Below are positions 1-64,000 of a stretch of 64,000 bases of DNA, piece after piece. A model generated the notes under the pieces. It saw only the letters and a list, made by a program, of their open reading frames with translations, made no database searches and had not been told where the DNA came from. How positions within the stretch are numbered: position 1 is the first letter of the stretch; each line of letters opens with the position of its first letter. The stretch lies in the NCBI RefSeq assembly GCF_013371465.1, contig NZ_JABWDU010000003.1, positions 310,001 through 374,000 of the forward strand. The letters are read 5' to 3'. A program made the position numbers and the translations under genes. The DNA comes from Ensifer oleiphilus. GTDB taxonomy: Bacteria; Pseudomonadota; Alphaproteobacteria; Rhizobiales; Rhizobiaceae.

Positions 1-1
1 G

Positions 2-601
2 CAGATCCGCTACCATCATTTCGGCGAAGGCAACTACGCCCAGACCGAACAGGCAATCCAGGATCTGCTGCGCGAAGCCGGAAACAAGATGGCGGCCGAC
101 GCGACGGTCGCGCCGGACGCCCAGGGTGCACATGCAGCGCCCGATCTCAGCCATATCGGATCGGGTGAAACCTACCTCGGCTACGAGCGTGCGTCCAACT
201 TTGCCTCTCCCGAGGGTCTGCTCCCGGGCCGGCCGCGCGACTATTCCGTCGCCGAGCCCGGCCTTAACGAATGGGGCCTTTCCGGTCGCTGGGCGGTCGA
301 AGCCGAAAGGGCTGTGCTCGACACCGCCGGCGGGGGCATCACTTATCGGTTCAAGGCCCGCGATCTTCACCTCGTGCTGGGTCCCGGTGAAGGTGGCAAG
401 CCGGTTCGCTTTCGAGTGACGATCGACGGCAAGGCGCCCGGCAAGAACCATGGTGCGGATACCGACCACGATGGCAACGGCACGATCACCGCCACACGCC
501 TCTACCAACTCGTTCGTCAGTCGGACCGGATCGAAGCCCGCAACTTCGAGATCCGATTTCTCGATCCAGGTGCGGAAGCCTACGCTTTCACGTTCGGCTG
601 A
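2..601 (+). CDS. DipZ-like thioredoxin/cytochrome c biogenesis protein, C-terminal part (5' end outside window)
   Basis: The reading frame is open from base 2 to the TGA at 599-601, so only about 199 C-terminal residues are visible. The first 28 codons (starting QIRYHHFGEGNYAQTEQAIQ) match the end of a TlpA-like thioredoxin domain. The following part, with ETYLGYERASNFASPEG and a tail ending AFTFG, matches the extra C-terminal domain of DipZ-type proteins. In that family a CcdA-like membrane domain, a periplasmic thioredoxin domain and a carbohydrate-binding-like domain carry reducing power across the inner membrane. The in-frame ATG at 89 is internal, not the start. The membrane and CXXC parts lie upstream of the window, so function is assigned from the C-terminal domain alone. 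Confidence 0.8.
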   Translation, partial: QIRYHHFGEGNYAQTEQAIQDLLREAGNKMAADATVAPDAQGAHAAPDLSHIGSGETYLGYERASNFASPEGLLPGRPRDYSVAEPGLNEWGLSGRWAVEAERAVLDTAGGGITYRFKARDLHLVLGPGEGGKPVRFRVTIDGKAPGKNHGADTDHDGNGTITATRLYQLVRQSDRIEARNFEIRFLDPGAEAYAFTFG

Positions 602-1114
602 GGGATCTAACACCTCCACCAACCACCAAGGAGTGCGGGCGAACGATCGGTTTCATGAAGCGCGGCGATGCGGCAACCCCTTCTACGCCTGCACCGGAAC
701 CGAACCTGGCACTGTTAAACCGCGCTACGCCTGCGCACTCGCCGCGCCGAGGGATACACAGCGCCTCTCACCTGCCAGCCCTCACGAGTGACCGAGCAAT
801 GTCGATGATGTCGTCGCGGGCTCGAGGTCGCCCGTGGATCGGGCGACCTCGAGCCCGCTGCGAAACGGCCGCTATCCTTTGCGCACGGCATGAGGACATG
901 GCATTCAGTCACTCATCGGGCAAAGTCTTCTGCTGCTGGCGTGCATAGAATGGGCCACGTAAATGCACCCACAAATCGCGGTTTTCAGAAGCAGAGCCAA
1001 GCCGGCAGCGTCCCAGGGATTCTGTTCAACGTGATGTGTGCGGTCCGCGATTTTCGCTGGGACCAAGAAACTGGGGAATTCGAATGCAAAGGCAGCCGCC
1101 AGGTTAGACCGCCG
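602..1114. other. Intergenic stretch with one long hairpin
   Basis: No convincing gene is seen. Short open frames exist on both strands but lack family resemblance and good ribosome sites. The only strong structure is the perfect hairpin at 816-858, listed separately. Confidence 0.5.
816..858. terminator. Perfect 18-bp stem, 7-nt loop hairpin
   Basis: GCGGGCTCGAGGTCGCCC (816-833) is followed by a 7-nt loop and its exact reverse complement (841-858). It lies 215 bp after the DipZ stop. There is no T-run on either strand, so it is not a textbook intrinsic terminator. It could be an mRNA 3'-end stabiliser, a factor-dependent terminator or a dispersed palindromic element. Confidence 0.5.
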
Positions 1115-1590
1115 TCATGCGGCTTCTGCCTCAGGAGTGACTTGATGGACCGTGTAGTCGGTGTAGCCTTGCGCGCCACCGCCGTAATGGGTCTCGCGAA
1201 TGGACTTTGCCAGGATGTCGCGCCGCAGCCGCTCGACAAGGTCGGGTTTGGCAATGAAGGGCTGGCCGAAGGCATCACGATCAATCAGCCCATCCTGCAG
1301 GAACCCTTCGGCACGGCCTTTGCCCAGCGCGCGCCGGGGTGAGCGTGGCGGGATAGATTTCACGGAAGCTGCGAAGAGATCCTCCGAAAGCCCCGGGGAG
1401 CTGGCCGGTCCCTGGTCCTTCAGATGCACATAGGCGAACGAGCGGCCAGCGTAGGCGCCAGATGCATTTAGGTCTCCTCGATCTGCGGGTGATATTGAGG
1501 AACTGCTGCAACGGGTGGCCATTGGCTCGGTGGATTTCCACGCCGTCGAAGCCGGCGGCAACCTCACTGGTGGCAGAACGCGAATGGTAC
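1115..1590 (-). pseudogene. Old Yellow Enzyme (alkene reductase) remnant
   Basis: Two minus-strand frames hold consecutive pieces of an OYE-family flavin oxidoreductase. Near 1485-1559 the fragment AAGFDGVEIHRANGHPLQQF matches the family motif GFDGVEIHGANGYL(I/L)xQF. From about 1440 to 1115 a different frame carries FGQPFIAKPDLVERLR and ETHYGGGAQGYTDY, the usual OYE C-terminus. The N-terminal half of the barrel is missing and the join needs at least one frameshift. The intact family reduces activated alkenes with FMN and NAD(P)H. The remnant follows the epoxide hydrolase gene on the same strand, so both may once have belonged to one detoxification operon. What lies between 1591 and the hydrolase stop is not recognisable. 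Confidence 0.8.
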
Positions 1591-1718
1591 CAATGAATCA
1601 GCCAAAGTGGGCGGCGGGGTGCGACCGGCCTCAGTCCCGAGAGCCATTCCGGACGCCCCATGCCCAGCTTCACGCCGCGACTAATCAGTCGGGTTGGCTC
1701 CCCGCGACCGAACAACGC

Positions 1719-3038
1719 TCAGTTTCGAAAACGCATGGCCTTGAAACCGGCCCTGATCTCTTCCGCAAAGATTTCGGGTTCCTCCCACGCGGCAAAGTGC
1801 CCGCCTTTCGCGGCACGATTATAGTAGACGAGCTTTGGATAGGCGTTTGACAGCCATTTTCTTGGCGGCCGATAGACCTCCCCAGGAAACACGGTTACGG
1901 CAACCGGAACCTTGACAGCGGAGAGCTTAGCCCCCGCCTTGAGGTTCTCCCAATAGATGCGTCCGCTCGAGGGGCCGGTGTTGGTCAACCAGTACAAGGT
2001 GATGTTGTCGAGAATATCGTCTCGGCTCAGAGCCTGTTCCGGATGGCCTCGTGTGAACACCCAATCCGCGATCTTGTCGTAGATCCACGCCGCCAAACCC
2101 ACCGGAGAATCCGCAAGCCCGTACCCGATCGTCTCCGGACGCGTGCTGAGGATCGATGCGTAGCCAAAACCGTTGTTGAGGAAATCGCGAGCCTCGTCGA
2201 AAACTCTCCTCTCTTCGCCTGACAAGCCGTCCGGAGCCGGCCCTCCACTCTTCAGCGCTTGGGCGGCGTCGGTCGGGAAAGTCGACCCGCGCTCGATCCG
2301 GTTGACGTGGATACCGAGCAGCCCTTCCGGCGCCTGGCGCCCGAGGGCGTCGCTGATGATTGCGCCCCAATCACCACCTTGCGAAACGTATCGATTATAC
2401 CCGAGCCGTTTCATCAGCGTGTCCCAGGCCATCGCGATCCTCTGTGCGTCCCAACCCGTCGAGGCCGGCTTCTGCGAAAAGCCGAAGCCGGGGATTGAGG
2501 GGACGACAAGATGGAATGCGTCTTTAGCCTTGCCGCCATAAGCTGTCGGATCGGTTAGCGGACCGATGACATCCAGCAACTCAAAAATAGAACCTGGCCA
2601 GCCATGGGTCATGATCAGCGGAAGCGCGCTGTCATGGCGCGAGCGCACGTGGATGAAATGAATGTCCAGTCCGTCGATGTTCGTCAGGAATTGAGGAAAC
2701 GCGTTGAGCTTTCGTTCCGCTCTGCGCCAATCGTAGCCAGACTCCCAGTAGGCCATGAGTTCCTGGAGCGTCTGCTGTTCGACGCCTTGGGAGCGATCTT
2801 TGACGGTTGCACTGTCGGGCCAGCGTGTCGCCGCAAGGCGACGTTTGAGGTCCACAAGGGCGGCCTCGGGAACCGCGGCCCTGAAGGGGCGGATATCGGC
2901 GCTTTTGATCGGCGCATCCATGTTGGCATTGGCGCCGGTCGCTGGCAGCACAACCACCGCTGCTCCGATCGCAGCACCCGAAAGCAGAAATGAGCGCCGC
3001 GTGAGCTGGCCCGGCCCCGTCTTATTTTCCAAGTCCAT
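1719..3038 (-). CDS. Exported epoxide hydrolase, Tat signal
   Basis: This 439-residue alpha/beta hydrolase has the N-terminal epoxide-hydrolase cap (EHN) before the catalytic domain, as in microsomal-type epoxide hydrolases. The oxyanion motif HGWPGS is at about 145-150 and the nucleophile elbow GGDWG places the nucleophile at about Asp223. GHFAAWEEPE near the end carries the catalytic His. A twin-arginine signal (TRRSFLLSG then a hydrophobic run ending ANA) predicts export in folded form. I chose the ATG at 3038 because AAAGGGA lies just upstream; a GTG nine codons earlier (3065) is also in frame. Family members open epoxides to diols, but this substrate is unknown. It lies downstream of the VOC gene with a 10-bp hairpin in between. 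Confidence 0.85.
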   Translation of the reverse strand: MDLENKTGPGQLTRRSFLLSGAAIGAAVVVLPATGANANMDAPIKSADIRPFRAAVPEAALVDLKRRLAATRWPDSATVKDRSQGVEQQTLQELMAYWESGYDWRRAERKLNAFPQFLTNIDGLDIHFIHVRSRHDSALPLIMTHGWPGSIFELLDVIGPLTDPTAYGGKAKDAFHLVVPSIPGFGFSQKPASTGWDAQRIAMAWDTLMKRLGYNRYVSQGGDWGAIISDALGRQAPEGLLGIHVNRIERGSTFPTDAAQALKSGGPAPDGLSGEERRVFDEARDFLNNGFGYASILSTRPETIGYGLADSPVGLAAWIYDKIADWVFTRGHPEQALSRDDILDNITLYWLTNTGPSSGRIYWENLKAGAKLSAVKVPVAVTVFPGEVYRPPRKWLSNAYPKLVYYNRAAKGGHFAAWEEPEIFAEEIRAGFKAMRFRN

Positions 3039-3090
3039 TTGAGGGTTCCCTTTGCGAACACGCACAATCCGTCATCCAACGGGTTTGGAC

Positions 3091-3130
3091 GTAGCCCGGG
3101 ACTCGCCGGTGTTGGAGAGGCCCGGGCTAC
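3091..3130 (-). terminator. Hairpin between VOC and epoxide hydrolase genes
   Basis: GTAGCCCGGG (3091-3100) and CCCGGGCTAC (3121-3130) are exact reverse complements with a 20-nt loop. The hairpin sits directly after the VOC stop and before the hydrolase start, both on the minus strand. There is no T-tract, so partial termination or RNA stabilisation is possible. Confidence 0.45.
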
Positions 3131-3136
3131 TGATGG

Positions 3137-3577
3137 TCAGGCCTCGTCGGGCCCTTTGCGGTAGATCAGAAATTTGTTTCCTTCCGGATCGCGAAAATAG
3201 GCACAGTAAGGGTCGCCGCCATCAGGGCCTCTCGGACCGGGAGCGCCTTCGTCCGAACCGCCCGCCTCCAGAGCGGTCGCATGGGCGAGATCCACCTGCG
3301 CCCGCGAGCGGGCCTCGAAGGCAATCATGGTACCATTACCGGCAATGGCCGTCTCGCCATTGAACGGTTTGAGCACGCCGAACTCGAGGGCACGATGCCC
3401 GTAGTAGACAGCGCGTCCCGGCTGAACAAGCACGCGGCCGATGCCGAAGACGGCGAGAAATTTGTCGTAGTAGGTAGCGGCGGCGTCAAGATCGTTCGTG
3501 CCGACGGTTGAGTGGCCCGGGAGCGCTCTAGCATTTTCCGGGGTCGCTTTTCGCGAGGCGGATGTCATATCGTTCAT
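3137..3577 (-). CDS. VOC-family (glyoxalase/bleomycin-resistance fold) protein
   Basis: This 146-residue single-domain protein belongs to the vicinal oxygen chelate superfamily. It starts with a HSTVGTNDLDAAATYYDKF segment and ends with the typical CAYFRDPEGNKFLIY strand, where His and Glu metal ligands usually sit. Such proteins are glyoxalases, isomerases, dioxygenases or antibiotic-binding proteins; nothing here picks one. The start has AAGGAAGATCAGA upstream. It is divergent from the exported alpha/beta hydrolase at 3926 and precedes the epoxide hydrolase on its own strand, so it may take part in the same electrophile or xenobiotic handling. Confidence 0.8.
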   Translation of the reverse strand: MNDMTSASRKATPENARALPGHSTVGTNDLDAAATYYDKFLAVFGIGRVLVQPGRAVYYGHRALEFGVLKPFNGETAIAGNGTMIAFEARSRAQVDLAHATALEAGGSDEGAPGPRGPDGGDPYCAYFRDPEGNKFLIYRKGPDEA

Positions 3578-3925
3578 TCTGATCTTCCTTTTATAGGCGA
3601 GCGATTTTTCGTCTCGCTATTTCGCTAAGCATCGACGTCAAAAACCGACGATCCGCGAATGAACGAAAATCTAGGAACGAAGCCGGGCGGCCAGCACCCA
3701 GCGGATTTGAGAGCCAACCTCTCATGCGAACACGTGGCTCGGTCGGGACAGCTGGGAGCAAGGACAGAGAACGGCACCACAAGAGCGGGCACTGGACTAA
3801 GCATCATGCCGCAGCACGGCTTTTGCTTGGTTCAAGAGGCTTCCTCTCAGAAACACCATCTGCCAGCAACCAGTCGAACATCGGATCTTGTCGGCAGGAT
3901 CAGATAAACCAGAAGGACGCCTGAC
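3578..3925. promoter_or_regulatory. Divergent promoter region, no gene
   Basis: These 348 bases separate the divergent VOC and exported hydrolase genes and must hold both promoters. Frames within it are short and resemble nothing. GAAGGA at about 3910 is the ribosome site of the hydrolase. I could not fix -35/-10 boxes with confidence. Confidence 0.4.
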
Positions 3926-4882
3926 ATGGTTATGCCACCGCTCAAGAATTTCATCGCAACCGCTTCCATGGCAATGGCTTCGGCAGCATCCGCACATGCC
4001 GGCGCCTCCATCTCCGTGACGGGGCCGAAGATCGATTTCATCAAGATCGACGAAACCATCACGCTGCGGCGCATGGTTACCAGCCCAGCATCCCCGAAGG
4101 GCATAGTTCTCTTCCTGCACGGTTTCCCGGAGACATTGATTGTCTGGAAGGAAATCGCGGAAGCATTGAGCAAGGACTACGAGGTGCATGCTTTCGACTG
4201 GCCTGGTTACGGCCAGTCTTCGCGCCCCTCGGCGCCGGAGTTTTCGTATTCGCCAAAAGACTACGCCAGGCTTCTGAAGGCCTATATCGCAAAGACGCGT
4301 GTCGACCGATCGAATTTGGTCATCTACGCCTCCGATATCGGCGGCCTTCCCGCATTGCTGTTGGCCATCGAAGAACCAACCGTGGCCAGGAAGATCATTG
4401 TCGGCGACTTCGCCCCGTTCAATCGGCCGCAGTACATGTACGAGAACCTGCAGAATCTCAAGGCGGAGCCGACGGCGACGCCGACGCTAGCTTATATGAA
4501 CAAGACCAGCGACGAGATCCTGCAAAACGTGCATCGCCGCGGCCTCGCGCGGGAAACTCAGTACGAACTGTCGCCCGAGGTTGAAACCGAAATGAGGGCC
4601 TCCTGGACGCGAGCCGGCATGACGAGCGCCGACGCCTTTGCCCTCTATTATTCCCATTTCAATCGTGACCAGGACTATCTTGAAGCCAATCTTGACAAGC
4701 TCCGAACGCCGATAAAAGTGATCTGGGGCGATAGGGACATTTATATCCACCACGATATGGGCAAGGAGTTTGCCGAACGCACGAACGCGCAATTCGACGT
4801 CTTGAGCGGGATTGGCCACTTCCCGCATCTTCAGGATCCGGCAATAACTATTAGAGAAGTTCGCGCCGCCTTTGCCGACTAA
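3926..4882 (+). CDS. Exported alpha/beta hydrolase (epoxide hydrolase/haloalkane dehalogenase type)
   Basis: The 318-residue protein has an N-terminal signal (KNFIATASMAMASAASAHAG) and an alpha/beta hydrolase domain. HGFPET at about 65-70 is the HGxP motif of epoxide hydrolases and dehalogenases. The elbow IYASDIGG gives an aspartate nucleophile at about Asp137. An acid follows in WGDRD (269 or 271), and GIGHFPHLQDP carries the catalytic His at about 298. An Asp nucleophile excludes ordinary serine esterases. The exact substrate, epoxide or haloalkane, cannot be told. GAAGGA precedes the ATG. Its end overlaps the convergent LysR gene by four bases. Confidence 0.8.
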   Translation: MVMPPLKNFIATASMAMASAASAHAGASISVTGPKIDFIKIDETITLRRMVTSPASPKGIVLFLHGFPETLIVWKEIAEALSKDYEVHAFDWPGYGQSSRPSAPEFSYSPKDYARLLKAYIAKTRVDRSNLVIYASDIGGLPALLLAIEEPTVARKIIVGDFAPFNRPQYMYENLQNLKAEPTATPTLAYMNKTSDEILQNVHRRGLARETQYELSPEVETEMRASWTRAGMTSADAFALYYSHFNRDQDYLEANLDKLRTPIKVIWGDRDIYIHHDMGKEFAERTNAQFDVLSGIGHFPHLQDPAITIREVRAAFAD

Positions 4883-5787
4883 GCCTGTGCCGCTTCGCCA
4901 CGTCCACATGCAGAACGAAGGCGTGGAAGAGCCCAGTCGATGAAAGAGCGGACCTTCAACGTGAGCGGACCCTGCCGTGAGTAGACGATGTGGATCGGCA
5001 GGGGCGCTCCGTCGAAATCCTTCAAAACCGGCATGAGAGCCCCTGAGGCGAGTTCGTCCGGGACCTGGTAGTCGAACAGGCGCGCGATACCGGCTCCGCC
5101 AACCGCCGCGACCACGCAATTGGCCGCTGTATTGACCTCGAGGCGGTTGCGCGGAAGCGCCTCGAGGGGACGACCATCGACATTGAACGTCCAGAAGAAA
5201 GTCCGCTTGTTGAACAGTATCCCGTCATGCTCTGCGAGATTGCTCGGATGCTCCGGCACGCCCCGGCGCTGCAGATATGCCGGACTGGCACAGGTCAGCA
5301 GGCGGAACTCCCCCGCCCGAACTGCATAAAGCGAGCTATCTTCGAGATCGCCGAGGCGGATCGCGACATCGACCTGCTCATCCACCAGATTAACAGTTCT
5401 GTCGAGCGAGAGGAGATTAAGTGAGACCTCCGGGTGCTTCTCCATGTAGTCAAGCACGATCGGCATCACATAGCGGGCGCCAAATTCGATAGGCATTGTC
5501 ACCGTCAGCATTCCGCGCGGGGTCTGATACTCACCAGCAGCCCGACGCTCGGCTTCGTCGAGATCTGCCATAATCTTGCGCGCTGCGTCGACGTACTCTC
5601 TGCCGGCATCGGTCAATTGAAGATTGCGGCTTGTTCGCACGAGGAGGCTCGCGCCCAGGTACTTTTCCAGCTCGGCGACCTTGCGGCTGACGCTTGGAAG
5701 CGGCGCGTTCAGTTTTCTGCTGCCGGCAGATATGCTCCCGGCATCGACAACGGCCAGCAACATTTTCATTGCTTCGAGGCGATCCAT
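4879..5787 (-). CDS. LysR-family transcriptional regulator
   Basis: This 302-residue protein has the N-terminal winged helix (MDRLEAMKMLLAVVDAGSIS, LPSVSRKVAELEKYLG) and a C-terminal substrate-binding domain of the type common in CrgA/AaeR-like regulators (RGMLTVTMPIEFGARYVMPI). AAGGGGAATATA precedes the ATG. It lies 29 bases after the TetR gene on the same strand and may share its message. The exported hydrolase converges on it and overlaps its last four bases. Its target is unknown; the hydrolase, VOC and epoxide hydrolase genes are the nearest candidates. Confidence 0.85.
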   Translation of the reverse strand: MDRLEAMKMLLAVVDAGSISAGSRKLNAPLPSVSRKVAELEKYLGASLLVRTSRNLQLTDAGREYVDAARKIMADLDEAERRAAGEYQTPRGMLTVTMPIEFGARYVMPIVLDYMEKHPEVSLNLLSLDRTVNLVDEQVDVAIRLGDLEDSSLYAVRAGEFRLLTCASPAYLQRRGVPEHPSNLAEHDGILFNKRTFFWTFNVDGRPLEALPRNRLEVNTAANCVVAAVGGAGIARLFDYQVPDELASGALMPVLKDFDGAPLPIHIVYSRQGPLTLKVRSFIDWALPRLRSACGRGEAAQA

Positions 5788-5816
5788 TATATTCCCCTTA
5801 CCGGCTGGCGACCGCT

Positions 5817-6446
5817 TCAGGTCGCGGAAAGCTGCGCCCGCGGTTCCCGTTCCACATTCCCGACGGACGAATCCGGCGGAGCTCGAAGCTCCTGGGCAAG
5901 TAAAGCAACCGCCATACGCTTGCTCTGGCGGACCGGCTCACCGCTACGCGTCATCTGAGCAACCGCTGTCGCCCCCTCGTGCAGCAAGTTGATGGTATCT
6001 GCGATGCGTTTTGCCTCGGTGAAACGGGCCGCATGCGCCAGCTCCTCGAAGTAGGCAAGCACCAGACGCTTATGCATCAAGGCCGCCTGAAAAACCGGAT
6101 CGACGGCTTCCTTATGCTCGCCGGCGGCACTCAAGAAAATGCAACCGCGAAACTGCCTGTCGCGAACCGATCCCTCCAGGAAGTCGAACGTCGCCAGGAG
6201 ACGTTCGGTCGGATCCTTCGTGCGTTCCTCGACAAACCTGCGCATCTCTATACGGGATTGCTCGTCGCGTGACTGAAGCGCGGCAAGGATGAGATCTTCC
6301 TTGGTCTTGAAATGCCGATAGAGCGTCGTCTTGGCAACTCCCGCCTCAGCAATGATCAGATCGATGCCGGTCGCGTGATAGCCATACAGGTTGAACAGCC
6401 GCAATGCGGTTTCAAGCAGATGACCCCGAATCTCCGAACGACGCAT
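5817..6446 (-). CDS. TetR/AcrR-family repressor
   Basis: The 209-residue protein starts with a canonical TetR DNA-binding domain (about residues 5-50, containing AEAGVAKTTLYRHFKTKEDL) and then a helical ligand domain. AAGGGGGTGAG precedes the ATG. It is divergent from the RclC-like gene at 6665. The 218-bp gap holds two identical copies of a near-palindrome and one degenerate copy beside the repressor's own start. Autorepression and repression of the divergent gene are therefore likely. The C-terminal domain has a Cys in RGCIFLSAAGE, which might sense oxidants or electrophiles as in NemR/RclR-type sensors; that is speculation. Confidence 0.85.
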   Translation of the reverse strand: MRRSEIRGHLLETALRLFNLYGYHATGIDLIIAEAGVAKTTLYRHFKTKEDLILAALQSRDEQSRIEMRRFVEERTKDPTERLLATFDFLEGSVRDRQFRGCIFLSAAGEHKEAVDPVFQAALMHKRLVLAYFEELAHAARFTEAKRIADTINLLHEGATAVAQMTRSGEPVRQSKRMAVALLAQELRAPPDSSVGNVEREPRAQLSAT

Positions 6447-6462
6447 CTCACCCCCTTAACGA

Positions 6463-6475
6463 AACAGATTTGTAT
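6463..6475. promoter_or_regulatory. Degenerate TetR operator copy near repressor start
   Basis: AACAGATTTGTAT resembles the core of the two perfect repeats at 6567 and 6596 (ACAGATCGGTAT). It lies 17 bases upstream of the repressor ATG, which fits autoregulation. Confidence 0.4.
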
Positions 6476-6566
6476 CAAAATAACAATGAATGACGAGAAT
6501 GCAAATGGCTCGTACGCTATGCGCATCGCGCAGCGAGAGGAAATGTCGCAACCCGGATTGAAAAAC

Positions 6567-6610
6567 GATACAGATCGGTATATATCAGCAACAAAGATAC
6601 AGATCGGTAT
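6567..6610. promoter_or_regulatory. Two identical palindromic operators (probable TetR sites)
   Basis: GATACAGATCGGTAT occurs at 6567-6581 and again at 6596-6610, 29 bases apart centre to centre (close to three helical turns). The inner 14 bases ATACAGATCGGTAT match their reverse complement at 12 positions. They lie 55-98 bases upstream of the RclC-like ATG. Repeated palindromes beside a divergent tetR gene are the expected operator arrangement. Confidence 0.75.
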
Positions 6611-6664
6611 CCTTTAATCCGACACAGGTCGAACCGCTTGGCCGTTGTCACCAAGGAGGAAACA

Positions 6665-7201
6665 ATGACGCATGATCCCACAGACAGCGTATCTGCGGAC
6701 TCGCGCGCACAGGTTCAGAGTGCCGCTTGTGCATTCGATCTGGTCAGCCATCACGGCCGCATCGGCACCGAAGTCGGCCTCTATGGCTCGCTTGCCGTGA
6801 TTTACGGCTGGTTCGGCGGGATGAAATTCACGAGCTACGAGGCGGAAGGTCTGGTTGGACTGGTCAGCAACAATCCCTTGCTGAGTTGGACCTACTCGGT
6901 CTTCAGCGTAGAAGGTTTTTCGAGCCTTCTCGGCATCCTCGAGTTGAGCATTGCAGCCCTCATCGCGGCACGACTGATAAAGCCGATCTACTCGCTCATC
7001 GGCGGTCTGCTTTCGGCCGGTCTGTTCGCCACAACACTCAGCTTCATGGTGACGACCCCCGGCGTATTCGTGCCTGAACTCGGCTTTCCGGCGATCTCGG
7101 TCGTTCCTGGGCAGTTCCTGCTCAAGGACATTGGTTTGTTCGCCCTCTCGCTCTGGATTGCGGTCAATTCTCTCGCAGCACTGAGAGCGACCCGAACCTG
7201 A
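6665..7201 (+). CDS. rclC: DUF417/YkgB (RclC-like) inner-membrane protein
   Basis: This 178-residue protein has about four hydrophobic helices and the DUF417 signature, including HHGRIGTEVGLYGSLAVIYG near the start, NNPLLSWTYSVFSVEG in the middle and GQFLLKDIGLFALSLWI near the end. The Escherichia coli homologue RclC belongs to the reactive-chlorine resistance operon rclABC. A strong AAGGAGGA five bases before the ATG sets the start. It is divergent from a TetR gene and precedes DUF1127, msrB and msrA on the same strand. That context supports a role in hypochlorite or electrophile stress. The biochemical activity of the family is not settled. Confidence 0.75.
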   Translation: MTHDPTDSVSADSRAQVQSAACAFDLVSHHGRIGTEVGLYGSLAVIYGWFGGMKFTSYEAEGLVGLVSNNPLLSWTYSVFSVEGFSSLLGILELSIAALIAARLIKPIYSLIGGLLSAGLFATTLSFMVTTPGVFVPELGFPAISVVPGQFLLKDIGLFALSLWIAVNSLAALRATRT

Positions 7202-7284
7202 TCGACGAACGCGGGAGCCGCTTCTGCCGCACTTGCAGAAACACCATCACCGGCTATTCGCCAACTGAACAGAAGGAACCTGCT

Positions 7285-7440
7285 ATGTTTATGAACTACA
7301 TCGTATCGAAGGTCCGCGCACATCAGCGATATCGCCAGACCGCACTGGAACTTAGTCGATACAGCGATCATCAGCTCGAAGACGTCGGCATTTCCCGGGC
7401 TGAGATTGATGCTATCGCCCGGCGGCAGTTTAGCCATTGA
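7285..7440 (+). CDS. Small DUF1127 protein, 51 residues
   Basis: The frame encodes MFMNYIVSKVRAHQRYRQTA and ends ISRAEIDAIARRQFSH. It has the DUF1127 pattern of a basic N-terminal stretch, then L-S-x-(Y/D)-x-D-x-x-L-x-D-(V/I)-G-(I/L)-x-R-x-E-I. AGAAGGAA lies upstream of the ATG. Small DUF1127 proteins are abundant in Rhizobiales; characterised ones act in RNA turnover and phosphate or stress adaptation. Its place between the RclC-like and Msr genes suggests co-expression under oxidative stress. Confidence 0.85.
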   Translation: MFMNYIVSKVRAHQRYRQTALELSRYSDHQLEDVGISRAEIDAIARRQFSH

Positions 7441-7553
7441 CGGCCGGAATCAGAGCACGACGCTATCGCTGAAGAGCGATTTCTGCGGCACCGGCGACAA
7501 ACGGGAGCCGTCGATTGAACGCGCCATCGAGGCGCCCCTATTGGAGACAGGGA

Positions 7554-7997
7554 ATGACATACAGAAAGACAGACGACGCGATCGGAAAACTGACTCCCGA
7601 GCAGTTTCGCGTCACACAGCAGAGCGGAACCGAGCGCCCGTTCACCGGCGAGTACAACGACAACAAGCGGCCCGGGATCTACGTCGATGTCGTTTCCGGC
7701 GAGCCGTTGTTTGCTTCGGCCGACAAATTCGATTCCGGTTGCGGCTGGCCGAGCTTCACCAAGCCGATCGAGCCTGAAAATGTCGCGGAACTGCGCGACG
7801 CCTCCCATGGCATGATCCGCACTGAGGTGCGCTCCACGCATGGTGACAGTCACCTTGGCCACGTGTTTCCCGATGGGCCTCGTGATCGCGGCGGCCTGCG
7901 TTACTGCATCAATTCCGCCGCCCTTCGTTTCATTCCCCGCGAGGATATGGAAGCGGAGGGTTACGGCGCGTTCGTAAACCAGGTGGAGGATATCTGA
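7554..7997 (+). CDS. msrB: Peptide-methionine (R)-S-oxide reductase
   Basis: MsrB reduces the R epimer of methionine sulfoxide in proteins. The 147-residue protein shows [17 protein letters not shown] and the catalytic [11 protein letters not shown] motif. The two CXXC pairs that bind zinc in many MsrB proteins are absent, so this is the zinc-free form. I chose the ATG at 7554 ([10 protein letters not shown]) because GGAGACAGGG lies just before it; an in-frame ATG at 7515 would add 13 residues unlike the family. It is followed directly by msrA with no gap, so R- and S-sulfoxide repair are made together. Confidence 0.93.
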
Positions 7998-8504
7998 ATG
8001 ACCAAAAAAGCTGTCCTGGCCGGCGGTTGCTTCTGGGGGATGCAGGACCTGATCCGCAAGCTCCCGGGCGTCGTCGATACGCGCGTCGGCTACACAGGTG
8101 GCAACGTCCCCAATGCGACCTATCGCAACCACGGCAACCACGCCGAGGGCATCGAGATCGTCTTCGACCCGGAGAAGACCAGTTACCGGCGGCTTCTGGA
8201 GTTTTTCTTCCAGATCCACGACCCGACCACGAAGAACCGTCAAGGCAACGACATCGGCATGTCCTATCGTTCGGCGATCTATTACACCGATAACGAACAG
8301 AAACGCGTCGCCGAAGATACCATCGCGGATGTCGAAGCCTCGGGCCTGTGGCCAGGAAAGGTCGTGACGGAAGTCGAACCCGTTGGAGAGTTCTGGCAGG
8401 CCGAGCCAGAGCACGAGGATTATCTGGAGCGCTATCCCAACGGTTACACCTGCCACTTCCCGCGCCAGAACTGGGTGCTACCGCGTCGGTCAGCGGCCGA
8501 GTGA
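7998..8504 (+). CDS. msrA: Peptide-methionine (S)-S-oxide reductase
   Basis: MsrA reduces methionine-S-sulfoxide. The 168-residue protein has the active-site motif GGCFWG at residues 9-14 (catalytic Cys11), then GYTGG and the conserved EGIEIVFDP and [13 protein letters not shown] segments. Its ATG directly follows the msrB TGA, with ribosome site GGTGGAGGA inside the end of msrB. No signal peptide is present, so it acts in the cytoplasm. With msrB it completes protein repair in a cluster that also carries RclC-like, Rrf2 and AhpD-like genes. Confidence 0.95.
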
Positions 8505-8567
8505 TCCGCCGTCACTGCGAAGGTGCTCGAAGCCTTCGGCCTGGCCCGACAGACTGAGCGATTGCAG

Positions 8568-8595
8568 CCTTGCGGCGCACTGGCACAGCGCAAGG
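8568..8595. terminator. Candidate terminator between convergent msrA and rrf2
   Basis: CCTTGCG (8568-8574) pairs with CGCAAGG (8589-8595) across a 14-nt loop in the 94-bp gap between two convergent genes. There is no clear T-run. Confidence 0.3.
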
Positions 8596-8598
8596 CCT

Positions 8599-9144
8599 TC
8601 ACCGCTGCTCTGTCTTTGCTAGATCGCCGCGGCGGCGTCGCTGCGGCGTTCTTGCTGCGAGCCAATCCCTTACTTCACCGGCGTGTTCCTTGGGCGCCTT
8701 CGCTGCCGCACGTTCAGAGATGGCAGCCAGCGTGTAGGAAGCCATTACTTCTCGTGCGCGCTTCTCAGCTTCGATCATGACCGCGTGGATGGAACACACG
8801 CCGTCCTGTGCCCATGCGGGTGTACGGTCGCCGAAGAGCGCGCACTGTCCACGGATCTCCTTGCATTCGAACAACGCCTTGCGTCCGTCAACGGCCTCGA
8901 TAACCTTGAGCGCCGTTATCTCGTTTGCCGGGCGTGCAAGCGCAAAGCCGCCGCCAATGCCCTCGCGGGCAACAACGATGCCCGCCTTCTGGAGCTTCGT
9001 GAAAAGCTTTGCGACATAATCAGGAGAGATCCGCTGCAGTTCGGCGAGATCGCGTGCGCTTGCCGGCTGGCCGGTCCCCTCCGCCTCAATAAGGTACAGC
9101 AGACAGTGAAGGGCGTATTCGACACCTGCGCTGACGTGGGCCAT
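8599..9144 (-). CDS. Rrf2-family transcriptional regulator
   Basis: The 181-residue protein has an Rrf2 winged helix (MAHVSAGVEYALHCLLYLIE, then PDYVAKLFTKLQKAGIV). Its cysteine-bearing loop has three Cys spaced C-x6-C-x15-C (FECKEIRGQC ... DGVCS). IscR and NsrR use three Cys in this region to hold an Fe-S cluster; here the spacing is wider, so a cluster or thiol switch is possible but unproven. The ATG at 9144 is preferred over an in-frame TTG at 9165. A 17-bp palindrome overlaps that TTG and probably serves autorepression. It converges with msrA and is divergent from the cupin-AhpD pair. Confidence 0.85.
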   Translation of the reverse strand: MAHVSAGVEYALHCLLYLIEAEGTGQPASARDLAELQRISPDYVAKLFTKLQKAGIVVAREGIGGGFALARPANEITALKVIEAVDGRKALFECKEIRGQCALFGDRTPAWAQDGVCSIHAVMIEAEKRAREVMASYTLAAISERAAAKAPKEHAGEVRDWLAARTPQRRRRGDLAKTEQR

Positions 9145-9158
9145 GGAACACCTAAACA

Positions 9159-9175
9159 CCGACAAATTTTGTCGG
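9159..9175. promoter_or_regulatory. Palindrome, probable Rrf2 operator
   Basis: CCGACAAATTTTGTCGG is an inverted repeat with 8-bp arms around one central base, 15 bases upstream of the rrf2 ATG. The position fits autoregulation. It may also act on the divergent cupin operon. Confidence 0.6.
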
Positions 9176-9276
9176 AGATATCATCGAAGCCCCGATTTTG
9201 CAAGCCCTCTGCCGTCCTCCCTCCATTGACAGTGCGTTTTCCAAATTGGCTGGAATCGCCGTTGCCGAATTACTAC

Positions 9277-9289
9277 GACTAACTTAGTC
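9277..9289. promoter_or_regulatory. Second palindrome in rrf2-cupin gap
   Basis: GACTAACTTAGTC has perfect 6-bp arms around one base, and similar TTAGT units follow. It differs in sequence from the 9159 palindrome, so another regulator may bind it. Confidence 0.4.
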
Positions 9290-9417
9290 TTAGTTTAGCG
9301 GCGACACTGAGATCATCGCGGGTACCGTCTCCGACCCGGAGACAACCATCAAAGCGGCAATCGCCCTGCGGCTGGACCCTGTCCGACCGATGGCAAAGCC
9401 TTGTCGGAGGAAAAGAA

Positions 9418-9519
9418 ATGCCTGAACGAATTCTGACCACCATGTGGATCCAACCGTTGAGTGACTATCGCGCAGCAGCTCTCCAGGCGGCGGACGTGCT
9501 CCGCATCGGTTTGGTCTGA
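9418..9519 (+). CDS. Possible 33-residue small ORF upstream of cupin
   Basis: An ATG with a strong GGAGGAAAAGAA ribosome site opens a 33-codon frame (MPERILTTMWIQPLSDYRAA onward, ending IGLV). It lies 148 bases upstream of the cupin gene. I recognise no family. The good ribosome site makes a leader peptide or small protein possible; a decayed gene start is equally possible. Confidence 0.3.
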   Translation: MPERILTTMWIQPLSDYRAAALQAADVLRIGLV

Positions 9520-9667
9520 CCGTCAGGCGGGCGCGTTGCCGAAAGGAGCAGCGCCAGCATCTCGGCACCAGGCGCAGCTTTCGGTTTGCCTGGCGACCAA
9601 TGGCGAACACCCGCCCTGGCAATGGGTGCGGCCTCGCCTTCCAAAACCAAACAAGGAGACTGTCACC

Positions 9668-10078
9668 ATGAGCGCACGAATGATCGCAGGCGCAATTCTT
9701 GCAGCCGTAGTATCGGCAATTCCTGCAACCGCACACGACACCGGCGACGTTGTCACGCCCCACTTCGAGCATCAGATCCCCAACATACCGGGCAAGACGC
9801 TGACGGCCCTGATCGTCGACTATCCCCCGGGCGGGGCGTCGGTTCCGCACAGCCATGCAAAGTCGTCGTTCATCTTCGCCTATGTTCTCTCCGGAGAGAT
9901 CAAATCCAAGGTGAACGACGGACCGACGCTGACCTATCGCGCCGGCGAGAGCTGGTACGAGCCGCCTGCGGCCAAGCACCTCATAAGTCGCAATGCGAGC
10001 AAGACGACGCCGGCAAGGCTTCTTGCGGTGTTCGTCGCAGACACGAATGAAAAAGCACTCACCACCCCGATCAAGTAG
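9668..10078 (+). CDS. Exported cupin-domain protein
   Basis: The 136-residue protein begins with a signal peptide (MSARMIAGAILAAVVSAIPA, cleavage after ATAHA-like residues) and then a single cupin barrel. GGASVPHSHAKSSFIFAYVL carries the HxH metal-binding motif and the second cupin motif lies in YEPPAAKH. AAGGAGACTGTCACC precedes the ATG at 9668; longer in-frame starts give unlikely N-termini. It is followed 22 bases later by the AhpD-like gene on the same strand. Such small periplasmic cupins are often found beside carboxymuconolactone-decarboxylase/AhpD proteins in oxidant-response operons. The activity is unknown. Confidence 0.8.
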   Translation: MSARMIAGAILAAVVSAIPATAHDTGDVVTPHFEHQIPNIPGKTLTALIVDYPPGGASVPHSHAKSSFIFAYVLSGEIKSKVNDGPTLTYRAGESWYEPPAAKHLISRNASKTTPARLLAVFVADTNEKALTTPIK

Positions 10079-10100
10079 GCCCGAATTGAGGAGCAGAAGA

Positions 10101-10556
10101 ATGAGCAAGCGTCTCGACTACAACCAGATCGCACCGGCAGGAGTCAAAGCCCTTGGTGGTGTCTATGGATACATCCAGCAGAGCGGTCTTCGCGCTAGTC
10201 TTGTGGAACTGGTCTATCTTCGGATCTCGCAAATCAACAATTGCGCCTACTGTCTCGACATGCACACACGCGAGCTTCTCAAGAAGGGCCAGCCGGTCGA
10301 AAAGATCGTGTTGGTGCAAGCGTGGCGCGAAGCAGGCAATCTTTTTGACCCGCGTGAGCGGGCAGCTCTTGCCTGGGCCGAAACAGTCACACGCGTCGCC
10401 GAGACGGGTGTCCCGGACGAAGCCTATGAGGTTGCACGCACGGAGTTCAACGAACGCGAGATTACCGACCTCACGATCGCGATCAGCCTCATGAATGCTT
10501 ACAACAGGATGGCGATCAGCTTTCGAAACACACCTCAGGCAGCGGTTGAGATTTGA
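10101..10556 (+). CDS. AhpD-like/carboxymuconolactone decarboxylase family protein
   Basis: The 151-residue all-helical protein has the CXXC-x3-H motif NNCAYCLDMHT at about residues 47-57. This is the peroxidatic/disulfide-reductase site of AhpD-type alkylhydroperoxidases, so it is probably a redox-active member rather than a lactone decarboxylase. GAGGAGCAGAAGA precedes the ATG. It follows the exported cupin and ends seven bases before a 13-bp hairpin, so the two genes probably form a bicistronic unit. The Rrf2 regulator just upstream is the obvious candidate controller. Confidence 0.85.
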   Translation: MSKRLDYNQIAPAGVKALGGVYGYIQQSGLRASLVELVYLRISQINNCAYCLDMHTRELLKKGQPVEKIVLVQAWREAGNLFDPRERAALAWAETVTRVAETGVPDEAYEVARTEFNEREITDLTIAISLMNAYNRMAISFRNTPQAAVEI

Positions 10557-10562
10557 CTTTCC

Positions 10563-10603
10563 AAGCCCTGCAGGCGCTCGATCCTCGCAAGCCTGCAGGG
10601 CTT
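10563..10603 (+). terminator. 13-bp stem hairpin after AhpD-like gene
   Basis: AAGCCCTGCAGGC (10563-10575) and GCCTGCAGGGCTT (10591-10603) are exact reverse complements with a 15-nt loop, starting seven bases after the stop codon. No T-run follows. Confidence 0.5.
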
Positions 10604-11047
10604 GCCGGCGCGACGAATTCGCTAGTGCAGCGATTTCAACCCGTTCTGATCTCCGAGACCATAGACGCCGCAACAGAAGCACGTCAACAGCGGACCGCGC
10701 GGCGGTACCCATAACCAGATATGCCTGATTATGCCGTCAAACGGTTGAGTGTTCGCCAAGCGATGGCAATTCTCGCAAGAGCGTTACAGTTCTAAGCTGA
10801 ACTGCATAGCCTCTACCGAGAGGGAGGTGCACAAAACTGTCGCGGCAATGGAGAAAGGACCACCCCGTGAGTATCGGTCGAGCACCGCCTTCATAACAAC
10901 AGCCGTCTCGAGGGACCGAGCAGACATGCTGCGCGCCTGCGGCGCGGGGAACGACTGTGTCATCCCGATAACTGCCACCCCTCCATGCTTTGCCCGCCAA
11001 GGACATCGGCTAAGGCCCTCTGATTTTCAGGTTAGGTAGATCACACC
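10604..11047. other. Intergenic, no supported gene
   Basis: A plus-strand frame of 96 codons (10749-11039) runs through most of it, but it has no clear ribosome site and no family resemblance, so I do not call it. The promoter of the transporter at 11048 must lie here. Confidence 0.4.
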
Positions 11048-12016
11048 ATGGACAAACAATTCACCGTCGGCGTATTTGCAGCCCTCTTCGCAGCCTTTGG
11101 CTTTTCGCTCAACTTCATCGTTCCCTTCATTATCGGTGACTACACCACATTCGATTTCGCCCTTGTCCGCCATGTCGTCGCGGCATTGGTTGGCGCTATG
11201 GTTCTGGTGTCGAAGAAGGACATTTTGCGCCACCTCACGCTCCGAAACTGGCTTGCAACGGCAGGATTGGCCTTCATCGGTTATGTCGGCTACTTTCTGA
11301 CGGTGACCGGAGCAGCCATTTTCAGTGGGCCGGTCGTCGCACCTGCCTTTCTCGGCCTCGTGCCAATCGTCCTGGCAATCGTTGGCAATCGGCGTGAGGG
11401 ATCACTTTCCTGGCACCTCCTGATTTTACCGCTCGGGCTGGTCTTGGTTGGCCTCCTCCTGGTGAACGGCCCCGCCTTCACGACCGAAAGCTTGCGATCG
11501 GACCGGTCGGTCTGGATCGGCATTATGCTGGCTCTCGCAGCCGTTGCGCTCTGGGTCTGGTTTGCCATCGCCAATCAGGCAGCGCTGGCCGTCCGACCTG
11601 ATATGCCGCTCGGCATTTGGTCTGCGCTCATACTGGTGGCCGGCGGCATCCAGATGCTCGTCTTGTTTCCGATCGGCGCTGTGTTTGGGCTTTTCCAGCT
11701 TCCGACACTCGGCTTCGGGTGGAGCTCCGCAAGCTCCCTCTATCTTTGGGGATCATCCCTTTCGCTAATTGCGACGGTCGCCGGGGCGTGGGCATGGAAT
11801 GTCGCGTCCCGACGTTTGCCTGTCGCGTTGGCGGCGCAACTAATCGTCTCGGAGACGGCCTTCGGCGTCATCGGTGGGCTTGTCGTTCACGCGCGCTGGC
11901 CCACGGAAATTGAAACCGCCGGCGTTGGTGTTCTTGTCGTTGGCGTCGTTCTAGCTATCCGCATCTTCCATCGCGAGCAAGGACACCCCAGACAGGCTCT
12001 GCCCCAGGCATGCTGA
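11048..12016 (+). CDS. DMT-superfamily (EamA) transporter
   Basis: This 322-residue integral membrane protein has about ten hydrophobic segments arranged as two EamA repeats, typical of drug/metabolite transporters that export amino acids, nucleosides or toxic compounds. The first helix starts at once (FTVGVFAALFAAFGFSLNFI), and the second half includes LYLWGSSLSLIATVAGAWAW and the conserved SETAFGVIGGLVV stretch. The ribosome site is weak. It stands alone between gaps of about 490 and 400 bp, so its substrate cannot be inferred from neighbours. Confidence 0.85.
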   Translation: MDKQFTVGVFAALFAAFGFSLNFIVPFIIGDYTTFDFALVRHVVAALVGAMVLVSKKDILRHLTLRNWLATAGLAFIGYVGYFLTVTGAAIFSGPVVAPAFLGLVPIVLAIVGNRREGSLSWHLLILPLGLVLVGLLLVNGPAFTTESLRSDRSVWIGIMLALAAVALWVWFAIANQAALAVRPDMPLGIWSALILVAGGIQMLVLFPIGAVFGLFQLPTLGFGWSSASSLYLWGSSLSLIATVAGAWAWNVASRRLPVALAAQLIVSETAFGVIGGLVVHARWPTEIETAGVGVLVVGVVLAIRIFHREQGHPRQALPQAC

Positions 12017-12159
12017 ATTTCGGCAGACGTTGGCCGAACGGAGGTCGCTTATGGCAAATGTCAGGTGAAGCTCGCGCCTTGAACGGTATCGAACCGCGTC
12101 GACTTGCTGTTGAAAGGACGCGAACCCACGGCAACCAAAGAAGTGGCTCGCGGTCGATG

Positions 12160-12400
12160 TTACTCGTCGCCGAACTCGAAAAGCCATATCTGGTCGCCTT
12201 GCAGAATGCGAATCGGACCCGCTGTCACCACGTAAGCCGCGATGTAGGGTGCGATACTGCTCCCAATGCTCGCAAATCTACAAAGCTAGCGCTGCACTCG
12301 ACCCATTGCGGACCGTCCTTTTCTAAAGGTGCGCGAAAAATCGGCGCCAGGACAAGCCGGATGGAACCTGCGACTTCAACATGATAGCTTATAATCTCTC
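12160..12400 (-). pseudogene. Possible decayed small gene in the transporter-monooxygenase gap
   Basis: On the minus strand one frame reads EIISYHVEVAGSIRLVLAPI, then RAPLEKDGPQWVECSASFVD. A neighbouring frame then continues with SIGSSIAPYIAAYVVTAGPI and ends in QIWLFEFGDE before the stop at 12160-12162. Together they look protein-like but need a frameshift and have no clear start. I do not recognise the family. It may be a remnant or chance; this is the only content I see in the 400-bp gap. Confidence 0.3.
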
Positions 12401-12416
12401 TAGGTGAGAGCTAGCC

Positions 12417-13640
12417 ATGGCGGAAATCGTCGAAACGGTGATCGTGGGCGGCGGGCAAGCGGGCCTTGCGCTTAGCTTCCACTTGAAAAGGCTCGGTCGA
12501 GAGCATCTTATTTTTGAACGTGCGCGGATTGCCGAGCGATGGCGTAGCGAGCGCTGGGATTCTTTGATGTTCCAGTTTCCCAACTGGTCCATCAAGCTTC
12601 CGGGCTTCCCTTATCCAGCCGCTGATCCTGACGGCTTTTCATCGAAAGATGATGTGGTCAGATTCATTGACGACTATGCTGACGAAATTGAAGCGCCGGT
12701 TCGGCAGGGCATTGAAGTCCGGACCATCCAGCAGGAAGAAACCTCGGAGCGCTTCCTCGTCGCGAGTGACGATGGCGTGGTGCAAGCCGTAAACGTTGTG
12801 CTGGCCATCGGCCCATATCACGCTCCGGTCATTCCAAGTGTCGGCCAGTTCATCCCGCACATGGTTACTCAGGTTCATTCCCGGGACTACAAATCCATGA
12901 AGCAATTGCCTCCGGGTGCTGTGTTGGTTGTGGGATGTGGGGCGTCCGGTCTGCAGATCGCCGAGGAATTGAATGCCAACGGACGTCGGACATACCTTTC
13001 CGTGGGTCGCCATCAAAGAACTCCGAGGCGGTTTGGCGGGCGTGACGTCTATTGGTGGCTGGACGTACTGGGTATCCTTCGTCAACCGGCCGGAGAAACT
13101 CGCAACGGGCGCTTCAGCCCTCATGTCACGGGTGTCGGAGGCGGTCATGACATCCATCTGCGGAAAATTGCAGCCGACGGAGTGGTTGCGGTCGGAAAAC
13201 TGCGGGGCGTTCTCGATACCAAACTGTTCTTCGCTCCGGACCTGCAAAGCAATCTCGATTTGGCCGAGGCGTGCTACAGCAAACTCACAAGCATGATGCG
13301 GGACTATGCTCACACAAATGGCTTGAACATGCCCGCGGAAGATCCAGCCGAAGAGACGCTTTCCTCCACGTCCGAATTGATCAAACCCATTGGGGAACTG
13401 GATATGGTAAGCGCTGGCATCACGTCCATCATCTGGTGCACTGGCTTTCGATATGACTTCGGAATAGTAAAGCCGAAAGTCCTCGATGAACTTGGGAGAC
13501 CGGTCCAAACGCGAGGGGTGACCCGCTGTGCTGGGTTCTATTTCCTTGGTCTCCGTGACATGCACACCATGAGGTCCTCGCACCTTTCTGGCGTCGGAGA
13601 TGATGCCGCTCACATCGCGGAACATATTGCGAAACGGTAA
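12417..13640 (+). CDS. Flavin-containing monooxygenase-like oxidoreductase
   Basis: The 407-residue protein has an N-terminal FAD Rossmann motif (ETVIVGGGQAGLALSFHLKR) and a second nucleotide motif VLVVGCGASGLQIAEEL at about 163-179 for NAD(P)H. ERWDSLMFQFPNWSIKLPGF and the C-terminal IIWCTGFRYDF (ATG/TGY-like) are typical of CzcO/FMO-like single-component flavoproteins. Members oxygenate soft nucleophiles or act in metal or potassium-linked export clusters. No partner gene is adjacent, so the substrate is open. AGGTGAGAG precedes the ATG. Confidence 0.8.
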   Translation: MAEIVETVIVGGGQAGLALSFHLKRLGREHLIFERARIAERWRSERWDSLMFQFPNWSIKLPGFPYPAADPDGFSSKDDVVRFIDDYADEIEAPVRQGIEVRTIQQEETSERFLVASDDGVVQAVNVVLAIGPYHAPVIPSVGQFIPHMVTQVHSRDYKSMKQLPPGAVLVVGCGASGLQIAEELNANGRRTYLSVGRHQRTPRRFGGRDVYWWLDVLGILRQPAGETRNGRFSPHVTGVGGGHDIHLRKIAADGVVAVGKLRGVLDTKLFFAPDLQSNLDLAEACYSKLTSMMRDYAHTNGLNMPAEDPAEETLSSTSELIKPIGELDMVSAGITSIIWCTGFRYDFGIVKPKVLDELGRPVQTRGVTRCAGFYFLGLRDMHTMRSSHLSGVGDDAAHIAEHIAKR

Positions 13641-14093
13641 ATCATCTCGCCTGCACCGCTTCAGCGAAGTACCGACCTATGGGAAGGCCCCAATCCACCC
13701 GCTGCAGTCCTTCAGTTTGACCCGACTTTGGGCGACTTCGGAACAAATCGCCAAATCGTTGTACCTCGCCGAACGGATTCGAACCGTAGAGATTACGAAA
13801 ATGCGGCGTGGGTGGACCTAATCGTCTGAAGCTCGACGGGCAGTATCTCGACGCTTGGCAAAATCCGAAAAAGGGATCTTATCGGCAGTCACATCCTAGG
13901 CTACGGATGCAGAGCCTACTCTGATCAAGGCTCCCTACGGCCAACATCATCACCATCGGTGTACGAGCGGCATGTCGAACTCACCGATAGGTGGGCACGG
14001 GCGGTAAAGGTTTCACGCCTTCTTAACCATGAATGATGAAAATGCGGCTCATCCGGTGGGCATGATGCCGACTGTTCGTTGGGGTAAGAATGT
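13641..14093. other. Intergenic, no supported gene
   Basis: No frame resembles a protein family. It should contain the promoter of the L,D-transpeptidase gene. A tRNA-T-arm-like string near 13775-13790 is noted under rejected items. Confidence 0.4.
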
Positions 14094-14894
14094 ATGCGTA
14101 AGCCGCAAGACCAGACACTTTCCTCCGACCCCATGCGGGAATCCGGCTCCGTCGTCTCTCGTCGCTCCGTGCTTTCGGGTCTCGGTATCATGACCCTCCT
14201 AGGCGCATCCGGCTGCTCGCAGACACTCGAGTTCCCGTCGTTGGGAACAATCGAGCCGTCCGGCGGTATGTCGCCTGGGGGCGTTGACCACATGCCGACC
14301 GGGTCCATCCGGCCGATCCCACCGATCAGCGTCGACAGCAACATCACCGACAATAGTTCGATGTATGCCTCGCTGATCGACAATGGCTTCGTGATCCCGG
14401 CAGTCCCCTTCCAGAAGGTAAAGCCCGAATTCCGTCGTCAGATCGTTATCGACCCGACCGGCGAGGCGCCGGGCACAATCGTGGTGCGGCTCAACGAGCG
14501 GCATCTCTATTGGGTACAGGAAGGCGGCGAGGCGGTCCGTTACGGCGTCGGCATCGGCAAGGCCGGCTTCGAATGGACCGGCCGCGCGCAAATCCAGTAC
14601 ACCAAGGAATGGCCGACCTGGACGCCACCCAAAGAGATGATCGCGCGCAAGCCGGAGCTGGTCAAATGGACGGGCGGCCAGCCGGGTGGCCTCGACAACC
14701 CGCTCGGCGCCCGCGCACACTATATCTTCAAGGACGGCAACGACACCGGCTATCGCGTGCACGGCTCACCCGAGTGGTGGACCATCGGCACGCAAGCATC
14801 GTCGGGTTGCGTACGCATGATCAACCAGGACGTCATCGACCTCTACAACCGGGTCAAAGCATCGCCAAACAAAGTCCCGATCGTAGTGGCGTAG
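14094..14894 (+). CDS. L,D-transpeptidase (YkuD), lipoprotein-like signal
   Basis: The protein (266 residues from 14094) has a twin-Arg-like basic start, a hydrophobic run and a lipobox LLGASGC, then a proline/glycine-rich linker and a YkuD domain. VHGSPEWW followed by SSGCVRM (about 245-251) holds the catalytic His and Cys. Such enzymes make 3-3 peptidoglycan crosslinks or attach proteins to peptidoglycan in the periplasm. RTAQIQYTKEW-type and NPLGARAHYIF segments are usual for the rhizobial paralogues. An ATG at 14133 (MRESGSVVSRRSV) is an alternative start giving a shorter signal. A UUCG-type hairpin follows the gene. Confidence 0.88.
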   Translation: MRKPQDQTLSSDPMRESGSVVSRRSVLSGLGIMTLLGASGCSQTLEFPSLGTIEPSGGMSPGGVDHMPTGSIRPIPPISVDSNITDNSSMYASLIDNGFVIPAVPFQKVKPEFRRQIVIDPTGEAPGTIVVRLNERHLYWVQEGGEAVRYGVGIGKAGFEWTGRAQIQYTKEWPTWTPPKEMIARKPELVKWTGGQPGGLDNPLGARAHYIFKDGNDTGYRVHGSPEWWTIGTQASSGCVRMINQDVIDLYNRVKASPNKVPIVVA

Positions 14895-14942
14895 TCGGCG
14901 CTTCGCGATCCCGCCACTCTTCTGCTTGCTGATCGCCGACGA

Positions 14943-14961
14943 CGAGGTTTTCGGAACCTCG
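14943..14961 (+). terminator. Hairpin with TTCGG loop after L,D-transpeptidase
   Basis: CGAGGTT, TTCGG loop, AACCTCG: a 7-bp stem 48 bases after the stop codon, followed by a C/T-rich run (CCCCTC). It is a plausible terminator. Confidence 0.45.
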
Positions 14962-15159
14962 CCCCTCACTTACCCGCCCTAAGCAGCGAGCGCGCAATTT
15001 CGATGGCGATTCTCCAATCCCCGAATGACGTCGTTGGTCGAGCCACCCCGGAAGGGAGGCTACACTTCAATTCACGCCCGAGGTCAAAACTTGGGTGAAG
15101 GCATGTGGGGATAATCCGGCCGTCCTAATGCTGCCTGTCTGGCGACAGTGGGCGCTTCA

Positions 15160-15390
15160 TCAAGCCGAGAACTTCACCGTCACGCCGCGCTGGCGAAAGT
15201 AGGCCTGCATAAGCTTCCTGCCAGAGCGATTGTTCTGCACGAGCTTGACAGGGTCGAACACGGCCTCTTTCAATCCCGTCCGTACCAACGCGGCCTTGAG
15301 GGCCGCGATATGGACATCGATGTCGGCATTGTCCGCTTGCAGCGATTCATAAATGCGGTTTGTTGCATCTTCTACGCTCGGCTCACTCAC
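15160..15390 (-). CDS. Small conserved-looking hypothetical protein
   Basis: The frame encodes about 76 residues with an amphipathic helical pattern (SVEDATNRIYESLQADNADI, then HIAALKAALVRTG) and an end RRG-like tail (AYFRQRGVTVKFSA). I place the start at the GTG at 15390 because GGAG lies eight bases before it; an ATG two codons earlier (15396) has the same GGAG too close. I do not recognise a named family. Composition matches its neighbours and the frame is open throughout, so it is probably real. Confidence 0.55.
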   Translation of the reverse strand: MSEPSVEDATNRIYESLQADNADIDVHIAALKAALVRTGLKEAVFDPVKLVQNNRSGRKLMQAYFRQRGVTVKFSA

Positions 15391-15396
15391 GATCAT

Positions 15397-15818
15397 TCTC
15401 CATTTTGGCTGGCGCTTACCACATTTTCTTGCCCGATCCTATTGTCGTGAAAAATGCTCACGTCAATGGGAGGCAAATAGGTTGGAACCTTCCGCATTCG
15501 GAGAAATGTGGAGCTGGAGGAAAACCAGCGCGCGCCCTTTGCGATCGAGACGCCACGATCGCTTCACACGGTTTGCGGTCGTTGGCGCTGTCCCGCGTGG
15601 CGCCCGGGACAGAAGGACCCCAAGGGCAATCCGATGCGCTCAACAGTGCTAAAGGCACCACGGCCTTCGCCTTGCCGTGGACGCTCAACGCCCCCAACTT
15701 GGCCTGGCGTGGTCGTCCGCCAACCTGAGCGACGGCAATTTTACGCTCGGATTTGGCGACTAATCATCTGGAACGGCTTCAAACATCTTGCGAGGCGTAC
15801 CGTGCTCTGCGCCATCTT
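15397..15818. other. Intergenic, no recognised gene
   Basis: No supported gene. A plus-strand frame ends at about 15763 with a protein-like tail (SSANLSDGNFTLGFGD), which may be a remnant, but nothing upstream confirms it. Confidence 0.35.
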
Positions 15819-16730
15819 TTATTGCTTGAAACAGTTCTCTCGATGCCAGCGCAGGAAATGCGGATGCGGCCGCTCGAACGTCCGCGTTGGCACGATCGCA
15901 CGACCAGACCTGTTGATGAGCCCTTGAATGCTGTCTCGATCGTTAGCATGCCTCGAAACCAGGATGTCAAGATCATCGGAAAGGCTGATTAAGCCACGGT
16001 CGAACATCCAATGTGCGGTACCTGACAGCGCGATCCCATTGGTCAGGATATCGGGTCCATTTTCTCCGACGGGCCGTATGTGCGCCGCATCTACTTCGGC
16101 GCGTCCCCCACCGTTGATGAGCTTCAAGCCTGTGATCGCACAGCGTTTGTCGTAAGCCTGAACGACGAGACGGCGAAACAACCGATCACGCACAATTCGT
16201 GACGAGAGCTGTGTGACGCGATCACGCTCCTGCTCGAACAGGAACGGCGCCTGTGCGCCTTCGCCCAATCCCTCAACCGAGAACCTGGAGTCCAATTCTC
16301 CGGTCCGAGGCAATTCTGGTTCTTGCTCATTGAGGCCAATGCCGACGATGCGATTGAAGTCCGCGCTCGAAACAGGCCTTACCGCAGACTGCGCCCTGCC
16401 CGATATCCGGCCCACGTCATTCAGAACGCCGCGCTCAACCACCCCCTCGGCTCCACTGAACGGAACCGGATTGATGAAGTCGAGATAGCTACCGGGTTTT
16501 ATGAGCGCGAGATACATGCCCGCCGCCTTTGGGTCCGGGATGACTTCGGCCACCTGGGCAACAGCAAAGTAACCGCGTGTCGCAGCAACCTTGCGCGGCT
16601 CGTAGTAGATGATCCAATCGCCGAGACAGGCCCGCACCCGTCCAAGATATTGGCTTGGAAACTGGTACTGTTCCGCTGGGCTGTCGTCGTAGATCGAATC
16701 TGAGCGATGAATGAAAACCCCGAATCCCAT
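15819..16730 (-). CDS. HNH endonuclease with EVE/PUA-like N-terminal domain
   Basis: This 303-residue protein has two parts. Residues about 195-250 form an HNH nuclease: CAITGLKLINGGG, EVDAAHIRPVGENGPD and NGIALSGTAHWMFDRGLISL hold the metal and catalytic His/Asn residues. Residues about 1-120 (GVFIHRSDSIYDDSPAEQYQ, GRVRACLGDWIIYYEPRK, RGYFAVAQVAEVIPDP) resemble an EVE/PUA-like fold, used elsewhere to read modified bases. That architecture fits a modification-dependent (type IV-like) restriction enzyme or an HNH nuclease of unknown target. No methylase is adjacent. The start is an ATG with a weak ribosome site. Confidence 0.75.
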   Translation of the reverse strand: MGFGVFIHRSDSIYDDSPAEQYQFPSQYLGRVRACLGDWIIYYEPRKVAATRGYFAVAQVAEVIPDPKAAGMYLALIKPGSYLDFINPVPFSGAEGVVERGVLNDVGRISGRAQSAVRPVSSADFNRIVGIGLNEQEPELPRTGELDSRFSVEGLGEGAQAPFLFEQERDRVTQLSSRIVRDRLFRRLVVQAYDKRCAITGLKLINGGGRAEVDAAHIRPVGENGPDILTNGIALSGTAHWMFDRGLISLSDDLDILVSRHANDRDSIQGLINRSGRAIVPTRTFERPHPHFLRWHRENCFKQ

Positions 16731-17064
16731 TGCTTGTGCTTAGCACAGCCCAAGCGTTAGCTGATGCAATTTCACACGGAACGCCGGGTAAGATTTCGAG
16801 TTCGTTTTTCACTTGGCCGTAGCTGACAACGCTACGGCACTCGAACCGATCGGCGAAAAAGAATTCTGGATCCTATGAAAACCCAATCTGCTTCATCACT
16901 CCATTTTCGGTGCAAGATCATCGGGGGCTCTTGAGAGGATACGAACCGACGTTGGCCAGTTCGTCTTTTGTGCACGCACGTGATACTGCGATAGACCACG
17001 AAGTATGAGAGCCGGACATCATCTTCAGAGTTTGGAAACACTGGACCGAGACTGGAGCGCATTT
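16731..17064. other. Intergenic, no supported gene
   Basis: This AT-richer 334-bp gap separates the divergent HNH gene and a small hypothetical gene. It should hold both promoters. I see no repeats or coding frames. Confidence 0.4.
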
Positions 17065-17241
17065 ATGGGTTGGAAAACGCCAAAGTTTGAATACGTGAAT
17101 GGGTATAAGATCGTCGAAGTCGATGGACCAACTTTCAAAGTATATGATGGTGACCATCACTTAGGGGACGATTTCCCCTACTCCGGCGAGGCTGCTGCTT
17201 ACGCAAAGTCTTTGCCAAAGCGAGATCATAAGCGCGGCTAG
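17065..17241 (+). CDS. Small hypothetical protein, 58 residues
   Basis: The frame from the ATG at 17065 begins MGWKTPKFEYVNGYKIVEVD and ends AAAYAKSLPKRDHKRG. It reads like a compact beta-rich domain with a charged tail. An in-frame ATG at 17005 would add 20 residues, but TGGAG before 17065 favours the shorter form. I recognise no family. It precedes rsgA by 36 bases on the same strand and might be co-transcribed with it. Confidence 0.5.
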   Translation: MGWKTPKFEYVNGYKIVEVDGPTFKVYDGDHHLGDDFPYSGEAAAYAKSLPKRDHKRG

Positions 17242-17277
17242 GCAACAATCCCGCATAAATTAAAGGCGAAGCTAAAT

Positions 17278-18300
17278 TTGACGAACTCGTGTCTCCACTC
17301 AGCGTTGGAATTGCTTGGTTGGTCTGACTTTTTTGCGGATCAGGTAAAGCCGACCGAAGCAGACCTCGTGCCCAAGCGCGTCGCGTCGGTTCACCGGGCA
17401 CGCGTCGAGGCAATCGGCGCCACGGGGTCAGTCAGGCTAGAGCTACCTGCCAATGCCAATACGGCTGACTTCGCGGTGGGCGATTGGGTGCTTGCCGATC
17501 CTCGGTCCGACATGCTTGTCCGCCGGCTTGACCGGAAAACCGTGTTTAGGCGTCGCCCGGAGGTCGGTCGTGTCCAACAACTTGTTGCTGCCAACATCGA
17601 CACATTGTTGATCGTGACGTCGTGCAACGCCGATTTCAATGTTGATCGGCTTGAACGTTACCTCATCATGGCAAACGAGGCGGGCAGCAAACCGGTCATC
17701 GTGTTGACCAAGGCTGACACCGCGGACGACGTTGGCCTGTTTCAGGCCAAAGCCGAGGCTTTGCAGCATGATCTAGCTGTCGTCGCCCTGAACGGGCGCT
17801 CTGCCGATGCAAGCTCCCTTTTGAGTTCCTGGTGCGGCGTTGGCCAAACGATCGCCCTGGTGGGATCGTCCGGAGTTGGAAAGTCGACGTTGGTGAACAC
17901 GCTGACCGGACCTGCGTCTGACTCAAAGCAGAAAACCGGGACTATTCGCGAACATGACGCGCAAGGCCGCCATACCACGACAGCGCGCTCGCTGCATGCC
18001 ATCCCCGGCGGTGGCTGGGTCATCGATACGCCTGGGATCAGAACACTTTACGTCAGCGATATCACCGATGGGATCGACACGCTTTTTTCAGACATAAAGG
18101 AACTGGCACCGCTTTGCCGATTTCGCGATTGTACCCATGCGCATGAACCAGGCTGCGCGGTCCAGGCAGCTGTCAAAAGCGGCACGTTGGCCGCCGACCG
18201 CGTTGAACGTTGGCGAAGTCTTGTTTCTGAAAACCGTGACAGAACACCTGTCATCAGTGGACCACGCGGCAACAAGATCGTCCGCAAGAAGAAATATTGA
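17278..18300 (+). CDS. rsgA: Ribosome small-subunit-dependent GTPase
   Basis: RsgA (YjeQ) is a circularly permuted GTPase that helps mature the 30S subunit. In the 340-residue protein an OB-like N-terminus (to about 110) is followed by G4 (VLTKAD, about 142-147), then G1 GSSGVGKST (199-207) and G3 DTPG. The C-terminal zinc knuckle CRFRDCTHAHEPGC fits C-x4-C-x-H-x5-C. The start is the TTG at 17278 with AAGGCGAAG upstream. The last 220 bases plus 36 bases of 3' flank recur at 47491-47745. RsgA is usually a housekeeping gene, so its place among accessory genes and decayed fragments is slightly odd. Confidence 0.93.
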   Translation: MTNSCLHSALELLGWSDFFADQVKPTEADLVPKRVASVHRARVEAIGATGSVRLELPANANTADFAVGDWVLADPRSDMLVRRLDRKTVFRRRPEVGRVQQLVAANIDTLLIVTSCNADFNVDRLERYLIMANEAGSKPVIVLTKADTADDVGLFQAKAEALQHDLAVVALNGRSADASSLLSSWCGVGQTIALVGSSGVGKSTLVNTLTGPASDSKQKTGTIREHDAQGRHTTTARSLHAIPGGGWVIDTPGIRTLYVSDITDGIDTLFSDIKELAPLCRFRDCTHAHEPGCAVQAAVKSGTLAADRVERWRSLVSENRDRTPVISGPRGNKIVRKKKY

Positions 18301-18336
18301 AGATCTGCCCCTTTGAACTGTACCGAACTGCGAACC
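18081..18336 (+). repeat. Duplicated segment, copy 1 (rsgA 3' end plus flank)
   Basis: From GCTTTTTT at 18081 to GCGAACC at 18336 the sequence is repeated in the same orientation at 47491-47745 with scattered substitutions and one T missing in the T-run. It covers the rsgA zinc-knuckle region, the stop codon and 36 bases beyond. Confidence 0.92.
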
Positions 18337-18365
18337 TCTTCATCAGGCCAATGTTCGATCCGTGC

Positions 18366-18500
18366 CTAATGCCGATGCCCTTCGGCGTGAATTCCCGGGC
18401 AAGGGCTTTGGAAAGCAGCGTGATCGCCGCCTTGGAGGTGCTGTAGTCCGGAAGCCGTGGATGGGACAGTTGGGGGCGCAGACAGTGATCTCCTTCGTGC
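18366..18500 (-). pseudogene. Short-chain dehydrogenase fragment
   Basis: On the minus strand LPDYSTSKAAITLLSKALAR followed by EFTPKGIGI (18454-18368) is the YxxxK catalytic region of a classical SDR oxidoreductase. The N-terminal Rossmann part is absent and the C-terminus stops about 30 bases from the rsgA repeat end. Preceding residues are scrambled between frames. It is a truncated, non-functional relic marking a rearrangement next to rsgA. Confidence 0.75.
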
Positions 18501-18667
18501 CGACCGCCAGCATTCGTGCGCAACATTTACCGGCCTCGCCTCGGCCTTTGATAGTTTCGATCCCGACCATCGTCTCGATCGCCGCAGTCGCCATGAATGC
18601 GATTTGGGTGGAGGACCTGTTCGAGGTTCGGCCCGCAGCCGGGGCTGCGGGCCGTTTTTGCGGGGAT

Positions 18668-20287
18668 TCATTCCTCGATGTCGACCTTTTCGAAGCGGTG
18701 CGAGCCCAAGGGCTCCATCACATAGTTCTTCACCTTTTTCGACATCGGCAGCACTACCGTGGAGTGGGCGATGGGCACCCAGGGCGCCTGATCGCTGATG
18801 ATGGCCTGTGCCTCTTCGTAGAGTTTCGTGCGCTCGCCTTGATCCGCGCTGGTGCGCGCCTTCTGCAAGATCTCGTCGAGCGGCTTGGAGCACCAGTTGG
18901 CATTGTTGCTGCCGCCGACGCCGGAGCAGCTGAAGAAGTAGCTGAGCAGATTGTCAGGATCGCCGTTGTCGCTCGTGCCGCCCAGGATGATGGCGCCATC
19001 GCGCGCCTTGTCCCGCGACTTCTTGAGGTATTCGCCCCATTCGTAGGAAACGATCTCGACGCCGATGCCCACCTTGGCAAGGTCCGCCTGCATCAGTTCT
19101 GCCGCGCGGCGCGCGTTCGGCATATAAGGACGGCTGACGGGCATGGCCCAGATCTTCATCTTCAGATCCTTGACGCCGGCGTCGTCCAGTAGCTTCTTTG
19201 CCGCCTCCGGATCGTAGCTGTAGCCCTCGATGGTGCCGTTATAGCCCCACATCGTCGGCGGCAGGACGCTCTTGGCGATCTGTCCCATGCCCTGATAGAC
19301 GGAATCGACGATCGCCGTGCGATCGATCGCCATGTTGATGGCGCGGCGCACCTCCAGCTTGTCGAACGGTGCGACCAGGGTGTTCATGGCGAGATAGGAG
19401 ACGTTGAGACCCGGCTGTTCCAACACGGTCAGGTCCGCATTTGCCTTCAGTCCAGCGATGTCGGCCGGTGCCGGGTACGGCGCGACATGGCATTCGCCGG
19501 CCTGGAGCTTCTGCATGCGCGTCGTCGGATCGGTGGTGATCGCGAAGATCAGGTTGTCGATCTTCGGCGCGCCGTCCCAATAATCCGCATTGGCCGCAAA
19601 GCGAATTGCCGCGTCCTGCTGGTAGTCGACAAAGCGGAACGGTCCGGTTCCGACCGGCTTGCGGTCGAGGTCCTCACGTCGTCCCTCGGTCGCCAGTTTG
19701 TCGGCATATTCCTTCGACATGATCGAGCCGAAGTTCAGGGCAAGCTTTGCGGGAAGCGACGCGTCCGGCTGCTTCAGCACGAACTTGACGGTCTTTTCGT
19801 CGACCTTGACGATGTCCTTGATCACCGACGGCATGTCCATCGCGTTGAACATTTCCCAGTTCGCACCGGGGAAATAGCTGTTCCAGGGATCGTCCTTGTC
19901 CAGCTGGCGATGATACGTGAAGAGCACATCGTCTGCGTTGAAATCACGCGTCGGTGTGAAGTTGTCCGTCGACTGGAACTTCACGCCCTCGCGCAGTTTC
20001 AGCGTATATTCGAGATTGTCGTCGGAAATCGTCCAGCTTTCGGCGAGGCCCGGAATAACATTGGTCGTGCCGCTTTCGAATTCGGTCAGGCGGTCATAGA
20101 TCGTTTCGGCCGAAGCGTCCCAGGTGCTGTTGGCCGAGTAGAGCGCGGCATCGAAGCCCTCGGGCGCCCCTTCCGAGCAGTAAACGAGCGTCTTGGCCAT
20201 GGCCGGTGTCAGGGCGAGGCCCGAAAGCATCGTTGCAGCAAACAGGGAAACAACAGTCCTGCGCGTCCGCGCGAATTTCAGTGTCAT
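18668..20287 (-). CDS. DppA-type peptide ABC transporter substrate-binding protein (1)
   Basis: The 539-residue periplasmic protein of solute-binding family 5 has a signal peptide (RRTVVSLFAATMLSGLALTP, cleaved after AMA) and the mature start KTLVYCSEGAPEGFDAALYS, close to DppA of Escherichia coli. GTGPFRFVDYQQDAAIRFAA and YDPEAAKKLLDDAGV are family landmarks. It would bind dipeptides or a related ligand for the DppBCDF-type permease encoded upstream. GGGAGAATACGCC precedes the ATG at 20287. It lies 59 bases after the creatininase-family gene on the same strand. The locus holds a second, different binding protein (25605-27146), suggesting two ligands share one permease. Confidence 0.9.
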   Translation of the reverse strand: MTLKFARTRRTVVSLFAATMLSGLALTPAMAKTLVYCSEGAPEGFDAALYSANSTWDASAETIYDRLTEFESGTTNVIPGLAESWTISDDNLEYTLKLREGVKFQSTDNFTPTRDFNADDVLFTYHRQLDKDDPWNSYFPGANWEMFNAMDMPSVIKDIVKVDEKTVKFVLKQPDASLPAKLALNFGSIMSKEYADKLATEGRREDLDRKPVGTGPFRFVDYQQDAAIRFAANADYWDGAPKIDNLIFAITTDPTTRMQKLQAGECHVAPYPAPADIAGLKANADLTVLEQPGLNVSYLAMNTLVAPFDKLEVRRAINMAIDRTAIVDSVYQGMGQIAKSVLPPTMWGYNGTIEGYSYDPEAAKKLLDDAGVKDLKMKIWAMPVSRPYMPNARRAAELMQADLAKVGIGVEIVSYEWGEYLKKSRDKARDGAIILGGTSDNGDPDNLLSYFFSCSGVGGSNNANWCSKPLDEILQKARTSADQGERTKLYEEAQAIISDQAPWVPIAHSTVVLPMSKKVKNYVMEPLGSHRFEKVDIEE

Positions 20288-20346
20288 TGGCGTATTCTCC
20301 CTCAGAAATGGAATGCGAAATGTCCGGAAAATGTCTCGCCGGCTGC

Positions 20347-21171
20347 TCAATCGGCCTTGCCGGCGGTTGTTCCGAGGCCGCGACCGGGTGCCCAGACCGG
20401 GTCTGGCGCGGTCCAGAGCACGTCATTGCGGATCAGATTGACCAGTTCACCCGCCTGCAGGTCGAGGAAGCGCTCGCCCTTTTCGGCCGTTGCACTGCGC
20501 GGATCGCCCCAGGTGCCAGTCACCGGCGCACGCTCGGAGAATGAATAGAACCGCGACACGTCCGCCGGCACATCGACGGGATGCTGCTGGTTGCCGTAGG
20601 CTTGGCCGAACATCTCGGTCTTCACCGCGTCGGCAGCGATCGCCAGCATGACCGACGCCTCACCTTCGCAGGCATGATGCGCACCGGTATCGACCTCGAA
20701 GATCTTCCCCGTCTCCTCCGGCGCCAGCATCCAAGGCGTCGTGGCGACGATCGGCATGGCGAACTCGACCGCCAGCTCCCGCACGGCAACCGCGAGCGGG
20801 TCCATGTTGCCGCCATGGCCGTTGACGATGAACAGCCGCGAAAAACCTGATGTCTTCAGCGAGCGGACGATACAGCGGATGACGCGGCTGAGCGTATCGT
20901 AGTCGAGCGTGATGGTTCCGCCGAAGGGCAAATGGTGTTCGCTCATGCCGAGCCAGAGGCCAGGCAGAACGGCGACCGGGATATCATCTGCGACGAGACG
21001 GGCGGCACGAACTGCCGCTGCCGATGCGCTGGCAGTGTCGGTAATGACCGGCAGGTGCGGCCCGTGCTGCTCCAGCGAGCCAATCGGCAGGATGGCGAGC
21101 GCCCCCGGCTTACCGGCGATTTCGCGCAGGCTGGGTGCGGTCATGCGCGCCCATTCAACTTCCTTCGTCAT
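20347..21171 (-). CDS. Creatininase-family amidohydrolase
   Basis: The 274-residue protein shows the metal-binding pattern of the creatininase family: PIGSLEQHGPHLPVITDT (Glu, His and Asp ligands, about 30-46), FIVNGHGGNMDPL (about 115-127) and HHACEGEASVML. Members hydrolyse cyclic or linear amides, such as creatinine, FAPy intermediates and mycofactocin precursor. Here it lies between a dpp transporter operon and a DppA-like binding protein, so a small amide or peptide imported by that system is the likely substrate. Its promoter region (21172-21531) contains a TAAGAAA-N6-TTTCTTA palindrome. Confidence 0.85.
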   Translation of the reverse strand: MTKEVEWARMTAPSLREIAGKPGALAILPIGSLEQHGPHLPVITDTASASAAAVRAARLVADDIPVAVLPGLWLGMSEHHLPFGGTITLDYDTLSRVIRCIVRSLKTSGFSRLFIVNGHGGNMDPLAVAVRELAVEFAMPIVATTPWMLAPEETGKIFEVDTGAHHACEGEASVMLAIAADAVKTEMFGQAYGNQQHPVDVPADVSRFYSFSERAPVTGTWGDPRSATAEKGERFLDLQAGELVNLIRNDVLWTAPDPVWAPGRGLGTTAGKAD

Positions 21172-21531
21172 GTCAGGCCTCTTTCATCAGATCACATTAA
21201 TGCCCGGGTCGCACGCGCCCGGACCGCCACACGCGCGACTGCGTCTGGCAAACATTGCGAAACATGCGGAAACGGCAGCCGACACAGGGCGCCGATTTGC
21301 GCTGGTTCAGGTCACTGTTTTCTCCGGCAAGCGGTGGGGCGGATTTCGACTGAGCGCCGCGGAGCGAACGGCGCCAAGTTTGCACAGTCGGAAATATCAA
21401 TCAAATTATTTTTCGTATAAGAAAATTAAATTTCTTAAAATGTCCACTTGGCGCAGCAAACGACATCGCGCCGCTCAGCTGCCGCCTATGCGGACGGGCA
21501 GTGGAGCGCAGCTGTTGCGCTCTTCCGCGCC
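21172..21531 (-). promoter_or_regulatory. Promoter region of creatininase-SBP unit with palindrome
   Basis: The 360-bp gap after dppF holds an AT-rich block. Within it TAAGAAA (21418-21424) and TTTCTTA (21431-21437) form perfect 7-bp arms around six bases. This resembles the TAGGAAA-N4-TTTCCTA sites at 27210 and 27989 but has a wider spacer. No gene is seen. Confidence 0.45.
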
Positions 21532-22524
21532 TCACCCCTGGGCCAAATGACACCTCGCTTGGCGCGCGCCGTCATCAAGGCGCCGAAGACCCTGCGGCGC
21601 CTCGCATCCGCCAGCAGCCTTGCTGCACCGTTCCCTGTAAAAGCAGCCCGTCGGCAGTTTGCGGTTGTTGGGAAGCTCCCCGATCCGAACCTCGGCCAGG
21701 GTCGGCAAGGGCGTTTCGAAGCTCGGCGCCGAGGCAAGAAGCGTTTGGGTGTAGGGGTGCCGAGGATTGCCGAGAACCGCGTCGGCCGGCCCGGATTCCA
21801 CGATCTGGCCGAGATACATCACGGCGACGTCATCGCAGAAATGGCGCACCAGCGCGACATCGTGGGAGATCAACAGGTATGTCAGCCCCCGCTCCCGCTG
21901 CAACTTCAAGAGCAGGTTGACGATCTGCGCCTGCACCGACACATCGAGCGCCGATGTCGGCTCGTCCAACACCATGAGATCGGGATCCGTGCTCATGGCG
22001 CGGGCGATCGCGATGCGTTGGCGCTGGCCGCCGGAAAATTCATGCGGCAGACGATCCAGATGTTCCGGCCTCAAGCCGACCGCAGCGGCCAGCTGTTCCG
22101 CCTTCGCATGCAGTTCGGCACTGCTGTGCCCGCCGCGAATATGCAGCGGTTCGCTGATCAGTCGCCAGACCGGCAGCCGCCGATCGAGCGAGGATTGCGG
22201 ATCCTGGAAAACGATCTGCATCTTCTGCCGCAGTTCGCGCTTCTGTTTTCCCTGGGCTGCCTGCAGATCCTGGCCAGCGATCGCCACCCTGCCCTTTTCG
22301 TAGGGCGCAAGCCCGATGATCGCCTGAGCAAGCGTGCTCTTGCCGCAACCGGACTCACCGACAATGCCGAGGCTTCCACCACGGCGAACCTGAAGGCTGA
22401 CACCATTGACGGCGTGCACATGCGAGTTGGGGCGGCCGAGCCAGTCGCGGGACGCCGGGAAACGGACGTTGAGATCGGAAACCTCCAGGACCGGACGGGC
22501 TATCATGTCAACGCCTTCGGTCAT
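21532..22524 (-). CDS. dppF: Dipeptide/oligopeptide ABC transporter ATPase
   Basis: The 330-residue ABC ATPase has Walker A GESGCGKST (about 56-64), Q-loop IVFQDPQSSLDRR, signature FSGGQRQR, Walker [14 protein letters not shown] and the oligopeptide-transporter C-terminal extension with cysteines (GCFYRERCSKAAGGCEA), which can bind an Fe-S cluster in DppD/F proteins. It powers peptide import with the partner ATPase at 22521-23540. The ATG at 22524 overlaps the partner's stop as ATGA, indicating coupled translation. It is the last gene of the dppBCDF-like unit. Confidence 0.92.
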   Translation of the reverse strand: MTEGVDMIARPVLEVSDLNVRFPASRDWLGRPNSHVHAVNGVSLQVRRGGSLGIVGESGCGKSTLAQAIIGLAPYEKGRVAIAGQDLQAAQGKQKRELRQKMQIVFQDPQSSLDRRLPVWRLISEPLHIRGGHSSAELHAKAEQLAAAVGLRPEHLDRLPHEFSGGQRQRIAIARAMSTDPDLMVLDEPTSALDVSVQAQIVNLLLKLQRERGLTYLLISHDVALVRHFCDDVAVMYLGQIVESGPADAVLGNPRHPYTQTLLASAPSFETPLPTLAEVRIGELPNNRKLPTGCFYRERCSKAAGGCEAPQGLRRLDDGARQARCHLAQG

Positions 22525-23540
22525 GGCCGGCTCCCCTGCTCTGCTATTTCCAGTCCAACACCACGCCGCCAGCACGCCACCTCACGGCCCTCGGCCCCCG
22601 CCAGCTGCGGCGATCGGGATCGACAGAGATCGATCGCTTCCTTGCATCGCGGCTGGAAATAGCAGCCGGCAGGCGGTTGCATGAGGTTCGGGACTGCGCC
22701 GGTGATCGCTTCGAGCTCCTGCTTCGGCGCCACCCGTTCCGGCAAGCAGCGCAGCAGTGCCTGGGTATAGGGATGCTGCGGCGCGTCGAGAACGGTTCGG
22801 GTCGCGCCATGCTCGACGATCCTTCCGGCATACATCACGTAAAGTCGATCGCAGAGCTGCGACACGACGGCAACGTTATGCGAGATGAAGATCACCGACG
22901 TTCCGGTCCGGCGCGCACGGTTCTGGATAAGCCGCAGGATCACGGCCTGGACGGTGACATCGAGCGCAGTCGTCGGCTCGTCGGCGATGATGAGCCCGGG
23001 ATTGCACGAGAATGCCATCGCGATCAGAACCCGTTGGCGCATGCCGCCGGAGAGTTCGAATGGGTATTGCTTCATGACCCGCTCGGGCTCGCCGATCAGC
23101 ATGTCGGCAAGAATATCCCGGGCAATGCGCCTGGCATCCGACAGGCTTGCCTCCTCGTGACGCATGATGACGTCGGTCAGTTGCTTGCCGATGCGGATCG
23201 TCGGGTTGAGCGCGTTCATCGGTTCCTGGAAGATGGTCGAGACCATCTTGCCGCGCACGTCCTGCAACTGGCTCTCGTCCATGGTCAGGGTGCTATGGCC
23301 AAAGAGCCGGACCGAGCCGCCGGTGATCCTGTAGCGCCCCTTCGGCAGCAGCCCGGTTGCAGCCATGGTCGTCACCGATTTGCCGCAGCCGGACTCGCCG
23401 ACAATCCCGACGATCTCTGCCTTTGCGACATTGATCGAGACATTGTCGAGCGCTTTGATCGCGCCGCTGAAGGTTGGAAACTCCAGCGATAGATTCTGAA
23501 TGGCCAGCGCCTGGCCGCGAGATTGGACGGTAGCGGTCAT
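22521..23540 (-). CDS. dppD: Dipeptide/oligopeptide ABC transporter ATPase
   Basis: The 339-residue ATPase has Walker A GESGCGKSV (about 48-56), STIFQEPMNALNP, signature LSGGMRQR and Walker B LIIADEPTTALDV, and the C-terminal cysteine extension (GCYFQPRCKEAIDLC). Three in-frame-looking upstream regions are the dppC gene read in another frame, so I place the start at the second ATG of an ATGATG pair (23540), six bases after GAGGGG. The start overlaps the dppC stop. Together with dppF it forms the heterodimeric motor of the peptide importer. Confidence 0.92.
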   Translation of the reverse strand: MTATVQSRGQALAIQNLSLEFPTFSGAIKALDNVSINVAKAEIVGIVGESGCGKSVTTMAATGLLPKGRYRITGGSVRLFGHSTLTMDESQLQDVRGKMVSTIFQEPMNALNPTIRIGKQLTDVIMRHEEASLSDARRIARDILADMLIGEPERVMKQYPFELSGGMRQRVLIAMAFSCNPGLIIADEPTTALDVTVQAVILRLIQNRARRTGTSVIFISHNVAVVSQLCDRLYVMYAGRIVEHGATRTVLDAPQHPYTQALLRCLPERVAPKQELEAITGAVPNLMQPPAGCYFQPRCKEAIDLCRSRSPQLAGAEGREVACWRRGVGLEIAEQGSRP

Positions 23541-24448
23541 CATCTGCCCCTCAGGCGCGGGTCGAGCATATCGCGGATGCCGTCGCCAACGAGATTGCAT
23601 CCCATGGCCGTGATCAGAATGGCGAGACCCGGGAAGGTCGCGTACCACCACTGATCGAGCATGTAGCTGCGGCCGCTGCTGACGAGCGCGCCCCACTCGG
23701 CAGTGGGCGGCTGGGCGCCGAGGCCGATGAAGCTCAGGGCGGCCGCGATCAAAACGACGCCGCCAAGATCGAGTGTCGCCTGCACGATAATCGGCGACAT
23801 GGCGTTTGGCAGGATATGCCAGCGCAGGATGTAGAACGGCGAGGCGCCGAAAGTGCGCGACGCCTTGACGAAGACCTGCTCGCGCAGGGAAAGCGTCTGG
23901 CCTCGGGCCAGGCGCACATAGGCGGGAATACGCACGATCGCCACGGCCAGCATGGAGTTGAACAGGCTCGGACCAAGTGCGGCCGCCAACGCCATGGCCA
24001 ACACGAGTGCGGGCAAAGCAAGGACGACGTCCATCAGCCGCATGATGGCGGTGTCGACCCGTCCGCCGACCACACCGGAAAAACAGCCGATCAGCACCCC
24101 GACCAACATCGAAATCAGGACGATCATGAAGGCAGCGCCACAGGATGCTCTTGCCCCGTAGATCACGCGCGAAAACAGGTCGCGGCCGACCTCGTCGGTG
24201 CCGAACCAATGGACAGCACTTGGTGGCAGCAGGCGCGCCGTCAGCGAGACCTTGTCCGGGTTGTAGGGCGCGATCATCGGCGCGGCGATAATCATGAAAA
24301 GCACGAGCAGGATGATGGCAGCGCCGACCAGCGTCAGCGGGCTCCGGCGGCTGAGGTACCAAAGATACAGCAGGCGCTCGGAGATGGACTTGGCTCTGCG
24401 CATCGCAGGGCTCGCCGTGGCGGGTTCAGTCGGCATGACGGCGGACAT
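23540..24448 (-). CDS. dppC: Dipeptide/oligopeptide ABC transporter permease
   Basis: The 302-residue permease has a cytoplasmic N-terminus, a first helix (PLTLVGAAIILLVLFMIIAA), then WFGTDEVGRDLFSRVIYGAR and five more helices typical of DppC/OppC. The EAA-like loop for ATPase contact lies in ASRTFGASPFYILRWHILPN. AEWGALVSSGRSYM and the end RDMLDPRLRGR are standard. It forms the inner-membrane channel with dppB, two bases upstream, and its stop overlaps the dppD start. Confidence 0.93.
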   Translation of the reverse strand: MSAVMPTEPATASPAMRRAKSISERLLYLWYLSRRSPLTLVGAAIILLVLFMIIAAPMIAPYNPDKVSLTARLLPPSAVHWFGTDEVGRDLFSRVIYGARASCGAAFMIVLISMLVGVLIGCFSGVVGGRVDTAIMRLMDVVLALPALVLAMALAAALGPSLFNSMLAVAIVRIPAYVRLARGQTLSLREQVFVKASRTFGASPFYILRWHILPNAMSPIIVQATLDLGGVVLIAAALSFIGLGAQPPTAEWGALVSSGRSYMLDQWWYATFPGLAILITAMGCNLVGDGIRDMLDPRLRGR

Positions 24449-24450
24449 GA

Positions 24451-25464
<1,014 letters not shown>

Positions 25465-25520
25465 GGACGTCGGCCCTTCTGGCAGGAGCACCCTGCCTTG
25501 CTTGGGAACGATGAAACCCT

Positions 25521-25597
25521 GCCGCGACAGCCGTTAAGGCTGGCGGCAGATGCTCCGTGGAATGGGGCCTGTTGCGGCCACAGGATCGGTGCGATCC
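25521..25597 (-). terminator. Hairpins between binding protein 2 and dppB
   Basis: GCCGC-GA-CAGCC, loop GTTAA, GGCTG-GCGGC (25521-25547) forms a bulged 10-bp stem. A small GGATCG-GTG-CGATCC hairpin lies at 25583-25597 just after the binding-protein stop. Such structures between binding-protein and permease genes commonly lower permease expression or protect the upstream message. Confidence 0.4.
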
Positions 25598-25604
25598 CGC
25601 TTTC

Positions 25605-27146
25605 TCATTCCGTTTTCGACATCGTTCCGAAGTTGTAGACCTGGATCAGCATGGGATTGTAGACATAGCCTTTGACGACCGCGCGGCGGGCGAAGATGTC
25701 GTTCTTTTCCATGATGTAGAGATAGGGCGCGTCCTGCGTCGAGAGCGTCTGCGCTTCGACATAGAGCTCCTTGCGCTTCCCCTCGTCGACGATGGCTGCC
25801 GCCTCTTGCACGAGTTCGGTCACCTTGGCGTTGTCGTAGAAGGAACGGTTGCCAGGACCACCCATTTTGCCGGCGTCGAACCAATAGTTCATGAACATGT
25901 AGGGGTCGGCGAAGTCAGGCGTCCAGGCACCGGGCGCCATATCGAACTTGCCGTTGGCCACCAGTTCGCGCTTGGTCGTGTCGGCGACCGCCTGCAGGTC
26001 GAGCTTGACGCCGATTTCGGCAAGCGACGCCTGCAGTGCAAGCCCGACCGGCTCCCACGCGGGATCGGCCTGGGAGAAGGTGTAAGTCAGGCGGATGTCG
26101 CTCTTGCCGGATTCGGCAAGCAGGGCCTTGGCCTTCTCGACATCGTATGTGTACTGGAATCCCTGCGGATCGTGCCCCCACATGCCGCTCGGCACCGCGC
26201 CGCGCATCTGCTTGGCCTGGCCGAGCATAATGCCGTCGATGATGCCCTGATAGTCGACCGCATAGGAAATCGCCTGGCGCACCTTGGCATCATCCAGCGG
26301 CGGCTGGCGGTTGTTCATGTAGATGTAGTTCACATACATGCTGGGATTGCTCTCCACCACGACGGAGGCGTCTTTCTGCAACGCCTCTGCCTGATCGAGC
26401 GGGATCTGTTCGATGATGTCGGCATCACCGCTCGTCAATTGCAGACGGCGGGCCGAGACGTCGCCGACGATGCGGATGACGACTTGTTTCAGCGCCGGCT
26501 TGGTGCCCGCGTAATGTTCGTTGCGGTCGAGGACGATGCTCTGGTTGCGCTCCCAGGAGGCGATACGGTAGGGGCCGCTGCCTGCGGAGTGCTCCGCGAG
26601 CCAGGCCTTCGCCATGTCGCCGTCCTTCTCGTGCTCCATCACCTTGGGATTGACGATGGCCGCGCCGGAGACGGCGAGCGTCGAGATGAAGGGGGCAAAG
26701 GGCGCCGTCAGATGGAACTTCACCGTCTGCGGATCGACGACCTCGACTTCCTTCAGCACCGGAAACGCGTCGGAGGGGCCTGCCTTCAGCTTCATCAGCC
26801 GATCGAAGCTGAACTTGACCGCGGCCGCGTCGACCGGTGCGCCGTCATCGAACTTGTGGCCGCTGGCGAGCTTGAAGGTCCACACGAGACCGGCGTCGTC
26901 GGCCGTCCAGCTTTCGGCCAGTTCCGGCCCGACTTCCGTCGAGCCGCCCTTGTAGGCGACGAGCCTCTCATAGGCAGCATAAATGAGTGTGTAGCCACTG
27001 TTGCTGATTTCAACGCCAGGATCGGCGGTCGGCGGATCTTCCGCTCGCGCCAACACCAGGACGTCCTGCGCAGCGATCGCGCCGGAAAGCGGCGTTGATG
27101 CCAGAAGCAAGGCGACGCCAATCGATTTCCACTTGGAACCGTTCAT
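25605..27146 (-). CDS. Peptide ABC transporter substrate-binding protein (2)
   Basis: The 513-residue family 5 binding protein has a signal peptide (WKSIGVALLLASTPLSGAIA) and the mature start AQDVLVLARAEDPPTADPGV. GSGPYRIASWERNQSIVLDR and VRQAISYAVDYQGIIDGIML are family landmarks. It is the first gene of the dpp operon and the probable main receptor. It is clearly different from the other binding protein of this locus. GGGGAGGACTACGAG sets the ATG at 27146. A TAGGAAA-N4-TTTCCTA palindrome lies 64 bases upstream, and the XRE-cupin regulator gene is immediately upstream on the same strand. Confidence 0.9.
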   Translation of the reverse strand: MNGSKWKSIGVALLLASTPLSGAIAAQDVLVLARAEDPPTADPGVEISNSGYTLIYAAYERLVAYKGGSTEVGPELAESWTADDAGLVWTFKLASGHKFDDGAPVDAAAVKFSFDRLMKLKAGPSDAFPVLKEVEVVDPQTVKFHLTAPFAPFISTLAVSGAAIVNPKVMEHEKDGDMAKAWLAEHSAGSGPYRIASWERNQSIVLDRNEHYAGTKPALKQVVIRIVGDVSARRLQLTSGDADIIEQIPLDQAEALQKDASVVVESNPSMYVNYIYMNNRQPPLDDAKVRQAISYAVDYQGIIDGIMLGQAKQMRGAVPSGMWGHDPQGFQYTYDVEKAKALLAESGKSDIRLTYTFSQADPAWEPVGLALQASLAEIGVKLDLQAVADTTKRELVANGKFDMAPGAWTPDFADPYMFMNYWFDAGKMGGPGNRSFYDNAKVTELVQEAAAIVDEGKRKELYVEAQTLSTQDAPYLYIMEKNDIFARRAVVKGYVYNPMLIQVYNFGTMSKTE

Positions 27147-27209
27147 CTCGTAGTCCTCCCCAGAACTGCGGTGCACGATGCCCTCCCGGCACCAACCGCA
27201 GCACTAGAG

Positions 27210-27227
27210 TAGGAAACGATTTTCCTA
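27210..27227 (-). promoter_or_regulatory. Operator palindrome before dpp operon
   Basis: TAGGAAA, CGAT, TTTTCCTA: perfect 7-bp arms (TAGGAAA/TTTCCTA) around four bases, 64 bases upstream of binding protein 2. The same arms and spacing occur upstream of the XRE-cupin regulator at 27989. Confidence 0.75.
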
Positions 27228-27267
27228 AGTGCAATATTTTTTCTTATCGTACTCGTTTTTAGTTGTA

Positions 27268-27900
27268 TCAGCCTTTGGACTTGATCGTCTGCGCGTTCGA
27301 CAGGGTGGAGACCAATTCGGTTTCCGGGGTAGAGCAGACGCACAGGATTTGCGCAGGCTCTTCGCTCACGCTGAGATAGGCGTGCCCCATCATGGCGTCG
27401 AAGTAGCAGGAATCGCCCTTCCTGAGCCGCAAGGGTGCATAGATCTCGGTATGGAGCTCGAGTTCCCCTTCGACAACGTAGAAGAACTCTTCGCCCTTAT
27501 GTCGGATCAGTGGCCCGAATTCGTCGAGTGTGCGGGCGCGGGCCACCGCCACGATCGGAACCATCGACTTCTTCGAAATCTCAGTACAAACATAGAGATA
27601 GTCGTAGTTCTGCGTGATGATCTCCCGCCCCTCACCGGTTCTGGTGTAGGTGCGGCGTCCCAGCATGCTGGGCGCCTCCTCGGCGCCGGCCGTGGTCCCG
27701 AAAAGCTCGACGATATCGACTTTCAGGCCTTGGGCCAGCTGGACCAACCGGTCGTAGGTGAGCTGCATCTGGTTGTTCTCGACCTTGGAAAGGGTCGAGA
27801 CGGCCAGTCCCGTCATCGAGCTCACCTCTGCCAGCGTCCAGCGATTACGGTTGCGAATCTCCTTCAAGATATCGCCTAGGGTGGATTTCGCATCGGTCAT
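27268..27900 (-). CDS. XRE-family regulator with C-terminal cupin
   Basis: The 210-residue protein has an N-terminal XRE helix-turn-helix (about 7-62, with WTLAEVSSMTGLAVSTLSKV) and a C-terminal cupin sensor domain (about 125-195, GEEFFYVVEGELELHTE and KGDSCYFDAMMGHAYLSV). This architecture is typical of PuuR-like regulators of amine, amino-acid and peptide catabolism, where the cupin binds the effector. The ATG at 27900 follows GGAGACGCC; longer in-frame starts lack support. Identical palindromes upstream of its own gene and of the dpp operon mark it as the likely local regulator. Confidence 0.88.
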   Translation of the reverse strand: MTDAKSTLGDILKEIRNRNRWTLAEVSSMTGLAVSTLSKVENNQMQLTYDRLVQLAQGLKVDIVELFGTTAGAEEAPSMLGRRTYTRTGEGREIITQNYDYLYVCTEISKKSMVPIVAVARARTLDEFGPLIRHKGEEFFYVVEGELELHTEIYAPLRLRKGDSCYFDAMMGHAYLSVSEEPAQILCVCSTPETELVSTLSNAQTIKSKG

Positions 27901-27988
27901 CGTAGGCGTCTCCAATTTGCCCGCAGCCGTCACGACCGCCCGCCGGTCTCGGCTCAGCCAGCGACGCGGGCAGAATCCGATTGGCATG

Positions 27989-28008
27989 ATAGGAAAACCA
28001 TTTCCTAT
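27989..28008 (-). promoter_or_regulatory. Operator palindrome before XRE-cupin regulator
   Basis: ATAGGAAA, ACCA, TTTCCTAT has perfect 8-bp arms around four bases, 89 bases upstream of the regulator ATG. It shares its arms with the site at 27210 and suggests autoregulation. Confidence 0.75.
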
Positions 28009-28014
28009 AATACG

Positions 28015-28036
28015 GGGCCGAAATCAACATCGGCCC
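28015..28036 (-). terminator. Candidate terminator after M81 peptidase gene
   Basis: GGGCCGA and TCGGCCC (7-bp stem, 8-nt loop) lie about 95 bases after the M81 stop on the minus strand and just before the regulator's operator. On that strand the sequence after the stem is CGTATTAT, a weak T-rich run. Confidence 0.4.
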
Positions 28037-28130
28037 GAAAAGCAATGCCACCCTTGCATGCCGGCGTCATCGGCTCGACCTGCAGTCCATCCGCCGTCTG
28101 CATCGACGACAGCGATGGTTCGCCAGAGGT

Positions 28131-29621
28131 CTATGCCGTGAGCGCCGCCGCATGGCATCCGTCCTCCTGCGCAAACGGGTCGGCGACCTTCGGCCAATAG
28201 AGGCGTTTCAGTTTGGTGAAGGGCAGCGCCTCGAAGTTGGGCTGCAGGGCGCCGGGGCCGCCAACATAGAGGATTTCGCTGGCGATGGGTTCGAAGCCGG
28301 CGCGGAAGTGGTTGCTCGATTTCACCACGACGATCTTCTTCTGCGTCGGGTCGAGGCCCAGCGCCGTCATGCATTCCGGGTGGAAGACCTGTGTGCGCAG
28401 CGTGTTGAGCACGATGTCGATGCCGCCTGCCGTGACCCAGACAGCGTCGCCGATGCCGAGCGGCGTCGGCCCGAAGCGCTGGGTAACGCCGGAGGCAATG
28501 CGCCTGACTTTCACGGTCAGGTCCACGGGATCGCCGGAGGCCGGCCCGACCTTGCCGCCGATCCTCAGGGCCAGCGTCGCCCCTTCTCCCGCCTCGCGGC
28601 ACATACGCACCGCAATCGGGTCCCAATAGAGGCAGGTCGCCACGTTCTCGATGCCGCGCTCGATGATGCGGCGCAGGATGAAGGTCGAGTCTCCAGGCGC
28701 CCCGCCGCCGGCATTGTCGGAGACATCGGCCAGCACGACCGGTCCACTCTTTGCGGCGACGGCCAGGTCCAGCGCGGCATCGATGCCGAGATAGGTGCCG
28801 CGCATGTGCTCACGCGCATCGAATATCTCCCTGCCGATGGCCTCCGCGGTGCGTGCCGCCTTCTCCTTATCATCGTCGGTCACGACGAGCATCTTGGCGC
28901 CGACATCCTCGACGTCGCCCCAGGGGAAGCCGTGACCGAAGGAGACCGAGAGAATACCATCCTGCCCCTCCATCGCCTTCATGCGGTCGACGATGCCGCG
29001 CAACGGCGCGCGATGCGGATGGAAGGTATTGATCATCCGGCAGTCATAGAGGGCCATCACCGGCCGCACTTCACCCGCAAGGGTCCGCTTCATCAGCTGG
29101 AACAACTGGGCTGCGACCTCCTCGATGTCGGTGTGCGGATACTCCTTGTAGGTGGCGATCATCGTCGCGTTGGCAATCATGCGATCGGTGATGTGGCAAT
29201 GCAGATCGAGCTCGGCGGCAACCGGGACATTCGGCCCGACCACTGCGCGCACGTGCTCGATCAGATCCCCCTCGACATCGTCATAGCCGTCTGCGACGCA
29301 CGCGCCGTGCAGCGCCAGCATGACGGCGTCGACCGGCATGGCGGCCTTGAGGTCGTCGAGGATCGTTGTGCGGAAGCTCTCATAGACGGTCCGCGTGGTC
29401 CTGCCGCCTGGCTCGGCCACGGCGCAGAGGCTCTCAACCACGTCCCAGCCCTCTTCTTCGGCGGCATTGCGCCAGACCAGCATCTGCGACGAGCAGCACG
29501 TCAGTGGTTTGCTGGTTGCGTCGCCATAGGCGATCAGGTTTTCCTGGAAAGCCTCGAGCCCCGTCTGCATCGGCGAAAAGGTATTGGTTTCGGTGTCCAG
29601 ACCCGCAATAAACAGTTTCAT
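28131..29621 (-). CDS. M81-family metallopeptidase (MlrC-like)
   Basis: This 496-residue protein is of the DUF1485/MlrC family, named from the microcystin-degradation protein MlrC. It starts MKLFIAGLDTETNTFSPMQT and contains LHGACVADGYDDVEGDL, LDLHCHITDRMI (metal His), ATYKEYPHTDIEEVA and ADVSDNAGGGAPGDSTF, all family hallmarks of the zinc site and second domain. MlrC cleaves short peptides containing unusual residues. Here it is divergent from an M55 D-aminopeptidase and next to a peptide importer, which suggests hydrolysis of D-residue or modified peptides. GGAGG precedes the ATG. Confidence 0.9.
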   Translation of the reverse strand: MKLFIAGLDTETNTFSPMQTGLEAFQENLIAYGDATSKPLTCCSSQMLVWRNAAEEEGWDVVESLCAVAEPGGRTTRTVYESFRTTILDDLKAAMPVDAVMLALHGACVADGYDDVEGDLIEHVRAVVGPNVPVAAELDLHCHITDRMIANATMIATYKEYPHTDIEEVAAQLFQLMKRTLAGEVRPVMALYDCRMINTFHPHRAPLRGIVDRMKAMEGQDGILSVSFGHGFPWGDVEDVGAKMLVVTDDDKEKAARTAEAIGREIFDAREHMRGTYLGIDAALDLAVAAKSGPVVLADVSDNAGGGAPGDSTFILRRIIERGIENVATCLYWDPIAVRMCREAGEGATLALRIGGKVGPASGDPVDLTVKVRRIASGVTQRFGPTPLGIGDAVWVTAGGIDIVLNTLRTQVFHPECMTALGLDPTQKKIVVVKSSNHFRAGFEPIASEILYVGGPGALQPNFEALPFTKLKRLYWPKVADPFAQEDGCHAAALTA

Positions 29622-29636
29622 TTTTGCCTCCGCCAG

Positions 29637-29654
29637 AAAGAAAGATATTTTCTA
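29637..29654. promoter_or_regulatory. Degenerate regulator site in divergent M81-M55 gap
   Basis: AAAGAAA, GATA, TTTTCTA matches TAGGAAA-N4-TTTCCTA at 11 of 14 arm positions with the same spacing. A further half-site TAGGAAA lies at 29676-29682. The position in the 109-bp divergent gap suits joint control of the M81 and M55 genes. Confidence 0.45.
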
Positions 29655-29730
29655 ATCATAAAACTATGTTTACCGTAGGAAAGTCAAATGCATCATTCGC
29701 GCCATCGCGCGGCTGGCCGGGGAGGCAGGA

Positions 29731-30555
29731 ATGCGCATCTACATCTCAGCTGACATCGAGGGGATCGTCGGGGTCGTCAGCCGCGACCAACTGATGCCGG
29801 AAGGTTTCGAATACGAAAACGCGCGCCGCTGGATGACCGATACCGTCGTTCACGCCTGCGAGGCCGCGCACGAGGAAGGCGTGGAGGAAGTCATCCTCAG
29901 CGATTCCCACGGCAATGGCGAGAGCATCCTGATTGACCGTCTGCCAGACTATGTGCAGATCGTGCGCAGCTGGCCGCGACCGCTGATGATGATGCAGGGC
30001 GTCGAGCTCGGCTCCTTCGTCGGTGCGATGCTGCTCGGCTACCACGCCGGGGCAAGCCATCCGGGTGGGGTTCTGTCGCACACGATCGGCGGCACGGCGT
30101 TTGCCGAGGTGCGCATCAACGGTGACGTCATGCCGGAAGCCGGTATCAACGCCGCCATTGCCGGACATTTCGACGTGCCCGTCTTGCTCGCCTCCGGCGA
30201 CAATATCGCCCTTGACGAGATCAAGGCCTGCATCGGCGATATCGTGACGGTGCCGGTCAAGCAGGTTTACAGCACACAGTCGGCGATATCGCTGACGCCG
30301 GCCGTCGCGCATCGTCGGATTCGCGAGGGCGTCAAGGCGGCGCTGTCAACAGCCGGTGCGGCGAAACCGTTCAAGCTGGAAAATCCGGTCCTGGAGATCG
30401 TGTTCCGAAATCGTCTGCCGGCCGAGTATCTCTCCTACCTCAAGGGCGTCGAACGCACCGACGGTTACACGATCCGCTACCAGGGCGACGACATGGTCGA
30501 CGTCTCGCGCTTCATCCAGTTCGTGGTCGGCTACAATTCACGCCTGACTTTCTGA
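29731..30555 (+). CDS. M55-family D-aminopeptidase (DppA of Bacillus type)
   Basis: The 274-residue enzyme matches the zinc D-aminopeptidase family of Bacillus subtilis DppA, which cleaves D-Ala-D-Ala and other D-peptides. Metal residues are visible as D8 and E10 (ISADIEG), H60 (SDSHG), H105 (GYHAGA) and E136 (NGDVMPEAGIN). The catalytic His is H117 (VLSHT). It is not the binding protein also called DppA in Gram-negatives. GGAGG precedes the ATG. Followed 24 bases later by a DadA-type oxidase, it would release D-amino acids that the oxidase then deaminates. Confidence 0.93.
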   Translation: MRIYISADIEGIVGVVSRDQLMPEGFEYENARRWMTDTVVHACEAAHEEGVEEVILSDSHGNGESILIDRLPDYVQIVRSWPRPLMMMQGVELGSFVGAMLLGYHAGASHPGGVLSHTIGGTAFAEVRINGDVMPEAGINAAIAGHFDVPVLLASGDNIALDEIKACIGDIVTVPVKQVYSTQSAISLTPAVAHRRIREGVKAALSTAGAAKPFKLENPVLEIVFRNRLPAEYLSYLKGVERTDGYTIRYQGDDMVDVSRFIQFVVGYNSRLTF

Positions 30556-30579
30556 CCAACTCCGCAACGGATCCCATTC

Positions 30580-31818
30580 ATGACCACCTCGATTGTCCTT
30601 GGCGCCGGCATGGTCGGCGTCTCAACCGCGCTTGCCTTGCAGGAGAACGGGCACCAGGTGGTGCTACTGGATCGCCAGGCACCGGGGCGGGAAACAAGCT
30701 ATGGCAACGCCGGCATCATCCAGACCGAGGCCGTAGAGCCCTATCCCTTCCCGCGCAGCGTAAGCGAGATCGCCAGGGTGGCGCTGAAGCGCGGCAACGA
30801 CGTCGATTGGCGGCTTCGCGATTTGCCACGCGTGGCGGGGCCGCTCTTGCGGTATTTCACGCAGTCGGCGGCTGAGCCTTACGCGAGAACCATCGCGGCC
30901 TATTCACAGCTCGCGCTCAGGGCGAGCGACGATCACGCGCGCTTTATCGAACCCGCCGGCGCAAGCGACCTGATTGTCCGGCAAGGGTGGCGCGCCGTCT
31001 ATCGTACGCCCGCGAGTTTCGAAGCGGCTGCAGCCGATGCGGACCGGCTGAAGCGTGTCTATGGCGTGCCGTCAGCTGTTCTAGGCACGGACGATCTTGC
31101 CGCAAGCGAACCGGCGCTGCAGCGTCGGCTCGCGGGTGCCGTCCACTGGACCTCGCCCTGGACCTGCCGTGATCCGGGCGAGCTGGTTGCGCGATACGCC
31201 GCTCTCTTCGTGGCGCGTGGCGGTACGCTGGCACGCGGCGACGCAATGACCTTGCGACCGAATGGTGCGGGTTGGCGGGTATTGTCCGAGGATGGCGTTG
31301 TCGGCGCTGAAAACGCGGTCGTTGCCCTGGGGCCATGGTCGCCTACGCTCGTAAAGACGTTCGGCTATCGCATACCCATGGTGTTCAAGCGCGGTTACCA
31401 CAGGCATTTTTCAGGAGAGCACGGGCCGCGCGTCTCAATGCTGGACGTCGACAATTCCACGCTGGTTGCGCCGATGAACGCCGGATGGCGGGTCTTGACC
31501 GGCGCGCATATGACGCCGCCGGGAACAGCGCCGGCATCGCGACAAATTCGACACGCGACCGACGCTGCCCGTGATCTTTTTGCACTGCGAGACCCCGTTG
31601 AAGCCACACCATGGTCGGGCACTCGGCCCTGCATGCCCGACATGCTGCCTGTCGTCGGCCCGACCCGGCACAGGGGTCTGTTTTTTCATTTTGGCCACGG
31701 ACACCAGGGCTTCACTTTGGGTCCGACGACCGCATTCCTCCTGGCGGAGCTGATGACAATGGGCCGCGGGAATCCGCTTGCGCTCCCGTTACTGCCGTCA
31801 GCGCGGGGCTGGGCATAA
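30580..31818 (+). CDS. FAD-dependent D-amino-acid dehydrogenase-like oxidoreductase
   Basis: The 412-residue DAO/DadA-family flavoprotein starts with an ADP-binding motif (IVLGAGMVGVSTALALQENG), then GRETSYGNAGII, which resembles the FAD contact of DadA (ETSxANAG). The C-terminus has GTRPCMPDMLPVVGPT and FHFGHGHQGFTLGPTTAFL, typical of the family. DadA oxidises D-amino acids to 2-oxo acids and passes electrons to quinones. Its place right after the M55 D-aminopeptidase supports D-amino-acid oxidation; sarcosine-like amines remain an alternative. Confidence 0.88.
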   Translation: MTTSIVLGAGMVGVSTALALQENGHQVVLLDRQAPGRETSYGNAGIIQTEAVEPYPFPRSVSEIARVALKRGNDVDWRLRDLPRVAGPLLRYFTQSAAEPYARTIAAYSQLALRASDDHARFIEPAGASDLIVRQGWRAVYRTPASFEAAAADADRLKRVYGVPSAVLGTDDLAASEPALQRRLAGAVHWTSPWTCRDPGELVARYAALFVARGGTLARGDAMTLRPNGAGWRVLSEDGVVGAENAVVALGPWSPTLVKTFGYRIPMVFKRGYHRHFSGEHGPRVSMLDVDNSTLVAPMNAGWRVLTGAHMTPPGTAPASRQIRHATDAARDLFALRDPVEATPWSGTRPCMPDMLPVVGPTRHRGLFFHFGHGHQGFTLGPTTAFLLAELMTMGRGNPLALPLLPSARGWA

Positions 31819-32122
31819 CGCAGCCGAAAAGACCGTGAAGGGCAGGTCGACATCGTCAGGAATCCTCGCACCGCAGTCGGAGCAGATCGCTCCGGCCCTC
31901 GTGAGTTCCATCCGCAGTGTCGGAGCAATTTCGTGGCGGTCGGAAATCGCCAAATTGTCAGAAGGGGATCAGATACCGCGCAGGCAAGGCTGATATTCTG
32001 GCCGCGCGGATTCCGAGGCTAGGTCGACGGGATGTGAACCGCACCGTTCTCAGGAGCAATTTCCCCGGGAGTGTGTCAGTGACGTCCATACCCTGCCGCT
32101 CTTCCTTCAGTACATTCGCCAA
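31819..32122. other. Intergenic between convergent units, no gene
   Basis: A 304-bp gap between the DadA-like gene and the convergent ATPase gene. I see no coding frame and no strong hairpin. Confidence 0.4.
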
Positions 32123-32866
32123 TCAGTGCTTCAGTATCTGGCTGAGGAAGACCTGCGTGCGTTCGTGTTTGGGACTGGTGAAGAATTCGTCAGGGGTCGC
32201 CTCCTCGACAATCTGCCCGCCGTTCATGAATATCACACGGTCAGCGACCGCGCGCGCGAACCCCATTTCGTGGGTGACACAGACCATTGTCATTCCGTCC
32301 TTGGCGAGAGCAGTCATGGTTTCGAGCACTTCCGACACCATTTCAGGGTCAAGGGCCGAGGTGGGCTCGTCGAACAGCATCACTGCCGGCTGCATGCAGA
32401 GTGAGCGGGCGATCGCCACACGCTGCTGCTGGCCACCCGAAAGCTGGACCGGGAACTTGTTTGCCTGTTCAGGAATACGAACCCGCTCAAGATACTTCAG
32501 TGCCCTTGCCCGCGCCTCGGCCTCCGGCACACCACTGATCCACATCGGCCCAACCATGCAGTTCATCAGCACAGTCATGTGCGGAAACAGGTTGAAATGC
32601 TGAAACACCATGCCGACATTGCGCCGCACGTCCGAGACATTGCGCATCTTGGCGTGCAGGTTGATGCCGTTGACGACGATCTCGCCTTCCTGGTGGGCCT
32701 CCAGTCGATTGAAGCAGCGGATCAATGTCGATTTGCCCGACCCGGACGGGCCGCATATGACGATACGTTCTCCCTTGCGGACCTTCAGGTTGATATCCGT
32801 CAGCACCTGAAACGCACCGTACCATTTGGACACGTTCCTGACGTCGATAATGGTCTCTGCACTCAT
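32123..32866 (-). CDS. Polar amino-acid ABC transporter ATPase
   Basis: The 247-residue GlnQ/HisP-type ATPase has Walker [10 protein letters not shown] (about 39-47), Q-loop [15 protein letters not shown], signature LSGGQQQR and Walker [16 protein letters not shown] with the H-loop in [10 protein letters not shown]. Its ATG overlaps the permease stop (ATGA). It is the last gene of the operon that starts with the flavin reductase at 39681 and energises the importer made by the two genes upstream. Confidence 0.93.
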
Positions 32867-33837
32867 CTGACCTTGCTCCTGGCATAGTGGCGTTCGATGC
32901 GGGACTGGATGAGTTCGAGGCAGATTGACATGATCCAGTAGAGCATGGCGGCTGAGATAAGCATTTCCATGTGCTGGAACGTTTTCTGGCCAAGCGTGCG
33001 CGCCAGGAACATCAATTCCCAGACGCCAATCACGGAGACGAGCGAGCTATCTTTCAGCATCGAAATGAACTGGTTGCCTGTTGGCGGAATTATGACGGGC
33101 AGCGCTTGCGGCAGGATAATCTTGCGCATGGTCAGTCCGAAGCCAAAGCCGATCGACCTTGATGCCTCCCACTGGCCGCGGTCGATGCTCTGGATGCCGG
33201 ACCGGAAGATTTCCGTCATGTAAGCGCCGTAGCAGAGCGAAAGTGCCAGGATACCTGCCGGAACGGCATCGATGATGATGCCAAGCTGAGGCAGACCCAG
33301 ATAGATCAAATAGACCTGCATCAGGAGTGGCAGCCCGCGAAAGAACGATGTGTAGAAGCTTGCGATCGCGTAGGCAAAACCGTTGGTCGACAGTTTTGCT
33401 ACCGCACCAAGGATGGCGATGAGCGAGGCGATTGCAATCGAAATCGCCGACACATAGACGGTCGTCACAAGGCCCTGCGCGATCAGGAAAGGAAGCTTCT
33501 GCTCGATAAACGGCAGGCTGAGGTGAAACGTCTGGAAGAAGGCGAGAAACACCAGGAGAAGCTCAATCCATACAATAGCGATCTGGATCTTGAGGCTGGC
33601 AAAGCCAATCAGAACGATGTTCAGGCAAAAGAGCGCTGCGATCACAAGGGCAATGGCGAAACGGCCGTAGAAGCCGCTTTGCAAAGGCTCACCGATCACC
33701 GGGCGCATGAGTTCGCCCATTGTCGTGCCGGTCAGATTGAAGACGGTGAAGACGACCAGGGCGGCGGCGAACATCGTCGCGACGAACCGCGGCTGGTGGA
33801 CGAGTACGACGGACTCAACGGTATCCGGATAAAGCAT
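32863..33837 (-). CDS. Polar amino-acid ABC transporter permease
   Basis: The 324-residue HisM/GlnP-type permease has an N-terminal extension with two or three extra helices ([40 protein letters not shown]) before the conserved permease core: [35 protein letters not shown] and the EAA loop [20 protein letters not shown]. The ATG at 33837 follows AGAGGGACTAAG; an in-frame TTG at 33855 is less likely. A terminator-like hairpin lies 17 bases upstream and would reduce its expression relative to the binding protein. Confidence 0.9.
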
Positions 33838-33853
33838 CTTAGTCCCTCTGGAC

Positions 33854-33884
33854 AAAAAGGCGGTCCGGACCGACCCGGACCGCC
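33854..33884 (-). terminator. Intra-operon terminator/attenuator between SBP and permease
   Basis: GGCGGTCCGG, 6-nt loop, CCGGACCGCC forms a perfect 10-bp GC-rich stem. On the minus (transcribed) strand it is followed directly by TTTTTG. This is a textbook intrinsic terminator placed between the binding-protein and permease genes. Confidence 0.75.
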
Positions 33885-33898
33885 AGGTGTGGGAAGGG

Positions 33899-34732
33899 CT
33901 ATTTCACGACGGTGTAGTCGACGCCGTACCACTTCTCGGACAGCTTGCTCAGCGTGCCGTCGCTTTGCATCGCCTTGATCGCTTCAGCGATCTTGTCGTT
34001 CAGTTCCTTGTCGCCGTGCTCGATGGCAACGGCGAGCGGCTCGTAGAAGACGGGGTCGCCGACCTGCTTGATCGGATACCCGGCCTTGATGGCATCGCGG
34101 ATACTCGGCAACGACGACACCACCGCATCGACGCGAACGCCGTCGCCGAGGCGCAGGTCGTCAAAGGCCGTTGTCGAGTTGGCGTAGGACTTCACTTCCT
34201 TCGGCTTGAAGGCGTATTCGAAGGCGGGAGCCCCAGCGGCATCGAGCGTCAATTCCTGCTTGGCGTAGGCTTCGAAGGTCGACGTTGCCGTTGTTCCGAC
34301 GACCTTGCCATCCAGGTCGATCAAGGTGATGGCGAGACTATCCTTGTGGACGGCGACCGCCGCCGGCGTGTAGTAGTAGACGGCCGGAAAGTCGAATATC
34401 TTGGCGCGTTCCCTGGTCGGCGTCATCGAGCCCACATGCATGTCCCAGCGGCCCTGCCAGTTGCCGGCGGTGATGATATCCCAGCCCGGGGTGACAAACT
34501 CGACGCCGACACCGAGGCGCTTGCCGATTTCCTTGGCGACATCGATGTCGAAACCGTCCATCTCGTTCTTGTCGTTCATGAAGGACTGCGGCGCCCAACT
34601 GGCGTCGGTTGCAACCTTCAGGGTTTTTGCGTCGAGCACGCGGTCAAGGACGGCACCGGCGTAAGCCGGAAGCGCCGCGAACGATATGGCAATCGATGCG
34701 GCCGCCGCTGTCAGTCTGGCGAAAGTGTTCAT
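33899..34732 (-). CDS. Polar amino-acid ABC transporter binding protein
   Basis: The 277-residue family 3 binding protein has a signal peptide (LTAAAASIAISFAALPAYAG) and LKVATDASWAPQSFMNDKNE, MDGFDIDVAKEIGKRLG and ENMWYGVDYTVVK-like end motifs. It would deliver an amino-acid-like ligand to the permease downstream. AGAGGGAACGACAGA sets the ATG at 34732. It sits after the catabolic genes of the operon and before the terminator-like hairpin, so it is probably made in excess of the membrane parts. Confidence 0.9.
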   Translation of the reverse strand: MNTFARLTAAAASIAISFAALPAYAGAVLDRVLDAKTLKVATDASWAPQSFMNDKNEMDGFDIDVAKEIGKRLGVGVEFVTPGWDIITAGNWQGRWDMHVGSMTPTRERAKIFDFPAVYYYTPAAVAVHKDSLAITLIDLDGKVVGTTATSTFEAYAKQELTLDAAGAPAFEYAFKPKEVKSYANSTTAFDDLRLGDGVRVDAVVSSLPSIRDAIKAGYPIKQVGDPVFYEPLAVAIEHGDKELNDKIAEAIKAMQSDGTLSKLSEKWYGVDYTVVK

Positions 34733-34872
34733 TCTGTCGTTCCCTCTTGTCGTTCTGGGTTTTGGCAGGGTCCTCTTCCTGCCATAGGGGTGATCTTGAG
34801 TTCTCAGACGCCCTTCCGTCTTCCGGCGATACGAGGCAGCGCGGAGCCGCCCTTTCCTCATAAACGTGGAAA

Positions 34873-35262
34873 TCAGCGCTCTTCCTTCTTGTCCATTTCG
34901 TCACGCACAGTCCGGGCGATCCGGAAGGCTTCGACGCCCGCGGGAATGCCGCAATAAATCGCGATCTGGACGAGTGCCGCACGAAGCTCTTCATCGGTCA
35001 GACCGTTGCGGATCGCGCCGCGGAAATGGATGGCGAATTCATGCATGCGGTTGAGAGCCGCTAGCATTCCAAGGTTGAGCAGGCTTCGGCTCTTCAGATT
35101 CAGCCCCTCGTCCGTCCACGCGGTGCCCCAGCAATACTCGTTCAGCAGATCCTGGAAGGGGCGCGAGAAGGCATCGCTGTTGCCGATTGCCCGATCGACA
35201 TACTCGTCGCCGAGTACTTTGCGCCTGACAGCCTCGCCTCTTCTCTGCAGAGCCTCATCCAT
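34873..35262 (-). CDS. Carboxymuconolactone-decarboxylase family protein
   Basis: This 129-residue helical protein resembles PcaC, the gamma-carboxymuconolactone decarboxylase of the protocatechuate branch: it has LNEYCWGTAWTDEGLNLKSR, LNLGMLAALNRMHEFAIHFR and IYCGIPAGVEAFRIA. The CXXC of AhpD is absent, so a decarboxylase or isomerase-like role is more likely than a peroxidase. It overlaps the upstream hydrolase gene by eight bases. Neighbours are not the protocatechuate genes, so the real substrate probably differs. Confidence 0.85.
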   Translation of the reverse strand: MDEALQRRGEAVRRKVLGDEYVDRAIGNSDAFSRPFQDLLNEYCWGTAWTDEGLNLKSRSLLNLGMLAALNRMHEFAIHFRGAIRNGLTDEELRAALVQIAIYCGIPAGVEAFRIARTVRDEMDKKEER

Positions 35263-36064
35263 CGACCGTCTCTCCCTGGCTCAGAAATTCACTCATCAGG
35301 TCCGCTACGGCGTCAGGCGCTTCGATGAGGATCGAATGGCGCAAACCCGGCAGGATCCGGAGCATCGATCCGGGGATGCGCTCATGCATGTAACGGGCCA
35401 TGCGCGGATTGGAGCCGGCATCGTCCTCGCCGGTGGCGATCAGCGTCGGGCAGCGGATTTGGTCGAGGAAGCCGCCGAAGTCCGTCTCAGCCAGCACCCG
35501 GTAGGCAGAGGCATAGCAATCCGGATCATTTTCGGCGTCGCGCGATCGCAGCCTTGCAATGATATCCGGGTTGCGCTCCTGAAAGTCTTCCGTCAGCCAT
35601 CGCGACAGCGAGGCATTGTGGTGATCTGCAGGTGTACCCGCTCTGAGCGCGGCAAGGCGCTCAAGAACGCGCGCGCGCTCGAGCGGCGTGCGGCCGGCAA
35701 CGGTCGACAGAAGAACCAGCCTGCGCAATCGCTGAAGATGGGTCAGCGCCAGGCGCTGGGCGATCAGGCCACCCAGCGAGAAGCCGGCGAGATTGAATAC
35801 GGGGAACCCCGCTCGGTCGGCAAGCGCCAACGTCTCGTTGACGAAGTCGTCGATCTCGTATCGCCCCATGACCCGGCTCGACTGGCCGTGGCCGCGCAGA
35901 TCGAAGGTCAGGATGGTAAAGCGGTCCTTCAGCCGCTCAACCACGCCCGACCACGCCTCCAGATAGGATCCGACACCGTGGATACAGACGAGCGGCTCGC
36001 CGTCCCCCTCGATGCGGTAGTTGAGCGTTACTTCGCCGATGGTATGACGCTGGACCCCTGTCAT
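35255..36064 (-). CDS. Alpha/beta hydrolase (enol-lactonase-like)
   Basis: The 269-residue protein shows HGVGSYLEAW (oxyanion), the Ser nucleophile in LAGFSLGGLIAQRLAL (about Ser96), Asp in GEDDAGS and His in GLRHSILIEAPDAV. It resembles 3-oxoadipate enol-lactonase (PcaD) and RutD-type hydrolases. Between a luciferase-like monooxygenase (two bases upstream) and a PcaC-like protein it is likely to hydrolyse a lactone, ester or amide produced by the oxygenase. Confidence 0.85.
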   Translation of the reverse strand: MTGVQRHTIGEVTLNYRIEGDGEPLVCIHGVGSYLEAWSGVVERLKDRFTILTFDLRGHGQSSRVMGRYEIDDFVNETLALADRAGFPVFNLAGFSLGGLIAQRLALTHLQRLRRLVLLSTVAGRTPLERARVLERLAALRAGTPADHHNASLSRWLTEDFQERNPDIIARLRSRDAENDPDCYASAYRVLAETDFGGFLDQIRCPTLIATGEDDAGSNPRMARYMHERIPGSMLRILPGLRHSILIEAPDAVADLMSEFLSQGETVDG

Positions 36065-36066
36065 CG

Positions 36067-37143
36067 TCAGCGCCCCACTGCGACGCGCTTCTGCTCTTTT
36101 TCGCGGGCTGCAAAAAAGGGCATGATCTCCGTGACGAACAGCTCAAGCGTCCGCTTCTGCATTTCGAAGGGCAGATTGAAGGTCAGGCCGAGGCAGTATT
36201 GATCGACGCCGGCAGCCTCGTAGGCCAGCAACTTCTCGATCGCCTCGTCCGGCGTGCCGAACATCAGGTTCTTGCGGATGTTTTCCGGATTGTAGTTGTC
36301 CTTGCCCTTGACCGCTTCGTAGGGCACGGCCTCGGGGAACCCGTTGTGCACCGTCCCGATATTCTGCATTAGGTTTTCGAAGGCACGGCCGTAGTCCATG
36401 CTGTGCTTCACAGCGCGTTCCCAACCGTCCGGCCTGTCGTAGACGCAGGTCCGGCGCTGCATCATGAAACGCGGCCGCGGCACCTCAGGATGATCGGCGA
36501 CTGCCTTGTGAAACTTGTCGGAAAGCACCTGAATTTCCGCAGCCGGCGCAGAGAGCGGCGTTGACAGGATGCTGGCGCCGTTTGCGATTGCCCAGTCGAA
36601 GGTACCCGGATCGCGCGCCGCCACCCAGATTGGGGGATGGGGTTGCTGAAGCGGCTTTGGCACGGCCGCCGTGATCGGGAACTTCCAATAGTGCCCCTCA
36701 TGCGCATAGTCGCCGGACCAGAGTTTTTTCACGGCCGGCACGATTTCCTTCATGTAGGCGACGCCTTCCTGCTGCGGCATGCCTCCAGCCATGCGGTCGA
36801 ATTCGTACTGGTAGGAACCGCGCGCGATACCGAACTCCAGGCGGCCGTTGGTCAGGTGGTCGCAAAGCGCCGACTCGCCTGCGAGCCTGATCGGGTTCCA
36901 GTAGGGCGCCACCAGCGTGGAGGTACCCAGCCGGATGCGATCGGTGTGCTGGGCAAGCCAGACCAGCGTCTGGAACGGGTTCGGCGAGATCGTGCATTCG
37001 AGGGTATGGTGTTCAGCGGTCCAGAGCGCCTCGAAACCACCTTCGTCGGCAATTCGCGCGAGTTGAAGCAGATTGCTTTTCACCCGCTCCATCGGCACCT
37101 CCGGTGAGAAGCGTTCCATCGTGAGGGAGACTGCGAACTTCAT
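36067..37143 (-). CDS. LLM-class (luciferase-like) flavin-dependent monooxygenase
   Basis: The 358-residue bacterial-luciferase-fold protein begins MKFAVSLTMERFSPEVPMER and contains GGFEALWTAEHHTLECTISP, RIRLGTSTLVAPYWNPIRLA, GRLEFGIARGSYQYEFDRMA and PPIWVAARDPGTFDWAIANG, all typical of this family. Such enzymes use FMNH2 supplied by a separate reductase; one is encoded two genes upstream (38695-39681). AGGAAA precedes the ATG at 37143. The family includes RutA and pyridine ring-opening enzymes, so oxidative cleavage of an N-containing compound is a reasonable guess, not a demonstrated role. Confidence 0.9.
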   Translation of the reverse strand: MKFAVSLTMERFSPEVPMERVKSNLLQLARIADEGGFEALWTAEHHTLECTISPNPFQTLVWLAQHTDRIRLGTSTLVAPYWNPIRLAGESALCDHLTNGRLEFGIARGSYQYEFDRMAGGMPQQEGVAYMKEIVPAVKKLWSGDYAHEGHYWKFPITAAVPKPLQQPHPPIWVAARDPGTFDWAIANGASILSTPLSAPAAEIQVLSDKFHKAVADHPEVPRPRFMMQRRTCVYDRPDGWERAVKHSMDYGRAFENLMQNIGTVHNGFPEAVPYEAVKGKDNYNPENIRKNLMFGTPDEAIEKLLAYEAAGVDQYCLGLTFNLPFEMQKRTLELFVTEIMPFFAAREKEQKRVAVGR

Positions 37144-37178
37144 GGTTTCCTGCCTTTCCTGTGCCCGTGCGTTTGTCG

Positions 37179-38693
37179 TTATTTCAGGCGAATGACGAAG
37201 GGGTCCTGCATCGCGCCGGAGTAGTCGACGATGACGTTTTTCAGCCGCGAAAACTCGTGCATGACCTCGAAGCCGCCGCGCCGGCCGTAGCCGCTTTCCT
37301 TGAAGCCGCCGTTGGCGGACATGAACGAGGCGGAGCGATAGGTGTTGATCCATACCGTGCCGGCGTCGATCCGATTGGCGAAACGCAGGGCCCGATCGAT
37401 GTCCTTGGTCCAGATGCCGGAGGCGAGGCCATAGCGGGTGTCGTTGGCAAGCTGGATCATCTCTTCCTCGTCGTGGAACGGCATGACGCCGACCACAGGT
37501 CCGAAGAGCTCATCACGCATGAACGCCATGTTGTTTCCCGCGTCGACCATCACGGTCGGCTCGAAGTACCAACCGCCATCAGCAAGTCCTTCTGCCTGGG
37601 GACGGCGGCCGCCTGTTGCGATCTTCGCCCCTTCCTTCACGCCGGACGCGAGATACGCTTCCACCTTCGAGAGCTGGTCTGCGAGTGCGAGCGGACCGAT
37701 ATCGGTGTCGTCGACCGTCGGAAGGCCGACGCGGATGCGTTGCGTCCTGGCGATGAGTGCATCGATAAACTTGTCGAAGACGCGAGCCTCTACGAAGCAG
37801 CGTGAACCGGCCACACAGGTCTGGCCGGCTGCGGCAAAGACGCCGGAGACGACGCCGTTTACCGCATGCTCGATGTCCACATCGCCGAAGACCACATGGG
37901 GAGACTTGCCGCCGAGCTCCATCGAGCAGGGAATAAGGTTTTCGGCCGCATTTCCGGCAATCCGACGGCCCGTGGCCGTGCTGCCGGTAAAAACGTACTT
38001 CGCGACACCGGGATGGCGCGTCAGCGCCTCGCCGGCGCTTTTCCCCGTACCCGTCACGACATTGACGACGCCTTCCGGGAAGCCCGCCTCGTGGATCAAC
38101 TCGGCAAGTGCCAGCGTCGAGGCCGTTGCGTGCTCGGAGGGCTTGATGACAACCGTATTGCCGATCGCAAGGCAAGGCGCGAGCGTGCCGGTCAAGAGCA
38201 TCAGCGGCGAATTCCACGGCGTGATCATGCCGACGACGCCCAAGGGCTCGCGAAGATTGAAGTTCAACGTGTCGAGCCGGTTGATCGGGATCGTCTCGCC
38301 CTGCAGCTTGTCGGCCATGCCGGCGAAATAATGGTAGCTGTCAGGCATGGCGCGCATCTGCGCCCGGGTTTCCTTGAGCAGCTTGCCATTGTCCCGCGTT
38401 TCAATCTCCGCGAGCGTATCGGCGTTGAGGCGAACGAGTTCGGCAAGCCGACGCATCAGCGCGCCGCGATCGGTCTGCGTCATGCGCCGCCAGGCAGGGT
38501 TGCGAAAGGCGGCATTGGCAGCGGCCACGGCGGCCTCGACATCATCCACATCCGCTTCGGCCAGATCATACCAGGGCTCGCCGGTCGTCGGATCGAAACT
38601 GGCGATGTAATTGCCCTTCTTCGGCGCCACGAACTGCCCGCCGATGAACAGGGGCTGGCGCGAGCTTTCAACGGAGCTGACTGTCGTCTTCAT
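37179..38693 (-). CDS. NAD(P)-dependent aldehyde dehydrogenase
   Basis: The 504-residue ALDH has MITPWNSPLMLLTGTLAPCL, the Glu motif MELGGKSPHVVF and the catalytic Cys in FAAAGQTCVAGSRCFVEARV, plus NGGFKESGYGRRGG near the end. It would oxidise an aldehyde released in the pathway to the carboxylate. Its ATG follows the flavin-reductase stop by one base and the LLM gene follows 35 bases later, so all three are translated from one message. Hydroxymuconic-semialdehyde or betaine-aldehyde-like enzymes are the nearest guesses. Confidence 0.92.
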   Translation of the reverse strand: MKTTVSSVESSRQPLFIGGQFVAPKKGNYIASFDPTTGEPWYDLAEADVDDVEAAVAAANAAFRNPAWRRMTQTDRGALMRRLAELVRLNADTLAEIETRDNGKLLKETRAQMRAMPDSYHYFAGMADKLQGETIPINRLDTLNFNLREPLGVVGMITPWNSPLMLLTGTLAPCLAIGNTVVIKPSEHATASTLALAELIHEAGFPEGVVNVVTGTGKSAGEALTRHPGVAKYVFTGSTATGRRIAGNAAENLIPCSMELGGKSPHVVFGDVDIEHAVNGVVSGVFAAAGQTCVAGSRCFVEARVFDKFIDALIARTQRIRVGLPTVDDTDIGPLALADQLSKVEAYLASGVKEGAKIATGGRRPQAEGLADGGWYFEPTVMVDAGNNMAFMRDELFGPVVGVMPFHDEEEMIQLANDTRYGLASGIWTKDIDRALRFANRIDAGTVWINTYRSASFMSANGGFKESGYGRRGGFEVMHEFSRLKNVIVDYSGAMQDPFVIRLK

Positions 38694-38694
38694 G

Positions 38695-39681
38695 TTATTG
38701 TCCTTGGTCTTGGGAGGCCTGAAGCCAGTCGTGAGCTTTGCCGTCGATCATCGCGACGCGACCGCCATCATCGCTATCCATGTAGATGCCAAAGCGTCCT
38801 GCTTGCCGTTCACGCACATAGCGCCGCAGCATGGATCTCAGCTCGTGGGTCGCGATCGCGGCGTAAGGCAGATCGTCGAGAGAGAAGAACCGGAGATCGC
38901 CAGGGAGATTTGTCCCGTCGCCGGCCAGTCGGGCGCGATAGACGAGGTAGCCTGGATCGCTGTCGGCAACGTCGAATACCGAATAGAGAAAGGTTTCCTC
39001 TGGCACGAGGCGCAGGGCCCCGCCGCCGTCGACGACGAGCTGGCTGTCGGCCTTGCGGCGCCGCGCGCATGGCAGCACCCAGGTCCCCTTGCCATCAGAG
39101 CGCAGCAACAGGCGATCACCCGCCTCGATGAGGTAGCCGATGATCATTCCATGAGAGGCAAGCCAGCCGTTCGGTAACGGATCCTTGACGCTCGCGTAGC
39201 GACCGCGACAGAAACCGAGTGGCGCGGTCGGGCTCGTCCCGAAAGCACGAACCTGGCCGATCAGGATCGCATGGTCGCCTGCATCGACAGTATTGAAGGT
39301 GGTGCAATCAAACCAGGTCAGGCTGTCCGTCAGCACCGGTGCGCCCGTATGAATGTTGTCGTGGGTCACCGACTGGAACTTGTCTTGTGCCTTCGAAGCG
39401 AAGGTACCGGACACGTCGACCTGTCCCTCGTGCAGGATATTGACCGCAAAGCACCCCGCGTTGGTGAAGGATTGATAGCTCGATGCCGACTTCGCGACGC
39501 AGACGAGAAGCAACGGCGGATCAAGCGAAACCGAGGTAAAGGAATTCGCCGTCATGCCGCGAGGCATGCCATCCTCGTCGCGGGTCGTGATCACAGTGAC
39601 GCCGGTCACGAAAGTCCCGAACGCGCGGCGTAGCGCAATGGGATCTATCGGCGCGTCCGTCGATGCATCTTCCACCACCAT
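38695..39681 (-). CDS. Flavin reductase fused to a Nudix-like domain
   Basis: The 328-residue protein has an N-terminal HpaC/RutF-type flavin reductase (about 12-165: RRAFGTFVTGVTVITT, MTANSFTSVSLDPPLLLVCV) that would make FMNH2 for the LLM monooxygenase. Residues about 175-300 look like a Nudix fold (IIGYLIEAGDRLLLRSDGKG, WVLP, LVYRARLAGDG, RFFSLDDLP) but lack the catalytic GX5EX7REUXEEXGU box. That tail may bind a nucleotide or flavin without hydrolysing it. AGGAGGGACATACGC precedes the ATG. It is the first gene of the operon. Confidence 0.88.
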   Translation of the reverse strand: MVVEDASTDAPIDPIALRRAFGTFVTGVTVITTRDEDGMPRGMTANSFTSVSLDPPLLLVCVAKSASSYQSFTNAGCFAVNILHEGQVDVSGTFASKAQDKFQSVTHDNIHTGAPVLTDSLTWFDCTTFNTVDAGDHAILIGQVRAFGTSPTAPLGFCRGRYASVKDPLPNGWLASHGMIIGYLIEAGDRLLLRSDGKGTWVLPCARRRKADSQLVVDGGGALRLVPEETFLYSVFDVADSDPGYLVYRARLAGDGTNLPGDLRFFSLDDLPYAAIATHELRSMLRRYVRERQAGRFGIYMDSDDGGRVAMIDGKAHDWLQASQDQGQ

Positions 39682-39859
39682 GCGTATGTCCCTCCTCTCG
39701 ATCAGTTGGAGAGAAGGCTATCGTGGCCATCGCGGCCGTTCTTCCATGGCTTCATAGGAAGAGATCGAGAAGTTCTGCATCGATCCCTAGCAGCCCTGCG
39801 CAAGCCAAGAAGGAGCATGGCGATCCTGTCGCAAAGGGCACTTCAGCGGGAGAGAGATA

Positions 39860-41665
39860 TCAGGTGCGTGCCGAGGACCGGTTGTCGATGACACCGTGCA
39901 GGCGAAGGGCGAGTTCGACGGCAAACCGCTTTTCCGGCGCCTCGATATCGATACCGAAGAGTTCCTGAATTCGCGTCAAACGGTAACGTAGCGTGGTGAC
40001 GTGCAAACCCATCGTATCGGCGCAGGCCTGGCTGCGGCAGCCTTCCTGCAGATAGACCGACAAGGTCTCGAGATAGGGCGTTCCGTTTTCGCGATCGTGG
40101 TCGGCGATAGCGCCGATGCTATCCTGCACGAAGCCGCGCACATCCCCCGCTTCGCAGGCAGCCACCAACATCGGAAGCGGACCGAAATCCTGGGCTGATA
40201 TCGCGCCTGTCAGGCCAAACGAGCGACCGATCCCGATCATGCGGACGCATCGCTCCCAAGCGGCAGGATAGTCGCTCAGCGTGGAGCAACGATTACCGAC
40301 CACCACGATCGGTTCCTCGTCGAAATAGCGGCCGAGCTCTTCGGCAATACGGCGCGTGAGCTTCGCCATACGTTCTTGCCGCTTGCCGGACTCCGGGGGT
40401 ACCAGGCAAACCACCCCGCCTTCGATGCCGACAAGGTTCGATTGCAGGGATGCTTGCTTCATGATGCGTGAAAGCGTGTGCTCGACATCGACGGATGCGC
40501 CACCGAACGCCTTGGTCTTTTCCGGGAAATCAACGACGATCATCTGCTGCGGCGCGGCGAAACTGAGCCCAAGGCGCTGAGCACGCTGGGATATATCGTT
40601 CGCATTGCGCCAACGCCCTTCAACCACCTCGAAGAAAAGCTCGGCCTGTGTCCGCGTCTCGAAGCGGAAGCGAATGAAGCTGCGCATCATCTGCACACTC
40701 AACGCGAACTTGGCGCTGTCGAGCATCAAGAGGTCAAGGTCGCTGAACTCGTGCGATGTCGGAAAGATGATCAGCGCGCCGACAAGTTGCATATCGACCG
40801 TCAGCCCCTCGATGCGCGCGGTTGTCCGGAAACGCTGTTTGCCATCATCCAGAAACAGGCTCGTCGCCTCGGTCGTCCCCTTCTCAACAGCGTCACGCGC
40901 CGCTTTCATCAGCGGCCGGGCAAGTGCGGTCGACGCAGCCTCTTGCCAACTTCCATCGTCGAAGAGGGTCGCATTCGGCGATTTGCCCGCCATGATCTGG
41001 TTCGCCGTGAAATCGACGACAACAGTCGGATTTGGAAGCATGGTTCCGACCATCGCGGAGAGCGACGAGACAGAACCGTCGGTCAGCACATGCTCCAGAA
41101 GCGAAGTATGAGCCTTCAGCGCGCGCTCCAGACGCTGAGCCGAGACCTTCTGCGCTTCCAGTTGATGTTCGCGTTCGACGGCAACAGCGCCAAGGTGAAT
41201 GATCGTGCCGAGAAAGGCGAGATCGTCCTCGCAAACATCCGTCACCTGCCGGGCGATGACGCTCAGGACCATCGGCCGGCCTTCCCAGTCCTTGCAGTTC
41301 ATCGGCATGACGAGAACGGTGCGGTAGTCGCGCTCGAAGGCCTCTTTCCTGTAGCCTGGAAATTCGGCGGACTCACGCGCGTCGCGGATATAGACGGGTT
41401 CGTTTCGTTGCAAAGCGATTAGCGACGGGCTTGTGGCTAGTTCCCATTTGTCGGGCAAAGACCGCTCTATCAACGTCGGGTCGTAGCGCACGATGACATG
41501 CGCATACCCATGAGCGGCATCGATGCCCATGATCGACCCCAACGACCAGTTCGCATGGCGACAGGCGGCCGCAATGAGCTGCTGCAGCACGATCTGAAGA
41601 TCGCCACCACTGTTGATCTGACTGGCGACGTCGCGGAGCGCCAGTATCCGGGACTTCTGATCCAA
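39860..41665 (-). CDS. GAF-PucR/CdaR-type transcriptional regulator
   Basis: About 601 residues. The N-terminus holds a GAF-like sensor (about 15-160: LQIVLQQLIAAACRHANWSL, AFERDYRTVLVMPMNCKDWE) and the C-terminal HTH_30 of PucR/CdaR regulators (TMGLHVTTLRYRLTRIQELF). The middle part resembles a GGDEF-like CdaR domain. I start at the TTG at 41665 (LDQKSRILALRDV), preceded by AAGAGGTAGACGAC; in-frame codons upstream to 41779 give an Arg-rich stretch unlike the family. It lies upstream of the LLM operon on the same strand and is divergent from the DUF1185 gene, so it probably senses the substrate and controls both. Confidence 0.85.
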   Translation of the reverse strand: MDQKSRILALRDVASQINSGGDLQIVLQQLIAAACRHANWSLGSIMGIDAAHGYAHVIVRYDPTLIERSLPDKWELATSPSLIALQRNEPVYIRDARESAEFPGYRKEAFERDYRTVLVMPMNCKDWEGRPMVLSVIARQVTDVCEDDLAFLGTIIHLGAVAVEREHQLEAQKVSAQRLERALKAHTSLLEHVLTDGSVSSLSAMVGTMLPNPTVVVDFTANQIMAGKSPNATLFDDGSWQEAASTALARPLMKAARDAVEKGTTEATSLFLDDGKQRFRTTARIEGLTVDMQLVGALIIFPTSHEFSDLDLLMLDSAKFALSVQMMRSFIRFRFETRTQAELFFEVVEGRWRNANDISQRAQRLGLSFAAPQQMIVVDFPEKTKAFGGASVDVEHTLSRIMKQASLQSNLVGIEGGVVCLVPPESGKRQERMAKLTRRIAEELGRYFDEEPIVVVGNRCSTLSDYPAAWERCVRMIGIGRSFGLTGAISAQDFGPLPMLVAACEAGDVRGFVQDSIGAIADHDRENGTPYLETLSVYLQEGCRSQACADTMGLHVTTLRYRLTRIQELFGIDIEAPEKRFAVELALRLHGVIDNRSSART

Positions 41666-41710
41666 GTCGTCTACCTCTTGACATCTGTCAATCGACCATG
41701 CGCGCGCCGA

Positions 41711-41748
41711 GCGCCAAAGTCTACTCTGCTTCCGCGAAGTCTTGGCGC
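41711..41748. promoter_or_regulatory. Inverted repeat in PucR-DUF1185 divergent gap
   Basis: GCGCCAA (41711-41717) and TTGGCGC (41742-41748) are exact reverse complements 24 bases apart in the 170-bp divergent gap. It is a candidate operator of the PucR-like regulator. Confidence 0.4.
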
Positions 41749-41835
41749 ACATCTTGCGACGGAACGTAGGAAGCACCATCCGGCGATCCCGCTAGGGTGC
41801 GAAGCAATCCCAACAAAACAGCAACGGCACATCCC

Positions 41836-42438
41836 ATGACGATCGGCATTCGAAAAATCTGCACTTTCCTGGAAGAAACCCTGGTGGAGGGCGGCATGGC
41901 GGCGCCGCGCCCCGTCAATATCGTCGTGGTCGCGGCAGTGATCCAGAATCCCTGGGCAGGCCGCGGCTTCGTCGAGAATCTCAGGCCGGAAATTATCCGC
42001 ATTGCCAGCGAGCTCAGCCATCAGATGACAGACCGGCTGTTGCGCCAAATGGATCCGGAACGGATCGAGGCGTGCGGCAAGGCAGCTGCAGTCGGCATCA
42101 GTGGTGAAATCGAGCATGCGTCGGCGATGATCCATACGCTGCGCTTCGGCAACCCTTTCCGCGAGGCGATCGGCGGCACGAACTACCTGGAGTTTGCCAA
42201 CACCCGCAATGCACCGGGCGCGCTCCTTTCTCTACCGATGATGCACAAGAGCGAGAGCGGCAAGCGATCGCATTTCCTGACCGCCAATTTCCAGATCGCC
42301 GACGCGCCGGGCCCGGACGAGATCATCGTCGCCATCGGCGCCTCCGACAGTGGCCGTGCCCATGCGCGCATCGCTGACCGTTTCCACGACATAGCGGAAA
42401 TGGATGCGGAAAAGGCTGCATTGCTCAGCAAGGCTTGA
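41836..42438 (+). CDS. DUF1185 (amino acid synthesis family) protein
   Basis: The 200-residue protein has the family pattern MTIGIRKICTFLEETLVEGG at the start, VNIVVVAAVIQNPWAGRGFV, then GISGEIEHASAMIHTLRFGN, GGTNYLEFANTRNAPGALLS and a conserved MMHKSESGKRSHF. The family has known structures but no settled reaction; despite its name no biosynthetic role is proven. It is often found with LLM monooxygenase, hydrolase and ALDH genes, as here. The ATG at 41836 gives the family-typical start; an in-frame ATG at 41797 adds 13 unlikely residues. Confidence 0.85.
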   Translation: MTIGIRKICTFLEETLVEGGMAAPRPVNIVVVAAVIQNPWAGRGFVENLRPEIIRIASELSHQMTDRLLRQMDPERIEACGKAAAVGISGEIEHASAMIHTLRFGNPFREAIGGTNYLEFANTRNAPGALLSLPMMHKSESGKRSHFLTANFQIADAPGPDEIIVAIGASDSGRAHARIADRFHDIAEMDAEKAALLSKA

Positions 42439-42473
42439 TAAGAGCAGACATACGAGTTGTGCCGGAGTTTGCC

Positions 42474-42956
42474 ATGAAGCTTGATGCGATCGACCTGCGC
42501 ATTCTCGATGCAATTCAGCGGGATGGCCGCATCACCAAACTTGCGCTCGCCGAAAAGGTGGGCCTTTCGCCCACGCCATGCTGGATGCGGCTGCGCAAGC
42601 TGGAAAAGGCCGGGATCATCAGCGGCTACCATGCACATGTGGCATTGCGGCGGGTCGCGCCCGTTGCGAGCGTCATGGTCGAGCTAACGCTCGCCAACCA
42701 CCGCCAGGCCGACTTCGACCGGTTCGAACGAGCCGTCCGGGACACTCCGGAAATCGTCTGCTGCTGGTCGGTTGGCGGCGGCGTCGACTACATCATGAAG
42801 ATTGTTGCCGCCGACATCGACGCCTACCAGCGCCTGATTGATGCGCTGCTCGACCGCGAGCTCGGGATTGCCCGCTACTTCACCTACATCGTCACCAAGA
42901 CGGTCAAGGAAGAACCTGTGCTTCCCGTGTCATTGCTGGTGGCCGACGAAGCCTAG
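42474..42956 (+). CDS. Lrp/AsnC-family transcriptional regulator
   Basis: The 160-residue protein has the Lrp helix-turn-helix (MKLDAIDLRILDAIQRDGRI, LALAEKVGLSPTPCWMRLRK) and the RAM effector domain (about 70-150). It follows the DUF1185 gene by 35 bases and precedes gabD by 196 bases, all on the same strand. It probably controls the semialdehyde dehydrogenase/aminotransferase pair in response to an amino acid; ectoine and lysine/GABA catabolic loci carry similar regulators. Confidence 0.9.
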   Translation: MKLDAIDLRILDAIQRDGRITKLALAEKVGLSPTPCWMRLRKLEKAGIISGYHAHVALRRVAPVASVMVELTLANHRQADFDRFERAVRDTPEIVCCWSVGGGVDYIMKIVAADIDAYQRLIDALLDRELGIARYFTYIVTKTVKEEPVLPVSLLVADEA

Positions 42957-43152
42957 AACTCGTCCTGTAGAAACACGCCTGTCCAGTGGCCCGTACCCAG
43001 TCCGGGCCTCCATCGGTTCCGTCACAGGGATAGTCAATCTCTCTCATCCAGCGCGTGGTTTCGGACAGATTGCCTCTATCTGCCGGCATCAATGGACAAT
43101 CTCTCGCCGCATACCATGAACAATCGGCTGCGAGAGAAGAGAGGACTCGACA

Positions 43153-44649
43153 ATGACAGCCGTGTTTGCCCGCCCCGATTACCATGAAGCCCTGTCTGGC
43201 CTGCGTGATCGCCATTTGCTGCGCAATCTTTCCTATATTGACGGCCGCTGGACCGGTTCGCGCGACGGGGCCAATTTCGAAGTAACCGACCCAGCCTCCG
43301 GCATCTCACTTGCCTGGGTAGCAAGCCTTGGGGCGCGGGAAACGGAGCATGCGATCGATGCCGGCCAGAAAGCTCTGTCGCAATGGCGAGCGCTGTTGCC
43401 GCAGCAGCGGTCTGCGATCTTGCGCAAGTGGTACGAGCTGATCCTGGCTGCCAAGCAGGACCTGGCCTTGATCATGACCCTTGAGCAGGGCAAGCCGCTT
43501 TCCGAATCCATTGGAGAAATCGACTACGCCGCCTCTTTCGTCGAGTGGTATGCCGAGGAGGGCAAGCGTCTCAACGCCGAGAGCGTCAGCAGCCACCTAC
43601 CCGGCGCTGAGATGATCGTGCGGCGCGAGGCGCTAGGCGTCGTCGGGATCGTGACACCCTGGAACTTCCCCTCAGCCATGATTACCCGCAAGGCCGCAGC
43701 AGCCCTCGCTGCCGGATGTACCGTCGTTGCGCATCCCTCCAGCGAAACACCGCTTTCGGCGCTGGCGCTTGCCGAACTCGGCGAACGTGCGGGCCTTCCT
43801 GCCGGTGTCTTCAACGTCGTTTCCGGCGATGCGGCAACCGTTGTCGGCTGCTTGAACGTCGATGCACGTGTGCGCGCCTTGAGTTTTACGGGCTCCACCG
43901 AGATTGGGAAACGCATCGCCGGTCAATGCGCATCGACCATGAAGCGGCTTGTGATGGAACTCGGCGGCCATGCGCCGCTGATCGTCTTCGCCGATGCAGA
44001 TATGGAGAAGGCAACCGCTATCGCAATCGCTGCCAAGTTCGCGACGTCCGGCCAGGACTGCCTCGCCGCCAACCGCATCTATGTCGAACGCTCCGCACTC
44101 CCGGACTTCACCCAGCTATTCAAGGCACGCATCGAAGCGCTGAAAGTGGCAGCGGGGCTTGAACCAGGCAGCGACATCGGCCCGCTGATGCACGAGCGCG
44201 CCATTGCCAAAGTGGAGGAACAGGTCGCCGATGCCCTGAAGCGCGGCGCGAAGCTCCTGACCGGTGGCAAGCGCCATAAGGCAGGCACTCTCTTCTTTGA
44301 GCCGACGCTTTTGGTGGAAGTACCCGACGATGCGCTCATCATGCGTGAAGAAACCTTTGGCCCGGTCGCCGCCATCATTGCTTTCGACAGCGAGAAAGAA
44401 GTGATCGCAAGGGCGAACGACACCGAATACGGTCTCGTCGCCTATGTCGTGACTGAGAATGGCGCGCGTCAGATGCGCCTTGGCAGGGCGCTCGAATATG
44501 GAATGGTTGCCATTAACCGCGTGAAGATCACCGGCGGCCCGATCCCCTTCGGCGGTTGGAAACAATCGGGTCTCGGCCGTGAAGGCTCGCGCCACGGCAT
44601 CGAGGCTTTCACCGAACTCAAGTATCTCTGCATCGACACAGCCGCCTGA
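43153..44649 (+). CDS. gabD: NAD(P)-dependent succinate-semialdehyde dehydrogenase
   Basis: The 498-residue ALDH has IVTPWNFPSAMITRKAAAAL, MELGGHAPLIVFADADMEKA, the catalytic Cys in KFATSGQDCLAANRIYVERS, and PFGGWKQSGLGREGSRHGIE, matching the GabD group. It would oxidise succinate semialdehyde (or a near homologue) to the acid. The transaminase encoded 37 bases downstream makes the semialdehyde, so the pair forms a GABA or polyamine degradation step. It may also consume a semialdehyde released by the flavin-dependent pathway encoded just upstream. Confidence 0.88.
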   Translation: MTAVFARPDYHEALSGLRDRHLLRNLSYIDGRWTGSRDGANFEVTDPASGISLAWVASLGARETEHAIDAGQKALSQWRALLPQQRSAILRKWYELILAAKQDLALIMTLEQGKPLSESIGEIDYAASFVEWYAEEGKRLNAESVSSHLPGAEMIVRREALGVVGIVTPWNFPSAMITRKAAAALAAGCTVVAHPSSETPLSALALAELGERAGLPAGVFNVVSGDAATVVGCLNVDARVRALSFTGSTEIGKRIAGQCASTMKRLVMELGGHAPLIVFADADMEKATAIAIAAKFATSGQDCLAANRIYVERSALPDFTQLFKARIEALKVAAGLEPGSDIGPLMHERAIAKVEEQVADALKRGAKLLTGGKRHKAGTLFFEPTLLVEVPDDALIMREETFGPVAAIIAFDSEKEVIARANDTEYGLVAYVVTENGARQMRLGRALEYGMVAINRVKITGGPIPFGGWKQSGLGREGSRHGIEAFTELKYLCIDTAA

Positions 44650-44686
44650 GGCAGGCGCGCCAGGTCCATACGCGAAAGGAAAGACC

Positions 44687-46060
44687 ATGCTCGACAAAAG
44701 CAACGAACTTACAGCCTGGGACCGTGATCACTTCTTCCACCCGTCCACACACATGGGCATGCACGCCCGCGGTGAGACGCCGACGCGCGTCATCGGCGGT
44801 GGAGAAGGCGTCTACATCAGCGATACGAACGGCAGGACGAGTCTCGACGCCTTTGCCGGCCTCTATTGCGTCAATGTCGGCTACGGCCGCCAGAAGATCG
44901 CCGACGCGATCGCCGCACAGGCCAGGAACCTCGCCTACTATCACGCCTATGTCGGGCATGGCACCGAGGCCTCGATCACTCTGTCGAAGATGATCATCGA
45001 CCGCGCGCCTGAGGGCATGTCGCGGGTCTACTTCGGCCTTTCCGGCTCCGACGCCAACGAGACCAACATCAAGCTGATCTGGTACTACAACAACATCCTG
45101 GGTCGCCCCGAGAAGAAGAAGATCATCTCGCGTTGGCGCGGCTATCACGGCTCCGGCATCATGACCGGCTCGCTGACAGGCCTCCATCTCTTCCATAACG
45201 CCTTCGACCTGCCGCGCGCGCCGATCCTGCACACAGAAGCGCCTTACTTCTTCCGCCGCCCGGACCGCTCTATGGACGAAGAACAGTTCTCGCAGTCCTG
45301 CGCCGACAAGCTCGAGGAGATGATCCTGGCCGAAGGGCCGGATACGATCGCCGCATTCATCGGCGAACCGATCCTCGGCACCGGCGGCATTGTGCCGCCA
45401 CCGAAGGGGTACTGGCAGAAGATCCAGGTCGTGCTCGACAAGTATGACATTCTGCTTGTCGCAGACGAGGTGGTCACCGGCTTCGGCCGCCTCGGCACGA
45501 TGTTCGGCTCCGACCACTATGGCATCAAGCCCGATCTCATCACCATTGCGAAAGGTCTCACCTCCGCATATGCGCCGCTTTCCGGCACCATCGTCTCGGA
45601 CAAGGTCTGGCAGGTGCTGGTTCAGGGTTCCGACGAGTTGGGTGCCATCGGCCACGGCTGGACCTATTCAGCCCACCCCATATGTGCAGCTGCGGGTGTT
45701 GCCAATCTCGAGCTGATTGACGAACTGGAGTTGGTCGACAACGCCGGCACGACCGGCGCCTACTTCCGCGCTGAACTGACGAAAGCCCTCGGCGGCCACA
45801 AACATGTGGGCGAGGTGCGTGGCGACGGATTGATGGCCGCGGTCGAGTTCGTCGAGGATAAGGACGACCGCATCTTCTTTGATCCGGAAAAGAAGATCGG
45901 CCCGCAAATCTCTGCAGCCCTGCTGGAGCGGGGCGTCATCGGCCGCGCCATGCCACAGGGAGATATCCTTGGCTTCGCGCCACCGCTCTGCCTCACGAGG
46001 CAAGAGGCCGACATCGTCGTGAAAGCGGCCGCTGATGCGGTCACCTCCGTGCTCGGCTAG
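44687..46060 (+). CDS. Class III omega-aminotransferase (GABA/putrescine:pyruvate type)
   Basis: The 457-residue PLP enzyme begins MLDKSNELTAWDRDHFFHPS and shows GVYISDTNGRTSLDAFAGLY, FGLSGSDANETNIKLIWYYN, LLVADEVVTGFGRLG and the PLP Lys in ITIAKGLTSAYAPLSG. This pattern fits SpuC-like putrescine or GABA:pyruvate transaminases. AAGGAAAGACC precedes the ATG at 44687. Together with gabD it would convert an omega-amino acid to succinate or a homologue. An 8-bp hairpin 78 bases downstream may end the message. Confidence 0.92.
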   Translation: MLDKSNELTAWDRDHFFHPSTHMGMHARGETPTRVIGGGEGVYISDTNGRTSLDAFAGLYCVNVGYGRQKIADAIAAQARNLAYYHAYVGHGTEASITLSKMIIDRAPEGMSRVYFGLSGSDANETNIKLIWYYNNILGRPEKKKIISRWRGYHGSGIMTGSLTGLHLFHNAFDLPRAPILHTEAPYFFRRPDRSMDEEQFSQSCADKLEEMILAEGPDTIAAFIGEPILGTGGIVPPPKGYWQKIQVVLDKYDILLVADEVVTGFGRLGTMFGSDHYGIKPDLITIAKGLTSAYAPLSGTIVSDKVWQVLVQGSDELGAIGHGWTYSAHPICAAAGVANLELIDELELVDNAGTTGAYFRAELTKALGGHKHVGEVRGDGLMAAVEFVEDKDDRIFFDPEKKIGPQISAALLERGVIGRAMPQGDILGFAPPLCLTRQEADIVVKAAADAVTSVLG

Positions 46061-46137
46061 GCAAAGGCAAAGTCAAAGCGAAGTGGGCAGTAACTTCTCA
46101 CGGTCCACTTTGTTTGCGAATGTCTCTGGCCCTTCAG

Positions 46138-46165
46138 TTGCCCGGCCGCGCCAGCGACCGGGCAA
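46138..46165 (+). terminator. Candidate terminator after the aminotransferase
   Basis: TTGCCCGG (46138-46145) and CCGGGCAA (46158-46165) form an 8-bp stem with a 12-nt loop 78 bases after the stop. Only a weak T-rich stretch follows. Confidence 0.4.
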
Positions 46166-46325
46166 TGTTCATGATCTCAAAGCCATAGGGTGCGCGTGAA
46201 GTGCGAAAGGGGTCATCGGCCCTCATGCTCCGAGCTCGGTGGGACTGTTCCCTAGTCCAATGGTCTTGAAAGCCAGGTCGCGAAGTAATACCTTCGGGAA
46301 ACCACTCCTTACAACGGTGTTGACA

Positions 46326-46559
46326 ATGACGACGACGGTTACAGCTAAAGGACAGGTCACGATCCCCAAACCAGTACGCGACCTCTTGGGCATTGTGCCG
46401 GGCAGCAAGGTTGATTTCCGGCGCGCGCCGGATGGAAGCATTGTGCTCGTCCATGCCGCCAAAAAACAGCAGCCCAGCCGCTTCTCAAAACTGCGAGGGC
46501 ACGCCGGCAAGGGGCTGGACACGGCCGCGATCATGGCACTCACGCGTGGCGAGCCTTGA
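46326..46559 (+). CDS. AbrB/SpoVT-type antitoxin
   Basis: The 77-residue protein begins MTTTVTAKGQVTIPKPVRDL and continues LGIVPGSKVDF, the swapped-hairpin AbrB/MazE DNA-binding domain found in VapB antitoxins. The C-terminal third (SRFSKLRGHAGKGLDTAAIM) would wrap the toxin. Its stop overlaps the toxin's TTG start, so production is coupled. Antitoxins of this type neutralise the PIN ribonuclease and repress their own promoter. Confidence 0.88.
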   Translation: MTTTVTAKGQVTIPKPVRDLLGIVPGSKVDFRRAPDGSIVLVHAAKKQQPSRFSKLRGHAGKGLDTAAIMALTRGEP

Positions 46560-46966
46560 TATTCGTAGACACGAATGTTCTTCTTGACGTCGTGACCGAT
46601 GATCCGACATGGGCGGATTGGTCCATAGCGCAACTCGAAAATGCAAGTCTTGGGGGGACACTATGGATCAACGATATTGTCTACGCAGAACTGGCCGTCC
46701 GCTACGATCGGATCGAAGAAGTCGACGCGTTCCTTAATCAAGCCGGGTTAGAACTGGCACCAGTCCCGCGGGCGGCCCTGTTTCTGGCCAGCAAGGTTTT
46801 CACGCGATATCGCAAGGCAGGCGGAGCGAGGACCGGCGTTCTCCCAGACTTCTTCATCGGTGCGCATGCGGCCGTCAGCGGGCTTCCTTTGCTCACACGT
46901 GATGTTGGGCGCTATCGAACCTATTTCCCGAAATTGACATTGATTGCCCCGGATTTGCCGACCTAA
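46556..46966 (+). CDS. vapC: VapC-type PIN-domain toxin
   Basis: The 136-residue PIN-domain protein starts at a TTG that overlaps the antitoxin TGA. The acidic metal site is visible: Asp5 in IFVDTNVLLDVV, Glu in DIVYAELAVRYDRIEE and Asp in GVLPDFFIGAHA with Asp in LLTRDVGRY. Such proteins cut tRNA or rRNA when free of antitoxin. The pair borders a stretch of gene remnants, as often seen for such modules in accessory DNA. Confidence 0.88.
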   Translation: MIFVDTNVLLDVVTDDPTWADWSIAQLENASLGGTLWINDIVYAELAVRYDRIEEVDAFLNQAGLELAPVPRAALFLASKVFTRYRKAGGARTGVLPDFFIGAHAAVSGLPLLTRDVGRYRTYFPKLTLIAPDLPT

Positions 46967-47211
46967 CGGCGCCTAGCGGGCTGTGATTGAAGCACCGGCC
47001 ACCCCGCTCCGCTTGCGCTCTCGTGTTCGACGACTTTGACGTGCATTGGCGTGCACCTGGCACGGGTTCCGTGCAAGTCAATTTGCTACTTTCGAAGCAC
47101 AAAACGAGCACACCTCCAGTCCGCGCTAAGGATTGCTGAGCAGACGAGCTTACTGACGATCGGCGAAAGCCGGTGGTCGCACTTGCGCGACAAGCGGGAA
47201 ATCACAGGGAC

Positions 47212-47490
47212 TTATTGTCGGCCGAGCCAGTGTCTCATGATCTCCGCTAAACGTTGCGGCACTTGCTGGGGGAACATGTGCCCTGTGTCCTCGACTATCT
47301 CGAACGCTGAGCCAACTAGCCCTTGGTGAAGCTCAAGGACCTCCATCCGACTTCTAAGATTATCCTGCTCTCCTGCTCTTCAGGGAGCAGCTGTTGCATC
47401 GGCCGGCGGATGGTCCGCTGGTGCTTTTGTCGATTGCCGAAACGATTGTGACCATCGGCGCCGGCGACCATGGCAAGGGCGGGCGCAACA
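47212..47490 (-). pseudogene. Alpha/beta hydrolase C-terminal remnant, frameshifted
   Basis: On the minus strand VAPALAMVAGADGHNRFGNR and QKHQRTIRRPMQQLLPEEQ run from about 47489 toward 47330. After a frameshift LELHQGLVGSAFEIVEDTGH and MFPQQVPQRLAEIMRHWLGR continue to the TAA at 47212-47214. DTGHMFP carries the catalytic His region of alpha/beta hydrolases. The N-terminal half with the nucleophile is missing. The fragment ends exactly where the rsgA repeat begins at 47491, marking a recombination joint. Confidence 0.75.
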
Positions 47491-47709
47491 GCTTTTTCCG
47501 ACATAAAGGAACTGGCACCGCTTTGCCGATTTCTCGATTGTACCCATGCGCCTGAACCGGGCTGCGCGGTTCGGGCAGCTGTCAAAAGCGGCACTTTGAC
47601 CGCCGACCGCGTTGAACGCTGGCGAAGTCTTGTTTCTGAAAACCGTGACAGAACACCTGTCATCAGAGGACCACGCGGCAACAAGATTGTTCGCAAGAAG
47701 AAATATTGA
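47491..47709 (+). pseudogene. Truncated second copy of rsgA (C-terminal 72 codons)
   Basis: From SDIKELAPLCRFLDCTHAPE to GPRGNKIVRKKKY this copies the RsgA C-terminus, including the zinc knuckle CRFLDCTHAPEPGC. It lacks the OB and GTPase domains entirely. An ATG at 47470 opens the frame, but its first residues belong to the neighbouring remnant. It cannot act as a GTPase. It differs from rsgA at scattered sites, so it is not a fresh duplicate. Confidence 0.9.
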
Positions 47710-47745
47710 AGATCTGACACCTTGAACTGTATCGAACTGCGAACC
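47491..47745 (+). repeat. Duplicated segment, copy 2 (rsgA 3' end plus flank)
   Basis: This is the direct repeat of 18081-18336: it begins with the same GCTTTTT run and ends at the same GCGAACC, 36 bases beyond the stop codon. Most differences are single substitutions. Confidence 0.92.
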
Positions 47746-47790
47746 ACGCACCAACCGGGGTCAGGCAAGACTTTTCTTGTGACTAAGTTG

Positions 47791-48729
47791 TCATTTTACC
47801 CGGTTCGAACCAGGGCATGGCGCCGACATCTGCTCCTGTTGCCTCGCGACCCCAAGCAGCCACTTGTGAAATTTTTGCCCAAACGGCTTCTCCAGTGCAG
47901 CCCGATCCCATGCCAGGTAATAGCTTTCAGGCAGTTTCATGCGAATGTCGAAGGGCACGACCAGGCTTCCAGAGGCGATCTCATCCGTGATCATGGAAAC
48001 TTGCGCAAGAACAAACCCCCTGCCGTTTACGGCCGCGTCGATCGCACTGCTCGACAAGGTGAAGGAGAGGCCGGAAAACTTCTGGCCGCCATCGGCGTGC
48101 ACTAGGGCTGCCCAGTCGTTCCATTGCGGAGAAGCCTTGTAGTCCGCCTCCCATTCCACATGAAGGAGAGGAAATGTCAGGATATCGCGCGGCGTTTCAA
48201 GGCTGCGTCCGGCGATCAGCATCGGCGAGCAGGCAGGCACCATCCAGTCCGTGAACAGGGTGGCCACGTGCTCATGCACATAGGAGCGCCGACCATAGGT
48301 AATACGGAAATCCACTTGATCCGCACCGATGCGAGGCTCCTGCTCCTGCCCAAGAATGCGGACACTCGATTGCGGACAGAGCGTTTGCCAATCGAAGATC
48401 TTACGATTGACCCACTTGTTGGCGACTGACGTCAGCGCACTTAGAACGATGCTGGTCTCGTTCCTCGCACGGGTGAGGACGTTTGCTGCATGGGAGAGCT
48501 GCTGAAAGCCTTTCGCGACTTCGCGATAGTACAGCCGTCCCCATGAAGACAGTTCAACCCGTCGCCCGCGGCGCTCCAGCAATGTCAGGCCAAGACATTG
48601 CTCCAGGTTTCTTACCAGTTGGCTCACGGCGCCGGGTGAGACGCCGAGGTCCGCCGCCGCAGCGCTGACCGTGCCACATCGTCCGATCGCCTCAAAGGCC
48701 TGCAAGCCGCGCAAAGACGGGTTCGGCAT
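47791..48729 (-). CDS. LysR-family regulator (GcvA-like), divergent from Rieske operon
   Basis: The 312-residue protein has an N-terminal winged helix (PSLRGLQAFEAIGRCGTVSA, GVSPGAVSQLVRNLEQCLG) and a GcvA-type effector domain. The ATG at 48729 follows GGAG; an in-frame TTG at 48747 is less likely. It is divergent from the Rieske oxygenase gene. The 124-bp gap holds the perfect palindrome TTTAGA-AAA-TCTAAA. It is the probable activator of the 48.8-60 kb catabolic cluster. Confidence 0.88.
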   Translation of the reverse strand: MPNPSLRGLQAFEAIGRCGTVSAAAADLGVSPGAVSQLVRNLEQCLGLTLLERRGRRVELSSWGRLYYREVAKGFQQLSHAANVLTRARNETSIVLSALTSVANKWVNRKIFDWQTLCPQSSVRILGQEQEPRIGADQVDFRITYGRRSYVHEHVATLFTDWMVPACSPMLIAGRSLETPRDILTFPLLHVEWEADYKASPQWNDWAALVHADGGQKFSGLSFTLSSSAIDAAVNGRGFVLAQVSMITDEIASGSLVVPFDIRMKLPESYYLAWDRAALEKPFGQKFHKWLLGVARQQEQMSAPCPGSNRVK

Positions 48730-48760
48730 CGTAAAGCACTCCTTCAATCAGTCGCTCCAA

Positions 48761-48775
48761 TTTAGAAAATCTAAA
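48761..48775. promoter_or_regulatory. Palindrome in LysR-Rieske gap (probable LysR box)
   Basis: TTTAGAAAATCTAAA has perfect 6-bp arms around three bases and contains a T-N11-A pattern. It lies 32 bases upstream of the regulator ATG and about 80 upstream of the oxygenase ATG. Confidence 0.6.
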
Positions 48776-48853
48776 AAAGAACGCAGGCGCTGGCAACTTG
48801 TTGGCCCATGAAAAACGTCGAACATTCGCTTAACAAAACGCAAGGAGAGCGAA

Positions 48854-49900
48854 ATGTTTCTCAAGAACGCCTGGTATGTCGCAGCCTGGGATCACGAAGT
48901 CGACCGCGAGTTGAAACCCGTCACGATGCTCGGCGAAAACATCGTCCTTTACCGCAAGCAGGACGGTAAGGCCGCCGCGCTCGAAAATGCCTGTCCCCAT
49001 CGCAAGCTGCCGCTCTCCATGGGGCGCATCAAGGGCGACGACGTCGAATGCGGCTACCATGGCCTCACCTTCGACTGTTCGGGCATCTGCACACGCGTTC
49101 CGGGAGCCGAGCGGATTCCGCATGTCGCCAAGGTGCGCTCCTACCCGATCCATGAGCGCTATGGCTTGCTTTGGGTCTGGATGGGAGATGCCGACAAGGC
49201 GGATCCGAAGGACATCTTTGAAGTCGAACACTTCGGCGACCCGGCTTGGGGCATCAATCGCGGCGAGTCAATGACGCTGAACTGCAATTACCTCTACATG
49301 ACGGACAACCTGCTTGATCCGTCCCATGTCGCCTGGGTCCACCAGTCGTCCTTCGCCAGTTCCGCCTGCGAAGAAACACCGCTTGAAACGACCGTGAAAG
49401 ATGACGGCGTCACCGTCTGGCGCTGGATGATCGATTCCGAACCGGCCCCATTTTATGCGCCCTTCCTGCAGTTCAAGGGCAACACCGACCGAAAGCAGCA
49501 CTACGAGGTGCGCTATCCGAGCAACGCGATCATCAAGGCGATCTTCGCGCCAGCCCACACCGGCGGAGAAGGCCGCGCGCTGCCTGAAAATACCTTTCTG
49601 ATGGACAGCTACAACTTCATGACGCCTGTCGATCAAAACCGGACCAAATACTACTGGTTCCAGATGCGCAACTTTGCGCCTGAGGACGTCAAGGTTTCCG
49701 AGAGTTTTGCCAAGTCCGTGCGCGGCGCCTTCGAAGAGGATCGTGTTGTACTGGAAGCGGTTCATCACGGAATGGCGAACCAGCAGACGCCAAACCTCGA
49801 CCTGAAAATCGACGTCGGCCCGATGCGCTTCCGGCGCAAGCTGGCTCAGATGATCGCCGCCGAGACGAAAGCCGATCCCGCCAGCGTCGCAGCCGAGTAG
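48854..49900 (+). CDS. Rieske non-haem iron oxygenase (VanA-like demethylase)
   Basis: The 348-residue protein has an N-terminal Rieske [2Fe-2S] domain with C47-P-H49 and C66-x2-H69 (ENACPHRKLPLSMG, ECGYHG), and a C-terminal catalytic domain with the iron site DNLLDPSHVAWVH (H158, H163). The start MFLKNAWYVAAWDHEVDREL matches vanillate O-demethylase oxygenases (VanA). Enzymes of this group remove methyl groups from O or N as formaldehyde. AAGGAGAGCGAA precedes the ATG. The reductase follows 12 bases later, and formaldehyde-oxidising genes lie in the same cluster. Confidence 0.9.
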   Translation: MFLKNAWYVAAWDHEVDRELKPVTMLGENIVLYRKQDGKAAALENACPHRKLPLSMGRIKGDDVECGYHGLTFDCSGICTRVPGAERIPHVAKVRSYPIHERYGLLWVWMGDADKADPKDIFEVEHFGDPAWGINRGESMTLNCNYLYMTDNLLDPSHVAWVHQSSFASSACEETPLETTVKDDGVTVWRWMIDSEPAPFYAPFLQFKGNTDRKQHYEVRYPSNAIIKAIFAPAHTGGEGRALPENTFLMDSYNFMTPVDQNRTKYYWFQMRNFAPEDVKVSESFAKSVRGAFEEDRVVLEAVHHGMANQQTPNLDLKIDVGPMRFRRKLAQMIAAETKADPASVAAE

Positions 49901-49912
49901 GGAGCGCTCCGG

Positions 49913-51013
49913 ATGCTCGATGCAGCCGCCTCGCGCTTCCGTCCCTTCGAAGTCATCTCGAAGGTCCGGGAAAGCGCCACCATCACCTCGTTCCGCCTTG
50001 CCCCACTCGAACGCCAGCACTGGCGGCCGTTCGAGGCGGGACAGTTCCTGACGATGCGTGTTCCCGATCGCAAGGGCGGGCATGTCCTGCGCAACTACAC
50101 CGTCTCCTCTTCCCCACGAGAAGAAGGAAGTTACCGGATCACTGTCAAGCGCGAGGCCGCACCATCGAGCAATGTGCCAAATGGCCTGAGTTCCTGCTGG
50201 CTGCATGACGAGATCGAGCCCGGTGCGGTCATCGAGATCGATCCGCCGCGCGGCGCCTTCAAGCTCGACAGCGCCAGTGCCCGGCCCGTCGTCCTTCTTT
50301 CCGGTGGCGTCGGGCTGACGCCGACGGTTTCGATGCTCGATGTGCTGGCGAAGGACAGCAACCGCCCGGTATGGTTCATCCATGCGTGTGACGGTGCAGC
50401 CGTCCACGCGCTGCGGGACGAGGTCGAACATCTCGCCGCTCTCCGCCCCGGCATCACCGTGCACTATTGCTACCGTTTCGCCGAAGAAGCCGATCGCAAG
50501 GTTGCCGACTGCCATTCAACAGGCTTCCTGACGCGCACCACGCTTCAGAGCCTCCTGCCGCTCGACGACTACGACTTCTACATGTGCGGGCCGCAACCCT
50601 TCATGCAGGCGCTCTACGGCATTCTGACTGGCTTCGGAGTGCGGAAGGAGCGCATCGCCTACGAGTTCTTCGGGCCGGCGAGCCTGTTGACGGAGGCAGC
50701 TCCGTCAACGCCACGATCGCAAATGGCCTTCTCCCCCAATTCGGTTATCGACGAGGAAGGCCCCTGCGTCGTCCTACAGAAATCCGGCATCAAACTTGCC
50801 TGGGACAGCACGAGCGAATCCATCCTCGCTTTCCTGGAAGCGCAGGGGATCGAGCCCGAATTCTCATGCCGCGCGGGCGTCTGCGGCACCTGCGAACAGG
50901 GCCTTGTCTCAGGTGAAGTCGACTACTTCGAGGAGCCTCTCGATCAAGTGCCGGACGACCGGGTGCTGCTCTGTTGCACCAGGCCGAAGTCCTCGATCGT
51001 GCTCGATCTCTGA
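49913..51013 (+). CDS. FAD/NAD reductase with C-terminal [2Fe-2S] ferredoxin domain
   Basis: The 366-residue protein joins an FAD domain (VLRNYTVSSSPREEGSYRIT; RxYS-type motif), an NAD domain (VVLLSGGVGLTPTVSMLDVL and FYMCGPQPFMQALY) and a plant-type ferredoxin with C-x4-C-x2-C in FSCRAGVCGTCEQG and a final Cys in VLLCCTR. It passes electrons from NADH to the Rieske oxygenase just upstream. The order resembles GbcB/stachydrine and related hydrolase-linked reductases more than classic VanB (FMN type), which may hint at an N-methyl substrate. Confidence 0.9.
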   Translation: MLDAAASRFRPFEVISKVRESATITSFRLAPLERQHWRPFEAGQFLTMRVPDRKGGHVLRNYTVSSSPREEGSYRITVKREAAPSSNVPNGLSSCWLHDEIEPGAVIEIDPPRGAFKLDSASARPVVLLSGGVGLTPTVSMLDVLAKDSNRPVWFIHACDGAAVHALRDEVEHLAALRPGITVHYCYRFAEEADRKVADCHSTGFLTRTTLQSLLPLDDYDFYMCGPQPFMQALYGILTGFGVRKERIAYEFFGPASLLTEAAPSTPRSQMAFSPNSVIDEEGPCVVLQKSGIKLAWDSTSESILAFLEAQGIEPEFSCRAGVCGTCEQGLVSGEVDYFEEPLDQVPDDRVLLCCTRPKSSIVLDL

Positions 51014-51072
51014 CTGCAAAAGACCGAATGGCCGTGGCGCCATCCTGATGTTCAAGCCTTGAAGGAAGATCC

Positions 51073-52182
51073 GTGACGAAACCGCTTCATACCGAGATCC
51101 CTCTCAATCCGCATGTGGCCGGCCTTCCGCCCTACAACGCCGGCATGAACATCGCTGTGGCGCGGCTGCAGAGCGGACGGCAAGACATCGCAGCGCTTGC
51201 CAGCAACGAGAACCCGGATGGCTGTTCGCCGGATGTCGCGGCCGCGCTCGCAAACCTTGAGCCTTCGCGCTACTCCGACCATGCCTGCACGGCGCTGCGG
51301 GCGGCCCTCAGCCAGAGGCTCGGCGTTACCTCCGACCGGATCGTCGCCGGTAACGGCTCGGAGGAAATGATCGCCGCCATCTGTCGCGCCGTGCTGCGTC
51401 CTGGTTCCGTCGTGGCAACGGTCTGTCCCGGCTTCGGGCTGCACGAGATCGAGGCGCTTGCCAATGGCGCCAGGGTCGAGAAGGTCGGCATGCGGCCAGA
51501 ACTGGATTTCGACATCCCGGCGATGACCGCCATACTCGAGCGTGCGCCTGAAATTTTTTTCCTCTCGTCCCCGTCGAACCCGGTCGGTCCGGCGCTCGAT
51601 CGTGAGGGGCTGACGCGCATTCTCGCGGCTGTCAGTCATGAAACGCTTCTGGTGCTCGACGAGGCCTATTTCGAGTTCACGAACGAAGACACGCCCGATG
51701 CGCTTGCCGCGCTCTCGGCGACGAACCTCGCCTGGGTGATACTGCGAACATTTTCCAAGGCCTATGGGCTTGCAGGGTTGCGGGTCGGCTATGCGGTCAC
51801 CTCCGATGTCCGGCTGGCGCGGGCCATGAGCGCCGCCAAGACGCCGTTCAACGTCAATGCCGCCGCGCAGGCGGCGGCCGTCGCCGCGCTCAACGACGAA
51901 GCCTGGATGCAGTCTTCGGTCGCAAGGTTGAAACGCGAGCGGGCGCGTGTGGCCGACGCCGTCGCCGCCATGGGGCTTTCGGCGGCCAGGTCGCAAACGA
52001 ACTTCCTGTTCATCGACGTTGGGCTGGAGAGCCGGACCGCGTTCGATCACTTCCTGGCAAACGGGATCATCGTCAAGCCATGGAAGGAGGAAGGCTATGG
52101 CACCTTCATTCGCGTGACGATCGGCACCCCCTTGGAAAACGACCGCTTTCTCAAGGCGCTTCGCGACCTTCTGAGGACGTGA
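51073..52182 (+). CDS. HisC-like PLP aminotransferase
   Basis: The 369-residue class I/II aminotransferase resembles histidinol-phosphate aminotransferases: LASNENPDGCSPDVAAALAN, VAGNGSEEMIAAICRAVLRP, VLDEAYFEFTNED and the PLP Lys in LRTFSKAYGLAGLRVGYAV. It starts at a GTG after GAAGGAAG. In a catabolic cluster, and without other his genes, it is unlikely to serve histidine synthesis. It more likely transaminates the amino acid released by the demethylase or peptidase, or a histidine/aromatic analogue. Confidence 0.85.
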   Translation: MTKPLHTEIPLNPHVAGLPPYNAGMNIAVARLQSGRQDIAALASNENPDGCSPDVAAALANLEPSRYSDHACTALRAALSQRLGVTSDRIVAGNGSEEMIAAICRAVLRPGSVVATVCPGFGLHEIEALANGARVEKVGMRPELDFDIPAMTAILERAPEIFFLSSPSNPVGPALDREGLTRILAAVSHETLLVLDEAYFEFTNEDTPDALAALSATNLAWVILRTFSKAYGLAGLRVGYAVTSDVRLARAMSAAKTPFNVNAAAQAAAVAALNDEAWMQSSVARLKRERARVADAVAAMGLSAARSQTNFLFIDVGLESRTAFDHFLANGIIVKPWKEEGYGTFIRVTIGTPLENDRFLKALRDLLRT

Positions 52183-52249
52183 CGGCCTGCGTCACCCTTC
52201 AAGCCAAGACACAACAAGGGGCGAAGCACGACCCCACGGGAACGAACAC

Positions 52250-54262
52250 ATGAGCGGAAACGCAAGCCTGCACAGAGTAAACCGGGAGCCCCATCGCATG
52301 TCCCCTTCAGCGCCGTCCGGACTTTTCGCCGGTGACTTTTCCGCCTTGCGCGCCCGATTTCTCGCCGCCGCGCGTACCGCTGGCGCGAGCCTGGTCGAAT
52401 ACCTGCACCCATTGCACGGGCCGAAGGGAGAGCGCCTGGCGACCGACGTTGCCTATCTCGGGCGCAACGATGCCGAAAAGCTCCTGGTGCTGATTTCCGG
52501 AACGCATGGCGTCGAAGGTCCCTTCGGCTCGGCGTGCCAGACCGCGTGGCTTTCACAAAACTCCCCCTGGAAACTTCCTGATGATACCGCCGTTCTGGCG
52601 ATCCACCTCATCAACCCCTGGGGCACGGCATGGGCGCGCCGGGTCAACGAAGACAATGTCGATCTCAACCGCAACTTCATCGACTGGCGAAAGGCACCGC
52701 CGAAGAACGAACGCTATGCCGCATTGCACGGGGCTCTGGTCTGTCGCGCCTGGGACGGCCCGGAGCGTGACGCAGCCATTGCGGCATACGAAGACGCCAA
52801 GCGGCGGCTCGGTGGCTACGCCGGCATCGCCCCGATTGTGGAAGCCGGTCAATACGACTTTCCGGACGGCCTGTTCTACGGCGGCGACGGTCCGGTCTGG
52901 TCCAACCGAACCCTGACCGAGATCCTGTCGACATTCGCACAGAAGGCCGCCGAGGTTGTCGTCTTCGACCTGCACACTGGTGCCGGGCCTTACGGCTACC
53001 CCGCCCTCCTCTCGGTCGCCGATAGCGAGCACGCCGGTTTGGAATGGGGCCGGCGCATCTTCGGCCCCGCACTCTCGGTCGTCGTGACCGGCGAAAATGC
53101 GACGACGCATACCGGCATCGCCGCGACCGCCACCGGTTACGTGTCGGCCGCCGTGCGCGCCGCGCTGCCGAAGGCGCGCGTCCTGCCGCTTGTCGTAGAA
53201 TGCGGCACCCTCGACGGCGCGACTGTCTCGGATGCGGTCCAGGCGGACAATTGGCTTCACCTGTTCGGCAAAATCGATACGCCGCTCGGCGACAGGATAA
53301 AGAAGGACCTGTGCGCCGCCTTCATTCCCGAAGACGCCGACTGGCAGCGCGCCTGTCTTGAGGCATCTTTGCGTCACTTCGACCGCGCCTTTGACGATCT
53401 CAAGTCCGTCGGCGGCGCGCAACCCGAAAAGTCCGTCCCCGCCGCAGCCGCTGTTATCCTCGTCGCCCATCCGGAGGCTGGCGGTCCAAGGCTTGACCAG
53501 AGACCGGCGATCGAGGTGCACGACATCCACAAACGCTTCGGTCCCCTCGCCGTGCTCAACGGCGTTAGCGTCTCTGCGCAGCCGGGCGAGGTCGTGTCGA
53601 TGATCGGCTCTTCCGGCTCGGGAAAAAGCACCTTCCTGCGCTGCATCAACCTGCTCGAACAGCCGAACGATGGGCGCATCGTCATCGATGGTGAAGAAAT
53701 CCGGATGAAGAAGACACCGGACGGCAGTGCAGCACCTGCCGACATCCGGCAGGTCGAGCGCATCCGCTCGCGCGTCGGCATGGTGTTCCAGAACTTCAAT
53801 CTCTGGCCCCACATGACGGTCCTTGAAAACATCGTCGAGGCGCCGATGCACGTCCTGAAAGAGGAGCGACAGGCAGCTGCCGATCACGCCCACGCGCTGC
53901 TGAAGAAAGTCGGCCTTTCCGACAAACATGCCCAATACCCCGGTCAACTGTCCGGTGGCCAGCAGCAGCGTGCCGCCATTGCCCGTACGCTTGCCATGCG
54001 CCCGAAGCTCATCCTCCTCGACGAGCCCACCTCCGCGCTTGATCCGGAGCTGGTTGGCGAGGTCCTGCGCGTCATCCGGCAGTTGGCCGAAGAAGGAAAT
54101 ACGATGATCCTCGTGACGCACGAAATGCAGTTCGCGCGAGAGGTCTCGCACAAGATCCTCTTCCTCCACCAGGGAAAGGTGGAGGAAGAGGGTGCCCCGG
54201 CGGATGTCTTCACCAACCCACGCTCCGAACGCATGCGCCAGTTCCTGGCCCGGACGCTCTGA
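52250..54262 (+). CDS. DUF2817 M14-like peptidase fused to an amino-acid ABC ATPase
   Basis: The 670-residue protein joins two complete domains in one open frame. Residues about 25-385 are DUF2817, a zinc carboxypeptidase-like fold: H86 and E89 (GTHGVEG), N140-R141 (DLNRNF), H242 (FDLHTGAGPYG) and E317 (VVECGTLDG). Residues about 420-670 are a HisP/OccP-type ATPase with Walker A GSSGSGKST (453-461), Q514, LSGGQQQR (568-575), Walker [14 protein letters not shown] and H624. The linker 386-419 has no Met, so separate translation is unlikely. The binding protein and permeases follow. The ATG at 52298 (MSPSAPSG) is an alternative start. This fusion is unusual. Confidence 0.9.
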   Translation: MSGNASLHRVNREPHRMSPSAPSGLFAGDFSALRARFLAAARTAGASLVEYLHPLHGPKGERLATDVAYLGRNDAEKLLVLISGTHGVEGPFGSACQTAWLSQNSPWKLPDDTAVLAIHLINPWGTAWARRVNEDNVDLNRNFIDWRKAPPKNERYAALHGALVCRAWDGPERDAAIAAYEDAKRRLGGYAGIAPIVEAGQYDFPDGLFYGGDGPVWSNRTLTEILSTFAQKAAEVVVFDLHTGAGPYGYPALLSVADSEHAGLEWGRRIFGPALSVVVTGENATTHTGIAATATGYVSAAVRAALPKARVLPLVVECGTLDGATVSDAVQADNWLHLFGKIDTPLGDRIKKDLCAAFIPEDADWQRACLEASLRHFDRAFDDLKSVGGAQPEKSVPAAAAVILVAHPEAGGPRLDQRPAIEVHDIHKRFGPLAVLNGVSVSAQPGEVVSMIGSSGSGKSTFLRCINLLEQPNDGRIVIDGEEIRMKKTPDGSAAPADIRQVERIRSRVGMVFQNFNLWPHMTVLENIVEAPMHVLKEERQAAADHAHALLKKVGLSDKHAQYPGQLSGGQQQRAAIARTLAMRPKLILLDEPTSALDPELVGEVLRVIRQLAEEGNTMILVTHEMQFAREVSHKILFLHQGKVEEEGAPADVFTNPRSERMRQFLARTL

Positions 54263-54340
54263 CAGCCCGCCGTTATTACCCGTCCGGGGCTCTCCCTGGA
54301 ACGGAAGTCAACAAGAATGCTCAGCAAGGGGAACCAAAAC

Positions 54341-55138
54341 ATGAAGCTGAAAAGTCTATTGCTCGCCACGTTCTTCGCCACCGGCCTTAATACGGCCCAC
54401 GCAGCCGAGGGGGAATTGTCGATTGGCACGGAGGGCGAGTATCCGCCGTGGAGCATGGCTGACGCCGCCGGCAACGTTACCGGTTTCGACGCGGATGTCG
54501 GAAACCTGCTCTGTGCCAAACTGGAAATGAAGTGTCACTTCGTCGTGCAGGCCTTCGACGGCCTCATTCCGGCGCTGAAAGCCAAACGATTCGACATCAT
54601 CATTTCCGGCATGTCGATCACCGCCGAGCGCAAGAAGCAGATCAACTTCTCGGTTGGCTATGCGGAACTCGCCAACATGTTCGTCGTCAAAAAGGATTCC
54701 AATCTTGCCGGCGTCAAGGACATCGAGACGCTGCTGACATCGCTCGACGGTCGTACGGTCGGTGTCCAGGCCGGTACGACCCATGCGCACTTCATGGAAA
54801 AGCGGGCCTCATCCGCCGTCCTGAAGACCTATGACACGCTCGACCAGATGCAGATCGACCTCGCCAGTGGCCGCGTCGAGGCCGCATTTGCAGATTCGTC
54901 CGCCCTTCAGGACTTCCTGGGGCGCCCCGACGGCAAGGACTTCCAGTTCGTCGACGTCAAGGTGCTGAGCACCTTCGACCCGACGCTCGGCGAGGGCATC
55001 GGCGTCGGCATCGCGCAGGAGAATACCGAATTGAAGGCTCGTATCGACAAGGCACTCTGCGAATTGGTCGCCGACGGCTCGATCGGCAAGGCAAGCCAGA
55101 CCTGGTTCAAGACGGATATCTCCCGTCCCTGCCAGTAA
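54341..55138 (+). CDS. Amino-acid/opine ABC transporter binding protein
   Basis: The 265-residue family 3 binding protein has a signal peptide (LKSLLLATFFATGLNTAHAA) and EGEYPPWSMADAAGNVTGFD, the ligand-pocket pattern of octopine/lysine-arginine-ornithine binding proteins, then KRFDIIISGMSITAERKKQI. AAGGGGAACCAAAAC sets the ATG at 54341. It feeds the permease pair downstream and the ATPase domain of the fusion protein upstream. A nested hairpin follows it. Confidence 0.9.
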   Translation: MKLKSLLLATFFATGLNTAHAAEGELSIGTEGEYPPWSMADAAGNVTGFDADVGNLLCAKLEMKCHFVVQAFDGLIPALKAKRFDIIISGMSITAERKKQINFSVGYAELANMFVVKKDSNLAGVKDIETLLTSLDGRTVGVQAGTTHAHFMEKRASSAVLKTYDTLDQMQIDLASGRVEAAFADSSALQDFLGRPDGKDFQFVDVKVLSTFDPTLGEGIGVGIAQENTELKARIDKALCELVADGSIGKASQTWFKTDISRPCQ

Positions 55139-55150
55139 CGGGAACCGCAC

Positions 55151-55197
55151 CCTCCCGGGAGAACGAACGACCGGAAGGTCGATCCTTTCTCGGGAGG
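55151..55197 (+). terminator. Nested hairpin between binding protein and permease
   Basis: CCTCCCGGGAGA (55151-55162) pairs with TTTCTCGGGAGG (55186-55197), about 12 pairs with two G-T wobbles. Inside its loop CGACC-GGAA-GGTCG forms a second hairpin. No T-run follows, so mRNA stabilisation of the binding-protein segment or partial attenuation is likely. Confidence 0.55.
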
Positions 55198-55236
55198 CTT
55201 CATCCGACAGGACAAGGCATAGGTTGGGCGTGTTCG

Positions 55237-55944
55237 ATGGAACTTGGACTTTGGCAGGTGTGGGAAGGTGGCTGGATATCGGCAATCCTGCGCGGGGCGG
55301 CAATCACCATCGCCCTCGGCATGGCGAGCATGGCCATTGGCGTCGTCATCGGCGTTGGCTGCGGCCTGATTAAATGGGCCCGTATTTTTCCGCTGATGCT
55401 TGTCGTGGACTTCTACACGTCGGTCGTGCGGGGCGTGCCGGAACTTCTGATCATCTATCTCCTCTTTTTCTCCTCCGTCGAGTTCGTGGCCCAAGTGGCC
55501 GCGGCATTCGGCTACGAGGGACTGGCCGGCAACGGTTATGCCTTCACCATCGCGGTCGTCGCGATCGCCGCCATATCGGGCGCCTATTCGACCGAAGTGG
55601 TGCGAGGGGCACTCGCCGCCATTCCGAGCGGGCATATCGAGGCGGCGCGGGCACTCGGGATTCCGGGCAGACGGATCTTTCACCGCATTATCGCGCCGCA
55701 GATGCTGCGGATAGCTGTTCCGGGCATGAACAATGTCTGGCAGACCACGATCAAGGACACCGCGCTTGTCTCGGTGGTGGGCCTGCAGGAGTTGATGCGC
55801 GTCGCCTTCGTCGGGGCCGGTTCGACCCGCCATCCCTTCATTTTCTATCTCATCGCCGCTCTCGTCTACCTCGCCATCACCTTGGTCAGCCAGGGTGGTT
55901 TCGACTGGATCGAACGCCGTCTGCGCCCCCGTACGAGGAAATAG
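55237..55944 (+). CDS. Amino-acid/opine ABC transporter permease (HisQ/OccQ type)
   Basis: The 235-residue permease has about five helices, with TSVVRGVPELLIIYLLFFSS near the first third and the EAA loop GHIEAARALGIPGRRIFHRI. It is one half of the channel for the amino-acid-like ligand. It is followed three bases later by the second permease. Spacing of 98 bases after the binding protein is occupied by the nested hairpin. Confidence 0.92.
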   Translation: MELGLWQVWEGGWISAILRGAAITIALGMASMAIGVVIGVGCGLIKWARIFPLMLVVDFYTSVVRGVPELLIIYLLFFSSVEFVAQVAAAFGYEGLAGNGYAFTIAVVAIAAISGAYSTEVVRGALAAIPSGHIEAARALGIPGRRIFHRIIAPQMLRIAVPGMNNVWQTTIKDTALVSVVGLQELMRVAFVGAGSTRHPFIFYLIAALVYLAITLVSQGGFDWIERRLRPRTRK

Positions 55945-55947
55945 GTC

Positions 55948-56634
55948 ATGGATCTCGAACTCGTTTTCCTCGCGGTTCCAACGCTTGCCAAGGGACTGTG
56001 GCTCACCGCCATACTGACGATCGCTTCGGTCGCCATCGGCTTTAACCTCGGCCTGGCGCTTGCCGTCATGCGCCTGTCGAAGAACAGCGCCGTCAGCGGC
56101 TTTGCCAAGGGTTACAGCACCGTCTTTCGCGGGACGCCGCTGCTGGTGCAACTCTTTCTCTTCTACTACGGCCTCGGTCAGCTTTCCTTCGTGCGAGACA
56201 ACGCCGTGCTCTGGTGGATCATCGGCGACGGTGTCCATTGCGCGGTCATGGCACTCGCGCTCAACACGGCGGCCTATACGTCGGAGATCCTGCGCGGTGG
56301 GCTCATATCCATTCCGGGAGGGCTCGTCGAAGCAGCACAGGCCTGCGGCATGTCGCGGCTGCTGCGGTTTCGCCGGATCACGTTTCCGCTTGCCATCCGC
56401 CAAGCGCTGCCGGCCTACGGCAACGAACTCGTCCTCGTCGTCAAGGGAACGAGCCTCGCCTCCACCATCACCGTCCTGGAGATCACCGGCCATGCGAAGC
56501 GGCTGATGAGCCAGACCTATGCAATCCTCGAAGTATTCGCCATCGCCGGCCTGCTCTACCTGCTGATCAACCTGGTGCTGATCACGCTTATCCGGCTCTT
56601 GGAAGCCCGTCTCACACGCCACCTGCCCCGATAG
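55948..56634 (+). CDS. Amino-acid/opine ABC transporter permease (HisM/OccM type)
   Basis: The 228-residue permease has STVFRGTPLLVQLFLFYYGL, LALNTAAYTSEILRGGLISI and the EAA loop GGLVEAAQACGMSRLLRFRR. It completes the heterodimeric channel. In histidine and opine importers the ATPase, binding protein and two permeases are all encoded together, as here, but the ATPase is part of the peptidase fusion. The formaldehyde dehydrogenase gene follows after 49 bases. Confidence 0.92.
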   Translation: MDLELVFLAVPTLAKGLWLTAILTIASVAIGFNLGLALAVMRLSKNSAVSGFAKGYSTVFRGTPLLVQLFLFYYGLGQLSFVRDNAVLWWIIGDGVHCAVMALALNTAAYTSEILRGGLISIPGGLVEAAQACGMSRLLRFRRITFPLAIRQALPAYGNELVLVVKGTSLASTITVLEITGHAKRLMSQTYAILEVFAIAGLLYLLINLVLITLIRLLEARLTRHLPR

Positions 56635-56683
56635 GCCGCAGATCGCCTATCTGTCTGAAAAAATTAAGAGAAAGAGAAAATTC

Positions 56684-57811
56684 ATGGATGTACGCGCCGC
56701 CGTCGCCGTTCAGGCAGGCAAGCCGCTGGAAGTGATGACCGTTCAGCTCGAAGGCCCGCGGGCCGGAGAAGTGCTGATCGAAGTCAAGGCAACGGGCATC
56801 TGCCACACCGACGATTTCACGCTGTCGGGCGCGGATCCCGAAGGTCTGTTCCCGGCAATCCTCGGCCATGAGGGTGCCGGCATCGTCGTCGATGTCGGAC
56901 CGGGCGTGACCTCGGTCAAGAAGGGCGATCATGTCATCCCGCTCTATACGCCCGAGTGCCGCTCCTGCCCGTCCTGCCTGTCGCGCAAGACCAATCTGTG
57001 CACCGCGATCCGCTCGACCCAGGGCCAGGGCGTCATGCCGGACGGCACCTCGCGCTTCTCGATCGGCAAGGACAAGATCCATCACTACATGGGCTGCTCC
57101 ACCTTTGCCAATTACACCGTGCTGCCGGAGATCGCGGTTGCCAAGGTCAACCCCGACGCGCCCTTCGACAAGATCTGCTACATCGGCTGCGGCGTCACCA
57201 CCGGCATCGGCGCCGTCATCAACACCGCCAAGGTCGAGATGGGCGCAACCGCGATCGTCTTCGGTCTCGGCGGCATCGGCCTCAATGTCATCCAGGGTCT
57301 GCGCCTTGCCGGTGCCGACATGATCATCGGTGTCGATCTCAACAACGACAAGAAGGCCTGGGGCGAGCGCTTCGGCATGACCCACTTCGTCAACCCGAAG
57401 CAAGTCGGCGAGGACATCGTGCCCTACCTCGTGAACATGACGAAGCGTGGTGCCGACCAGATCGGCGGCGCCGACTACACCTTCGACTGCACCGGCAACA
57501 CCAAGGTGATGCGCCAGGCGCTCGAAGCCTCGCATCGCGGCTGGGGCAAGTCTGTCGTCATCGGCGTTGCCGGCGCCGGCCAGGAAGTCTCCACCCGTCC
57601 GTTCCAGCTTGTCACCGGCCGCAGCTGGATGGGCACCGCCTTTGGCGGCGCACGCGGCCGCACCGACGTGCCCAAGATCGTCGACTGGTACATGGAGGGC
57701 AAGATCGAGATCGATCCGATGATCACCCACACCATGGCCCTCGAAGACATCAACAAGGGCTTCGAGCTGATGCACTCCGGCGAAAGCATCCGTTCGGTCG
57801 TGCTATACTGA
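56684..57811 (+). CDS. adhC: S-(hydroxymethyl)glutathione dehydrogenase / class III alcohol dehydrogenase
   Basis: The 375-residue zinc enzyme oxidises the glutathione adduct of formaldehyde. Catalytic zinc ligands lie in GICHTDDFT and GHEGAG, and the structural zinc loop CRSCPSCLSRKTNLC is complete. The nucleotide motif is FGLGGIGLNVIQG. FSIGKDKIHHYMGCSTFANY is typical of class III enzymes (FrmA/FlhA). AAGAGAAAGAGAAAATTC precedes the ATG. In this cluster it would remove formaldehyde released by the Rieske demethylase, together with gfa downstream. Confidence 0.95.
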   Translation: MDVRAAVAVQAGKPLEVMTVQLEGPRAGEVLIEVKATGICHTDDFTLSGADPEGLFPAILGHEGAGIVVDVGPGVTSVKKGDHVIPLYTPECRSCPSCLSRKTNLCTAIRSTQGQGVMPDGTSRFSIGKDKIHHYMGCSTFANYTVLPEIAVAKVNPDAPFDKICYIGCGVTTGIGAVINTAKVEMGATAIVFGLGGIGLNVIQGLRLAGADMIIGVDLNNDKKAWGERFGMTHFVNPKQVGEDIVPYLVNMTKRGADQIGGADYTFDCTGNTKVMRQALEASHRGWGKSVVIGVAGAGQEVSTRPFQLVTGRSWMGTAFGGARGRTDVPKIVDWYMEGKIEIDPMITHTMALEDINKGFELMHSGESIRSVVLY

Positions 57812-57927
57812 GCAAGTCTTCAAGACCGCATCAGGAATGCAATCCGTGCATCGCATCGTCGGCCTCCGGCCGACTGCGCCAGTGATCGGCCGCGCATCAA
57901 GCGTCGGCGATGAAGGAGGAGAAACCC

Positions 57928-58509
57928 ATGCCAAGCATTGCCATACATCCAACACTCGACAGTGGGTTCAAGGCGACCGACGCTGCCTTTTCGGGCGGAA
58001 CGCTCGTCTGCAACTGCACAAGCAAGCCCGTAAAAGTTCGGGTCAAAAGCGACATCGCCCACAACCACGCCTGCGGCTGCACCAAGTGCTGGAAGCCCGA
58101 AGGTGCCGCATTCTCCGTCGTTGCCGTTGCCCCGACGGAAAATATCGAGGTTCTCGAAAACGGCGACAAGCTCGCTGTCATCGACCCGGCCGCCCTCATC
58201 CAACGGCATGCCTGCAAGGAATGCGGCGTGCACATGTACGGCCCGGTGGAACGCGATCATGCGTTCAAGGGTCTTTCCTTCCTGCATCCCGAACGGTTCC
58301 AGGAAACGGGATGGGCGAAGCCGGGCTTTGCCGCCTTCGTCTCATCGATCATCGAAAGCGGCTATGATCCGGCAAAGATGGACGGCGTGCGCGCGCGCCT
58401 CAGAGACCTTGGCCTCGAACCCTATGACTGCCTCAATCCCGTTCTGATGGATCTCATCGCCACCTGGACGGCAAAGAAGAGTGGCGCTCTCAAGACGCAC
58501 GCGGCCTGA
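57928..58509 (+). CDS. gfa: Glutathione-dependent formaldehyde-activating enzyme
   Basis: Gfa (S-(hydroxymethyl)glutathione synthase) speeds the condensation of formaldehyde with glutathione. The 193-residue protein shows the cysteines of its zinc sites: [21 protein letters not shown] and [12 protein letters not shown], and [36 protein letters not shown] precedes the ATG at 57928. It lies 116 bases after adhC, so the two steps of formaldehyde disposal are made together with the demethylase. Confidence 0.94.
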
Positions 58510-58568
58510 ACAAGCCTGGTGCACACAACCTCTCTCCGTTCTCGACACCTACCAACAGGTAACATCGC

Positions 58569-59987
58569 ATGGATCGCCTACGGCCCGAATTCAAAGACGA
58601 AATTCGCAAGATTGTTGGTGACGGAAATCTCAAGGACGGAGAGGCCCTTTCATCGATCGACCACGGCGTCGCACCGGAAAATCTCGGCGCGGGCGCCGTG
58701 GTCCTTCCGGGAACAACCGGCGAGGTTTCCGCGGTCGTCAAATGCTGCCTCGCCAGCGGAGTTCCGCTCGTCACCCATGGGGGACGAACTGGTCTCGTCG
58801 GCGGTGCAATGTCCAGGCCGGGCGAACTCGTGCTTTCGACTGCCCGCCTCAACCGGATCCTGCATGTTTCGCCAATCGAGCGCGTTGCCGTGGTGGAGGC
58901 CGGCGTGACGCTGCAGGCGCTGCAGGCGGCGGCCGGAGAGCATCGGCTTGAAACAGGGATCGACTTGCCGTCGCGCGGTTCGGCGACGATCGGAGGAATG
59001 GCGTCAACGAACGCCGGCGGCATCGCGGCCTTCCGGCACGGGGTCATGCGGCATCGCATCCTTGGCCTGGAGGCCGTGCTTGCGGATGGCTCCATCTATT
59101 CCGACATGACACGGGTGGTAAAAAACGCCGCCGGCTATGATCTGAAGCATCTGTTCGTCGGGGCCGAAGGCACACTCGGCATCATCACGCGTCTTGCCGT
59201 CAAACTCGAACCCCAGCCCCTTGCCACCGCCACCGTCCTCTTCGGCCTCCCGTCTGTGGACGCCGCGCTCGAGACGGTCGGCCGAGGGCTCGACGCGAAG
59301 TATGGTCAACTGCGAGCGGCAGAAGCAATCTGGAACACATATTTCCGCCTGACATCAGGCCATCATCGCTGGTCAGTCACCGACTACAGTGCCGATCATC
59401 CGATAAACCTTCTGGTCTCCCTGGGCGGGGCCGAGGAGGAAGCGCTGCAATTGGAACTTGGACGCATCTACGAAGACCTCATCGAGGATCACCCCGACGC
59501 CTCGGCGGTCATCGCGTCGTCCGTCGCGCAGGAGACAGATCTTTGGCGGTTGCGCGAGGACACAGACCTCATCTACCGAGAACACCCTGGCGCACCGTCC
59601 TACGATGTCTCGGTCCCTCTTTCGAAAATCGAGACTTATCTCGACCGCTGTCTTGCGGGCTTGAAGGAAGTCGATGTGGCCTTTGATCCCTATGTCTTTG
59701 GCCATCTTGCCGACGGGAACCTCCACATCGTCCTCAACGCGGCCGGTCGAGATGTTCCAAGCGAAAAGGCAAGAGCCGTCGAAACTGTGCTGTACCGGGA
59801 CATCGCTGCAATCGGCGGATCGTTCTCCGCCGAGCACGGGATCGGCCTCAAGAGAGTCCAGTCGCTGTCAGCCATTTCAAACCCGGTGAAAGTGGCGCTG
59901 ATGCATCGGGTCAAGGACGCGCTCGACAGATCTGCGCTCCTCAACCCCTGCAAGGTCTTACATACAGCCGCCGATTTCGACCGGTGA
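58569..59987 (+). CDS. FAD-binding oxidase (GlcD/D-lactate dehydrogenase type)
   Basis: The 472-residue flavoprotein has an FAD_binding_4 domain (PGTTGEVSAVVKCCLASGVP, THGGRTGLVGGAM, LPSRGSATIGGMASTNAGGI, DLKHLFVGAEGTLGIITRLA) and a FAD-oxidase C-terminal domain (DPYVFGHLADGNLHIVLNAA, GGSFSAEHGIG). Members oxidise glycolate, D-lactate or other D-2-hydroxy acids. As the last gene of the demethylase cluster it may oxidise a hydroxy acid made from the transaminase product. AGGTAACATCGC precedes the ATG. Confidence 0.9.
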   Translation: MDRLRPEFKDEIRKIVGDGNLKDGEALSSIDHGVAPENLGAGAVVLPGTTGEVSAVVKCCLASGVPLVTHGGRTGLVGGAMSRPGELVLSTARLNRILHVSPIERVAVVEAGVTLQALQAAAGEHRLETGIDLPSRGSATIGGMASTNAGGIAAFRHGVMRHRILGLEAVLADGSIYSDMTRVVKNAAGYDLKHLFVGAEGTLGIITRLAVKLEPQPLATATVLFGLPSVDAALETVGRGLDAKYGQLRAAEAIWNTYFRLTSGHHRWSVTDYSADHPINLLVSLGGAEEEALQLELGRIYEDLIEDHPDASAVIASSVAQETDLWRLREDTDLIYREHPGAPSYDVSVPLSKIETYLDRCLAGLKEVDVAFDPYVFGHLADGNLHIVLNAAGRDVPSEKARAVETVLYRDIAAIGGSFSAEHGIGLKRVQSLSAISNPVKVALMHRVKDALDRSALLNPCKVLHTAADFDR

Positions 59988-60461
59988 CCCGCAAAGAACC
60001 ACCGCGCCACCGCCTAGAGCCTGGCGGTTCCGCATCCGCATCATCGGCCAACCATCGCCGACAGTTCGAGACGTGCTTCTTCGGTCTGCCGCATCAGCAA
60101 TTTGCGCAGTCGCGGGAAAGCCTCGTTCCTGGATTAGATACACGTCGATCCGGCGATCGCCTCGTATCAGCACGAAAAATCTCGGCTCTCGTCGGCTGCT
60201 TGTTTCCTTTGGTGCGGGCGGCCTGGTCAGTCGAGCATCGCGCCTTTGGATGGGCGATCTCGTTGCCCCGCTTGCCGCGTTATCGACCAGGCAAACTCCA
60301 AGCTGAAGTTGATTGACATTTCGACATTTGGGGGTGGCACGGCACTGACGCTGCAGATCGATAACGTGAGAACTTTGCCTCAGTTCATCGACCTGCGAGA
60401 GTGGTCGCGGTATTCGAGTAGCGATACACTCGCGACCTCTTGGGTCTCAGAGGGAAATCAC
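59988..60461. other. Intergenic before the cyclase; possible minus-strand remnant
   Basis: No intact gene is seen. On the minus strand a protein-like tail EAFPRLRKLLMRQTEEARLE, LSAMVGR ends at about 60050, but its frame is broken upstream, so it may be a relic. TTGACA near 60314 is a possible -35 box for the cyclase gene. Confidence 0.35.
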
Positions 60462-62378
60462 GTGCGCTGGTCGAAGCCTCTAAGATTGCATCTCAGCGTG
60501 CTGGTCGCGACACTGCTGCTGTGCATTTCGATTCCATTGATCTGGATGGCGTTTAGTCACGGCCGCGAAGCGGCGATCGTTGCAGGCGAGAAGCAGATGC
60601 GGCAGATGAGCCTGCGTCTGGTCGAGGGTTACAAATATGCGTTGGCAGGAGGATACGAGGCCGTAGCCGTTGCCTCCACCCTGCAGCACATCGCCTCTCG
60701 TCCACCCCTCGAGCTGGAAGAAAAGCAGGCATTCTTCCTTGAGGTCCTTCGAAACGTTCCGAATGCGACGAGCATGCTGGCCGGCTATCCCGACGGATCC
60801 TACATCCAGGCAATCAACGCCGCCAATCCTTATGTCCGAACAGCGCTTTCGGCGCCCGACGGCACAGCTTTTGCGATCAGAATCGTGGCCCATGAAAATG
60901 CTGGGAAAATCGAGATCATGCGGTTCCTCGATTCCGGTGGCCGCTTCATCGGAGAACGCCGCTCCGAAGGAACCACATTCGATGCGCGACAGCGTCCCTG
61001 GTATCGTTCGGTGCTGCAGCATCAGAAGCCTGTTTCAGTGGGCCCCTTCGTCAGCGGAACGTTGAAGGTGCCGACCCTCACGATTGCAGCGCCCATGAAG
61101 GACAACGGCCAGATCGCGGTCGGTGTGAACATACACCTGGAGACTGTCAGCCGGCTGCTCGACGCGCGCGAGATATCGCCGCGTGCCCGCAGCTACATCC
61201 TCGATGAACAAGACGGACTTGTGGCACATTCTGACCCGGCAATGATGAGCAGAATACTGGGCCTATGGACGCAACGCGGCGAGGCCGACGATGGGGCGGC
61301 AAAGACTTTGGACCGAACCGTCGACACAGTGATCCGGCTCCGCCGAGACGCAAAGCTCACAAAAGGAGAGCTTGCACGGTTCGATCTCGACGGTGAGCCC
61401 TATCTTGTCGAAATTGCTCCAGTCACCTTCTCGGACCTGTTCAAAGGCACGTCCGTCGCCGTCGTCGTGCCGTTCCACGATCTTGTCAGCCAGGCAAACA
61501 GACAGCTCGCGCGCAACGTCATGATGGCTGCGATCTTCGTTATCGCAGGCGTCGGTGCGTCGATTGTTCTCGCGCGCCTGATCAGTGCCTCTCTCTATCA
61601 GCTTGCCGCCGAAGCGCGAAAGATCGGGGATCTGGATTTCGCCGGAAAGGGAACGTCGCCCTCCTGGATCAGTGAGATCAATACGCTCGAGGGTGCGCTC
61701 GCAGCCTCGCGGCGTGCCATAGCTCAGTTTGCCCTCTACGTTCCCAGGGAAGTGGTCCGACGGATCGTCGACCCCGCCGATACCTCGACGAAGGCGGCTC
61801 GGCAGGACGTGACAGTCCTGTTCACCGACATTCGCGACTTCACCACGATTTCCGAACAGCACCCGCCCGAAGACGTCGTGGAGATCCTGTCCGCCTACTT
61901 CGAGCTGCTGAACCAGATTGCCGAGCGCCACCACGGCACGGTCGTTCAATATCTCGGCGATTCCATTTTCGTCATGTGGAATGCGCCCATCAGAGATGCT
62001 GATCACGTCGCGTCCGGTTGTCGCTGTGCGCTCGCCATGAGCGTCGCTGTCGACGAACTGAATGAACGCAACCGGGAGATCGGCCGTCCCGAATTGAGAA
62101 CCCGGTTCGGTTTGCATACCGGGCAGGCGGTCGTCGGCAGTTTCGGTGCAATCGCACGGCAGCAATACACAGCCATGGGCGATACGATCAACGTCGCGTC
62201 GAGGTTGGAAGGCCTCAACAAGGAGTTCGGAACGACCATCCTTGCAAGCGCCGCAATCCAGCATGTCGTTGCGGATGAATTTGCGTTCCGTCCGCTCGGG
62301 CTGATGAAAGTGAAGGGACGGATGGAAGCGGTGGAAGTCTACGAGCTGGTACAAGCCAGGCCCCGTCAACCTGGATAG
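60462..62378 (+). CDS. Membrane adenylate/guanylate cyclase (class III) with Cache-like sensor
   Basis: About 638 residues from the GTG at 60462, which follows AGAGGG; longer in-frame starts add a stretch unlike the family. A first helix (about 8-31), a periplasmic Cache-like domain (about 32-345, with ARQRPWYRSVLQHQKPVSVG), a second helix (VMMAAIFVIAGVGASIVLAR) and a HAMP-like linker precede a class III cyclase domain. Metal Asp residues lie in LFTDIRDF and YLGDSIF; transition-state Asn/Arg in TINVASRLEGL. The position normally occupied by the ATP-selecting Lys is Gln (VVQYLGD), so nucleotide preference is uncertain. It converts an external signal to cAMP or cGMP. Confidence 0.88.
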   Translation: MRWSKPLRLHLSVLVATLLLCISIPLIWMAFSHGREAAIVAGEKQMRQMSLRLVEGYKYALAGGYEAVAVASTLQHIASRPPLELEEKQAFFLEVLRNVPNATSMLAGYPDGSYIQAINAANPYVRTALSAPDGTAFAIRIVAHENAGKIEIMRFLDSGGRFIGERRSEGTTFDARQRPWYRSVLQHQKPVSVGPFVSGTLKVPTLTIAAPMKDNGQIAVGVNIHLETVSRLLDAREISPRARSYILDEQDGLVAHSDPAMMSRILGLWTQRGEADDGAAKTLDRTVDTVIRLRRDAKLTKGELARFDLDGEPYLVEIAPVTFSDLFKGTSVAVVVPFHDLVSQANRQLARNVMMAAIFVIAGVGASIVLARLISASLYQLAAEARKIGDLDFAGKGTSPSWISEINTLEGALAASRRAIAQFALYVPREVVRRIVDPADTSTKAARQDVTVLFTDIRDFTTISEQHPPEDVVEILSAYFELLNQIAERHHGTVVQYLGDSIFVMWNAPIRDADHVASGCRCALAMSVAVDELNERNREIGRPELRTRFGLHTGQAVVGSFGAIARQQYTAMGDTINVASRLEGLNKEFGTTILASAAIQHVVADEFAFRPLGLMKVKGRMEAVEVYELVQARPRQPG

Positions 62379-62590
62379 TCCCTGGATAGTCACCCCTGAA
62401 GCAATGATGGGAGAGCGCTCGGCCGGTCTCGGCTTTGACACGGGCCGCGCCTTTCCATCGAAGCGCCACGGCGACCGGTCCGGCCGATGGAGCAGAACGC
62501 GTGAACTGTGCCTCACAGCACGCTGTTGCAAGCGTGCAGGGGGGCGCGGCGAGCAAACGACCGCGCTCCCGATGTTCACATTCCCCATAC

Positions 62591-63319
62591 TCAAACGCCG
62601 CGGCGATTGCCCCACAACAGGACATGCAACTGCGGCAACACCCGCGCATCGAACCATTTGTCGCCGGTCACCTTGTCGACCAGCCAGAGCATGCGGTTCA
62701 TGATGCCGTCCACATCCACTGTCGCGCTGTCGTCTTCCGGCGGTGGTGGCGTGTGGTTTCCCGGCTGCAGGTAGACGGGCAGCGCCGGGTATCTCCGCGC
62801 CATTTCTTTGGCATAGGCATAGTCACGATCATCGAAGACGACGATCTTGAGCACCGTCATCGGCCCGCCGGCGACCATCGAAAGACAGTCGTCCAGTCTT
62901 GCAAAGTCGGTTTCCATCCCGCTCGATGGCGGCTTCGGGCTGAGGACAAGCACGTCGAGGCTGGCGAACCAATCCCTGGCGACGCTGCCCTGCGTCTCCA
63001 GCGCAAAGCGATAGCCCTCTCTGTGGCCGCGATCGATCAGCGGGCCGAGCGGCTGGATGGCGGGGTTGCCGCCTGAAAGCGACACGGTGAGCGGCACGCC
63101 GCCGGAGAGCCGTTTGACCCTGCTCCAGACGTCGTCGACCGACATCGGCCGCCACTCTTCGCGGTATTCGGTGTCGACGGCGTGCAGCGTATCGCACCAG
63201 GAACAACGATAGTCGCAGCCGCCAGTGCGCACGAAAACTGTCGGTTGACCGATCAGCACCCCCTCGCCCTGGATCGTCGGCCCGAAGATCTCGCTGACGC
63301 GGATCGCGGCACCGGTCAT
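62591..63319 (-). CDS. queE: 7-carboxy-7-deazaguanine synthase
   Basis: QueE is a radical SAM enzyme of queuosine (and 7-deazaguanine) synthesis that turns 6-carboxytetrahydropterin into 7-carboxy-7-deazaguanine. The 242-residue protein starts with [20 protein letters not shown] and has the cluster motif CDYRCSWC (C-x3-C-x2-C) and [26 protein letters not shown] and the tail [14 protein letters not shown] are typical. Its ATG overlaps the queD stop, so the genes are coupled. It is the last gene of queC-queD-queE. Confidence 0.95.
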
Positions 63320-63672
63320 GGCCGGTATTCCGCCCAGGTCTTCGGCGTCTCGCTAACGCGAACGGCCGATGTTTCCGGCAGCCGCTCCTTGCACCAGGCA
63401 TAGAAATGCCGGGCAAGGCATTCCGACGTTACGCGGTCATGGCCAAGCACATCGTTCAGGTGGCGATGGTCGAAACTGCCATCGATGTAGCGCTTGAGCG
63501 GTGCCAGATCATGATAGTCCCGCACGAAGCCATTTTCATCGAGATCGGTGGCGGCAAGCTCGACCTCGACGATGTAGTTATGCCCATGCAGCCGCGCGCA
63601 TTGGTGATCGGCGGGCAGATGGCTCAGCTGGTGCGAGGCGGAAAAATGAAACTCTTTGGTGATGCGGTACAT
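63316..63672 (-). CDS. queD: 6-carboxy-5,6,7,8-tetrahydropterin synthase
   Basis: QueD makes 6-carboxytetrahydropterin from dihydroneopterin triphosphate. The 118-residue T-fold protein has zinc His in FHFSASHQL and [12 protein letters not shown], and the catalytic triad region in [17 protein letters not shown] and [15 protein letters not shown]. The ATG at 63672 shares one base with the queC stop; a longer in-frame start is the queC gene in another frame. It continues directly to queE. Confidence 0.95.
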
Positions 63673-64000
63673 CAGCGGATCTCCTCTGCCGAGAAGCGGC
63701 TGGTGGCGGCGCGCCAGAAATCCGGATCGGCATACTCGGTCGGATCCTCGACGCCGGCCAGATGAAAAGCCTCGCGCCGCTCGACACAGGTGCCGCAGCG
63801 CCCGCAATGGCGCTCACCACCCTTGTAACAGGACCAGGTCTCGCCGAAGGGGGTGCCATGCCTGGCGCCATCGGCAACGATCGCCGCCTTGGGAACATCG
63901 ACGTAGGGGGCGTAAAGCTTGACGGCGCCATAGCCATCGAGCGCTTCGTCCTGCATCTTCTGGAATGCATCGATGAAGCCCGGCCGGCAATCAGGATAGA
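63672..64000 (-). CDS. queC: 7-cyano-7-deazaguanine synthase, C-terminal part (5' end outside window)
   Basis: The frame is open to the window edge. The visible 109 residues begin [20 protein letters not shown] and carry [20 protein letters not shown] and the zinc site [15 protein letters not shown], all standard for QueC, which makes preQ0 from CDG with ATP and ammonia. The N-terminal ATP-binding PP-loop lies beyond the window. It precedes queD with a one-base overlap. Confidence 0.94.

Follow-up and report, generated by a model that had tools for sequence, protein, structure and literature searches.

The cluster lies in a 64,000-nucleotide stretch of Ensifer oleiphilus DNA (hereafter the window), where the ten genes from a Rieske oxygenase to a GlcD-like protein all occupy the forward strand, with 3 to 98 bases between neighbours (Table 1). 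Open frames and family matches confirmed that every gene named in a previous sequence-only reading is present, on one strand and behind a single divergent LysR gene. The families and frames of that reading stood as stated apart from the start of the binding protein, which had been placed at 54341. The peptidase domain that it listed is also present, not as a separate gene but fused to the importer ATPase in one protein of 670 amino acids.

Table 1. Genes and predicted features of the cluster, in window positions.
Feature	Position	Strand	Basis
LysR-type regulator, GcvA-like subfamily	47791..48747	-	open frame and family match
Inverted repeat, probable LysR operator (predicted)	48761..48775		pattern search and alignment
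VanA-type Rieske oxygenase, proposed N-methylhistidine demethylase	48854..49900	+	domain match, invariant residues
FAD/NAD(P)H/2Fe-2S reductase partner	49913..51013	+	FAD_binding_6, NAD_binding_1, Fer2
HisC-like class I/II aminotransferase	51073..52182	+	TIGR01141
DUF2817 and amino-acid ABC importer ATPase, one frame	52250..54262	+	domain matches
SBP_bac_3 periplasmic solute-binding protein, family 3	54317..55138	+	domain match, pocket residues
ABC permease 1, HisQ/ArtQ type	55237..55944	+	family match
ABC permease 2	55948..56634	+	family match
AdhC, S-(hydroxymethyl)glutathione dehydrogenase	56684..57811	+	TIGR02818 over curated cut-off
Gfa, S-(hydroxymethyl)glutathione synthase	57910..58509	+	TIGR02820 over curated cut-off
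FAD-linked D-2-hydroxyacid dehydrogenase-like, GlcD/D-LDH/D2HGDH superfamily	58569..59987	+	family match

The Rieske protein matched PF00355 (77.7 bits, cut-off 20.3) and VanA_C (PF19112, 151.3 bits, cut-off 23.5). Residues C47, H49, C66 and H69, which we take to be the Rieske 2Fe-2S ligands, and D155, H158, H163 and D296, presumably the mononuclear iron site, were invariant in 20 sequences. The score for Ring_hydroxyl_A, the catalytic domain that marks quaternary-ammonium Rieske oxygenases of the CntA/GbcA/Stc2 type, was below its cut-off (20.7 vs 24.9 bits). Dicamba O-demethylase was the second-best solved match (144 bits), followed by the hydroxylases SxtDIOX (85 bits) and SxtT (79 bits) and then, lower, by NdmA (64 bits), while the carnitine oxygenase CntA matched weakly (31 bits). 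The predicted structure had a mean pLDDT of 73.4. With its Rieske and VanA_C domains and an adjacent FNR-type reductase gene, the protein resembles the vanillate and dicamba O-demethylases of the VanA/DdmC type, which yield formaldehyde as a by-product. It differs from these in its identity of at most 43% to the other 63 relatives among the 385 genomes drawn (below) and in belonging to a family that is linked to histidine utilization (hut) genes in relatives. The methylxanthine demethylases NdmA and NdmB are Rieske enzymes that remove methyl groups from ring nitrogens and release formaldehyde, although caffeine belongs to another substrate class and the NdmA match is a distant one.

Both formaldehyde genes scored above their curated cut-offs (AdhC, TIGR02818, 580.7 vs 543.95 bits; Gfa, TIGR02820, 310.2 vs 234.55 bits), and no S-formylglutathione hydrolase gene was found in the cluster. 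The HisC-like protein was just over the cut-off of TIGR01141 (284.5 vs 276.55 bits) and below that of PRK05166 (421.9 vs 540), and the GlcD-like protein remained under the equivalog cut-off for glycolate oxidase (TIGR00387, 232.5 vs 567.9 bits).

The importer had been called opine-type. This holds in so far as the binding protein belongs to the lysine/arginine/ornithine/opine family and its best solved match is the nopaline-binding protein (174 bits); its pocket, however, retains, in 40/40 rows, the residues with which the lysine/arginine/ornithine-binding protein (LAO) holds the head group of an amino acid (the window and 39 loci scoring above 250 bits, with weaker binding proteins examined separately). 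R77 and D161 (LAO numbering) were kept in all 40, and D161, the acidic partner of the alpha-amino group, is absent from the nopaline-binding protein. As judged from these residues, the pocket fits a ligand whose alpha-amino and alpha-carboxyl groups are both free, although it departs from that of LAO by carrying E11, G70, Q117 and H122. Relatives also have a different hut-linked binding protein, in which R77 is kept and Ser replaces D161, and ligands may therefore differ between branches. Like the nopaline/octopine and LAO/HisJ importers, the system comprises an SBP_bac_3 protein, two permeases and an ATPase (nearest to HisP); unlike them, it has its ATPase joined in one protein with a DUF2817 domain.

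In the fusion protein the metallopeptidase-like DUF2817 domain covers about residues 26-370 and the ATPase about residues 420-669. The domain had no significant sequence match to any solved structure (best E 0.41), and an unfused relative matched PF24827 weakly (30.6 bits, cut-off 25). Its predicted structure has an M14-carboxypeptidase-like fold, and H86, E89, H242, E317 and N140-R141 occurred in at least 97% of 45 rows. From the pattern we assume that these are zinc ligands (HxxE and H), a general-base Glu and a carboxylate-binding Asn-Arg pair. Fold and zinc-site pattern are those of M14 metallocarboxypeptidases and AstE-AspA deacylases, whereas the cytoplasmic location on an importer ATPase and the sequence family are different. 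The domain probably acts on conjugates.

To follow the gene set in relatives, comparison loci were collected with the Rieske gene as the only criterion (the best 80 of 590 confirmed, many of which end at contig ends), and gene presence was scored by tblastn with identity thresholds of 40-75% depending on the gene. Among these 80 loci the reductase was found in 61, the LysR gene (identity at least 40%) in 62, HisC in 50, DUF2817 in 44, the orthologous binding protein and permeases in 39, GlcD in 38, AdhC in 12 and Gfa in 8. Since the partner genes recur in loci selected for the Rieske gene only, the gene set is not a chance grouping; the p value from these counts (1.7e-5) assumes independence. 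The accompanying clustering of neighbour genes left out clusters 19 and 24, with ORF picking that at times took wrong-strand frames. One similarity survey scored 7999 candidates (best 120 of 6550 matches), and another, with a length filter favouring fused proteins, covered the best 120 of 1695 matches.

Again within the best 80 of 590, tblastn located a hut gene beside the Rieske gene in 21 loci, including hutH or hutU in 18. Representative hutH, hutU, hutF, hutI, hutG and hutC genes were over curated cut-offs; three of the 21 loci (L035, L061, L067) have a hutC-type repressor alone, and the HutC calls in L039, L061 and L081 rest on 35-44% identity. In two Paracoccaceae loci (L033 and L034) the whole gene set of the window adjoins hutF-I-H-G-U in a single stretch: hutF, hutI-hutH-hutG-hutU, adhC, gfa, LysR, Rieske, reductase, HisC, GlcD, DUF2817-ATPase, binding protein and two permeases. 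In L022 the Rieske protein (91-92% identical) shares a supported 15-row clade with that of the window and is surrounded by hutF, hutI, hutH, hutG, hutU and hutC, and in L110 (genome G214) the run hutI-hutH-hutG-hutU is followed by the Rieske gene, which starts 4 bases past the stop of hutU. The linkage recurs in many branches of the Rieske tree, in which L110-L113 and L115 have long branches, flagged with a warning, and onto which hut genes were mapped by eye. No hut gene was found near the Rieske gene, within the sequence fetched, in the remaining 59 of the 80 loci, which include Burkholderiaceae (L077, L079, L082, L084-L086) and all Mesorhizobium but L035, nor beside the window cluster or the other Ensifer loci (L010-L013).

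Because hut co-location might be a general property of Rieske genes, a control was run on an even draw of 385 genomes of the class, with Rieske matches taken at E <= 1e-50, at most 5 Rieske and 3 hutU candidates scored per genome, and coordinates compared by eye in genomes of which many are drafts. The draw contained 69 Rieske places; identity was 52-100% in 6 of them and no more than 43% in the other 63, the line at 52% being drawn after the gap was seen. Four of the 6 family members had hutU on the same contig at a distance of up to 15 kb, as against 0 of the 63 distant relatives, of which 36 are in genomes with hutU and 27 in genomes without a hutU match. In G100, which holds a fifth member, HutH and HutC lie no more than 5 kb away. 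When VanA_C was used instead, 4 of 92 places were within 15 kb of hutU, and these were the same 4, all in the 52-100% group. The four are not fully independent, as G214 and G312 share family f49. Co-occurrence within the genus was uninformative because hutU is present in 16/16 genomes regardless of the Rieske gene, which 7 of the 15 others have; similarly, all 9 Rieske-positive genomes of 61 have hutH and hutU, as do Rieske-negative genomes of the same genus. In the window genome itself, hutH (749 bits) and hutU (979 bits) were both over cut-off on another contig, with hutI and hutG beside them.

The hut linkage in relatives favours a histidine derivative as substrate; it points to a histidine-related compound but does not tell which position carries the methyl group and, taken alone, does not imply demethylation. 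The sequence-only reading of a methylated amino-acid pathway with demethylation and formaldehyde disposal fits this evidence, and N-methylhistidine was among its candidates, while stachydrine and methoxy-aromatic amino acids, which it also named, are disfavoured by the linkage. Its description of the pathway as complete was too strong, since the product of the cluster would pass to Hut enzymes whose genes lie on another contig. We consider it reasonably probable that these genes form an operon for the breakdown of histidine N-methylated on the ring (at the pi or tau position), possibly together with its conjugates and alpha-keto or alpha-hydroxy forms.

Gene families, the conserved set, the Rieske-hut linkage, pocket conservation and the fusion with its predicted fold were computed; the substrates and all reactions below we infer. 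The binding protein and two permeases would import methylhistidine. The Rieske oxygenase, with electrons from the reductase, would hydroxylate the N-methyl group, so that formaldehyde leaves and L-histidine remains. Gfa and AdhC would convert formaldehyde to S-hydroxymethyl- and then S-formylglutathione, and histidine would enter the Hut pathway. This route, whose genes lie beside the Rieske gene in relatives, starts at histidine in its described form and lacks a demethylase. The DUF2817 domain may cleave a peptide-like conjugate whose carboxylate is free, for example a dipeptide of methylhistidine, and the GlcD-like and HisC-like proteins could take (methyl)imidazolelactate via (methyl)imidazolepyruvate to (methyl)histidine. 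The roles of HisC and GlcD are the weakest part of this explanation: neither protein is necessary for converting methylhistidine to histidine, which counts against it. So does the contrast between the pocket, which points to a free amino acid, and the fused domain, which points to a conjugate.

That same contrast bears on the strongest alternative, which we regard as possible but rather unlikely, namely that a conjugate is the primary imported substrate and is cleaved on entry by the DUF2817 domain, the remainder of the pathway being unchanged. Candidates are anserine and balenine (beta-alanyl-methylhistidine), N-acetyl-methylhistidine and gamma-glutamyl- or beta-aspartyl-methylhistidine isopeptides. 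The conserved R77 and D161 speak for free alpha-amino and alpha-carboxyl groups, however, and in anserine and the N-acetyl forms the alpha-amino group is not free. A beta-alanine route through the upstream class III aminotransferase (44579-46060), which would suit anserine, was dropped because that gene had no match in 89 loci (E 1e-10).

The Rieske protein could also act on another imidazole compound, as a monooxygenase of its ring or side chain rather than as a demethylase, with AdhC and Gfa incidental. In line with this, AdhC and/or Gfa were found in just 14 of the best 80 of 590 loci (L033 and L034 included), both being absent from the other 66 within the sequence fetched, and solved hydroxylases are among the nearer relatives. 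We nevertheless judge this improbable, given that both genes sit inside the window operon and, in L033 and L034, occupy the interval from hutU to LysR.

Removal of N-alpha methyl groups, as from hercynine, N-alpha-dimethylhistidine or ergothioneine-derived compounds, would likewise lead to histidine and Hut. Against it stand the VanA_C membership with a sub-threshold Ring_hydroxyl_A score, the much weaker match to CntA than to dicamba demethylase and the retained alpha-amino partner D161, and we therefore give it little credence. Least probable of all is that the substrate has no relation to histidine and is some other methylated amino acid (stachydrine, an O-methylated aromatic amino acid or N-methyl-lysine). 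Gene content alone, the binding-protein family and the 59 loci in which no hut gene was found within the sequence fetched would allow this, but it is at odds with hut linkage repeated across many branches; to our knowledge, the gene set of the window does not occur in any of the routes for rhizopine, stachydrine, carnitine, caffeine or mimosine.

The literature searched (few subscription papers and no preprints) contained no bacterial gene for N-methylhistidine breakdown and no on-topic publication on DUF2817, or on Rieske proteins and methylhistidine as judged by titles and abstract openings. One paper (PMC10285387) describes histidine methyltransferases in yeast and mammals and the accumulation of pi-methylhistidine in Arabidopsis seeds, the compound being otherwise reported in plants, according to this paper, only from barley calli and seashore paspalum. 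We tentatively propose, with slightly less than even confidence, that an undescribed N-methylhistidine pathway occurs across Alphaproteobacteria and Burkholderiales, with a Rieske N-demethylase as a recurring Hut accessory and, in one branch, a carboxypeptidase-like hydrolase that is fused to the importer ATPase and cleaves a conjugate at entry. If true, this would provide the first candidate enzyme for N-methylhistidine breakdown, a testable reason for the Rieske gene in some hut operons and a functional setting for DUF2817, and the fusion would link uptake and first processing in one protein.

Finally, the LysR gene is listed with a TTG start, and an ATG in the same frame, 18 bases further downstream, is a likely start. 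Between the LysR and Rieske genes lies the inverted repeat TTTAGA-AAA-TCTAAA, the sole occurrence in the window of the pattern TTTAGNNNNTCTAAA, which appeared in 0 of 100 shuffles. The pattern was kept in 12/12 aligned rows (the window and 11 loci chosen by hand), reading TTTAGTTTATCTAAA in L022; the repeat is a probable LysR operator.

The genome carrying the window (location G000:C26:310001-374000, where G000 denotes the own genome and C26 one of its contigs) is 6.76 Mb in size. Domain and family searches bore out the genes named in the sequence-only reading, together with its claim that they share one direction: ten genes, spaced 3 to 98 bases apart, run from the Rieske oxygenase gene to that of the GlcD-like oxidase, and the LysR gene is divergent in front of them. 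What had been described as a peptidase domain is a DUF2817 domain, which is fused to the importer ATPase in a single protein of 670 residues. The region between the LysR and Rieske genes contains an inverted repeat, at which the pattern TTTAGNNNNTCTAAA has its single place in the window (0 of 100 shuffles); the pattern is present in all 12 aligned rows, comprising the window and 11 chosen relatives. This repeat is probably an operator. Outside the operon, the monooxygenase group has the appearance of a catabolic locus built on a two-component flavin monooxygenase, and the class III aminotransferase was without a match in the relatives' loci searched.

Features of the window, with positions and strands
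Feature	Position	Strand
Luciferase-like monooxygenase, aldehyde dehydrogenase, flavin reductase and PucR-type regulator, adjacent	36067-41779	-
Aldehyde dehydrogenase and class III aminotransferase pair	43153-46060	+
PIN-domain-like small frame, by eye	46556-46966	+
Inverted repeat TTTAGA-AAA-TCTAAA	48761-48775	
Operon, Rieske to GlcD-like oxidase gene	48854-59987	+
Adenylate/guanylate cyclase with Cache sensor domain, directly downstream of operon	60246-62378	+
QueE- and QueD-like frames (queuosine/preQ0 precursor genes), by eye	62591-63807	-

Relatives of the Rieske protein were numerous in the protein search. An alignment of 20 Rieske sequences (A1) served as the query for fetching loci from named genomes, and the best 80 of 590 confirmed loci were studied, among which the nearest named relatives of the window's Rieske gene were Ensifer. 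In these 80 loci, many of whose contigs stop early, the neighbours of the Rieske gene included LysR (62/80), reductase (61/80), HisC-like (50/80), DUF2817 (44/80) and GlcD-like genes (38/80), as well as orthologous SBP (periplasmic solute-binding protein) and permease genes (39/80); AdhC was found in 12 and Gfa in eight, with either or both beside the Rieske gene in 14. DUF2817 was fused to the ATPase in 38 of these best 80 loci and unfused in six; all 120 listed fusion matches of 1695 in the protein database contained both domains, one of them being marked partial. The gene set is therefore inherited as a unit.

Clustering of the remaining genes of the fetched loci (L numbers) brought up histidine utilization (hut) genes, and representatives of hutH, hutU, hutF, hutI, hutG and hutC exceeded the curated cut-offs. 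By tblastn, a hut gene was present in 21, and hutH or hutU in 18, of the best 80 of 590 loci. Two settings carry the most weight. In Pseudorhodobacter (L033) and Gemmobacter (L034), a single stretch holds hutF, hutI, hutH, hutG, hutU, adhC, gfa, LysR and Rieske genes along with those for the reductase, HisC, GlcD, DUF2817-ATPase, SBP and two permeases; these stretches are the window cluster plus Hut. The Rieske gene of Mycoplana (L022) is flanked by hut genes, and its product is 91-92% identical to the window protein, with which it shares a supported 15-row clade. Since hut-linked members are scattered over many branches of the Rieske tree (mapped by eye), the Rieske-hut link may go back a long way, with the unlinked rhizobial clusters as derived forms.

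Other genes also recurred at the fetched loci. CoA-transferase-like and acyl-CoA-dehydrogenase-like genes (by eye) lie beside the Rieske/hut loci L022, L031, L035 and L036, and a PhyH-type dioxygenase gene (cluster 27; PF05721 matched in L088) near the Rieske gene in L037, L081, L085 and L088. Near the Rieske gene of L032, L039, L054 and L061 lie a GlcD-like gene of 47-56% identity and an ABC importer of the peptide type, for which the SBP_bac_5 test covered L054. The Paraburkholderia loci L077, L082 and L086 carry a second Rieske gene, which in L077 and L082 is about 41% identical and adjoins another reductase-like gene.

To exclude a general proximity of VanA-type genes to hut, 385 genomes drawn evenly from the class (G numbers) were searched with the Rieske protein, VanA_C and hutU, scoring at most five Rieske protein and three hutU candidates per genome. 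At E <= 1e-50 the Rieske protein matched 69 places, six of them with 52-100% identity and the other 63 with no more than 43%. Comparison of coordinates by eye placed hutU less than 15 kb away on the same contig in four of the six close places (G214, G102, G273 and G312) versus none of the 63 distant ones (p = 1.7e-5 assuming independence, two of the four being from one family), and 36 of the 63 sit in hutU-bearing genomes. In the fifth close member, G100 (L115), HutH and HutC lie less than 5 kb from the Rieske gene, and the neighbourhood also includes an amino-acid importer and a GlcD-like gene; the sixth close member is the window's own Rieske gene, which is without a hut link. In G214 (L110), hutI, hutH, hutG and hutU have overlapping frames, and the Rieske start lies 4 bases beyond hutU. 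hutU was found in 96 of the 385 genomes, including all four in which the Rieske protein was matched at E <= 1e-130. Within the window's genus, Rieske/hutU co-occurrence is uninformative because all 16 genomes searched have hutU, whether the Rieske gene is present or absent.

We consider it reasonably probable that the cluster serves the catabolism of ring-N-methylated histidine through Rieske demethylation, formaldehyde removal and Hut. Because the Rieske gene ends a hut operon in G214 and has formaldehyde genes beside it in 14 of the best 80 loci, the enzyme is best read as a histidine-producing demethylase, which would convert ring-N-methylhistidine to histidine for use via Hut genes elsewhere in the genome. 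The own genome should be able to use histidine, since its hutH and hutU are over the cut-off and hutI and hutG adjoin; the window's AdhC and Gfa exceed equivalog cut-offs. The Rieske protein is of the VanA_C kind. Among its solved matches, an unnamed Rieske protein and dicamba O-demethylase are the best two; the hydroxylases SxtDIOX and SxtT come next, NdmA ranks below them, and carnitine oxygenase is a weak match. This kind and this order argue for a methyl group on a ring nitrogen, pi or tau, as the preferred position rather than N-alpha. The rank of the hydroxylases between the dicamba demethylase and NdmA also slightly lowers confidence in the ring-N-methylhistidine explanation as a whole and makes rival readings slightly likelier.

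The HisC-like aminotransferase is only just over the TIGR01141 cut-off, and the GlcD-like oxidase falls under the GlcD cut-off, its nearest solved relatives being a putative oxidoreductase, D-2-hydroxyglutarate dehydrogenase and D-lactate dehydrogenase. In the weakest step of the scheme, the two enzymes could turn imidazolelactate, methylated or not, into the corresponding amino acid by way of the pyruvate. Both look accessory, as some hut-linked loci, such as L110 and L112, have neither in the sequence examined.

Among the matches listed, the literature searched showed neither a bacterial demethylase for methylhistidine nor a bacterial gene cluster for its catabolism. The parts are individually of known kinds; the gene combination, the proposed substrate and the DUF2817-ATPase fusion appear new. 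PMC10285387 describes pi-methylhistidine production in Arabidopsis seeds and histidine methyltransferases of yeast and mammals, sources from which methylhistidine could presumably reach soil. Elsewhere in the own genome, L116 (G000:C22) and L117 (G000:C29) show an additional HutU-like protein (696 bits; 50% identity with a HutU query) and a weaker second HutH-like protein (461 bits, under the cut-off) with adjacent HutF- and HutC-like matches, perhaps representing another imidazole-type pathway.
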